Assembly: GCA_011046365.1 (NCBI GenBank)
Contig: DSAS01000048.1
Span: 1 to 43,786, forward strand
Length of the DNA stretch: 43,786 bases
From: Fidelibacterota bacterium
GTDB taxonomy: Bacteria > Fidelibacterota > UBA2242
Reading direction: 5' to 3'
Below the pieces are notes generated by a model, which was given only the letters and a program-made list of their open reading frames with translations, was not told the DNA's origin and did not search any database. Each line of letters opens with the position of its first letter. The first letter of the stretch is position 1. Made by a program: the position numbers and the translations under genes. Positions 1 to 43,786 of this stretch are shown here, one piece after another.

Positions 1-104
1 ATCGGATGGTTTCGGATGTTTTGTCGTTTGAGAATGTTACCCGATTCGCCGACCGTGGTCAAGTAGGAAGTGGCTTTGTGAAGATCAATACCTGTGTAAA
101 ACAT
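1..104 (-). CDS. IS110-family transposase, N-terminus only (runs off window edge)
   Basis: Reverse complement from ATG at 104 reads MFYTGIDLHKATSYLTTVGESGNILKRQNIRNHP, matching the IS110 DEDD N-terminus pattern (Y-x-GIDLHK). AGGAGG Shine-Dalgarno just upstream (about 109-114). Not in the supplied ORF list because it is shorter than 60 aa. Confidence 0.8.
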   Translation of the reverse strand, partial: MFYTGIDLHKATSYLTTVGESGNILKRQNIRNHP

Positions 105-129
105 ATTTCCTCCTTTTTGGCTCCATTTA
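1..129 (-). mobile_element. Left end of a probable IS110-family insertion, disrupting the FGGY kinase
   Basis: Kinase homology stops at ...KVEVC (130-132), where FGGY kinases continue into a GGG motif; a transposase with its own RBS follows within about 26 nt. Confidence 0.65.
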
Positions 130-1371
130 GCAAACTTCTACTTTTTGAAAATATCCATTGGCTGCAAGATTATCGAGTATGGCTCTCGTGCCAAAGGCTG
201 TCCCCTCGTAAATAGCACGCAATATGTGACCGTTATTGTGTTTCAGGCTGAGCCCCCAGATTGCGCCTCTTAATTGTGAATCTCTGATGGGGCTTCTGTT
301 TCTCTGCCAATAGTCCAGCAACACTAATCCACCGGCGCCAATACCTGCTTCTTCGGCTTTCGCATCAAGGAGCTGGTAAAGATTAATACCCGTATTATCC
401 GCTGCCAGTTTTTCTTTATGACAAAAATTATGAATGAACCACTGTACGCTGGAGCCGGTCGCCGTCTGACCGCCTTCCAAAACCCAGTTACCCGGTATCA
501 AAGCATCCGGATAGGGACCCCATACTCCTGAATTCCATATCGGTCGATCGGAAAAAGCCATGTGACAGGTCGAGGTCCCGATCACCAGTGCCCTTCTCCC
601 GGGTCTGACAGCCGCCAATCCCAGCATACCGGCATAGGCATCAATCCCTCCTTGAGCAACTATGGTACTCTTATTCAATCCCAATTCACGGGCTATCTTT
701 TCGGTCAATTGACCGGTATAATCACCCAAATTCAAGACATCCTCCGGCCACTTTACCTTGATATCTTCCAAGCCAAGCTCTTTTAATAAATCATCTGCCC
801 AACCGCCTTCCGGCGAAGCATAATTCCATTTACAGGTGACATTACATTTCGAAGCGGTCCAGCGACCGGTCAGCTTGTACATCAGCCAATCAGTACATTC
901 AACAATCTTAGATGCCGAGTGATAAATATCCGGTTCATTTCTTTTTAGCCAGAGAGCCTTGGGAAGCATCCATTCGGGAGATTCCTGTCCGCCAGCATAT
1001 TTTAAAATCGGATGACCGGTGGCATTCACCCGCTCGGCTTCTCGGTGAGCCCTAATATCCATCCAGAGTAAAGCTCTCCTCAGAGGTTCTCCTTCTTTAT
1101 CAACGGGCAGAACAGTACAGGAGGTACCGTCAACACTAATGCCGATAATTTTAACCGGGTCGATTGTTGATTTTTCTAAACATTCATTAATGGTAATCTT
1201 AGCAGCCTGCCACCAATCCTCGGCAGATTGCTCCGCCCAGCCCAGATGATCATAGAATACCGGATAATCCTTCGTTGCCTGAACAATTAAACTGCCCTGT
1301 AAATCAAATATTCCGGAGCGCAAACTCTGTGTTCCACAATCAATACCGATGACATATTCATTTTCCTGCAT
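127..1371 (-). pseudogene. FGGY-family carbohydrate kinase (ribulokinase-like), C-terminally truncated
   Basis: N-terminus YVIGIDCGTQSLRSGIFD, internal GISVDGTS, EGGQTATGSSVQWF, AIYEGTAFGTRAIL. 414 aa and lacks the C-terminal GGG/adenosine motif region expected of roughly 500-aa FGGY kinases. Confidence 0.8.
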
Positions 1372-1651
1372 GAATTCATCCGCTTTTATAATTATTAAAT
1401 GTTTCGATACAAATCTGGAAATTCAGCATGATCAGCGCAACTCCGGTGAATGCAATCGTTTGCTTTAGAAGAGGTCTCTAGATTGTTACAGTAAATATCA
1501 AATCAGCCTCAACGCAATCAAAGCCTGAATGTCTTCCATCGGTGCCGGGGTATCCAATTCAGAAAACGAGATAAGATTGACCCTCTTATTTCCGGAGCTG
1601 TAATGGAGCTGGCTGGGAATAACAGATTCCGTTATTAATTTTATCACCACT

Positions 1652-3619
1652 CTAATCTTTCGACATATAGCAAAAGGCAGTGTATGAAAAATCAGAAAAT
1701 AAATCTACGTCCCTCTTATCTCCTGATTCTATTACAAGCCTGACATTGACAGCATTCTTACCTTGCGTAAAATCCGGATGAATCTCAAAATCCAGATCGA
1801 ACCACCGCAGATATTCATTTTCATAACCGTAATACCAGCACCCTGCATATTTTCCATCAATATATACCTGTGCTTTTTGACATGGAATCCCCTGATCAAT
1901 TCGGCGTCTCAACCGGACCCCCTGATTTTTTGAGTCTATTGCCAAAGTAAAACTGACTTCTCCTCATCCGTGATACCGACCATCATCCTGCAATTTTGTC
2001 TCAAAATACTCCCCCTCAGGATATGCCTCAAGAGTTACAACTTCTCCCTGTTCGGTGGCTTGATAATTATGTATTTTTTCACTCAGACTATTGCCGAGAT
2101 CAAGATAATCGGTCTGCTGTAACCCTGCTTGTTTGTTTATGTAGCAAAATGACAGGCTACGATAATTCGACCGAATATCACTCAATCCTCCGTGCTGTAT
2201 CCGGGCGTTGATTGATGAATAAAAAGGAATCGGCGCTTCCAGATGATAACGGCTATAACAGGCAGGAGTAAAATATTGACCCCTCCAATGTCCACCACCT
2301 TTTTTCAAAACATCGCCGACCACACACCCAAAGGGCAAATCAAAATCCAGGTTCGACCAGAAACAAGCCAGATAATAATCTTCGGTACCGGTTCCGTTAA
2401 TCTGCGGTGACACCGCTCCGTCAATATAAAAGCGCTCATCCCCTTCACAATAATTCCCGTACTGCATCGATTGTACCACGCCAACAAACCATCCCGTACC
2501 CGCACCTTCATACAGCAACCAATCATGTCCATATACCGTTTCACCTTCATGGTACATCGTTGTAAAATACGTCCCATCAGATCTTGGAACGGAATTTTCA
2601 TCAACATAAAACCTGGCATTTAACGGCGCCTTATATTCCTGGGATAAATTCACCAGAGTGATTTCGGCACTCTCCCAAAATGGCATCGGGAAATAGCAGC
2701 TCAGACGTACCTTTCCGATTTCCAGCTTCTCTACTCGTAATGTTAGTGACCGCATATTATCGGCTTCCACAGCAGACCCGAAAAATATCCCGATGGGCGA
2801 CTGGACATCCCACCGATTATGCCGATCCCAGCGCATCCTGATTCTGGCATTCTGGAAAAATTCCTGGGAACCATCTGCTTCCATTTCAATCATCCTGATA
2901 ATCCCGGAAGCGTTTTCAAGATTTAACAAAGATAACGTTTGTAACGGCTCTATTTCATCGGTAGAAACATCAAATACCTACAACCCGTTTAAATCCATAG
3001 GAGGCTCACCGGTTCTTTGAAAACAATCTTTCAGAACAGAGAGATCCTCGCGCCCTGTAAACGATTTTACAGGTGTATTATACGGATACCGTTCATAGAT
3101 AATATGAAAAAAGCGCGAAAGTCCTTGTACCGCAATTTTCAACGATTTTTCATACGGAATCGGCACAAAATTATTTCCGGCATTTGGTTCCGCAATACAA
3201 CAAGTCCCTCGCCTTTCAAAGGTACATAGAGGAGCGGGAAACTTTTTATGGCTGCCACTGTAAAAGTCAACATAATTCATACTGTAGCTGGGCTTTTTTT
3301 CACCATCAAAATAGAATTTTATCGTAGCCGATGAATCAAGATACGTCGCCCACATGCTCTTTATACAGCCTGGTCCTGCAGCATCAAAAATGACCTCATC
3401 CCCATTTTCGTCTACATAAAGCGGCCAGTTTTCGTCACTGTTGAATCCTTTCTTATTATGACTTGAGTACTGGTACACACTTATTTTTTGGGGAACTCTA
3501 ATTAGTTTCTCAAAAAAAACATTAGCCGGATAATAATTGACCGGGTTTTTAGCAGCTATTGACTCGAAGCTGCACGTTATTAACAATATGATCGATAGTC
3601 CCAATTTCTTTAAATTCAT
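1652..3619 (-). pseudogene. DUF2961 / GH172-like secreted protein interrupted by two in-frame stop codons
   Basis: ORFs 2978-3703, 1964-2929 and 1652-1945 share one reading frame and read as consecutive parts of a DUF2961 protein (WATYLDSSATIKFYFDGE; INGTGTEDYY; RLRRRIDQGIPCQKAQVYIDGKYAGCWYY). Stops: TAG at 2978-2980 and TGA at 1964-1966. Likely start ATG 3619 with signal peptide MNLKKLGLSIILLITCSFESIAA and RBS AGGGAAA. Confidence 0.75.
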
Positions 3620-3723
3620 AATAGTATTTTTCCCTATAAATGCTGGATGTACCGTGTTATCAATCATTGTCTGTTTTCTCCTCATCGAATTTTCCTCTTT
3701 CAAAACAACGCAAACGTTATATG

Positions 3724-3765
3724 CAAACGTTTGTGTATAATATCCATTTTTTTGTTAATTGTCAA
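3724..3765 (-). promoter_or_regulatory. Sigma70-type promoter with overlapping LacI-family-like operator upstream of the GH172 pseudogene
   Basis: Minus strand: TTGACA (3765-3760), 17-bp spacer, TATTAT (3742-3737), then perfect palindrome CAAACGTTTG (3733-3724). A second near-copy GCAAACGTTA lies at 3710-3719. Confidence 0.65.
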
Positions 3766-4142
3766 GTTCAATCGAAATTTTATTTTTATTTTTACTCTCT
3801 AAGGGTATTTATTGCCATGTTAATACAGCTATTTACAATATTATTCCTGAAAAACCGGACCTGTTTCAAATTGGATTGATATTTATTAATAAGCAGAACA
3901 CATTATTATTGCTCCATAGAACATGATTTCCACACGGCTTCTTCGATGAACTACAGAGATGATATAGTTCCTTTGATTAGATGGATTGGGATGGTTGTTA
4001 CGTTCCAATATAATAAAGAAATCTAAAAATATTCGTATACGACGGATACGGAATTCTTGATAAAATTTTTACATCATACTTTTCAAAAATTTATAGACTC
4101 CTTGAATATTTCCATTCTGTATTTTCTTTACTATATTGCTTT

Positions 4143-6080
4143 ATGCCTAACTATCAAAAAACAGTTTATAATTTTATCATTACTGTTGTCATCTTTTTTT
4201 CTGAATTGTGGAGTTTCGAAATTCGGGACGGCTGGTACTATGTTAATGATGAACGATTCTTCATCAAAGGCATCGGATATGAAACCCACACAAGACCCGG
4301 TCAGGTACCCTGGGAATATGATTTTGATCCTGAGCTAATCTCATTTGATCTCCGGCGTATCAAGGATGCCGGCTTCAACACCATTCGCACCTGGGGCGCT
4401 TTAAGAGAGGAAGAATTGGCATTAGTCGAACAATCTGGATTAAAAATACTCTTTGGAATATGGATTGATCCACACGGTAACTATGGCGACTCTGCCTATA
4501 TTGACAACGCCATCAATTATGTTGACAACATCCTCTCATACACAAAAGACTATTCCTGTATCCTCGCCTACATTATTATGAATGAGCCCCTGGTTACAGA
4601 TATCCTCACCGGTGGTCCGGAAAATCTGGTCTCACTTTGGGAAGAATGCATTGATCTTATTCACCAGCATCATCCCGGCGTACCGGTAACAATTTCCAAT
4701 ACGGCTGTGGGAGATTACATCCGCAGTGATCTGTTTCAGATTGGTGCTTACAATCTCTATATTTACAATCCCGTTCTAATCAGTCACTCCCACGGTTACG
4801 CCGGATACTGTGAATTTATCAGGGAGCACCGCTCTCAAAATATGCCTTTCATAATCACTGAATACGGCTTGTCCGTCTCACCCGGCAGCGCTGGGGGTTC
4901 CTACGGATATGGCGGCAACACTCTTGACCAGCAGACCGAAGGAAATTTACTCATGTATCGCGAGTTAATTGATGGTGGCGCACAGGGCGGCTGTGTTTTT
5001 CAGTACCACGATGGCTGGTGGAAGGGTGGAGACGAAAATAGTCACGACGACAATCCGGAAGAGTGGTTTGGATTAATGGAATTTGACAGCAATCCAGGTA
5101 ATATGGAGGGGACTCCCCGACCGGTCTGGGATGCCTATGCAAAATACAATCAGGCAATTGTCTGGCAACCAAAAAATCAGCAGATTTACAGGCACTCTGT
5201 GCCGGTAGAATTATTTATTACAGATTCGGTCAGACGAATAATAATTGACATCAATGGGCAGCCAGTCTCTGATTTTTCCCCTGTTTCTCAATATCACTAC
5301 ACCGATTTAGTACCGGATATTCCCGACAGTATTGGAGATATCAGCATAACTTTTTCATTTTATAATAAAATTAACAACCTTATAAAAACAGAATCGGTCA
5401 GTTCCCTTCTTCTCAAATCTCCGGTCCGACTCCCCTCAATAGATTTAACAGTCCTGCCAAATAATTTAGCCTCCTCAAGTCAGGTCCACATAATTCTGGA
5501 TGTGACGAACAACCCCTTGTTTACAATTCAGGACAATCGGTTGGATTATGCCTATTTTCCGCATATCGGTTTTTCGCCGGGGGAAGCAAGAATCGCAATA
5601 ATCCCCGATAATCAGGACAACTGGCGGTTTACCGATTTTTTCTTGACCAGTGGCGAAGTGATGGTTGCTACCTTTGGTGCTGGACTTACCATCGAATGTG
5701 GAAGCTTTAAAAAGCGTATACATGCACAGAAAATAATCTACCGTGATAACTGGTCGCAAGCTATCGCCGCACCGGTATCCGTTTCAGTTACATGTGCTCC
5801 TGTTTCACTGCCTAGCGATATAAATATTTCCCTGCACAATTTCCCCAATCCCTTTAATTCCTCAACGACGATTTCATTCAATTTACCACAGCCAGGTTAT
5901 GTAAAAATTTACCTGGTCAACCTTGCCGGTCAATTGGTGGCAACCCCGATCAACTCATTTATGAATAGGGGTAATTATCAGATAGTCTGGATTGCCGGTT
6001 CCATACCCAGCGGTATTTATCTCCTTCTCATGCAAACTCCGCAACATACAATTACTCGTAAAATTGTACTCATAAAATAG
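4143..6080 (+). CDS. Secreted clan GH-A glycoside hydrolase (GH2/GH5/GH72-like TIM barrel) with T9SS-type C-terminal tail
   Basis: FFIKGIGYETHT...GFNTIRTWGAL, acid/base IIMNEP, nucleophile FIITEYG, C-terminal NFPNPFNSSTTISF...IPSGIYLLLMQ...RKIVLIK. Confidence 0.75.
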   Translation: MPNYQKTVYNFIITVVIFFSELWSFEIRDGWYYVNDERFFIKGIGYETHTRPGQVPWEYDFDPELISFDLRRIKDAGFNTIRTWGALREEELALVEQSGLKILFGIWIDPHGNYGDSAYIDNAINYVDNILSYTKDYSCILAYIIMNEPLVTDILTGGPENLVSLWEECIDLIHQHHPGVPVTISNTAVGDYIRSDLFQIGAYNLYIYNPVLISHSHGYAGYCEFIREHRSQNMPFIITEYGLSVSPGSAGGSYGYGGNTLDQQTEGNLLMYRELIDGGAQGGCVFQYHDGWWKGGDENSHDDNPEEWFGLMEFDSNPGNMEGTPRPVWDAYAKYNQAIVWQPKNQQIYRHSVPVELFITDSVRRIIIDINGQPVSDFSPVSQYHYTDLVPDIPDSIGDISITFSFYNKINNLIKTESVSSLLLKSPVRLPSIDLTVLPNNLASSSQVHIILDVTNNPLFTIQDNRLDYAYFPHIGFSPGEARIAIIPDNQDNWRFTDFFLTSGEVMVATFGAGLTIECGSFKKRIHAQKIIYRDNWSQAIAAPVSVSVTCAPVSLPSDINISLHNFPNPFNSSTTISFNLPQPGYVKIYLVNLAGQLVATPINSFMNRGNYQIVWIAGSIPSGIYLLLMQTPQHTITRKIVLIK

Positions 6081-6335
6081 TCTTTACCACTATTCCGTTC
6101 CAATAATGATAAAGTGTAGCTTATTATTCTGATAACAATTTTGCTATTCACACTCCAAACAGACAAATTGACCACCTGACTTTTCCGGTAATCAATACTA
6201 TTTCCGCCCTTATCAATCCAGGTAATATTTCAGAACCAATTATGGCTCGGTTTTTGACTATGCTGATGTAATGAAGTTATTATTAATTAAAAAACCACCA
6301 AACCACCAATTACAATTTTAAGAGAGGTTAACTGT

Positions 6336-7901
6336 ATGAATTTTTCACCTTTGGATTATGTTATCTTTATCGGTTATATCGTGTTTATCGTCGGACTGGG
6401 ATTGTGGGTTTCCCGGGAAAAGAGGGGGCACAAAAAAAATTCCAGCGACTATTTTTTAGCCAGTAAAGCCCTGCCCTGGTGGACAATTGGCGCCTCACTC
6501 ATTGCCGCCAATATTTCTGCCGAACAGTTTATCGGTATGTCGGGTTCCGGTTTTGTGATTGGGTTGGGTATTGCCACTTATGAATGGACCGCCGCCATTA
6601 CCCTGATCGTGGTCGCAAAATTCTTTCTACCTATATTTCTAAAAGAGGGTATCTATACCATGCCTCAACTGCTGGAAATCCGCTATGATCACCGGGTTCG
6701 AACCGGTCTGGCTGTTTTCTGGCTGCTGCTTTATATATTTGTCAATTTAACCTCCGTACTGTACCTGGGCGCGCTGGCTCTTCGAACTATTATGGGTATT
6801 CCGCTCATGTGGGGCATTTTGGGGCTGGCGGTTTTTTCAGCGCTGTACACCATTTACGGCGGTCTCAAGGCTGTGGCTTGGACCGACGTGGTCCAGGTCT
6901 CAGTCCTGATTATCGGTGGACTCGTAACAACGTTTTTCGCTCTGAATGCCGTCAGTGGTGGCAATGGCGTCCTGGCAGGTTTCAGCGACTTACTGCAACA
7001 GGCGCCGGAAAAATTTGACATGATTCTTGATAAAACTAACCCCAATTACAAAGAGCTGCCCGGGTTGGGCGTTCTCCTGGGCGGAATGTGGATGGCACAT
7101 TTTTTCTATTGGGGCTGTAATCAATACATCACCCAGCGAGCGCTGGCAGCTAAAAATATCAAAGCGGCACAGCTCGGCTTGATATTCGGCGGTTACCTGA
7201 AAATTCTCACCCCCTTAATTGTGGTCATTCCCGGCATTGTTGCCTTTGCACTAAAAGCCGATATTGCCAAACCCGATGAGGCTTATCCCTGGCTGCTGAG
7301 TAATTTCGTGCCGACAGGACTGAAAGGGCTGGCATTCGCCGCCCTGATTGCCGCAATCGTCTCTTCCTTGAGTTCCATGGTCAACAGCACCGCCACTATT
7401 TTCTCTATGGACATCTATAAACAAATTATCAAAAAAGAGGCTTCCGAGCGTCAGTTGGTCCTCACCGGTCGCCTTGCCAGCGCCGCAGCCCTGATTATTG
7501 CCGTCCTGGTTGCACCGACCCTGACAAATCTGGAACAGGCTTTCCAGTTCATTCAGGAATTTACCGGATTTATTAGTCCCGGGATTTTTGCGATTTTCAT
7601 TTTTGGGCTGTTCTGGAAAAAAGCCACCGCCAATTCAGCTCTTTGGGCTGCTGCCCTGACAATTCCACTGTCACTGGGCATCAAAATCCTGATCCCGGCT
7701 TTACCGTTTTTGAACCGCATGGGCGTCGTATTTCTGATTCTGAGTGCCATTGTAGTCATAATCACATTGATTGAATCCAGTGAAGATTCACCAAAGGCAA
7801 TCAAGATTGAGAAAGACTTATTCCATACCGATATTGTCTTCAATGTTGGTGCGATCGGTATCTTTGCAATTCTGGCGGTCTTCTATATAATCTGGTGGTA
7901 G
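6336..7901 (+). CDS. Sodium/solute symporter, SSS family (SGLT-like)
   Basis: DYFLASKALPWWTIGASLIAANISAEQFIGMSGSGF; many hydrophobic TM segments. RBS AGAGAGG upstream of ATG 6336. Confidence 0.9.
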   Translation: MNFSPLDYVIFIGYIVFIVGLGLWVSREKRGHKKNSSDYFLASKALPWWTIGASLIAANISAEQFIGMSGSGFVIGLGIATYEWTAAITLIVVAKFFLPIFLKEGIYTMPQLLEIRYDHRVRTGLAVFWLLLYIFVNLTSVLYLGALALRTIMGIPLMWGILGLAVFSALYTIYGGLKAVAWTDVVQVSVLIIGGLVTTFFALNAVSGGNGVLAGFSDLLQQAPEKFDMILDKTNPNYKELPGLGVLLGGMWMAHFFYWGCNQYITQRALAAKNIKAAQLGLIFGGYLKILTPLIVVIPGIVAFALKADIAKPDEAYPWLLSNFVPTGLKGLAFAALIAAIVSSLSSMVNSTATIFSMDIYKQIIKKEASERQLVLTGRLASAAALIIAVLVAPTLTNLEQAFQFIQEFTGFISPGIFAIFIFGLFWKKATANSALWAAALTIPLSLGIKILIPALPFLNRMGVVFLILSAIVVIITLIESSEDSPKAIKIEKDLFHTDIVFNVGAIGIFAILAVFYIIWW

Positions 7902-7954
7902 AAGCCATTTGATTAAACCGGTAGACTGTCGTGCTAAAATATTTTTAGAAAAAA

Positions 7955-8995
7955 ATGAAATTTCATCTTATTCTCTATTGCTCCATTTTCAGCCTTTCAA
8001 TAATGTGCCCGTCAAGTTCGGCTACCTATCCGGAGAACGATGATAAAACACCGGCTGATCCCTATGAAATCAACAGCCATTTGTTTCCCGGGATTAATCT
8101 GGGCAACGCCCTCGAGGCGCCTGATGAAGGGGACTGGGGCGTCACTATCCAGGATGAATATTTCCGGATAATCAAAGAAGCCGGTTTTCAGCACGTGCGC
8201 ATCCCAATCCGCTGGTCGGCGCATGCAGAAGTTGACAGCCCATACACCGTCGAAATCAACTTTACAAACCGTATAAAACATGTTATTAATGTTGCTCTTG
8301 CACATGACCTGTTTACGGTCATTAACATCCATCATTACGAAGAGATATGTCAAAATCCTTCTGCCCACAAGGATCGCTTTTTAACTTTATGGCGCCAAAT
8401 CAGCATGATTTTCCAGGATTATCCTCCCGAACTGCTGTTTGAAATACTGAATGAACCACATGACAACCTGACGCCGGACCTTTGGAATCAGTATTTCTCT
8501 GCAGCATTGGAGATTATCCGCCAAACCAATCCCAGCCGGACTGTTATTATCGGCACAGCGAACTGGGGTGGAATCGGCGCCCTGAGTGCTCTGGACATTC
8601 CGGAGGATGAACAAAACCTGATCGTCACAATTCACTATTACGAACCGTTCCAATTCACCCACCAGGGGGCAGAGTGGGTCGCCGGTTCGGATGCCTGGCT
8701 GGGAACAACCTGGTCTGCCTCCTTAAACCAGGTCTCAGAGATGAAAAATCATTTTAACCAAATCAAAGCCTGGGCGGATGATCAAAACCGTCCGATCTAT
8801 ATTGGCGAATTCGGCGCCTACAGCCGCGCCGATATCAATTCACGCCGGCTGTGGACCGGCTATGTCGTTAATCTGTGCCGGCAATACAATTTCAGCTGGG
8901 CATACTGGGAATTCTGCTCAGGATTTGGGGCTTACGACCGGACAACCGGCGCCTGGAACACCCAACTGCTCGGCGCCCTGATTCAAACACCCTGA
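7955..8995 (+). CDS. GH5 endoglucanase-like, secreted
   Basis: GINLGNALEAP, HVRIPIRWS, FEILNEPHDNL (acid/base), VTIHYYEPFQFTHQGAEW, PIYIGEFGAY (nucleophile), WAYWEFCSGFG. N-terminal hydrophobic signal. Confidence 0.88.
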   Translation: MKFHLILYCSIFSLSIMCPSSSATYPENDDKTPADPYEINSHLFPGINLGNALEAPDEGDWGVTIQDEYFRIIKEAGFQHVRIPIRWSAHAEVDSPYTVEINFTNRIKHVINVALAHDLFTVINIHHYEEICQNPSAHKDRFLTLWRQISMIFQDYPPELLFEILNEPHDNLTPDLWNQYFSAALEIIRQTNPSRTVIIGTANWGGIGALSALDIPEDEQNLIVTIHYYEPFQFTHQGAEWVAGSDAWLGTTWSASLNQVSEMKNHFNQIKAWADDQNRPIYIGEFGAYSRADINSRRLWTGYVVNLCRQYNFSWAYWEFCSGFGAYDRTTGAWNTQLLGALIQTP

Positions 8996-8998
8996 GAT

Positions 8999-10972
8999 CT
9001 ATTTTAAATAGAGCATCGGTTTAACGGTCTGTTGCACCGAATTTAAATTTAACTGGTAAAAATAGATCCCGGCACTAACCTTTTTTCCGCGTGAATTGGT
9101 ACCGTTCCAGACAATCTCAGCCAGTCCGGCGGGGAGCAGGTCCGCAACCAACTCCGTAATTATGGCACCTTTCAAATCAAATACCAGCAACTGGACATTT
9201 TCCGGGCGGGTCAGAATAATCGGAATAGTGGTATGATCATTGAAGGGATTAGGATAATTTTTCCCGATATAAAGATGAGGCGTCAACTTCTCAATAACGG
9301 AATTATCCACCAAGGTAAAAACCATTTTCCGCAAATTGAATCCGCCCTTGATAAAATTCAGTTTAAGAGTATGATTCCCACTGGGAAGTTCCACCGATTC
9401 AATGGTAATAGTCTGCCAGTTTTGCCAGTCCCCGGTATTGGGAATGCTCACCGATTCGCTAATTACCTGATCATCCAATAATACTTGCATATTTCCGGTA
9501 ACGGTAGAGCTGGCGATTTGGAAACCCAGGTTATATTTTCCACCATAGACAATCGTCACAGTATAATTCAACCACTCCCCATCTTCAATCCAGCCAATAT
9601 TATATAACCCGGAGTTTTTTTCAATATCAACACCATCGTTCCGAAAGGCGGAGCCGCGATTCCAGGGCTGGTCGGCATCCCAGCGGACTTTTTTATAGTC
9701 CTTGTCAAAATAGGCGATCCCGTTATTACCTAAATCATAATGCTCCGCCTCGATAGTCCCGGGTATTATGTTCAGGCTAAACGGTTTTGATACGGTTCCG
9801 AATTCCGGATCAGTAATAGCAGCAATCACATCCGGTCGAAAGCTACAATTTTCTAGTTTCAGATTATTCGCCATACCGGTCATTGCTGAGATGGCAAAAG
9901 ACCTGGACGGTTTGGCTGCATTACCCTTCCAATAATCAATGATTTGCTGATATTCCGGGGTAATAGTTGCCGATAACGGACTGGTAACCGTTTCAAACTT
10001 TTTATGCGCCCACCAGTTCCAGCCGATATTCTGCTGTTCCATCAACTGGATTGTCTCATAATACCACCCATTGGAATTTTCACCACTTTCACCCAGCCAG
10101 AGCGGTGTGACGGTCTGGGTTCGCAGGTTCCGGTATTGCTGAATAGAACCAAGATCAGTTTCATTCCAATATTTATGAAACGCCCAGACCATATTGCTGT
10201 CAAAGCGGGGTGCCAATCCGCTGAAATCCGTCGCATACCAGTTCCCTTCGATAAACAATATATGATTGGTATCTACTTCCCGCACCGCACCGGCAAGGCA
10301 AATATAAAAATCACGCAAAACAGTGTTGGCATAGCCCTCCGGCAGCACCGGTTCATTCAGCAGATCGTAGCCGATAATCCACTCCTCATCGGCATAATAA
10401 GCGGCGATACGTTTCCAGATTTCGATTGTCCGATCCTGATTAGCCGGCTCTGTCCATAACCGGGCTTCACCGTCGCTGTCACTGATATTTCCATAATTCT
10501 GTCCACCGGGAGCACAGTGCATATCGAGAATCAGATAGAGATTGTTGCGCTTGCACCAAACCAGCAGCGTATCAATAATCTCAAATCCGGTATTAATGAA
10601 AACACCCGGAGAATCTATCGGCGAGAAAAATTCATAATGAAAGGGCAGGCGAATATGATTGAAGCCCCAATCAGCAATCAGTTTGATATCTGCTTCAGCA
10701 ACATAATTTTTCCGGTATAATTTGAAGAACTTTGCCGTTTCCTCTGCCCCGATTACATCAATAATCTGATTTCTGATATACGACGGCGAACCGTGACCGG
10801 GAGTGTGGAGCATATAGCCCTCCGGAACCAGCCAGCCGCCCAGACCGTAACCCTTCAGGATTATCTTGTTTCCACCAGTATCAAGAATATCAAACCCCAG
10901 TGTTTTAAAAAAACCGGCATATAGCTGCAGGCTGATCAGCATTAACAGGGCAATTCTGACAATTTTATTCAT
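8999..10972 (-). CDS. GH5 family hydrolase with CBM6-like module and T9SS-type tail
   Basis: GGWLVPEGYML, HIRLPFHYEFF, YDLLNEPVLP, LWLGESGEN; CBM6-like IEAEHYDLGNNGIAYFDKD...VDIEKNSGLYNIGWIEDGEWLNYTV; tail NYPNPFNDHTTIPI. Confidence 0.85.
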   Translation of the reverse strand: MNKIVRIALLMLISLQLYAGFFKTLGFDILDTGGNKIILKGYGLGGWLVPEGYMLHTPGHGSPSYIRNQIIDVIGAEETAKFFKLYRKNYVAEADIKLIADWGFNHIRLPFHYEFFSPIDSPGVFINTGFEIIDTLLVWCKRNNLYLILDMHCAPGGQNYGNISDSDGEARLWTEPANQDRTIEIWKRIAAYYADEEWIIGYDLLNEPVLPEGYANTVLRDFYICLAGAVREVDTNHILFIEGNWYATDFSGLAPRFDSNMVWAFHKYWNETDLGSIQQYRNLRTQTVTPLWLGESGENSNGWYYETIQLMEQQNIGWNWWAHKKFETVTSPLSATITPEYQQIIDYWKGNAAKPSRSFAISAMTGMANNLKLENCSFRPDVIAAITDPEFGTVSKPFSLNIIPGTIEAEHYDLGNNGIAYFDKDYKKVRWDADQPWNRGSAFRNDGVDIEKNSGLYNIGWIEDGEWLNYTVTIVYGGKYNLGFQIASSTVTGNMQVLLDDQVISESVSIPNTGDWQNWQTITIESVELPSGNHTLKLNFIKGGFNLRKMVFTLVDNSVIEKLTPHLYIGKNYPNPFNDHTTIPIILTRPENVQLLVFDLKGAIITELVADLLPAGLAEIVWNGTNSRGKKVSAGIYFYQLNLNSVQQTVKPMLYLK

Positions 10973-10984
10973 TTGTTTTTATCC

Positions 10985-13939
10985 TTATCGTAAAAACAGA
11001 CACTTTTTAATATCATGAACACTCTCAGAGGCTAGCTGAATAAAATAAATCCCCGAACTCACCGTTAAACCCTTCGTATTCTTTCCGTCCCAAACAAGCT
11101 GATGGTTTCCCGCCGTCAAATGCTGTTTTATTGTTCGAATTAAACACCCGTTGACATCATAAATGAACAACTCAATTTGCCGGGAATCCGGCAGGCTGAT
11201 TTCGATCAAAGTTCGGGAATTAAACGGATTCGGGAAAATCCGCATCAGGCGGCATTTCTCAGGAATAATTACCGTTTCCACCGCATTTTCTTCAATCCGA
11301 TCACCAAACGCTTCAATTCCAAACCAAACTGTGGGCATCTGTAACTGATTCAGTAAAATACTGAATCGTCCATCTCCATCCGGTAAGATGGTTGCCGGAT
11401 GACCGTTTTCCATACCGTTACCATCCAGTCCAAAAACATGCAGCGAGTCGGCACTGATGTTCAACTTCACAGAGACAATCACCGGCTCAATTTCCGTCGG
11501 TGCATGACCCCAGTTATCGTGAAAGGTCTGCATTCCATCCCACAGCATGCCCTGATTCTGTATGCGGGTAGAAAGTGTTATTAGCGACGTTTTCGATATT
11601 CTCAGCGGGCGATTCTGCAGTGAAATCCAGGTCAGTGTGGCAACATTACCTGCCCCAACCAGTTCCAGGTCACCTACAATCAGATTTTGATAATCATGCA
11701 GCCAGCCAGTCAGACCAATAATTTTCGGTGTATTAACCGTAAAAAGATCGTTATCCCAGATTAATTCACCGGTATCTGTTGTCACCGGAAACGCCGGTGT
11801 ATAACTCACGGGCTTGATTCTCTGTAGCGCTTCAAAACTCTCAATCTTCAAAGCATGCTGCAATGCCAGCGACTGAGCAACCGGAAAATGACCGGTCCAG
11901 GAGCCGCCATCATTCTTGGGAGCCAGCAAAATATCATCGGGATGGTAGCTGATTGTTATAACCTCATTAGCCGGCTGGATACAGGCTGTGCGGAAGGCTT
12001 TGGCGCAGGTTGGCAGCAAAGCCATCATCACCGTATTCCGATGAATGCTAAAATAACTGCTGATAAAATCGGTTTCCCAATCATCCGACGAATTACCGTT
12101 ATAATCAAACAGTATCACACCATCAATATCATGAAATCCGGCATAGGCGGCTGCCATCAGGACTCCCTCGGTCTGGAACCTGTTCGGGAAGGGATGATTA
12201 TACTCGCTGACGGTATAGGGTTTGCCCTGAACCGGAACGCCGCCAAACAATGCACTGACCGTTCCGCCGATTTTACTGGTGAGCATGGAAGTATTGTGGA
12301 TCAGCCAGTCGGTACCTGACCAGGGCTCATTGGGAAACTGCGGATGATCCCAATAGGCATGATTATCAACATAATCCAGACGCGCCTGACTCACAAGATC
12401 GCCGATCCCCACATTCCAGTTCGTCCCGGTAATTGGTACCCGAACACCCAGGTCGCTTTTTAAAAATGTCGCCATTTCGTTGAACAATTCATCCTGCAGT
12501 CCGATGTAAAAGGAAGAAATATCTCGCACCCTGGCATCGGTATAACTCAGACATTCACGGTAAGCAATCCGGCGCACATTCCGGTTCTCCAGCGTTTCGT
12601 CACCCTCCAGTCCCACAACTGCCGGTTTCCCGAAAAATACATTATCAAACCAGAAAGCGCCGCTGGTGAGACCGAAACTAAATGCCAGACGGGTATTATC
12701 GGCACACATTGCAGGCGCCCGGAAGGTGAATTGGAACTCACACCACTCGGTCGTTATTTGAAAACTCCTGCCGGCGAACCAGGTCCACGGACTGGAATTT
12801 TGCAGGATCGCTAATTCAATTTCCCGCGTGGCATCAGAACGGGCGACAAAGGAAACTACATAGACCGAATCCTGTTCGATCGTCAGCGCCGGCTGTTTCC
12901 ATTGCAGATGCCAGCTTTCGGTTCCCGGTTGCAGAATCGTGATTCGGGCACATTGCTCACCCTCATAGGCATCGGCAACCCGGGTCATCAGTGCATTGGC
13001 ATTGTTATGCAATTCCATCTCCCAGTTGCCCGCCAGTGGCAGTGATTCAAAACCGCCGTCCGGAATCTGATTGACGGGGACAATCGCAGCAGCGCTCTGA
13101 TTCCAGGCAGAATCCAGGGTTTCGGTTGTCCCGTATTTTACGGACAGAAAATTCAGCCAGCGGTCATCCAGCATCCGGTTATGGCGTCGGGTCAGTTTAC
13201 CGCCCTCACTGAAATGTTTCAGTCCATCGTCCCGCCACATTCGATAAAGTGAATTTTCATTGACGATTTCAACCATTGCCATCACCGGATCGTTCACCAG
13301 CGCCAGTCTGGTATAGGGATTCACATGGGTTAGCAGTTGCCGGGCATACTCCTTCTGCAACGCGATTAAATCCGGATCAAACAGATTGACACCCTTACCA
13401 AAATCCTGTAACGAATCGGCATCGGGAATTCCATCGGCGACTTTAACAGTTCGGGAACAATGCAGATTGATATTGGCGTAAATACCATTCTGTTTCAGCA
13501 TACTGATCAGATATTCCAAACGATCGAGGGTCAGTGGATTCAGATGACGCGTGTCCTGTCCCCACTCGAATAGACTCTCTCTACTCCAGGGATTGTCCAT
13601 GTGATGAAAGCGAACCAGGTTTATTCCCATCTTGCGCATCCGACCGGCAATCAAACCGGCTTTGGCTTTGGTCGGGAAAGCGCCATCCGCCGCCAGATTC
13701 ACACCCAAAAACCGAATCCGGCGGTCCTTTACCGCAAAATGTCCCTCGCTGTTTACCATTACAAATTCATCCGCCTCAATCGGATCAACCGGAAAAGAGG
13801 GCAGAAATTTCTGCGTGCTGGAGTCATTTGCCGGTAAATAAAATTGAAAAACATTTTCAAAATTTTGCGCCACGCCTGGCTGAGCCACAATCATTAAGAT
13901 AAAGAGAAAAAATGCTTCCGCCGGATGTTTATTTTTCAT
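10985..13939 (-). CDS. Large clan GH-A-like hydrolase with internal CBM4/9-like domain and T9SS-type tail
   Basis: RRIRFLGVNLAADGAFPTKAKAGLIAGRMRKMGINLVRFHHMD, putative acid/base MVEIVNEN, putative nucleophile YTVSEYNHP; internal jelly-roll-like segment IPDGGFESLPLAGNWEME; tail IFPNPFNSRTLIEI. Confidence 0.7.
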   Translation of the reverse strand: MKNKHPAEAFFLFILMIVAQPGVAQNFENVFQFYLPANDSSTQKFLPSFPVDPIEADEFVMVNSEGHFAVKDRRIRFLGVNLAADGAFPTKAKAGLIAGRMRKMGINLVRFHHMDNPWSRESLFEWGQDTRHLNPLTLDRLEYLISMLKQNGIYANINLHCSRTVKVADGIPDADSLQDFGKGVNLFDPDLIALQKEYARQLLTHVNPYTRLALVNDPVMAMVEIVNENSLYRMWRDDGLKHFSEGGKLTRRHNRMLDDRWLNFLSVKYGTTETLDSAWNQSAAAIVPVNQIPDGGFESLPLAGNWEMELHNNANALMTRVADAYEGEQCARITILQPGTESWHLQWKQPALTIEQDSVYVVSFVARSDATREIELAILQNSSPWTWFAGRSFQITTEWCEFQFTFRAPAMCADNTRLAFSFGLTSGAFWFDNVFFGKPAVVGLEGDETLENRNVRRIAYRECLSYTDARVRDISSFYIGLQDELFNEMATFLKSDLGVRVPITGTNWNVGIGDLVSQARLDYVDNHAYWDHPQFPNEPWSGTDWLIHNTSMLTSKIGGTVSALFGGVPVQGKPYTVSEYNHPFPNRFQTEGVLMAAAYAGFHDIDGVILFDYNGNSSDDWETDFISSYFSIHRNTVMMALLPTCAKAFRTACIQPANEVITISYHPDDILLAPKNDGGSWTGHFPVAQSLALQHALKIESFEALQRIKPVSYTPAFPVTTDTGELIWDNDLFTVNTPKIIGLTGWLHDYQNLIVGDLELVGAGNVATLTWISLQNRPLRISKTSLITLSTRIQNQGMLWDGMQTFHDNWGHAPTEIEPVIVSVKLNISADSLHVFGLDGNGMENGHPATILPDGDGRFSILLNQLQMPTVWFGIEAFGDRIEENAVETVIIPEKCRLMRIFPNPFNSRTLIEISLPDSRQIELFIYDVNGCLIRTIKQHLTAGNHQLVWDGKNTKGLTVSSGIYFIQLASESVHDIKKCLFLR

Positions 13940-13940
13940 T

Positions 13941-15809
13941 TCAATAGGTCAACCCGTAGCCGTATTCATAAAGCGGCTCATATTCGGCGTCACCGACGTT
14001 CACCGGAATCTGGTCCATGCTTCCCGGCCAGGAATGGGACAACTTGCCCGTCGGTGCATAGTCACCAAACAACACATCAGCGACGCCGGCCCCTTCGGTA
14101 CCCGGCAGCCAGGCGGCTACAATTCCATCGCAGAGGAGGATTAAATTATCCAAAATCAATGGACGCCCTGAGACAATCACGACCACAGTGGGGATCCCCG
14201 CTGATCTTAAGTTTATAACCGTTGTAATATCCTGTTGGGAAAAGTTCAAATCACTGCGATCACCGACCCCTTCGGCATAGGGTGTCTCACCAATTACAGC
14301 GATGGCAATATCAGCCGTCCCCGCGTCAAGCCCATCCTGCGAGTAGGTCACCTGGATAGAATCTCCGGCTCGTTGTTGAATCGCTTCTAGAATTGTTGTC
14401 CCAGGAGTAATCGCGCCGGAACTGCCCTGCCAGGAGATTGTCCAGCCGCCGCACTGATTGCCGATATCATCGGCGTTTTTCCCGGCAACGTGAATATGCC
14501 GCACCTGATGGCTGACAGGCAGCACCTGATTATCATTTTTAAGTAAAACCAGCGACTGGCGGACACACTCCCGGGCGATATCCCGATGCGTCTGCGAACC
14601 GATTCCGGCTGTCAAAGACCGGTCGGCGAACGGATTTTCGAACAGTCCCAGCGCAAATTTCTGCCGGAGAATCCGGCTAACCGCATCATCAATCCGCAAC
14701 TCAGAAATTTTACCCTGATTTACCAGCTGAAGGGTAGTAGCCAAAAATTCCTGATAACGCTGCGGCAGCATGATCATATCAATTCCGGCATTAACAGCGG
14801 TTTCAATATCACTGCCGAAATCCCCCGGCAGTTGATCAATCCCACTCCAGTCGGACACCAGAAATCCATTAAAACCCAGCTCATCCTTCAATACCGTCGT
14901 CAGCCAGTAGGAGTTGCCGTGCATCTTTTCACCATTCCAACTGCTGTAAGATGCCATTATCGAGCCGGCACCGGCGTTAATTGCGGCTATATAACCCGGT
15001 AGATGAATCCGGCGCATGGTGGTTTCATCCGCTTCCGTATTGCCCTGATCGTGCCCGCCGGTGGTACCACCATCACCCAGAAAATGTTTGGGACAGGCTA
15101 AAATAGCCGAATTATCCGCCAGATCACCGCCCTGATAACCGGTAACCGCGGCAGCTGCCATCATCTCTGCCAGTTCCGGCGTTTCACCAAAACCTTCGTA
15201 AGTGCGTCCCCAGCGTTCATCCCGCACTACGGCGATACAGGGTGAAAAGGTCCAGCGAATACCGGTTCCTGCCACCTCCTCCGCCGTTGCCCGGGCAGCC
15301 CGCTGTACCAGATCGGGATTACGCGTACAGCCCAATCCGATATTATGGGGAAAAATCACGGCGCCGTAAACGTTATTATGACCATGAACCGCGTCAATGC
15401 CATAAAGTAAGGGAATTCCCAGACGGGAGTTAAGAGCCTGAATTTGAAACCTGTCTACCATATCCGCCCAGGCAGACGGCTGATTAACCGCCGGCACCGA
15501 CCCACCACCACTGAGAATACTGCCGATCCCGTAAGTCTGGATATCCACTTCATTTTGTAAAAAACCGCGGTCAATCTGGATCATCTGACCGATCTTTTCA
15601 GCCAGTGTCATCCGGGCGAGGAGGTCTGTAACCCGCTCTTCTATACTACGACGGGGATTTTTATAAATTTCAGTGTAACGGGGACCGGTAGAAGCCTCTT
15701 TCGTGCAGCTTGCTGCCAGAAAATACAATCCGATCAGTAAACAGACATAGATTGGATTTAGCCAGAAGTAACGGCATTTTTGGTCATTTCTTTTGAAAGA
15801 CCCGTACAT
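13941..15809 (-). CDS. GH3 beta-glucosidase-like lipoprotein
   Basis: Lipobox-like LYFLAASC; MTLAEKIGQMIQIDRG; GIDAVHGHNNVYGAVIFPHNIGLG; CPKHFLGDGGT; GFLVSDWSGIDQL. Ends at YGYGLTY, so no C-terminal Fn3 domain. Confidence 0.88.
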   Translation of the reverse strand: MYGSFKRNDQKCRYFWLNPIYVCLLIGLYFLAASCTKEASTGPRYTEIYKNPRRSIEERVTDLLARMTLAEKIGQMIQIDRGFLQNEVDIQTYGIGSILSGGGSVPAVNQPSAWADMVDRFQIQALNSRLGIPLLYGIDAVHGHNNVYGAVIFPHNIGLGCTRNPDLVQRAARATAEEVAGTGIRWTFSPCIAVVRDERWGRTYEGFGETPELAEMMAAAAVTGYQGGDLADNSAILACPKHFLGDGGTTGGHDQGNTEADETTMRRIHLPGYIAAINAGAGSIMASYSSWNGEKMHGNSYWLTTVLKDELGFNGFLVSDWSGIDQLPGDFGSDIETAVNAGIDMIMLPQRYQEFLATTLQLVNQGKISELRIDDAVSRILRQKFALGLFENPFADRSLTAGIGSQTHRDIARECVRQSLVLLKNDNQVLPVSHQVRHIHVAGKNADDIGNQCGGWTISWQGSSGAITPGTTILEAIQQRAGDSIQVTYSQDGLDAGTADIAIAVIGETPYAEGVGDRSDLNFSQQDITTVINLRSAGIPTVVVIVSGRPLILDNLILLCDGIVAAWLPGTEGAGVADVLFGDYAPTGKLSHSWPGSMDQIPVNVGDAEYEPLYEYGYGLTY

Positions 15810-16653
15810 AATCTACTTCCATGCGCTGCGGAAAACTTGTTGTATTATCGGGATTCCCGGGCCAATTGCCCCCCACGGCTACATTCAACAAGAGATGAAA
15901 ACGCTGATCAAAGGGCGCCGGATAAGCATGTCTGGTCGAATACCAGGAAGTCTGGGTCTGATAAAGCATATTATCAACATACCAGCGAAATTGAGTGCTG
16001 TCCCAATCAAGTGTGAAGGTGTGAAAACCGGTAGCAAACGTACCATTGGACAATGAGTAGGAATCACCAGTATGGACATTATTCGGCCATTCCCCACCGT
16101 AATGCAGCGTGCCATAAACCTTTTGGGGTTCGTGACCAAGCAGCTCCATAATGTCAATTTCACCGCTGGCTGCCCAGCCGCCATAAACCCAATCTGTCGG
16201 CAACATCCAAATCGCCGGCCAAAGTCCCTGCCCACAGGGTAATTTGGCACGAATTTCAAAACGCCCGTATTTCCAGTCACCCCGGTTCTTTGTCCGCAAC
16301 CGGGCAGATGTATATTCGCGGGTCCCTTCCGGTCCCGTGTAATTTTCCTTTATCGCCTGAATCACTAAAACCGAATCCTCAATCCAGGAATTTTGAAACC
16401 GATCTGTATAATATTGCAATTCGTTATTGCCACCACCCAGGGCGTTGACCTCGTGTTCCCACTTTGTCAGATCAATCTCAGCACCGTTAAATTCATCATG
16501 CCAGACCAGTTCATAACCTTCAGGTATTGGGATGGTATCAGCAGCCTGGGAATTGCCGTGATTCTCAGCAATGCCACCGCATCTCAACATCAGGCAGAAG
16601 GAAAACAGCCAGAGCGCAGTCAGTTTAATATTCGTCATCATTTTATTCCACAA
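15784..16653 (-). CDS. GH16 laminarinase-like lipoprotein
   Basis: LVWHDEFNGAEIDLTKWEHEV, GRFEIRAKLPCGQGLWPAIWMLP, catalytic GEIDIMELLGHEP, VYGTLHYGG. Signal with lipobox-like LMLRCGG; more likely start about 16641. Confidence 0.9.
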   Translation of the reverse strand: MWNKMMTNIKLTALWLFSFCLMLRCGGIAENHGNSQAADTIPIPEGYELVWHDEFNGAEIDLTKWEHEVNALGGGNNELQYYTDRFQNSWIEDSVLVIQAIKENYTGPEGTREYTSARLRTKNRGDWKYGRFEIRAKLPCGQGLWPAIWMLPTDWVYGGWAASGEIDIMELLGHEPQKVYGTLHYGGEWPNNVHTGDSYSLSNGTFATGFHTFTLDWDSTQFRWYVDNMLYQTQTSWYSTRHAYPAPFDQRFHLLLNVAVGGNWPGNPDNTTSFPQRMEVDYVRVFQKK

Positions 16654-18898
16654 TTTTACAGGTAATTTTCATAACATCAACAGAATTTCCGCCAACCATA
16701 ATTTCAAATTCACCAGGCTCTACGATAAATTCATAGTTATCATTATAAAATCCAAACACCTTATTATCGAGTATAAAGGTAACGTCCCGGCTCTCGCCTG
16801 CTTTCAGCTCCACTTTTTCAAATGCCTTTAACTCTTTCACCGGGCGGGCAATGGAGGCAACAAGATCCCTGATATACAGCTGCACTACCTCCCGGGCACT
16901 ATATTTTCCGGTATTTTTAAGAGTAACACCTACCCGGAGTGGCTCTCCTATTCTGATTACAGGGCGGTTAAGTCTCAGATTCTCATATTCAAAATCCGTG
17001 TAACTAAGTCCGTAGCCAAAAGGATAAAGCGGCTCTTTGGGACCGTCAATATATTTTGACACAAAACCTTGCTGATCATTCAGTTGTGGTCTTCCGGTAT
17101 TGAGTTCATTATAAACCAGCGGCTCCTGACCGACATGATACGGAAAAGTCACCGGTAATTTACCCGAAGGAACAACATCGCCGAATAAAATATCGGCAAT
17201 GGCATTCCCCGACTCACTCCCCGCCTCCCAGCTCATTAAAATAGCGGGAACGTTTTCAGCAAGCCAGGGAATGGTTAGCGGACGACCGCCGAACAGGACC
17301 ACAACCATCGGTTTTCCCAGCCTGTTCAACTCCTGTAACAGCTCCAGCTGCCTTCCCGGAAGTCCAACATCCATACGGCTGCGGGCTTCACCGGACATCA
17401 TGGCGGTTTCACCAACGGCAGCGATAATGACTTCCGATCGGCGGGCTGCTTTAATCACACTTTTAACATCAATTTTCCCGTCAAAACTGCGGACATTGTT
17501 GTTATCAATATCAAGACCTTTAACAAAATTAATGCGGGTTTCCGGCGATACTATCGCCTGAATACCTTCCAGAAGAGAAACCGCATTATCAGCGCCCGCC
17601 TGACAGCGCCAGTTACCCAGCGGTGAATCTTTGTCATTCGACAATGGTCCGACAACAGCAACGGACTTAATATCCTTAGACAGCGGCAGTAAGTTGTCAC
17701 TGTTTTTCAGCAATACCATTGATTCTGCGGCAATCTTACGTGAAATTGCCCTATTTTCATCCGTCAGTAGCTGGGTCTTTTCACGTTCTTCCGAACAATA
17801 TTTATAGGGATCATCAAACAGTCCCAGCTGATATTTAATTGTCAGAATACGCCCTACGGATTCATCAATCAGGGCTTCATCAACTTTTCCTTCCTGCACA
17901 AGATTTTCCAGATGACGCCGGTAAGCAAAGGATTCCATGTCCATATCAGTCATCCCGGTGGCTGCGATTTCAGCCGCCTGTTTCAGATTCGCCGCTACCC
18001 CATGGTTAATCAACTCCGCAATGGAGGACCAATCCGACACCACGAAGCCCTCGAACCCCCATTTTCCTTTTAAAACATCCTTGACCAGAAAGCGGTTTCC
18101 GGTAGCCGGTATACCATTCAGTGTATTAAAAGCGTTCATAAAAGTGACGGCACCGGCATCAACGGCGGCTTTAAAAGGCGGTAGATAAATATTGTAAATG
18201 GAATAGAGAGACAATTCAACGGAATTGTAATCCCGTCCGGCTCGGGCGGCACCATAGGCGGCATAATGTTTGGCGCAAGCGGCAATAGTATTTTCTGAAC
18301 TCAGATCGTTTCCCTGGTAACCTCTTACCTGGGCGGCAACCATTTGAGAGGCAAGATAGGGGTCTTCACCGGCACCTTCCATGATTCTGCCCCAACGGGC
18401 ATCGGGCGAAATATCCGCCATCGGGGCAAAAGTCCAGTGTATCCCCGCGGCGGCGGCTTCCCCAGCTGCAACCGCTGCCGCCTTTTCTACCAGTTCCGGA
18501 TTCCAGGTCGCCGCCATCGCCAGAGGAACCGGAAAAGATGTTTTATATCCGTGAATTACATCTATCCCGAAAATTAAGGGTATATGCAGGCGGCTACTAT
18601 CCACGGCTAATTGCTGTGCGGCACGGGTCGCCGCAGCACCAACGACATTCAGCATGGAGCCAACATTCCCGTTTTTTATGTCATTATAACGATAGGCTTT
18701 GGCATCATCCTCCGGTTTTGGACCGGTCATGTCCCACTTATTACTGTACTGGTTCATCTGTCCAATTTTTTCGGTCAATGTCATCCGGGATAACAGATTT
18801 GCCACTTTCCCGGCGATTTCTTCCGGCGACAGCGCCTGCCCTAAAACTGCTGCAGTTAATAATCCCAGAATAAGCTGAATCCAGACAAACTTTCTCAT
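16643..18898 (-). CDS. GH3 beta-glucosidase (BglX-like), exported
   Basis: MTLTEKIGQMNQYS, IFGIDVIHGYKTSFPVPLAMAATWNPEL, CAKHYAAYGAARAGRDYN, GFVVSDWSSI, C-terminal Fn3-like domain. ORF given to 18928, but ATG at 18898 has AAGGAAAA upstream and starts the signal peptide MRKFVWIQLILGLL. Confidence 0.92.
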   Translation of the reverse strand: MRKFVWIQLILGLLTAAVLGQALSPEEIAGKVANLLSRMTLTEKIGQMNQYSNKWDMTGPKPEDDAKAYRYNDIKNGNVGSMLNVVGAAATRAAQQLAVDSSRLHIPLIFGIDVIHGYKTSFPVPLAMAATWNPELVEKAAAVAAGEAAAAGIHWTFAPMADISPDARWGRIMEGAGEDPYLASQMVAAQVRGYQGNDLSSENTIAACAKHYAAYGAARAGRDYNSVELSLYSIYNIYLPPFKAAVDAGAVTFMNAFNTLNGIPATGNRFLVKDVLKGKWGFEGFVVSDWSSIAELINHGVAANLKQAAEIAATGMTDMDMESFAYRRHLENLVQEGKVDEALIDESVGRILTIKYQLGLFDDPYKYCSEEREKTQLLTDENRAISRKIAAESMVLLKNSDNLLPLSKDIKSVAVVGPLSNDKDSPLGNWRCQAGADNAVSLLEGIQAIVSPETRINFVKGLDIDNNNVRSFDGKIDVKSVIKAARRSEVIIAAVGETAMMSGEARSRMDVGLPGRQLELLQELNRLGKPMVVVLFGGRPLTIPWLAENVPAILMSWEAGSESGNAIADILFGDVVPSGKLPVTFPYHVGQEPLVYNELNTGRPQLNDQQGFVSKYIDGPKEPLYPFGYGLSYTDFEYENLRLNRPVIRIGEPLRVGVTLKNTGKYSAREVVQLYIRDLVASIARPVKELKAFEKVELKAGESRDVTFILDNKVFGFYNDNYEFIVEPGEFEIMVGGNSVDVMKITCKIVE

Positions 18899-18924
18899 AA
18901 TAAATATTTTCCTTCTTTGTTCAA

Positions 18925-20736
18925 TCATTTGACCAATATCATCTTTCGTGTCTCTGAAAAAGACTCCCCGGCATGGCTGACATCCATACGATAAAAATAG
19001 AGACCTCCCGGTACATTATCAGGCTGCCAATCAATGACATATTTACCAGAATTCAGAAAATTATCGACAACACAGGCGATCTCTCTACCCAATAAATTAT
19101 AAATTTTTATCGTAACGTCCGCCGGACTCATGGTCCGGTACTCAATCGTCGTTACCGAATTGAAGGGGTTGGGGTAATTCTGACTCAGATAAAAGTGAGC
19201 CGGAATGCCGTTTTCAGATTGTCCCGTTTCGCTCACATGCTGGTTGATGATAACTCCATTTAACAGGGTATAATCTTTGTTGTCTGCCAGATGAATATCA
19301 AGAATACCGTCGTTAATCCAAACATTGGGCACTTCCAGAAGGAACGCAGTATGCGATCCAACTTCGGTAAAAAGATCCAGATCACGGATCACATATACAC
19401 CCTCAACATTGATATCCATTAACCGACAATCTGCCGCGCTAAAATAATTTTCCGCCAGCATCAGCGTAACGTCGTAAGCCCCGGTAGGCAGACGAACCTG
19501 GTATTTGACAATACCGCGCTGCTCAGTCTGATAAACCAAATCATCGGTTGTTCCGGAAATCGCTTGTCCGTAAAAACTGCCCGGCGTACCGCCTAATTGT
19601 CCATAATCCCCTTCGTGAGTCCAGTTTTGATCAGCCAGCCAGTCACCATAAGCGTCACCACCAACATTTATTTTCAGCGGATATTGCCAGCCGGGTGGTG
19701 TCTGAATTGAAACTGATTGTCCAAGTAAAGTATTCGCCGGAGTAGCCAGGTCTTTTATCCCTAATACAACCAAACTGTGGCTCGAGTTTTCATCCAACCC
19801 CTTAACGACCAGTTTCACATGTCGGTGATTGCGTTGCTGAATCGCTTTTACAACCGTAACACCTGAAATCAAATAATTCCCGACTTTCTCTGCACTCTCC
19901 TGAGTAATCTCTTCGGAAAAAGCCACGAGCACGGTATCCCTTTCATAACGGGCAAATTGCACAAAGGGTTTATTTTTGTCGGTGTAGCCGGTGTTTACCG
20001 CATCGGTCAGACATAATACCATTTTCCCGTCCAGGAACACACAATTATCAGGTGTAAAATCACTGTTGTTGCCGTTCCAGGTATGGGAGGCTTTTGCCCA
20101 GCGGTTGGTATCCCAGCTCTCAAAATCATCCCGCCATAAAAAGGTGAAATTATTTCCCGTTCCGACATCTCCGGAGCCAGGTGTATAGGAGGCATAACTG
20201 ACCCAGTCATAATAGGCAAAAAAGGGCAGCGTGCGGCTGTCCAGGGTGCCTACCCAGGAGCTATACGCCGGCGGCCAGATATTCATCATGATTTTTTGAT
20301 CCAGGTTCAAGGCTGTAATATGATCGCCTGTTTGGCGGTGTACCTCCTCCCCTTCGACAAACCAGGCTACATAATCCGGTGTCCATTCGATGGCATAGGT
20401 GTAAAAATCGGCGGTCGGGTCAAAATTTACCCATTGATGATGTTCGTGATTTGCCTGTCCGGGCGTGATCGGATTAAACTGCACATCGTCGGTATAGCGA
20501 CCCAGAATTTCGATATCCAGTTCATTCCATTCGCTGACCCCGCCACTGCCCAACTCATGATAGGTAAAAAATGTGGAGGTCTGCCCAGCACCATAAGAGG
20601 CTTTGTAATTGACTTCAAAACGACCGTAAATATAGGTACTTTTTGTCCGTAATTCAGCCCCTTTGAAATCTTTGCCATATACAACGACCGGCAATATCAG
20701 GAATATTAGTAAGTATCTTTGCATGGAAAAATCCAC
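18925..20736 (-). CDS. Circularly permuted GH16 lichenase-like enzyme with Ig-like and malectin-like domains and T9SS-type tail
   Basis: KDFKGAELRTKSTYIYGRFEV...SEWNELDIEILG (catalytic E-x-D-x-x-E) precedes FTFLWRDDFESWDTNRWAKASHTWNGNNSDFTPDNCVFLDGKMVLCLTD, which is N-terminal in ordinary GH16 lichenases. Malectin-like LKINVGGDAYGDWLADQNW...; tail NYPNPFNSVTTIEY. Confidence 0.88.
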   Translation of the reverse strand: MDFSMQRYLLIFLILPVVVYGKDFKGAELRTKSTYIYGRFEVNYKASYGAGQTSTFFTYHELGSGGVSEWNELDIEILGRYTDDVQFNPITPGQANHEHHQWVNFDPTADFYTYAIEWTPDYVAWFVEGEEVHRQTGDHITALNLDQKIMMNIWPPAYSSWVGTLDSRTLPFFAYYDWVSYASYTPGSGDVGTGNNFTFLWRDDFESWDTNRWAKASHTWNGNNSDFTPDNCVFLDGKMVLCLTDAVNTGYTDKNKPFVQFARYERDTVLVAFSEEITQESAEKVGNYLISGVTVVKAIQQRNHRHVKLVVKGLDENSSHSLVVLGIKDLATPANTLLGQSVSIQTPPGWQYPLKINVGGDAYGDWLADQNWTHEGDYGQLGGTPGSFYGQAISGTTDDLVYQTEQRGIVKYQVRLPTGAYDVTLMLAENYFSAADCRLMDINVEGVYVIRDLDLFTEVGSHTAFLLEVPNVWINDGILDIHLADNKDYTLLNGVIINQHVSETGQSENGIPAHFYLSQNYPNPFNSVTTIEYRTMSPADVTIKIYNLLGREIACVVDNFLNSGKYVIDWQPDNVPGGLYFYRMDVSHAGESFSETRKMILVK

Positions 20737-22278
20737 TTATTCCGTTATAGTCAAGCGGCTACCGTAATCCAGTTTATTATCGGTCGTCAAAAGCGGAAAA
20801 GATGGACTGACAATCGGATAGGCGACCCCTTTTTGAACGGCGAAAAGATCAATATCGGTCAATTGTATTTTTTCAAAAGCCTCCGTGTTAATTTGAATCT
20901 TGTCATTGTACCTGACCTGCAGGCTGTCAACAATCGGATTCATAACAGTTTCAATGACCCTGGTATAATTTTTTCCAAATTCAGCCAGGGCACCGAATTT
21001 TTCCAGATAACGGTTCCGCTGGTATATGGCGAGCAAATTATCCTGCCATAAAGCCGTATAATTCTCGACTTCTGGCAATTTATCATAACCTGCCTGATAG
21101 GCAGCGGTATTAATCCGTAAATCCCTGAGTAAATCGGCAATCGCCAATTTCAGCTGTTCCGGAAATTCCCGTCGGCTTATCTGCCGTTTTCGGAATACCA
21201 GTGGGTGCGACTGAATAGCCTTTTCCAGGTCCGCCACCCTCCAAACCTTTCCGTCAAAATCCAACAGCGGCTCTTCTCGAATCTGTTCAACATCGGCGTT
21301 CCAGGATGGATCGAGTTCGATTTCTGAGTTGGCGCCCCAGAAGCGTTGATTGAAAGCCCGCTTCTTATCATCCAGGTTTTTCAGATACACCGGCGCCAGG
21401 ATTTCCGCCAACCGGAAAAAGGTCTGCTCCCGCAATTCCATCTTTTTCCCCTGCATGAGTCGGGCAACCTCGGCTGAATACACCCGGTTCGCAGCCTGGG
21501 TTTTCAATTTGTCGTATACATCTTGATAGCGCTGACGGATGTCCCACTCGCTGACAGCCGGCTCGGTCGTCCAGCCGCTGATTTGCATGATCATCCAGCT
21601 GCCGTCGGGATTTTGAAGCGGTCCAAGCAGCTGGTTTTTCGTCAGCGGCTCAGAATAAAAAATTTCCTGATATTCATCACTCAGATCATCCTTAAAACTG
21701 ATCTCCCGTTGGGGAATTGGTGCACCATTCAAAAGGTCTGCCGCCAATGAATCAAAAGAAATATTTTGCATCGCATGCAAGTGTAAAAATTGTGCCACGG
21801 TCGCCTCATCTGGCAAGCGCAGATAGTGTATCTGATATTTCCGACCAGCCAATTGATACACCTTATTAACCAATGCCGTATCGGGATTTGCTTTTTCCCA
21901 CGCCTTCCGGAGGTAATACACCTGCCGCATAGCCTGTTCCCGGCGTCCTTTGATATAATTCCGGAATTCCTCGTTGAGCACTAATTCATTATCCGCACCC
22001 GCTTCCAACGCCAACATTTTTTCGGCAATCAGCGAATTGAGCACGATTTTGCGGTGAATGTAATAGTCCTGCCTGCAATAGGTTGGTCGGATTGTATATT
22101 CCGCTCGTCTGATAAATTCGTCTGTGGTAATAATCCGGTCGCCAACTTTCGCCAATATTTTTTCCGGCGGAATCGCCGGTTCCGGCTGACTGCAAGCCCC
22201 GAATAAAACCGCCACCCCGATTAAGAGCGATTTCACGAAAAACGTGATTTTTAAATTGTAATGATCCATCTCAATCAA
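20737..22278 (-). CDS. SurA/PpiC-like foldase lipoprotein (parvulin-type PPIase homologue)
   Basis: Lipobox LFGACSQ; N-terminal KILAKVGDRIITTDEFIRRAEYT...LNSLIAEKMLALEAG typical of SurA_N-like chaperones; YQIHYLRLP...DGSWMIMQISGWT. Confidence 0.65.
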   Translation of the reverse strand: MIEMDHYNLKITFFVKSLLIGVAVLFGACSQPEPAIPPEKILAKVGDRIITTDEFIRRAEYTIRPTYCRQDYYIHRKIVLNSLIAEKMLALEAGADNELVLNEEFRNYIKGRREQAMRQVYYLRKAWEKANPDTALVNKVYQLAGRKYQIHYLRLPDEATVAQFLHLHAMQNISFDSLAADLLNGAPIPQREISFKDDLSDEYQEIFYSEPLTKNQLLGPLQNPDGSWMIMQISGWTTEPAVSEWDIRQRYQDVYDKLKTQAANRVYSAEVARLMQGKKMELREQTFFRLAEILAPVYLKNLDDKKRAFNQRFWGANSEIELDPSWNADVEQIREEPLLDFDGKVWRVADLEKAIQSHPLVFRKRQISRREFPEQLKLAIADLLRDLRINTAAYQAGYDKLPEVENYTALWQDNLLAIYQRNRYLEKFGALAEFGKNYTRVIETVMNPIVDSLQVRYNDKIQINTEAFEKIQLTDIDLFAVQKGVAYPIVSPSFPLLTTDNKLDYGSRLTITE

Positions 22279-22376
22279 ATTATAGACGGCATAAAATTAC
22301 CACCCAAAACAACAACACATTGGATGATTTCTCAGTCAGATAGTCGGGCATATTTAATAATCAATGATTGCTCCGG

Positions 22377-23474
22377 CTAAAAAATAACGCCAAGGGTATA
22401 GGAATGCGTGTTACCGAGAATTCCAACCGGTTTGAAAGCATAGTCAACTTTAATGGCGTAATTGTTCAGGAAATTCAACTTCAGCCCGCCACCAAAAGTA
22501 CCCCCGAATTCTGTTTCGTCCATGAACAAAGATTTATAACCGCCACGCAGAAAGAAACTCCCGCTGCCCGGAATTGTGATGGCATATTCAGCCCCGACAT
22601 TCACCGACTCGGCATTATTATTGGGGTGGAGTGCATCTGCAGCCAGGGTAAGACGCGTATAGCGGGTCACCAGCGGTCGAACCGAGACGCCAATCCGGAA
22701 AATCAACGGCAGCTCCCATTCCTGCAAGTTAAACTTGCCTTTAACAGAACTATAATTACCAGCCTCATTGGGCAGAATATCAATCGGAAATAACAGGTCC
22801 ATACCGTCATAACGCATCCGGGAGCCATAATTGGAAATGCTCATCCCAATGCGCATTCCATCCTCATATTTATTCGTCACGGAAAAGAATCCGGTATTCA
22901 CATTCACCCCCAAATCAACCGCCATAGCAGAGGCAGAAGTATGCCAAATTTGAGAACTAATATACTTCGCAGAAGCCCCGAACGCAAACCACTGCGCCAG
23001 TTTGCGGGCAAAGGTAACACTAAAACAGTAGTCATTGGCAGTATACAATTCACCGGTGCCATCCTGATTTTCCAGGGTCGTCACCGGTTCATTACCATAA
23101 CCAACATGATTCATCGCCAGAGCAAAAGTACCCGCTGACGGTGATATATAGGCGACGGCTACAAATTCATTGCTGATATCCACTACCCAGGGTTGGTACA
23201 TGAACAGCACTTCATTGCGATCCATAAAAGCCAGCCCCGCCGGATTCCAGTACACCGACGAAAGATTACCGACCATGCTCACATAAGATTCGCCCATGGC
23301 ATTACCGTCACTGCCGACGCCCAGCTCCAGAAAGTTTGCCGCAGTCGTGCCTACACGGTAGGGTTTCTGCGCCTCAAGTAAACCGGTCTGAAGCAGAAGA
23401 GTAACTATAAGTATACCAAAGAATATAGTATGCTGAGGGAGTTTCTTATTGCTGTATTTCATTAACGCTCTCAT
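22377..23474 (-). CDS. PorV/PorQ-family outer membrane beta-barrel protein
   Basis: GTTAANFLELGVGSDGNAMGESYVSMVGNLSSVYWNPAGLAFMDRNEVLFMYQPWVVDISNEFVAVAY is characteristic of PorV/PorQ (UPF0164-like) proteins. Confidence 0.8.
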   Translation of the reverse strand: MRALMKYSNKKLPQHTIFFGILIVTLLLQTGLLEAQKPYRVGTTAANFLELGVGSDGNAMGESYVSMVGNLSSVYWNPAGLAFMDRNEVLFMYQPWVVDISNEFVAVAYISPSAGTFALAMNHVGYGNEPVTTLENQDGTGELYTANDYCFSVTFARKLAQWFAFGASAKYISSQIWHTSASAMAVDLGVNVNTGFFSVTNKYEDGMRIGMSISNYGSRMRYDGMDLLFPIDILPNEAGNYSSVKGKFNLQEWELPLIFRIGVSVRPLVTRYTRLTLAADALHPNNNAESVNVGAEYAITIPGSGSFFLRGGYKSLFMDETEFGGTFGGGLKLNFLNNYAIKVDYAFKPVGILGNTHSYTLGVIF

Positions 23475-23492
23475 CTTGATTCCCTGTCTGAA

Positions 23493-26400
23493 TTATTTAA
23501 TAATGGCAAATTTGCCGACCTTTTCATCCCTGGTCAGTTCGGACTGGACATGATAAATATACATGCCTGCCGCAACTTCAAGATTTTCCCGCGTCAGCAA
23601 ATCCCAGTGGGCAATTCCGTTTTCGGCGCTGTTATTTACCTGGATCACGTCCACCAAGACCCCACTGACTGTGAAAATCCGAATGGTACAGCGGGCTGGT
23701 AGATTGGTAAACATAATCCGGCGTCGCTGATTGAGAAACCAGTTGGCAACGGATGTCTCCATGGCATTGGTCGCCACATAGGGGTTGGGCACTACTTTAA
23801 TATCTTTCATCGTGTGCTTTAACGCCTGTCGGTCAATGGAATCGGTTTTAACAATACTAAACCGGATTTTATCGGTTATATAAAAGGGGCGCATAAAGGT
23901 GACCCGGTAAACATCATTTGCCTTAGGCAACAGGTCTGCGTTTCCGTAGGCTGACAGAAAATCAATAGCAAAGACGCTGCCTACCCATTTTCCGCTACTA
24001 TCCAGAGCACCCACATAAATCCGGTCTTCCAGAATATCGTACTGACCATTTTTATTCAGATCATGTACAATTAGATCCATCATTTCCAGCGAGTCTGTAA
24101 ATGATTTATTGACAACATAAAAATTGAAATCCTCACTCGTCAGCAGATCACGGGTTTGGCGGACGTGGTCAATATCCCTTATCCAGGAAGTACTGCCTTT
24201 GCCCGTATAGCTGACATCATCGGTGAAAATTATATCATAATCCCACGGGAAATAGCGAGACTCTGTTTTTGTCGGCGTAACCGTAATCGGCGCTGAACCG
24301 ACTACCCACTTTGAAACGGCATTATTATACTGGGCTGTTCGAACCGGCATCTGAATGTTCAGTACCAATCCATCAAATACATCCGTTTTAATATTCCCGA
24401 TCGTATTGATATACCAATTCCCCAAGGTGTCATCATAGACCAGATTGGTCCCGGTAAAATTGTCGGAATTTTCCAGATACACCTCATTAGAATCAGTGAC
24501 ATCAAAAACCCGGATACTGTTGTTGCTATAATAAACTCCATGATCATAATTTTCGATAACTCCCAGGGTATCCAGACCGAAACTCACTTCGTAGTTGTGT
24601 CCCGGTTTCAGACTGCTGTTGGCGATAATTTCAGGGACAACTGTGCCTGATCCAAGAATTTCCTGAACCGCGGACATCATGACTTCCTCCGGAATATAGC
24701 CGGCGGCTTTTTGATGCGGGGTCACGACCTGAACGTTTTTACTGTAACCCTTGACATTTTCGGCTTCATCCAGACTGATGATGATATTATTTTCCGAAGG
24801 TGCGATGCCGGGTCCGATATCCGGAGCACCGTAATCGTAGGCGACAATGGCATAATAGTAGGTGCGCCCATTTTGGACATTAGTGTCTTCAAACCAGTGG
24901 CGGATCCCGGAATCGGTGCCGAGGTTATAGCCCATTCCGTTGACCAGCCCAAAGTCTGTAAATCCCATCCGACCGTCTTTTTTGTCACACTGGAAAATGG
25001 GTTTCATAAACATCGGAGTTCCATAGCCGTCGGTAATCACCTGTGCGTCCGACATTTTTTTATCCGTGGCACGAAACAGTTTGTAGCCCTCAAAATCATT
25101 GACATTACCGACAAAGGGATCCCGGGTTTTAGTATCGGCGATATTATCCCAGGTCAGAATAACCCGACCGTCACCGGCAGTGGCTTGCAGCGTGGGCATT
25201 TTCGGCGGCTGGGCAAAGCGGTAATCCTTTTCGTAAATCACCTGCACGATGCGCTTCAGTTCAAAGAGCGCCGGTGCCGAGTGCTCATCCGAATTGAGTC
25301 CTTCGAGGGGATCGTAAGAATGCAATTCCGACATGGAAATCCGTTCCCGGCGCCCCTGGTAAAGCGGGAATGGTCCGGAGGCAAAGGTTTCCACCAGGTT
25401 GCTGATATTGCCCAGATATTCGATCAGGGTATCGGAACCAATCACTTCCCACATTGATTTGTCATTCCGAAACCATTTGGTATAGGGTGGACGATGGGGC
25501 GGGATCGGAAAGAGTTGAAAGGCGGTCAATCCTACCATATCGGATTCACTGACATCGAGAACGGCAAAATTGGGTTCACAACCAATCCCTTCAACATAAT
25601 CCGGCTTGTGATTACACTCGCCTTCGTCGGGTCCATAATAATTCAATTCGCCGGGTGCTACACCATCCAGACCGATATCATCGCCGGCATATTCCCCGGC
25701 ATCATATATGCCGTTTCCATTTAAATCTTCGCCATCCTGCCAGTCCTGATCTTCATCCGCATCCCAGTGCTCTTTCAGGTCCGCTTCGGTTAACCGGTAA
25801 AATCTTAAAAAATCAGCCAAATTCGCGATGCCCTCGTAGGGTCCGACTTTTCTTGTAGCGATATTATCCCGTCTTTCATCAACTAAACCATCCCCGTCGT
25901 TATCAATCCCGTCATCAGGGAGTCCCGGACTCTCCAGATATGCAAAGCCCATCGTTCCCGTTGGGTAACCGCCCTGACCGATACCGTCAATATCCCAGGA
26001 ATACGCCATATCAATACTGCGATCGAAATAGCCCAGTTCATCGTCATCGCCGGCACCGGCAACATTGTCGCCGATAGCATTGTCAACCCAATAGCCGAAG
26101 GCAACTTCAGGCAGGTCATAATCAGAAATGTTGGCAATGTTATACTCCCAGAAAATCGCATCCCGCGCCTGGGGATTGTTCCATTGAAAACCGCGCTGTT
26201 CCACCCGAATTCCGATGCCGCCCCAGGGTTTGCCATACTGGACCGTCACGGAGGGTCGTTTATCACCGATAAAGACACCCGGACGCGGATAATATTTAAC
26301 CCGGTCTTCGGGACCTAAATACTCCTGATCCTGGGCATCATTGGCAACGAAATAGGTCTCCAGATCGGCATAAATCACACCCCTGCCAAAGCGTCCGTCC

Positions 26401-26999
26401 CATTCCCCTTGCCACTTGAGCTGATCACCGGCAGCCGGCCAACCTGCCGGCGGCCAAGAAAGCGAATCATTGCTCATAGCCGGTGTTTCACTATGTTCAT
26501 TAAAATACCCAAAGACCGGATAAAGTCCCCACTCAATCTGTCCCGTCGGGTCTTTATCCATCTCCTCACGATAATGAGTCTGCAGAAAATAGAGCGTGTC
26601 CAGTTTCCCTTCATCGTTCAGGCTTTGGCGCTCATCGGAATCGGTAACCGGAATCGTATCCTGTGTGATAAAAACCTGAGCACCGATCAGCAATGCAACT
26701 CCATCCAACATCTTGGTGCCTTCATAGGTATCCGGCCATTTAGAAACCTCTACTTTCGGCCAGTCGGACAACTGGGTAGTATTTTTAAAATACAAAAATA
26801 CCCGGTTGCCGGTCATATAGCCTTCGCGAATAGCCGCCGGATCACCGGCAGGGTCATCGGGTCCTTCATATTTTTTACCCTGTCCCAGCAGGATGCTGGA
26901 AAGTAGGGTTAAAGAATAGATCAATGCGTAAAATCCCGGCATTAATTTCATTGATTTACGATCTCCTCTGGCGTCTGTATTTGATATAACGTTAGACAT
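23493..26999 (-). CDS. Large secreted protein of unknown function with acidic D-x-D-x-D-G loops, Fn3-like segment and C-terminal sorting-like tail
   Basis: Signal-like MKLMPGFYALIYSLTLLSSILLGQ (probable start ATG 26951 with AGAGGAG upstream); PDDGIDNDGDGLVDERRDN, DLNGNGIYDAGEYAGDD; C-terminus VVPNPYVATNAMET...GVLVDVIQVN...AAGMYIYHVQSELTRDEKVGKFAIIK. Confidence 0.7.
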   Translation of the reverse strand: MSNVISNTDARGDRKSMKLMPGFYALIYSLTLLSSILLGQGKKYEGPDDPAGDPAAIREGYMTGNRVFLYFKNTTQLSDWPKVEVSKWPDTYEGTKMLDGVALLIGAQVFITQDTIPVTDSDERQSLNDEGKLDTLYFLQTHYREEMDKDPTGQIEWGLYPVFGYFNEHSETPAMSNDSLSWPPAGWPAAGDQLKWQGEWDGRFGRGVIYADLETYFVANDAQDQEYLGPEDRVKYYPRPGVFIGDKRPSVTVQYGKPWGGIGIRVEQRGFQWNNPQARDAIFWEYNIANISDYDLPEVAFGYWVDNAIGDNVAGAGDDDELGYFDRSIDMAYSWDIDGIGQGGYPTGTMGFAYLESPGLPDDGIDNDGDGLVDERRDNIATRKVGPYEGIANLADFLRFYRLTEADLKEHWDADEDQDWQDGEDLNGNGIYDAGEYAGDDIGLDGVAPGELNYYGPDEGECNHKPDYVEGIGCEPNFAVLDVSESDMVGLTAFQLFPIPPHRPPYTKWFRNDKSMWEVIGSDTLIEYLGNISNLVETFASGPFPLYQGRRERISMSELHSYDPLEGLNSDEHSAPALFELKRIVQVIYEKDYRFAQPPKMPTLQATAGDGRVILTWDNIADTKTRDPFVGNVNDFEGYKLFRATDKKMSDAQVITDGYGTPMFMKPIFQCDKKDGRMGFTDFGLVNGMGYNLGTDSGIRHWFEDTNVQNGRTYYYAIVAYDYGAPDIGPGIAPSENNIIISLDEAENVKGYSKNVQVVTPHQKAAGYIPEEVMMSAVQEILGSGTVVPEIIANSSLKPGHNYEVSFGLDTLGVIENYDHGVYYSNNSIRVFDVTDSNEVYLENSDNFTGTNLVYDDTLGNWYINTIGNIKTDVFDGLVLNIQMPVRTAQYNNAVSKWVVGSAPITVTPTKTESRYFPWDYDIIFTDDVSYTGKGSTSWIRDIDHVRQTRDLLTSEDFNFYVVNKSFTDSLEMMDLIVHDLNKNGQYDILEDRIYVGALDSSGKWVGSVFAIDFLSAYGNADLLPKANDVYRVTFMRPFYITDKIRFSIVKTDSIDRQALKHTMKDIKVVPNPYVATNAMETSVANWFLNQRRRIMFTNLPARCTIRIFTVSGVLVDVIQVNNSAENGIAHWDLLTRENLEVAAGMYIYHVQSELTRDEKVGKFAIIK

Positions 27000-27001
27000 A
27001 A

Positions 27002-29746
27002 TTAAAACTCAATTCCAAGACCAACTTTGATCAGCCGTGGCGCTGAATACATACCGGGGTTTTGAATCCGGTCCAGGTAATCATTGAAAACACTCTTATG
27101 ACTGTTCAGGTCGGTCTCCCGGATGATTGCCGTGTAGGCTCGCCCGGTTTGACTGTTCACATATCCTTCATTCAACCGATCCAGCAGATTATAAATTGTC
27201 AGGGTCAGTTTGGCATTTACCCGATCGGACAGTGCAATATTGTAATGACCGTTCAAATCAAATCTGATTTGTGCGGGCATGGTGGAATTATTTGGTAATA
27301 AATTCACCCGGAACAGCATAGTGTTGCTCACCGGAGACCAGGTATAGGGCGTTCCGGATTCATAATAGCCGGTCAGGGTAGCACCAAACTTTTTAGTATT
27401 ATATCCCGTTGTAACGTTCAGCGTGTGACGCTGGTCCCAGGACATGGGAATCATCTGGTTGACCGGGTCAATACTATCACCGGCACGGTTATAAGTCATG
27501 GTGGGATTATCGGCATTCCCGCGGGTATATTGAAGCGTATAATTCAGATTTACAAAAAATTGGTGATAGATGTATTTGTACTTAACCTCAAGACCACGGG
27601 CGTTACCGTAGTCCTTATTCGTATACAGACCGTATTCTGTTTGATTATATGTACTGACAACCTTGACGCTCAGCAAATCATAAATATCACGGTAGTATAG
27701 CGCCACTTCCAGGTCCATTCCGCTCATCAATTCCTGCCAGAGTCCAATTTCATACTGGACTGTTTTCTGGGCGTTGATCGTCGGATTTCCCAGGATGGTT
27801 TCATAATCAGTAGGCGAAATCCGATAGGAGTTACCGACATAAAGCGCATATCCCGGCGGCATCTGAAAGAAGTGCCCATAGCTAAAATGCAACACCGCCG
27901 TCGAGCCCAACTGATATGAAAGTCCGAGACGGGGACTGATTTGAGTCTTTGGCTTGGCATAGACATATTCCGACATTTTTTCCGGATTATCGGGAAATCG
28001 GATTTGATTGGCGGGGTTCCGCCATTGACTCGGGTAGCGTTTATCCGGCTCAAAATAGTCGTAGCGTACCCCTACATTGATAACCATGTTATCGAATTCC
28101 ATTTTATCCTGAAGATAGACTGAATATTCAATGGGCTTCACATAAATAGAATCGGTGTAAATCGTGGTATCATGCAGGGTCGTCGGTTCGTAATTGGGGA
28201 AAATGATCTTTGTTTTCCCGTCAATCAGACGGATTTCAAACTCCCCTTCAAGGTCTGTATCTCTGTAAATATTTTGAATTTGACGCTCCTTGCTATCAAT
28301 GATATGACCGGTATAGTGTAGACCGGTTTTAAAACTGTGATGTTTATTCATCTGCCAGGTCAAATCAAATTTGGCATTTTTATCAATCATCGTCCGCATG
28401 GTATGATGCTTCTGCTGTCCGCCGGTGAAAAAACCCGGTCCGTCACTCTGATTGTAGACATCATGGACATAAAGGGAATCGGTGGGATTTTTATAAACAT
28501 AATTACCATAATAATTATCAACATAAGATAGTTTCAATTCGTAAAACAGGGATCTGCCCAACATGTGGTTGATATTCAGGGCAACCATTTTTGAGAAACG
28601 GCGTGGCGTTGCCAACCCATCGGGATTATATTTGTATTGGTGATTGTACTGACCCCAAAGGTTTTTATTGATGGTAGTCAATAATGAAATTTTAAAATTC
28701 TTAAACAATTGGGAAGATAACTTACCCATAAATGATGATTCGACATTACGGTTCATGGGTACATAGGCGCTGTCACCGTTAAATTCATAATACCACAGTG
28801 CCGGATTATCTTCACCATAATAGCTAAAATCATCCACATTAAACAAACGGTAGCCATTGAGGTGGTTTTTATTATCCTGATGACGAAAATTGACCAGAAA
28901 GAACAGCCGGTTCTTCAGTATTGGTCCGCTGAGGTTGAGCTTATAATCCTGATTACGGGTAATTTCACCCGGCTTCAGACCGATGAAGATATCATCGTGA
29001 GATGTGTAATAATTGCCCATTGCTCCTGACATTGAACCATGAAAAGTGTTATCACCAACCTTGGTTACGGCATTCACTATTCCGCTCATGGCTTTACCAT
29101 ATTCGGCATTAAAAGTACCGGTGATAACCTCCAGGTCCTGAATGGACTCCGGCTCCAAATCCACCGACCGACCCTCGCCGCCAAATCCTTCGTCCACCGG
29201 AATACCGTCAATCATATAGGATACTTCCGTTGGACGTCCTCCCCGGAAATGACCTTTTACTACTCCGGCTTGCATGGATACGACATCACTAATACTTTCG
29301 ATTGGTAACGCTTCAATTTCATCGGACGAAACGTTTTTGACCGTACTGGTCTGATCCTTCCTGACCGAAATTTTCTGAGCCGTCACAATGACCTCTTGAC
29401 CCTCAAGTACAGTTGCAGTCATCCCAATTTCCAAATACTCGGTTCGATTAACTGAAACCTGAACTTCCTGCACCGTAACAGGATTGTATCCAATCATCTG
29501 CGCCCTCACCGAATAACTTCCAGGTCTGACATTGATGATATAAAAATCGCCGTTTTCATCCGCCGCCGCCCCCAGGGACGTCCCGACCAGGATGATATTT
29601 GCACCCGGTAAGGCATTGCCATTCGCTTTATCAAATATGCGCCCGGATATTTTACCGGTTGTTTGGGGATAGCTTATTATCGAACCGATCACTACAATCA
29701 AAGCGATCCAAAAACATTTACATTTTAAATTTGTTAATCGGACCAT
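27002..29746 (-). CDS. TonB-dependent receptor with N-terminal carboxypeptidase-regulatory-like domain (SusC-like)
   Basis: GKISGRIFDKANGNALPGANIILVGTSLGAAADENGDFYI; plug domain TVKNVSSDEIEALPIESISDVVSMQAGVV...GGRPTEVSYMIDGIPV...GTFNAEYGKAMSGIVNAVTKVG; barrel through KVGLGIEF. Confidence 0.92.
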   Translation of the reverse strand: MVRLTNLKCKCFWIALIVVIGSIISYPQTTGKISGRIFDKANGNALPGANIILVGTSLGAAADENGDFYIINVRPGSYSVRAQMIGYNPVTVQEVQVSVNRTEYLEIGMTATVLEGQEVIVTAQKISVRKDQTSTVKNVSSDEIEALPIESISDVVSMQAGVVKGHFRGGRPTEVSYMIDGIPVDEGFGGEGRSVDLEPESIQDLEVITGTFNAEYGKAMSGIVNAVTKVGDNTFHGSMSGAMGNYYTSHDDIFIGLKPGEITRNQDYKLNLSGPILKNRLFFLVNFRHQDNKNHLNGYRLFNVDDFSYYGEDNPALWYYEFNGDSAYVPMNRNVESSFMGKLSSQLFKNFKISLLTTINKNLWGQYNHQYKYNPDGLATPRRFSKMVALNINHMLGRSLFYELKLSYVDNYYGNYVYKNPTDSLYVHDVYNQSDGPGFFTGGQQKHHTMRTMIDKNAKFDLTWQMNKHHSFKTGLHYTGHIIDSKERQIQNIYRDTDLEGEFEIRLIDGKTKIIFPNYEPTTLHDTTIYTDSIYVKPIEYSVYLQDKMEFDNMVINVGVRYDYFEPDKRYPSQWRNPANQIRFPDNPEKMSEYVYAKPKTQISPRLGLSYQLGSTAVLHFSYGHFFQMPPGYALYVGNSYRISPTDYETILGNPTINAQKTVQYEIGLWQELMSGMDLEVALYYRDIYDLLSVKVVSTYNQTEYGLYTNKDYGNARGLEVKYKYIYHQFFVNLNYTLQYTRGNADNPTMTYNRAGDSIDPVNQMIPMSWDQRHTLNVTTGYNTKKFGATLTGYYESGTPYTWSPVSNTMLFRVNLLPNNSTMPAQIRFDLNGHYNIALSDRVNAKLTLTIYNLLDRLNEGYVNSQTGRAYTAIIRETDLNSHKSVFNDYLDRIQNPGMYSAPRLIKVGLGIEF

Positions 29747-29843
29747 TCTATTTTCCTTAAAGGGTTCTGTCTATGATAGCATCCTAAGTACAAATGAAGA
29801 TTCCCGCTGAATATTCATTTCGAAGTATATTTTTACAAGTAGC

Positions 29844-29866
29844 GGGGTGCGGTAAAACCGCACCCC
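29844..29866. other. Strong intergenic hairpin: perfect 10-bp stem, 3-nt loop
   Basis: ggggtgcggt-aaa-accgcacccc, nested inside outer arms gaagtata (29822-29829) / tatacttc (29870-29877). Sits between the glycan-binding protein gene (ends 29887) and the TonB receptor gene (starts 29746). Confidence 0.85.
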
Positions 29867-29886
29867 TATTATACTTCATGGTAATG

Positions 29887-32370
29887 CTATTTCACAAGCA
29901 TCATTTTCTTGGTCTGTTTGAATACACCGGATTGAATCTGATAAAAGTAGATACCTGAGGGGAGATTTTCGGCGTTCCAGACTATATTGTAACTTCCCAT
30001 TACCTGATAATCATTGACGAGTTCTGCGACCTGTTGTCCGACCATATTGAAAATTCGGAGCGTCACATTTCCGGGGTGTGGAATCGTATACCTGATCTGA
30101 GTTGTCGGATTAAAAGGATTCGGGTAATTCTGTTCCAAGCGGTAAGATTTCAGAACTGTGCGATTATCTCCGGCTATTCCCGTTTCAGCAACATGAGTGG
30201 TATCACCGATCCAGGTGTGGCTCCATTCTGTCGGTGTCTGCCAGGCGTGATCGGTATTGAACGGCGACCACGCCAGGTTGCCGTCCCAGGCGCCGTCGTT
30301 ATCGTGGAAGTAGAGTTCAATCGGAATTCGCATGCCCCGCTTTGGATAAAACCGTTCATCATCCGGACCCGCAATGGAATCCAGCGGAATCTTGGTCTCA
30401 ATAACATAGTCAGAACCCCCAAAATGCTCCAGGTGAAAGAGCGGATCATCAACCGTCCAGATAGTATTGCCAATATATTCATTCACCAGTCCGTTGGCAT
30501 GCATTTGCAGTTTATAATCCGGTTCGGCACCCCGCTTATTGGACGTGTGCTTGGCACCCCGTGAATCGTAGAGTCCGATAAAGAATTCAAAGGCATCCTG
30601 ATTCCACCATTCACCTTCACCAAAGTTATACACATCATCAATCACATCCACGGCAACATACAGATAATCATTGTCAATGGCTAAAAATACCGTCGCAGTC
30701 AGGTCAGCGTCGTTGGTTACTGTTCCCACTGGTACGTTATCCGTTTCCGGAGTGAGTACCCACGGTACGATATCGCTGTCATACCATTCGGTCAGATCGC
30801 CGTCAACCGCAAAATTAGCCGGCACATCGAGCGAAATAGTCGGGATACCTTTAGCCGTATTGGTAATCGCACCCGATACTCCCGGAGGACCGTCATTTCC
30901 AAAGGCATCAACACAGACAACGGCATAATAATAGGTCATGTCGTGATCCTCAAGCGGGTAATAGAGGTAATGAATCGCATTCTGAGTACCTTCATAGACA
31001 CCCACAGCCACGGTTTCTACATTCGGCGCGGTGACATCGGTAATCGGTTCCTCACTGGCGTAAACATTATAGGTTTCACCATCTTCACCCACATTATCCT
31101 GCCAGATGACCAGATTGTAGTAGTCGGTGGACTGAACGGCGTCAACTCCCTGAACTTCTTCCGTACCGGTAATATCAATTATCGGATTGCCGGTCCAGAC
31201 ATAATCGAACAAAATGGTATTTCCCGCAACCGCATTACCAAATGCCATAAACTGGAATACGGAAACATTTGCAGAATCGAAATTGCTGGTTCCCTCATTA
31301 TAGAAGAAATCGGTTAATTTCAGGGCATACTCATGCCATTCACCATCATCAATGGGGTCAATTTTATAAGCCCTTTTGGCAGTACCGTCTTCGAACTGAA
31401 ACATAATAGTATCGGTACCGGCACTCGCCTTCATGGCAAATTTTAAAGAATCCACTCCCCATGACATCGTCATATCCTGAGGGGGATCAATATTAAAACC
31501 GGCACCGGACCAGCCATTACCCCACTCATCGCCCTGGACCCATTTCAGAGCATTGGAGCCGTCAATACCGGTGCCTTCTTCGACCTCAAGGGTGGATTGT
31601 CCCCAGGTAAATTGACCCAGCTTGACATTAAGGGCTTCTCCGGTAAAAATGACAAACGGTGCTGCCACCGCTCCTGTCAGCTTCAAATCATCCAGAATGA
31701 ATGCTCCGTGCACCCGTTCACCGGTTCCACCGCCGTTAATCGAGACTTCAAAGGAAAAACCTTTGATTTTGTGAAGATCGAGAGTCGCATTGCCGTCAAT
31801 GCCAGCCCAGCCGGTCAGGTTAAAGCCGTTGCCATCCCAGGAATCATTACTCACTAGGGGCAATTGAATCTTCTGCCAACCCGGTGCTTCGTCCATGATG
31901 TAGTGAAAGGAATAATAATATTCACACTGGCGAACATCGTAGGTCTTATTGCCTTCCACCGAATTACTGACATCGTGCAGGTTCAGGCGCAGATGTACCC
32001 GCCCGGTTGCCGATGCCGGTAATTCATTGTAATACATGAAAGAAATGGAATCGTAACCGGTAAAATCATACGTCGAATTGGAATCGGGATTCCAGTGTTC
32101 CAACTTGACAAAACCGCCCCAGCTCTCACTGTTCTGAGCACTGTAAACCACCTTAAAGGCGCTGTCGCCTGCTGCTACCGGATTTGCCACCATACTGGTC
32201 TGCATATAGGATGAATCTGCAATCGCATTATCACCCATAAAAATAGCCCAGTAGCTTGTGTCCGGAGCCGCCTCAAATCCGTTGATTACTTTCTGCCCGT
32301 ATGTGATACCGACAGCCAGCATCAACACCACCGCAATTAACAATTGTTTCTTCACTTTCTCCTCCTGCAT
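29887..32370 (-). CDS. Putative surface glycan-binding protein: two N-terminal CBM-like jelly-roll domains, Fn3-like segment, CBM9-like domain, T9SS-type tail
   Basis: Signal KKQLLIAVVLMLAVGITYG; two similar CBM11/CIA30-like segments; CBM9-like FAVDGDLTEWYDSDIVPWVL...FLAIDNDYLYVAVDVIDDVYN...WWNQDAFEFFIGLYD; tail NYPNPFNPTTQIRYTI. Confidence 0.7.
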   Translation of the reverse strand: MQEEKVKKQLLIAVVLMLAVGITYGQKVINGFEAAPDTSYWAIFMGDNAIADSSYMQTSMVANPVAAGDSAFKVVYSAQNSESWGGFVKLEHWNPDSNSTYDFTGYDSISFMYYNELPASATGRVHLRLNLHDVSNSVEGNKTYDVRQCEYYYSFHYIMDEAPGWQKIQLPLVSNDSWDGNGFNLTGWAGIDGNATLDLHKIKGFSFEVSINGGGTGERVHGAFILDDLKLTGAVAAPFVIFTGEALNVKLGQFTWGQSTLEVEEGTGIDGSNALKWVQGDEWGNGWSGAGFNIDPPQDMTMSWGVDSLKFAMKASAGTDTIMFQFEDGTAKRAYKIDPIDDGEWHEYALKLTDFFYNEGTSNFDSANVSVFQFMAFGNAVAGNTILFDYVWTGNPIIDITGTEEVQGVDAVQSTDYYNLVIWQDNVGEDGETYNVYASEEPITDVTAPNVETVAVGVYEGTQNAIHYLYYPLEDHDMTYYYAVVCVDAFGNDGPPGVSGAITNTAKGIPTISLDVPANFAVDGDLTEWYDSDIVPWVLTPETDNVPVGTVTNDADLTATVFLAIDNDYLYVAVDVIDDVYNFGEGEWWNQDAFEFFIGLYDSRGAKHTSNKRGAEPDYKLQMHANGLVNEYIGNTIWTVDDPLFHLEHFGGSDYVIETKIPLDSIAGPDDERFYPKRGMRIPIELYFHDNDGAWDGNLAWSPFNTDHAWQTPTEWSHTWIGDTTHVAETGIAGDNRTVLKSYRLEQNYPNPFNPTTQIRYTIPHPGNVTLRIFNMVGQQVAELVNDYQVMGSYNIVWNAENLPSGIYFYQIQSGVFKQTKKMMLVK

Positions 32371-32591
32371 TTTAACTTATTGAATCTGTTTTCCAAAACA
32401 CTCGCACTCATTTTCATCTAAGTGTTTTCTCTACTATCGCAAATCTATTTTTTGGTAATTTTACTTCCATTGTTACTTTTATTCACAAAAAACAAGCCAA
32501 CAAATATTTATTACTCTGACTGAATCTCTAATCGTCAGATAGTGGGGAAACGTCAGCTAAATGAGGACAATTTGAAATTATCAGAATAATA

Positions 32592-32607
32592 AGCAAATCC
32601 TTATCCA
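32592..32607 (-). promoter_or_regulatory. Candidate sigma54 (-24/-12) promoter for the glycan-binding protein/TonB operon
   Basis: Minus strand TGGATAAGGATTTGCT against consensus TGGCACGNNNNTTGCW: TGG and TTGCT both present with exact GG-N10-GC spacing. Lies in the 32371-32640 intergenic region. Confidence 0.55.
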
Positions 32608-32640
32608 ATTAATAATAAACTTTTGGCTATCATTATTGAC

Positions 32641-34881
32641 TCACTCCAAGATAAAATTCCGAGTCAGCCCGCCAATCTCTACTGCAAATTCTCCGGGTTC
32701 CGTGATTCTGGTATTCTCCCGACCGACAAACTCTAAATCCAGCGGTGTCAGCATAAAATCAACCGTCCGGATTTGCCCCGGCTCTAAATAAATTTTCTGA
32801 AATCCCTTTAATCTTTTCACCGGCGGTGTGACCGATGCTACCTTGTCGCTGATATAGAGCTGCACCACTTCCAGACCACTCCGATCACCGCTATTTGTAA
32901 CATCCACGGAAATCCTGATTTCGCTGTCAGGATTATAGACCGTTGTATCTAATCTGAGATTGGCATAGTCAAAAGTAGTATAACTCATTCCGAAACCGAA
33001 TGACCACTGAACATCATAATCGTTGACATCCACTATTTCACTGGTTTTATGATCATAGGTCATCAGCGAATTCGGATACTGCGGATAAGAAATCGGCAGT
33101 TTGCCGCCGGGATTGACATCACCAAACAGTACATCGGCAATCGCCGGACCCCCTTCCAGTCCCGGCAGATAAGCCATTAGGATCGCATCCGCCAGATCAA
33201 CAATCTCGCTGATAATTCGCGGTCTGCCTTCAGCCAGGACCAGTACAATTGGAACTCCGGTAGTTGAGATAGCCTTAACCAGCTCCAGCTGCGCCTTCGT
33301 CATTGTCAGATTATCAATATTGCCGGGAGTCTCACAATAGGCTGGTTCTCCGATACAGATAATCGCTACATCCGCATTTTGCGCCATTTGTACGGCTTGC
33401 AGAATATTTAGCACGATATCAAATGCCACCCCGGGCGTGTAGCTGGTTTTATCTTTCCCGATTTTTACCTGGATCGCTTCCAAAATAGTCAATTTTTCCG
33501 ACGGATAGAGAGCCTCTTCATTACCCTGCCAGACAATCGTCCAACCTCCGTTCAGCACCGACAGAGCGTTCGCAGTCGGTCCAGTAACGAATACCTTACG
33601 GTTTTTTGCCAGTGGTAAAATATGGTTGCGGTTTTTAAGCAGCGTAATCGCTTCTGCCGCCGCCTGGCGGTTCAGCGCTTGGGCTTCCGCTGACGCAATC
33701 AATTGAATGGCATGCGATTCCGGATAAGGATTTTTAAATAAACCCAATTGAAATTTGACTCGGAGAATACGACTGACTGCCTCATCAATCCGCGCCAGCG
33801 GCACACTACCTTCATTAACCAGCTCCAGCAATAGTTCATAAAAACTGTAATCATAGGGCACCATACTCATGTCAATCCCCGCCATAACCGCCATTTTGAC
33901 TGCCTCTTTCTGGCTGCCAGCCACCTTCTCACGCCGGTAGAGATTATTAATATCGTTCCAGTCTGAAACTACAAAACCCTTAAAGCCGAGCTCGCCGCGT
34001 AACAATTCCGTCAATAGGAAATAACTGGAATGCACAGGAATTCCGTTTATTTCACTGCTGTTTGCCATGATTGTTGCCACTCCGGCATTAACAGCGGCTC
34101 GATAGGGCGGCACAAATAGTTCCCGCAGCATTCGTTCGGGAATCCAGGCGGGTGTCCGGTCCTTCCCGGAAAACGGGAAACTGTCTCCGAGATAATGTTT
34201 GGCACAACCTGCAACTCTGTCGGATACCGAAAGGTCGGTACCCTGCAAGCCTTTTATATATTCCTCACCCAGCACACTCACAAGGAAGACGTCTTCCCCA
34301 AAAGTCTCAAAGAGGCGGGGCCACAACGGTTGCCTGCCCACTCCCAATACAGGGTTAAAATTCCAGGGAATTCCACAGGCGCGCACTTCCCGTGCCGTGA
34401 TTGCGGCGCTTCTCCGGACCAGCTCCGGATTCCAGGTGGCTGCCATGGCTATGTTTTGGGGAAAAATCGTTGCGCCCAGCGTATAATTGGCTCCATGAAT
34501 GGCATCAATGCCATAAATTACCGGAATTCCCAGACGGGTATCCTTTATCGCAATATTCTGAATCTGAATAATCAACTCCTGCCAGTATTCCGGCGAATGC
34601 GCCACATCCCAGACATTCAGAATAGACCCGACATGGTACTTGGTAATCGCTTCTACCAGTTTCTCATGGTCAATTTCATGTTTTTGATCGACTGTACCCC
34701 GGGTTTTTGAAACGACCTGAATCGAAATCTGGGTCATTTGCCCGATCTTTTCTTCCAGTGTCATCTGCGCCAGCAGTTGCTTGACCTTTGCATCAATTGT
34801 ATTTTCCTGACGCACCTGACAGCTACTGAGGGCGATAAGCAATCCCAATGATATCACCCCGCTCCACTGTTTTAATTTCAT
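32641..34881 (-). CDS. GH3 beta-glucosidase-like lipoprotein
   Basis: Lipobox ALSSCQVR; MTLEEKIGQMTQIS; GIDAIHGANYTLGATIFPQNIAMAATWNPEL; CAKHYLGDS; GFVVSDWNDINNLY. Confidence 0.9.
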   Translation of the reverse strand: MKLKQWSGVISLGLLIALSSCQVRQENTIDAKVKQLLAQMTLEEKIGQMTQISIQVVSKTRGTVDQKHEIDHEKLVEAITKYHVGSILNVWDVAHSPEYWQELIIQIQNIAIKDTRLGIPVIYGIDAIHGANYTLGATIFPQNIAMAATWNPELVRRSAAITAREVRACGIPWNFNPVLGVGRQPLWPRLFETFGEDVFLVSVLGEEYIKGLQGTDLSVSDRVAGCAKHYLGDSFPFSGKDRTPAWIPERMLRELFVPPYRAAVNAGVATIMANSSEINGIPVHSSYFLLTELLRGELGFKGFVVSDWNDINNLYRREKVAGSQKEAVKMAVMAGIDMSMVPYDYSFYELLLELVNEGSVPLARIDEAVSRILRVKFQLGLFKNPYPESHAIQLIASAEAQALNRQAAAEAITLLKNRNHILPLAKNRKVFVTGPTANALSVLNGGWTIVWQGNEEALYPSEKLTILEAIQVKIGKDKTSYTPGVAFDIVLNILQAVQMAQNADVAIICIGEPAYCETPGNIDNLTMTKAQLELVKAISTTGVPIVLVLAEGRPRIISEIVDLADAILMAYLPGLEGGPAIADVLFGDVNPGGKLPISYPQYPNSLMTYDHKTSEIVDVNDYDVQWSFGFGMSYTTFDYANLRLDTTVYNPDSEIRISVDVTNSGDRSGLEVVQLYISDKVASVTPPVKRLKGFQKIYLEPGQIRTVDFMLTPLDLEFVGRENTRITEPGEFAVEIGGLTRNFILE

Positions 34882-34894
34882 ACGTAAAACCCCC

Positions 34895-36550
34895 TTAAAA
34901 AAAGATGCCCCAAAGACTCAGAATCGTTAAAACCAGCACAATCGAAAACAGTACGTTCAGCCGGTCCCAAGTCCCCTTTTTTAGTTCTATTTTTTCACCC
35001 AGAGACTTTCCCTGTTTGCCCCCGTTAATGGTGACATTTTGTAACTGTTCACGACTGGGTGCTGCACCAAAAGCACTCATTATCAGCATGATCAATGTCG
35101 AAATAACAAAAAGAAATATGGCAAAGTGGAGATAATTCATGCCGGCAAACCATTGCAACGGTCCCAGGTGTAGCAGATTTTTATTACTGAGAATCTCAAA
35201 AACAAGCCTGAGGGCGCCCAATATACCACCACTAATCAGGGCTGTCATCGCTGCCCGTCCATTTACCCTCGTTGAAAATAGCCCAATTATAAAAACCGCA
35301 GCGATCGGCGGACTGATATAAGCCTGAACACTTTGCAGATAAATAAACAACTGATTGCTGATACTGCGGATAAATGGGACCCATAATATGCCCAGAATCA
35401 CCAGGGCTGTGGTAGCCAGGCGACCAATCAGCACAATTTCACGACCATTCGCCTGGGGTCTGAACTGACGGTACACATCCATGGTGATCAGCGTTGAGCT
35501 GCTGTTAAATGTGCTGGCTAATGACGACATCAGCGCCGCTAGTAAACTGGCAATAACGATACCACGAATGCCGGCAGGAAGTAAGTTGCTGATAATTAAA
35601 GCGATGTAAGCTTCATCACCCTTGATCCCCGGAAATAGAGCCAGGGCGATCATACCCGGCAGGATCAGGATAAAAACCGGTAGAATTTTAAGGAATCCGG
35701 CGAAAATTGCGCCGCTGCGGGCATGTCGGATATTCCGGGCACTCAGCACCCGCTGAACGATAACCTGATCGGTACACCAGTACCAGACCGCCAGTATCGG
35801 TGCTCCAAATATTATTCCGGTCCAGGGAAAATCGGGGTGATTGGACGGTTTAAACATGTGAAAGAAATCCACGGGCAGAGCCGCTCTCAACCCCTGAAAA
35901 CCACCCACTTCATGCAATCCCATCAGCGTTAAAACGATTGCCCCCGCAATTAATATAACCGTTTGGATCAGCTCCGTATAGATGACCGCACTCAGCCCGC
36001 CGGCAATAGTATAGATGCCGGTAATAATGACCACCACGATGGCGGATGTGATCATATTCCAGCCCAAAATCTGATTCAGCAGTAGACCGCCGGCAAATAA
36101 TGTGACCGAAATTTTCGTCAGAATATAAGCAACAATCGAAACAGTCGTCAGATACATGCGGCTGGATTTATTAAAGCGACGCTCTAAAAATTCCGGCATG
36201 GTATAGACACCGGATTTCAAATAAAACGGGACAAAGACCCAACCCAGTAGCAGAACGATAAAACAAGCCAGCCATTCGAAATGCCCCACCGCCAACCCTG
36301 TGCTGGCGCCCGATCCTGCCAATCCGATAAAGTGCTCACTGGAGATATTTGTGGCAAATAACGAAGAACCAATGGCAATCCAACCGACATTGCGTCCTGC
36401 CAGAAAATACTCAGTCGGCGTTTTCTCCCGGTTCGAATAGTACAATCCAATCACCAATACAGCTGTAAAATACAGAAAAAGCAGCACGATATCGATATTT
36501 TCTAGGTAATGGTACATGATCAAACAGGTAAGCTTAGATTTTTCATACAA
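34895..36550 (-). CDS. Sodium/solute symporter, SSS family (SGLT-like), paralogue of 6336-7901
   Basis: EYFLAGRNVGWIAIGSSLFATNISSEHFIGLAGSGA; multiple TM segments. Likely start at an internal Met (MYHYLENIDIVLLFLYF). Confidence 0.9.
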   Translation of the reverse strand: MYEKSKLTCLIMYHYLENIDIVLLFLYFTAVLVIGLYYSNREKTPTEYFLAGRNVGWIAIGSSLFATNISSEHFIGLAGSGASTGLAVGHFEWLACFIVLLLGWVFVPFYLKSGVYTMPEFLERRFNKSSRMYLTTVSIVAYILTKISVTLFAGGLLLNQILGWNMITSAIVVVIITGIYTIAGGLSAVIYTELIQTVILIAGAIVLTLMGLHEVGGFQGLRAALPVDFFHMFKPSNHPDFPWTGIIFGAPILAVWYWCTDQVIVQRVLSARNIRHARSGAIFAGFLKILPVFILILPGMIALALFPGIKGDEAYIALIISNLLPAGIRGIVIASLLAALMSSLASTFNSSSTLITMDVYRQFRPQANGREIVLIGRLATTALVILGILWVPFIRSISNQLFIYLQSVQAYISPPIAAVFIIGLFSTRVNGRAAMTALISGGILGALRLVFEILSNKNLLHLGPLQWFAGMNYLHFAIFLFVISTLIMLIMSAFGAAPSREQLQNVTINGGKQGKSLGEKIELKKGTWDRLNVLFSIVLVLTILSLWGIFF

Positions 36551-36637
36551 TATGTTTTGTCAAAAACCACGCCAAACCGCGGCTGTCCAATCAGTGTGGT
36601 AATTCCCTCCGGTAAAAGCCGTATAAATAATACGAGC

Positions 36638-36652
36638 TTATCAAATTGATAA
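36638..36652. promoter_or_regulatory. Inverted repeat TTATCAA-A-TTGATAA upstream of the SSS/GH3 pair
   Basis: Perfect 7-bp arms around one central base in the gap between the response regulator stop (36694) and the symporter start (36550). Confidence 0.35.
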
Positions 36653-36693
36653 AGCCGGATTATCAGATTAGAAATCTATCGAAGCAATTATGT

Positions 36694-38136
36694 CTATTTC
36701 AAACCTAACTCTTTAGAAATCCGAAAATAGTTCGGTGGCGCCAAATCCAATTTCTGCGCGGCTTCTGCGTCGGTTTTGCTCAAGCCCCGCACGAAGCTGA
36801 TATAGGCTTTCCGAAACTGCCTTTCAATTTCCTTCAACGGTTTGATATTCTCACGATCGAACTGATAGAGTTGCCGCTGATCACTGAAATCCATTTTCAT
36901 CCCAATCGCATTGACAACATTATCGCGGGAAATTCTATCCTTGCTCAGGAAAAGCATCCGCTGAACCACATTCTGAAGCTGTCGCACGTTCCCCGGCCAG
37001 TGATAATCTGCCAGAATCTGCAGTGCTCCCTCTCCAAATTCAGGCGCAGTCCGCCCCATTTCTCTACTATACAAATCCAAGTAGTGCTCAACCAAAACCG
37101 GGATGTCCTCCTTTCGTTCCTCCAGGGAGGGAACATAAATCTGCAGGACATTCAACCGATAAAAGAGGTCTTCCCGGAACTCCTTATCCTGAACCATTTT
37201 TTCCAGATTCTTATTGGTTGCAGAAATTACCCTGACATCTACTTCATAACTTTTCCGACGCCCGATCTTATCAATTTGCCCTTCCTGTAAGACCCGCAGG
37301 AGTTTGGACTGGGCTGCCAGCGGAAATTCCGACACCTCATCTAGAAAGATTGTACCACCATTGGCACGCTCGAACAGACCAGCCCGATTTTCCTGGGCGC
37401 CGGTAAAGGAACCCTTTTCAAATCCGAACAACTCACTCTCAATCAGACCCCGGGGAATACTGCCGCAATTTATCGGGACAAAATTCTCCAAATTTCTGGA
37501 GCTGAGATAATGTATATTCATCGCAACCAACTCCTTGCCTGTTCCCGATTTACCATAAATCAGGACGCTGGCATTGGTTTCAGAAAACTGCTGAATCTGT
37601 TCTTTTAAGGTTTGGATCACCGAGGATACTCCAATGATCTTTTTTTTGTCTAAAATGTCCTGAACACTCTTATCAAGCTTTCGCTTTGTATTCAGGTTGT
37701 CTGAAGCAAGCTCCTTTTTTTCGTAAGCATTAACGATACTGAGAATAAAATCGGTGGGCTGATAGATATAAGATTCAATGTCACCCGGATATTTCGTACA
37801 AAACCAGTAAGCTCCCGCCTTGATCAGACGGTCGGCAAAATCAAAATCGGTCTGGTGAATCGTCATTTTTGTAACCACGATTATTTGCAGTAAGGGATTA
37901 ATAGTTTTGATCTTACTAATTAAATCCTCGCCCATGATCCCACCGGCAATCTGAAAATCCATGATTACTACGTCATAGCTGTTCTTTTTCTGGGCGACCA
38001 GATTGACGGCGTCTGCCCCACTGGAAACAATGTCAACGATTTTTATCTGGGAATAGGGCTTAATCGTATTGATAATGCGACGAACATCAAACTCCTCATC
38101 CTCAATCACTAAAATCCGAATTGTGTTTTTAATCAT
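36694..38136 (-). CDS. NtrC-type sigma54-dependent response regulator (receiver, AAA+, Fis-type HTH)
   Basis: Receiver VIEDEE...VVIMDFQIAGG...VVTK; Walker A GKSGTGKE; ESELFGFEKGSFTGAQ (GAFTGA-loop variant); GGTIFLDEVSEFP; YHWPGNVRQLQN; C-terminal HTH LSKTDAEAAQKLDLAPPNYFRISKELGLK. Confidence 0.95.
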   Translation of the reverse strand: MIKNTIRILVIEDEEFDVRRIINTIKPYSQIKIVDIVSSGADAVNLVAQKKNSYDVVIMDFQIAGGIMGEDLISKIKTINPLLQIIVVTKMTIHQTDFDFADRLIKAGAYWFCTKYPGDIESYIYQPTDFILSIVNAYEKKELASDNLNTKRKLDKSVQDILDKKKIIGVSSVIQTLKEQIQQFSETNASVLIYGKSGTGKELVAMNIHYLSSRNLENFVPINCGSIPRGLIESELFGFEKGSFTGAQENRAGLFERANGGTIFLDEVSEFPLAAQSKLLRVLQEGQIDKIGRRKSYEVDVRVISATNKNLEKMVQDKEFREDLFYRLNVLQIYVPSLEERKEDIPVLVEHYLDLYSREMGRTAPEFGEGALQILADYHWPGNVRQLQNVVQRMLFLSKDRISRDNVVNAIGMKMDFSDQRQLYQFDRENIKPLKEIERQFRKAYISFVRGLSKTDAEAAQKLDLAPPNYFRISKELGLK

Positions 38137-38150
38137 CTGATATTATCCTG

Positions 38151-39623
38151 TCAGTTTAAGGGTATTTGGATCGTTATTTTTGATCCGCCGGACTCAAGAT
38201 TTTCGGCATCTATCTGCCAGCCACAGCGTTTGGTACTCAATGCATAGGCAATGTAACATCCATATCCGGAGTTCTTGGCATTCTCGTGGGTCGAACTTCG
38301 TTCTAAAAAGATCTCTTTAACGCCGTTCTGATTGACCTGCAACAGTGCCGGTACAATTCCTTTTCCATTATCAATGATATTTATTTCCGACATGGATTTG
38401 GCGGGAGAATAGCAAGTCCTGATGGTTATCAGGACCTCCTGACCTTTATTATGATCAATACAATTCTGGATCAGCGGTTCCAGTATCTCCCAGACCACAT
38501 ATTCATTGATCTGAACAACCGGCATTTTTTCATCCAGTTCAAGCCTGAAATCGTAAGCCGTATTTTCACTGTATACCCTCTTAAAAACGTACGTAACCAG
38601 GAAACGGATCACGTCGTTAATATTGGTGGAAAAAATGGGATTACGGGTTGCATGAACCGGAGGATCGTACCACTTCATATCATAAATGACCCGGGAAATG
38701 AAATTGGAGTAACGTGTTACGATATATTTAAAGTCATTGATGTTTTTATCCGATAGATTCCGGATTTCATCTTTGATAAACCCCATTACTTTTTCGGCTT
38801 TGTGGTGTGCATGGTAAATACGCTTGGTAAACAGCTCCTCCTTCTGATGCGCAATGTCGGCTTTAATCTGTCTTTCCCGTTCTTTAAATAACTCTTTCTG
38901 CGCCAAGTCTCGTTCTCTGACAGTGTAAGAAGTAATGTAAAACATAGCCAGCAATCCGAATAAAATAAGGGCGGTGAATATTATGCCTGTCTCATCGTAA
39001 ACCGTCGAAATCTCGCGAGTGATATTACTGACATCCGGCGTTATTCGCATGTAAACGACGCCCTCATATTCACCTTTCGGCACAAATGGAACCAGAACAT
39101 GAAATGACTGAATATTATCCCAGATACAATAAATTTGCTCTGAGTCCCTGATCTCTTTATTGAAGTCTTTGAAATAATCAACCGCTACTCTATGAGCGAG
39201 ACTGTTACGATAAAGTGGTTCCCGCTGTGTAAAGATGAAATCGTACAAAGCGCTACCATCATCAATAACAAAGTTCTGTCCCCCTGAAGAAAAAATGATA
39301 CACATTTCATCAACATTCTGTTGCAGGGTTTGCTGATTCAGAATTATGTCAAACGCCTGAATTGTGTTCCGTCGGGAATCTTCGGTCTTTAAGGGATACG
39401 CTAGACTCTGTTCCAACAATAATTCCAGTGAAGTCGTGGCTAAATTCCCCAACCGGATTGCCGAATCACGCCGGTAGAGATCCATGGTCTGCTCGATTAA
39501 GGTGTTACTCGATATGTTATGTAGATAGGATAAAAAGACCTGAAATGCCGCTAAAATGATGAAGAGAATAATAAAATGGCGGATCTCAAATCGGTATTTC
39601 TTTAATCGGTTAAATAATCCCAT
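38151..39623 (-). CDS. Membrane sensor histidine kinase
   Basis: Two TM segments flanking an extracytoplasmic domain; ATPase boxes LIQNCIDHN (N), IIDNGKGI (G1), SGYGCYIAYAL (G2). The H-box is not canonical (YHAHHKAEKVMGF region). Confidence 0.85.
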   Translation of the reverse strand: MGLFNRLKKYRFEIRHFIILFIILAAFQVFLSYLHNISSNTLIEQTMDLYRRDSAIRLGNLATTSLELLLEQSLAYPLKTEDSRRNTIQAFDIILNQQTLQQNVDEMCIIFSSGGQNFVIDDGSALYDFIFTQREPLYRNSLAHRVAVDYFKDFNKEIRDSEQIYCIWDNIQSFHVLVPFVPKGEYEGVVYMRITPDVSNITREISTVYDETGIIFTALILFGLLAMFYITSYTVRERDLAQKELFKERERQIKADIAHQKEELFTKRIYHAHHKAEKVMGFIKDEIRNLSDKNINDFKYIVTRYSNFISRVIYDMKWYDPPVHATRNPIFSTNINDVIRFLVTYVFKRVYSENTAYDFRLELDEKMPVVQINEYVVWEILEPLIQNCIDHNKGQEVLITIRTCYSPAKSMSEINIIDNGKGIVPALLQVNQNGVKEIFLERSSTHENAKNSGYGCYIAYALSTKRCGWQIDAENLESGGSKITIQIPLN

Positions 39624-39632
39624 ACTCTCCGA

Positions 39633-40955
39633 CTATCTTAAAAACAGCTTGTCTGAAGCAATGGTCTCTTCAGCCAGCCTTAATGCTTCCTCCACCGATA
39701 TTTCGGATTTTAAAACCTTATTCAGATAAAACGACAAAATATCGGAAATCTTGGTGTATTTAACCAAACTGGGGCGATGAATCCCCGTTTTCATTATTTC
39801 ACCAACATAGATAATATAGGGATACTGACGGATTACTTCCGGATCGGAATAGATACTTTTCAGGATTGGTAAATATCCCGAAGTTTCAAACATGATTTTC
39901 TGGGCTTCCTCCGTCTGAATATATCTGAGGAACTCAAATGCCTCCGGCTTATTGTCAGAATATTTTGAGATCATCAAATTCCAACCGCCAAATACTGTCA
40001 CCGGTTCATACCCGGCAAAATGGGGTAAGTATGCCATTCTCAGATGCTTGACCTTCTCCGGGTCCTGACCCTGAATATCAATATCTTTAAGGTAACTCGA
40101 CCAGCCTCTAAAAAAGGGCACATCTTTCTCGAGGGCATAATAGTAGGACTCTCTTTCAATAAATGTACTGACTTCGGGTGGTGCGCACTTGTATTTATAG
40201 ATTAAATCCAACATAAACTGAGCACTGCTTCGCCCTTTGGATGTATTGATTTTCAGCTGACCGCCTTCGAATAAATTGCCTCCCATACTTCCCAGTATTT
40301 CGAGATAATTACATATCAATCCTTCAAAATTATCACCTTGAAATAGATAAAAAGGTTTATTATTATAGAATTTCAAACCGTATTCAATGAGGTCTTCCCA
40401 GAGAATGGATTCATGTAATCTCTGCCGAATATGTCTATACTCCGCCGTATCTATAATCAGGTCATCGCGGTAGTATAAGACACCAATATCAATATACAAC
40501 GGAATTCCCAGTAAAATATCCTCATAATAGCAGGTTTCCAATGCTTGTGGAATAATTTTCGACAAATCCGTCTGCATATAGTATTTAGCCAATGGTTCAG
40601 CCCATTTCGCAAAACGCGGTACCCAGATCTGATCAACTGCAAATATATCAATCCGGCTGCTGCGGCTCCGCAAAGACCGGGCAATTAATTCCTTACGTAC
40701 ATTTGTCGTGAACTTTGTGAATGGCAAATTTACTGCGACAACTTCTATCCGTCCCCGATATTTGGTATTAAAATTATCAATGATTTTTTGATGCGCTTCA
40801 GAAATATTGTCGGCAAAATAAAGTTTGGCTACCTCCTTCTTCTGAAAACGGTTTTTATTCAGAGAGATCAGATTGAAAATCAGAACCATGATAATCGCAA
40901 AGATAAACAGGGCAAATAAATACCCATATCTGCTTTTTTTTTGACTGTCTGTCAT
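39633..40955 (-). CDS. Membrane-anchored ABC-type sugar-binding protein (family 1 SBP), probable sensory component
   Basis: N-terminal TM anchor YLFALFIFAIIMVLIFNLISL with no lipobox; family-1 SBP features IIDNFNTKYRG, LARSLRSRSSRIDIFAVDQIWVPRFAKWAEPL, GIPLYIDIGVLYYRDDL, GGWNLMISKYSDNKPEAFEFLRYIQTEEAQ. No ABC permease in window. Confidence 0.85.
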   Translation of the reverse strand: MTDSQKKSRYGYLFALFIFAIIMVLIFNLISLNKNRFQKKEVAKLYFADNISEAHQKIIDNFNTKYRGRIEVVAVNLPFTKFTTNVRKELIARSLRSRSSRIDIFAVDQIWVPRFAKWAEPLAKYYMQTDLSKIIPQALETCYYEDILLGIPLYIDIGVLYYRDDLIIDTAEYRHIRQRLHESILWEDLIEYGLKFYNNKPFYLFQGDNFEGLICNYLEILGSMGGNLFEGGQLKINTSKGRSSAQFMLDLIYKYKCAPPEVSTFIERESYYYALEKDVPFFRGWSSYLKDIDIQGQDPEKVKHLRMAYLPHFAGYEPVTVFGGWNLMISKYSDNKPEAFEFLRYIQTEEAQKIMFETSGYLPILKSIYSDPEVIRQYPYIIYVGEIMKTGIHRPSLVKYTKISDILSFYLNKVLKSEISVEEALRLAEETIASDKLFLR

Positions 40956-41100
40956 GTTCTTTCTGGTTTCAACTCTTTAATAATACTTTTCATAATTTTC
41001 ATAATTATGAATATAAGAGCTGGGATGCAATGTTACAATCTGAATATTATTAAAATGATAATTTTTCTTTTTCAAGGTGTTTATCAATTAATCAGAAAGT

Positions 41101-41124
41101 TGCCAATCTCCACGAATATTGGCA
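41101..41124. promoter_or_regulatory. Inverted repeat TGCCAAT-N10-ATTGGCA in the divergent SBP / GH-J-like intergenic region
   Basis: Perfect 7-bp arms with 10-bp spacer, 39 bp upstream of ATG 41163. Confidence 0.4.
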
Positions 41125-41162
41125 CACCTTGTAAATTAAATTTTACTTGACTAATATTCACT

Positions 41163-42116
41163 ATGGTTTATCCCAACTTAAAACATCCGTCCCAATTCAC
41201 CTGGGACTTCTGGTATTATTTCGAAAAAAAGAGTAATCTGTTCCACCTTTTCTATCTGAACGCCGGTTCGGCACTGGTGCCAGCGGAGCAACATCATTGG
41301 GCAGCGCAAGTCGGATATGCGACAACCAGCGATTTTCTTTCGGTAAAATGGGGATCAACCGCGGTGTTGACCGCCTCCCGCCGTCGCTGGGATAATAGCT
41401 CCATCTGGACCGGTGATGTGGTGCGGATTCAAAACGGTTTTCTCATGTTTTATACCTCCCGCAATCTGGGAACCGACGACGGAAAAACCCAAAATATCGG
41501 CATTGCCTTCGCTGATCGGATCAACACACCCAGATGGCGCGCACTGCCCGATATTCGCATTCCACCGGACGGACTGATCTATTCACCCAGACATATTCCC
41601 GGTGATATCAGCATTCACGCCTGGCGTGATCCCTATGTATTCCGTCATGAAAACCAAATCTACATGCTTGTAACTGCCAAATCGCTCCGGCAAGCTCCCG
41701 GGCGAAACGGCGTCGTCGCCTTGCTGCGTTCTCAAGACGGTGGTTATAAAAACTGGGAATATCTCCCTGCGGTCGCTGATCCCGGCTGCTATTCCGAAAT
41801 GGAGGTGACCCAGATTCTCAGGCGCCTCGACGGTAAATTCGAACTGTTCTTCTCCACAGGACCGGATTACGACCAGACACCCGGATATGAACATAGTGGC
41901 GGCTTATACGGCATAATCTCAGAAAACCCGTTTAATTTTAGAGAAAAACCACGACTTCTCTACCCCTTTCAAGACGGTCTCTATGCCTGCCGCATCATCC
42001 CGGAGATGGACGGTGAAATTGTGGGATTCGACCATCGAATCGGAGGGCTCCGGCGCAGTGGCATCAAAACCCACCTTCTGGAAATGGACAGAGATTTTCC
42101 GGAATGGAAATTTTAA
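41163..42116 (+). CDS. GH32/GH43/GH68-like five-bladed beta-propeller glycosidase, probably cytoplasmic
   Basis: FTWDFWYYF near N-terminus, SIWTGDVV, HAWRDPYVF (RDP motif), CYSEMEVTQIL (putative acid/base E). No signal peptide evident. Confidence 0.65.
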   Translation: MVYPNLKHPSQFTWDFWYYFEKKSNLFHLFYLNAGSALVPAEQHHWAAQVGYATTSDFLSVKWGSTAVLTASRRRWDNSSIWTGDVVRIQNGFLMFYTSRNLGTDDGKTQNIGIAFADRINTPRWRALPDIRIPPDGLIYSPRHIPGDISIHAWRDPYVFRHENQIYMLVTAKSLRQAPGRNGVVALLRSQDGGYKNWEYLPAVADPGCYSEMEVTQILRRLDGKFELFFSTGPDYDQTPGYEHSGGLYGIISENPFNFREKPRLLYPFQDGLYACRIIPEMDGEIVGFDHRIGGLRRSGIKTHLLEMDRDFPEWKF

Positions 42117-42149
42117 ATCTTATTGCATGGGATTTAATAAATCAAAAAA

Positions 42150-42290
42150 CTAAAACTTGCCCCGCTTCTGGATCGCCAGCAGGCACTTTATCGTTGATTC
42201 GGCACCGGAATTGTAATTTACCTCACCGGGTCTGTTAACACGCCACTTCTTTGTCAATTCCCTTATCAAATGCACCTTTGGAGAAAATAC
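42150..42290 (-). pseudogene. Probable C-terminal remnant of a decayed gene
   Basis: Minus-strand frame reads ...FSPKVHLIRELTKKWRVNRPGEVNYNSGAESTIKCLLAIQKRGKF*, protein-like, with no start and an upstream in-frame stop. Confidence 0.4.
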
Positions 42291-42439
42291 AAGTCAGATC
42301 GAAACAATACTTACGTGAAGTACTTTAATAGATTTTCCGTATCAACAAAAGGCCAATTCTAATTCGTTGCTATTCAGGAATAACTATTTCCAATTTTACA
42401 GTTGATTTATATATTATAAGCGTGAACAGGGAGGATAAT

Positions 42440-43090
42440 ATGAAATGCCTGAGAAAAATTAAACCGCAGGAGACTCTTCGAATCGTTTTGCCTGGTCTGC
42501 TGCTGTCTATTTTATTGCTCACCGGCTGTGCAACGGTTACTCCTAGTGTCAAGATTTACCAATATCAATTCGAACTCGACAATGAAATCTACCGGATTCG
42601 CTCGATTGACTCTGCCGACGACAACCTTGCCAGCAATGAATTAATTGGCAGCAGCTTTCTGGCGGTTGACTACGACCAGGACGGTGTCCTGGATCAGATT
42701 ACTGTCGGCGAAAGGGATCTTCACGAGGTTCAGCAAATTTATGAACACGGGATCAATGATCTGAGCCAGAAAAACAAAATTCAGGAACGTAACCCGCAAA
42801 ACCACCGTTTTATCGTCGAAAGCCAGGGGTTTCTGCTGGAGATCAAGAGTTTTCGTCCGGAAAACGCCCCGCCCTTTAACGAATTTAAAATTCACCGGCG
42901 CTACGTAAAACAAAATCCGGTAGTTGCCGTGGCGATTGACCAAAATGCCGATGGAATACTCGACCAGCGAATCAAAGGGACCCAACGTCTCGAGGATATA
43001 CAGGCTCAATATAGCATGGCGATTGATGCCGGTTTACGTCAAGAAACTTTGCGAAAAACCGACTCCCGAATTCTGGTAATTAAAAAATAG
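42440..43090 (+). CDS. Lipoprotein of unknown function with two D-x-D-x-D-G-type loops
   Basis: Lipobox LLLTGCATV; repeats AVDYDQDGVLDQITVG and AIDQNADGILDQRIKG. ATG at 42440 preceded by GGGAGG. Confidence 0.65.
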   Translation: MKCLRKIKPQETLRIVLPGLLLSILLLTGCATVTPSVKIYQYQFELDNEIYRIRSIDSADDNLASNELIGSSFLAVDYDQDGVLDQITVGERDLHEVQQIYEHGINDLSQKNKIQERNPQNHRFIVESQGFLLEIKSFRPENAPPFNEFKIHRRYVKQNPVVAVAIDQNADGILDQRIKGTQRLEDIQAQYSMAIDAGLRQETLRKTDSRILVIKK

Positions 43091-43149
43091 CCTCCGGTTG
43101 GTCGCTCGCTCTGCTCATGCCCTCCGGAGCAGTATGCACACCCCGATTC

Positions 43150-43786
43150 TCACCGCTTCACACGGGCATTGCCCTCCCAGATGCTCCAGACCTGCTCTTC
43201 ATCAGCCGGCTGGGCATAGTCGGTCAGCATCGTCGTCGCCAGCACCCCGGTTGCCCATCCAAATTGCATCCACTTTTCCGGCGCCCAGCCTTTCAGAATT
43301 CCGTATAATAATCCCCCAACAAAGCCATCACCGCCGCCGATCCGGTCCAGTACAGTAACCGGTCGGGGCTCGACGACATGCCAGTTATCGCCTTCGAGCA
43401 TAATAGCACCCCAAAGGTGATGGTTGGCATCCACCACCTCACGTAACGTCGTAGCAAAGACAGTAGCGTTTTTATAGGATTTTTTCACTCGTCCGATCAT
43501 CTCTTTGAAGCCGTCAATTTTCGCTGCGAGGTCTTTCCCGCCGGCTTCCGGACCGGCAACGCCCAGACAGAGTTGAAAATCCTCCTCATTGCCGACTAAA
43601 ATATCGGAAATGCCGGCAATCTCACTGAAAATTTCCCGAAGTTCATTTTCGCGATTTTTCCAGAACGAAGCGCGGTAATTCAGATCAAAACTGATCCGAC
43701 AGTCATGTTTTTGCGCCATCCTCGCCAATTCGAGACAGAATTGCCCGGTTTCCGGCGACAGAGCAGCAATCAATCCGGACAGATGA
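43150..43786 (-). CDS. PfkB-family sugar kinase (2-keto-3-deoxygluconate kinase-like), N-terminus beyond window
   Basis: HLSGLIAALSPETG (reading through to window edge), ISFDLNYRASFW, LVGNEEDF, VLDRIGGGDGFVGGLLYGIL (PfkB signature 2). Confidence 0.85.
   Translation of the reverse strand, partial: HLSGLIAALSPETGQFCLELARMAQKHDCRISFDLNYRASFWKNRENELREIFSEIAGISDILVGNEEDFQLCLGVAGPEAGGKDLAAKIDGFKEMIGRVKKSYKNATVFATTLREVVDANHHLWGAIMLEGDNWHVVEPRPVTVLDRIGGGDGFVGGLLYGILKGWAPEKWMQFGWATGVLATTMLTDYAQPADEEQVWSIWEGNARVKR

Follow-up and report, generated by a model that had tools for sequence, protein, structure and literature searches.

A putative lichenase with a naturally circularly permuted GH16 domain, a malectin domain and a T9SS sorting tail in a Fidelibacterota genome

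The 1,3-1,4-beta-D-glucanase of Fibrobacter succinogenes (1MVE, 1ZM1 and 3AXD) is the textbook natural circular permutant and is usually presented as a single case from the rumen. Canonical GH16_21 lichenases, such as those of Bacillus (1GBG) and Acetivibrio (3WVJ), share its fold, its catalytic motif and the aromatic residues at subsites -1 and +1, but carry the two blocks of the domain in the reverse order. Permutants of a Bacillus hybrid lichenase engineered in the laboratory (1CPM and 1CPN) have their termini in nearly the same loop, although without a TPG-type linker.

Here, we analysed a stretch of 43,786 nucleotides (the window) from a draft Fidelibacterota genome that is 89% complete. 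The open reading frame (ORF) at 18925–20736 on the reverse strand (Table 1) encodes what we consider, with high confidence, to be a secreted GH16 endo-beta-1,3-1,4-glucanase of the lichenase type (GH16_21-like) and a natural circular permutant with the breakpoint and linker of the Fibrobacter enzyme.

Table 1. Features of the permuted GH16 gene and its neighbours in the window
Feature	Positions	Strand	Basis
Signal peptide MQRYLLIFLILPVVVYG	20674..20724	-	From ATG 20724; sequence read directly; helix 2-15 in model
Permuted GH16 catalytic block (canonical C-terminal part), KDFKGAEL...YASY	20185..20673	-	Pfam GH16; block HMM; colinear with 3axd/1mve
Catalytic motif E-L-D-I-E (nucleophile, Asp, acid/base)	20509..20523	-	Alignment; F. 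succinogenes E56, D58, E60; three acidic residues invariant in 140/140 permuted domains
Linker TPGSGDVGTGN, old C terminus to old N terminus	20152..20184	-	Aligned to F. succinogenes TPGQGEGG; 5-12 residues between blocks in 140 relatives
Canonical N-terminal block, now rear, NFTFLWRDDFESWDTNRW...LCLTD	20002..20151	-	C-N order in block HMM; full-length fold match; DTNRW Trp invariant in 140/140
Ig-like domain	19690..19977	-	Big_5 in 6/58 relatives; strand-rich domain in model
Malectin domain (probable carbohydrate binding, CBM57-like)	19273..19677	-	PF11721, 2.8e-16; 57/58 relatives; Foldseek match to human malectin 9ikp
T9SS type A sorting domain (YPNPFN...)	18928..19176	-	TIGR04183; 58/58 relatives; PorU sortase in same genome
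GH3 beta-glucosidase (BglX-like), next gene, 4-base overlap	16643..18928	-	Profile matches; adjoins permuted GH16 in many loci of the window's phylum
Second GH16, canonical order, laminarinase/EglC-like	15784..16653	-	Profile matches; block HMM
GH3	13941..15809	-	Profile matches
CBM4_9 protein, weak GH5 match, T9SS tail	10985..13939	-	Pfam
GH5-CBM6 protein, T9SS-type tail	8999..10972	-	Profile matches
Putative lipoprotein without family match; by eye, possibly SurA/PPIC-like	20737..22278	-	Upstream; kept in most close relatives
PorV/PorQ-family outer-membrane protein	22377..23474	-	NF033709, 209 bits (cut-off 90)
1168-aa protein, weak T9SS-like tail, no Pfam match	23493..26999	-	Conserved in operon
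TonB-dependent receptor	27002..29746	-	Pfam; conserved in operon

Block order and predicted fold of the GH16 domain

Direct reading of the sequence showed an intact, real gene, encoding 603 amino acids from a GTG at 20736 or 599 from an ATG at 20724. The more likely start is the ATG, which yields a clear signal peptide, immediately behind which the mature protein opens at KDFKGAELRTKSTYIYGRFEV. The reading frame opens directly behind the stop codon of the preceding gene and shares four bases with the gene that follows, a spacing as in an operon.

The N-terminal 225 residues form a GH16 lichenase domain (Pfam GH16, 93.6 bits; cut-off 22) in which the catalytic block is followed by a TPGSGDVG linker and then by the block that is normally N-terminal. 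In a PDB sequence search, the best match was the F. succinogenes enzyme (E = 1.3e-48, far above chance; 40% pairwise identity), with residues 20–245 of the query aligned to residues 3–230 in a single colinear stretch that includes the linker and the rear block, while alignments to the Bacillus and Acetivibrio lichenases stopped at about residue 183. When the search was repeated with the query re-ordered to canonical order, the score against the Fibrobacter chains fell by 27 bits (from 169 to 142) and the match split into two pieces, whereas scores against canonical lichenases (3i4i, 3wvj and 1gbg) rose by 12–18 bits with the front block now aligned (3wvj, 106.7 to 124.2 bits; 1gbg, 101.7 to 115 bits), as expected of a circular permutation. 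The NCBIfam BglS equivalog scored 153.8 bits, below its cut-off of 300, a shortfall due in part to the inability of permuted chains to align over their whole length. The start (K-D-F-x-G-A-E-L) and the TPG.G linker place the breakpoint where Fibrobacter-type permuted lichenases have theirs.

We compared an AlphaFold2 model of the domain, built with 79 window and locus sequences (pLDDT 97.9, pTM 0.93), to the PDB using Foldseek. The best match was F. succinogenes 1zm1 over the whole length (TM 0.91–0.94 over 229 columns), followed by other Fibrobacter structures, the engineered permutants 1cpm/1cpn (TM 0.83–0.90) and, last, the canonical lichenases, for which sequential alignment covered the catalytic block only (TM 0.61–0.67, typically about 0.65, over about 155–175 columns). 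A full-length model (pLDDT 92.5) left this ranking unchanged and added a match to malectin. Because the model superposes on the Fibrobacter enzyme over its full length but shares only the catalytic block with canonical lichenases in these alignments, the rear block is predicted to complete the same single jelly roll as the catalytic block.

These results bear on a preliminary description of the window, which had proposed a permuted GH16 domain opening at KDFKGAELRTKSTYIYGRFEV, with the motif NELDIEILG, the TPGSGDVG linker and the NFTFLWRDDFESWDTNRW block at about 20154–20002, and had noted a resemblance to the Fibrobacter enzyme. The opening and both motifs were read directly in the protein and the block was located at 20151–20002; the colinear match and the fold confirmed the permuted order, and the resemblance proved correct for order, breakpoint and linker in the PDB search and alignment. 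Of the two contrary outcomes that it named, a rear block that fails to complete the jelly roll is at odds with the model, and no canonical block was found ahead of KDFKGAEL, where the preceding ORF encodes a putative lipoprotein that is unrelated and has no GH16 match.

To map functional positions through the alignment, we used the F. succinogenes residues E56, D58, E60, W141, W148, W203 and F40. Equivalents of the first six are invariant in all 140 permuted domains collected (see below) and that of F40 is kept in 139; the W203 equivalent sits in the moved block. The marks given for GH16_21, namely a Phe platform at -1, a Trp before the catalytic motif, a conserved Trp at +1 and EXDXE (PMC6827312), are all present in the protein at positions mapped by the same alignment. 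Circular permutation of GH16 is not mentioned in that paper.

Two other readings of the domain were weighed. The rear block might be left over from another, partial GH16 domain in tandem and not the missing part of the first, and tandem lichenases do exist, both as a Clostridia ORF with a pair of canonical catalytic domains and as a tandem permuted copy (L168). However, the rear block is the only N block available to the front block and occupies that place in the model, and the model's confidence and its match to 1zm1 fit poorly with a remnant. In addition, in 139 of 140 distinct relatives the block HMM detected a single C block followed by a single N block, the exception being the tandem copy. 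On the fold match and this block order we rejected a tandem origin of the rear block, to which we give almost no weight. With respect to substrate, many GH16 subfamilies act on other glucans, and the operon also carries a laminarinase-like GH16 and several GH5 proteins, so that laminarin, xyloglucan or cellulose might be cut in place of mixed-linkage glucan. We regard this as improbable, as lichenases are by far the nearest relatives and the GH16_21 marks are in place; by this evidence the permuted enzyme very probably cuts mixed-linkage beta-glucan (cereal and lichen glucan).

Accessory domains and gene neighbourhood

Behind the GH16 domain, the Ig-like segment gave no Pfam match in the ORF itself. 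The malectin domain (PF11721, 60.4 bits; cut-off 23), the fold of which is backed by the Foldseek match of the full-length model to 9ikp, is probably carbohydrate binding and CBM57-like. The C-terminal tail matched Por_Secre_tail (30.4 bits; cut-off 27) and TIGR04183 (30.7 bits; cut-off 23), and the same genome encodes a PorU sortase (NF033707, 707 bits; cut-off 420) and dozens of sorting tails. Based on the sorting domain and PorU, the protein is a predicted T9SS type A cargo that would be exported by this system.

Fusion to malectin and a sorting tail had been put forward as a departure from the Fibrobacter enzyme, and the architectures do differ. Most Fibrobacter enzymes that we found are about 340–440 amino acids long, and the one scanned had Pfam GH16 alone with a Ser-rich and basic tail; here, the Ig-like domain, malectin domain and T9SS tail stand in place of the Ser-rich linker and basic C-terminal region that lie outside the catalytic domain in the Fibrobacter protein. 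The malectin and sorting-tail architecture is the usual form in the window's phylum and in another phylum. Judged by sequence, the protein is thus an architectural variant of the Fibrobacter-type permuted lichenase and not a copy of that enzyme.

Many loci compared within the window's phylum share the order TonB receptor, 1168-aa protein, PorV-family protein, lipoprotein (not always present), permuted GH16 and GH3/GH16/GH5. Four loci of the other phylum have the TonB receptor, 1168-aa protein, PorV, permuted GH16 and a GH3 like that at 32641–34881. The window also carries two sodium:solute symporters and further GH3 and GH5 genes, and its gene content reads as a beta-glucan utilisation locus. 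The module ahead of the glucanase (20737–29746), comprising the TonB receptor, 1168-aa protein and PorV-family protein with or without the putative lipoprotein, was thus seen in two phyla. No SusD was seen among the window proteins scanned and, for this reason, the 1168-aa protein may fill a SusD-like role. Beside the glycan locus, at 36694–39623, lie a histidine kinase and a sigma-54-dependent response regulator, a pair that probably regulates it.

In the mechanism that we propose, the chain begins just before the catalytic sheet and passes through E-x-D-x-E, a short TPG-type linker bridges the original C and N termini, and the old N-terminal strands, coming last, would close the same jelly roll and contribute to the substrate cleft. 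Export to the periplasm would depend on the Sec signal, after which the sorting tail would take the protein through the T9SS to the cell surface or the outside, where the malectin domain probably holds the enzyme on glucan. The co-encoded GH3, GH16 and GH5 enzymes would then trim the products, and the TonB receptor and symporters would import them.

Distribution of relatives and origin of the permutation

We gathered 140 distinct permuted domains; they come from Fibrobacterota, the window's phylum and a third phylum of Bacteroidota type. Counted as near-full-length colinear matches in whole-genome searches, permuted lichenases were found in 69 of 245 genomes of the window's phylum and 29 of 297 genomes of the phylum of an Ignavibacteriaceae-titled genome (both manual counts), as well as in the class of the latter genome (34/245) and the class of a Flavobacteriaceae genome (6/295). 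Most Fibrobacterota genomes with a match have a permuted one by this measure, and a scan of the whole collection returned Fibrobacter plus three loci titled Bacteroidetes or Ignavibacteriaceae. Genome searches and the block HMM detected only canonical-order lichenases, and no permuted ones, in the Clostridia searched. By these matches, at least two phyla beyond Fibrobacterota commonly carry the permuted lichenase. The Fibrobacter case was the only permuted GH16 enzyme mentioned in the literature covered, which took in few subscription journals, and earlier reports of permuted lichenases from outside Fibrobacter may exist.

Among 58 relatives of about 600–650 amino acids, all had GH16 and the sorting tail and 57 had malectin. 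Other architectures included the tail only beside permuted GH16 (L051 and, by eye, L041), permuted GH16 fused to GH5-CBM6 in one chain (L043, by Pfam) and an N-terminal extension (L142 and L144). By sequence resemblance to L043, L045 has the same GH5-CBM6 fusion. Four further permuted lichenases (L129–L132) come from the window's phylum, and three of them (L129, L131 and L132) show by eye a dockerin-like C-terminal repeat, which in L129 has no Pfam match.

Un-permuted lichenases of the Bacteroidota-type phylum were observed at L150:1690-3417 and L145:949-1986, the latter about 8 kb from the permuted gene L144 on the same contig. Their N blocks are of the sequence type of the permuted group (THTFDGN and SHTFGEN), scoring 51 bits against the permuted N-block profile compared with at most 26 for Clostridia, and L150 also has a sorting-like tail (YPNPT...), yet both keep the canonical N–C order. 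They may show the state before permutation, although the 168-sequence tree does not place them as sister to the permuted group. In Clostridia, two canonical lichenase domains share one ORF (L110/L151), and trimming of such a tandem could give rise to a permutation. The apparent C–N–C protein L168 was rejected as an evolutionary intermediate; it is a tandem permuted lichenase in which the rear block of the second copy lies in another reading frame.

Whether the permuted lichenases share ancestry or arose independently, a question posed in the preliminary description, was addressed with a tree of 168 domains, all put into canonical order. The 140 permuted domains grouped in one clade, which had 93% ultrafast bootstrap, set Fibrobacterota to one side and contained no canonical members, and both AU tests on subsets gave the single-origin tree the best likelihood. 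Trees that keep the two permuted groups apart were not rejected by the same tests, with P between 0.07 and 0.39 across the alternatives, and the catalytic block of the window protein is no nearer to Fibrobacter (37% identity) than to canonical Clostridia (up to 45%). Both observations would suit separate permutation events at one loop, in Fibrobacterota and in the lineage of the window's phylum and Bacteroidota, by chance or structural constraint; evolution would then have repeatedly chosen a site also chosen by protein engineers (1CPM). Against this stand, besides the clade and its likelihood, the identical breakpoint and TPG-type linker in both groups and a rear block of a distinct type (HTxxGN), unlike that of Firmicutes. 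It is these shared features, and not the catalytic block alone, that draw Fibrobacter closer than Clostridia. Repeated origin therefore strikes us as unlikely, albeit the most serious of the alternatives considered, and the phylogeny favours one origin of the permutation.

Across at least three phyla, the permuted lichenase forms a large family and is not a lone rumen case, with several module fusions (malectin, GH5-CBM6 and dockerin-like tails) and extant un-permuted candidates. Together, these make the permutation datable and a duplication-and-trimming route testable, and the family opens the question of whether the new termini help fusion of the domain to other modules.
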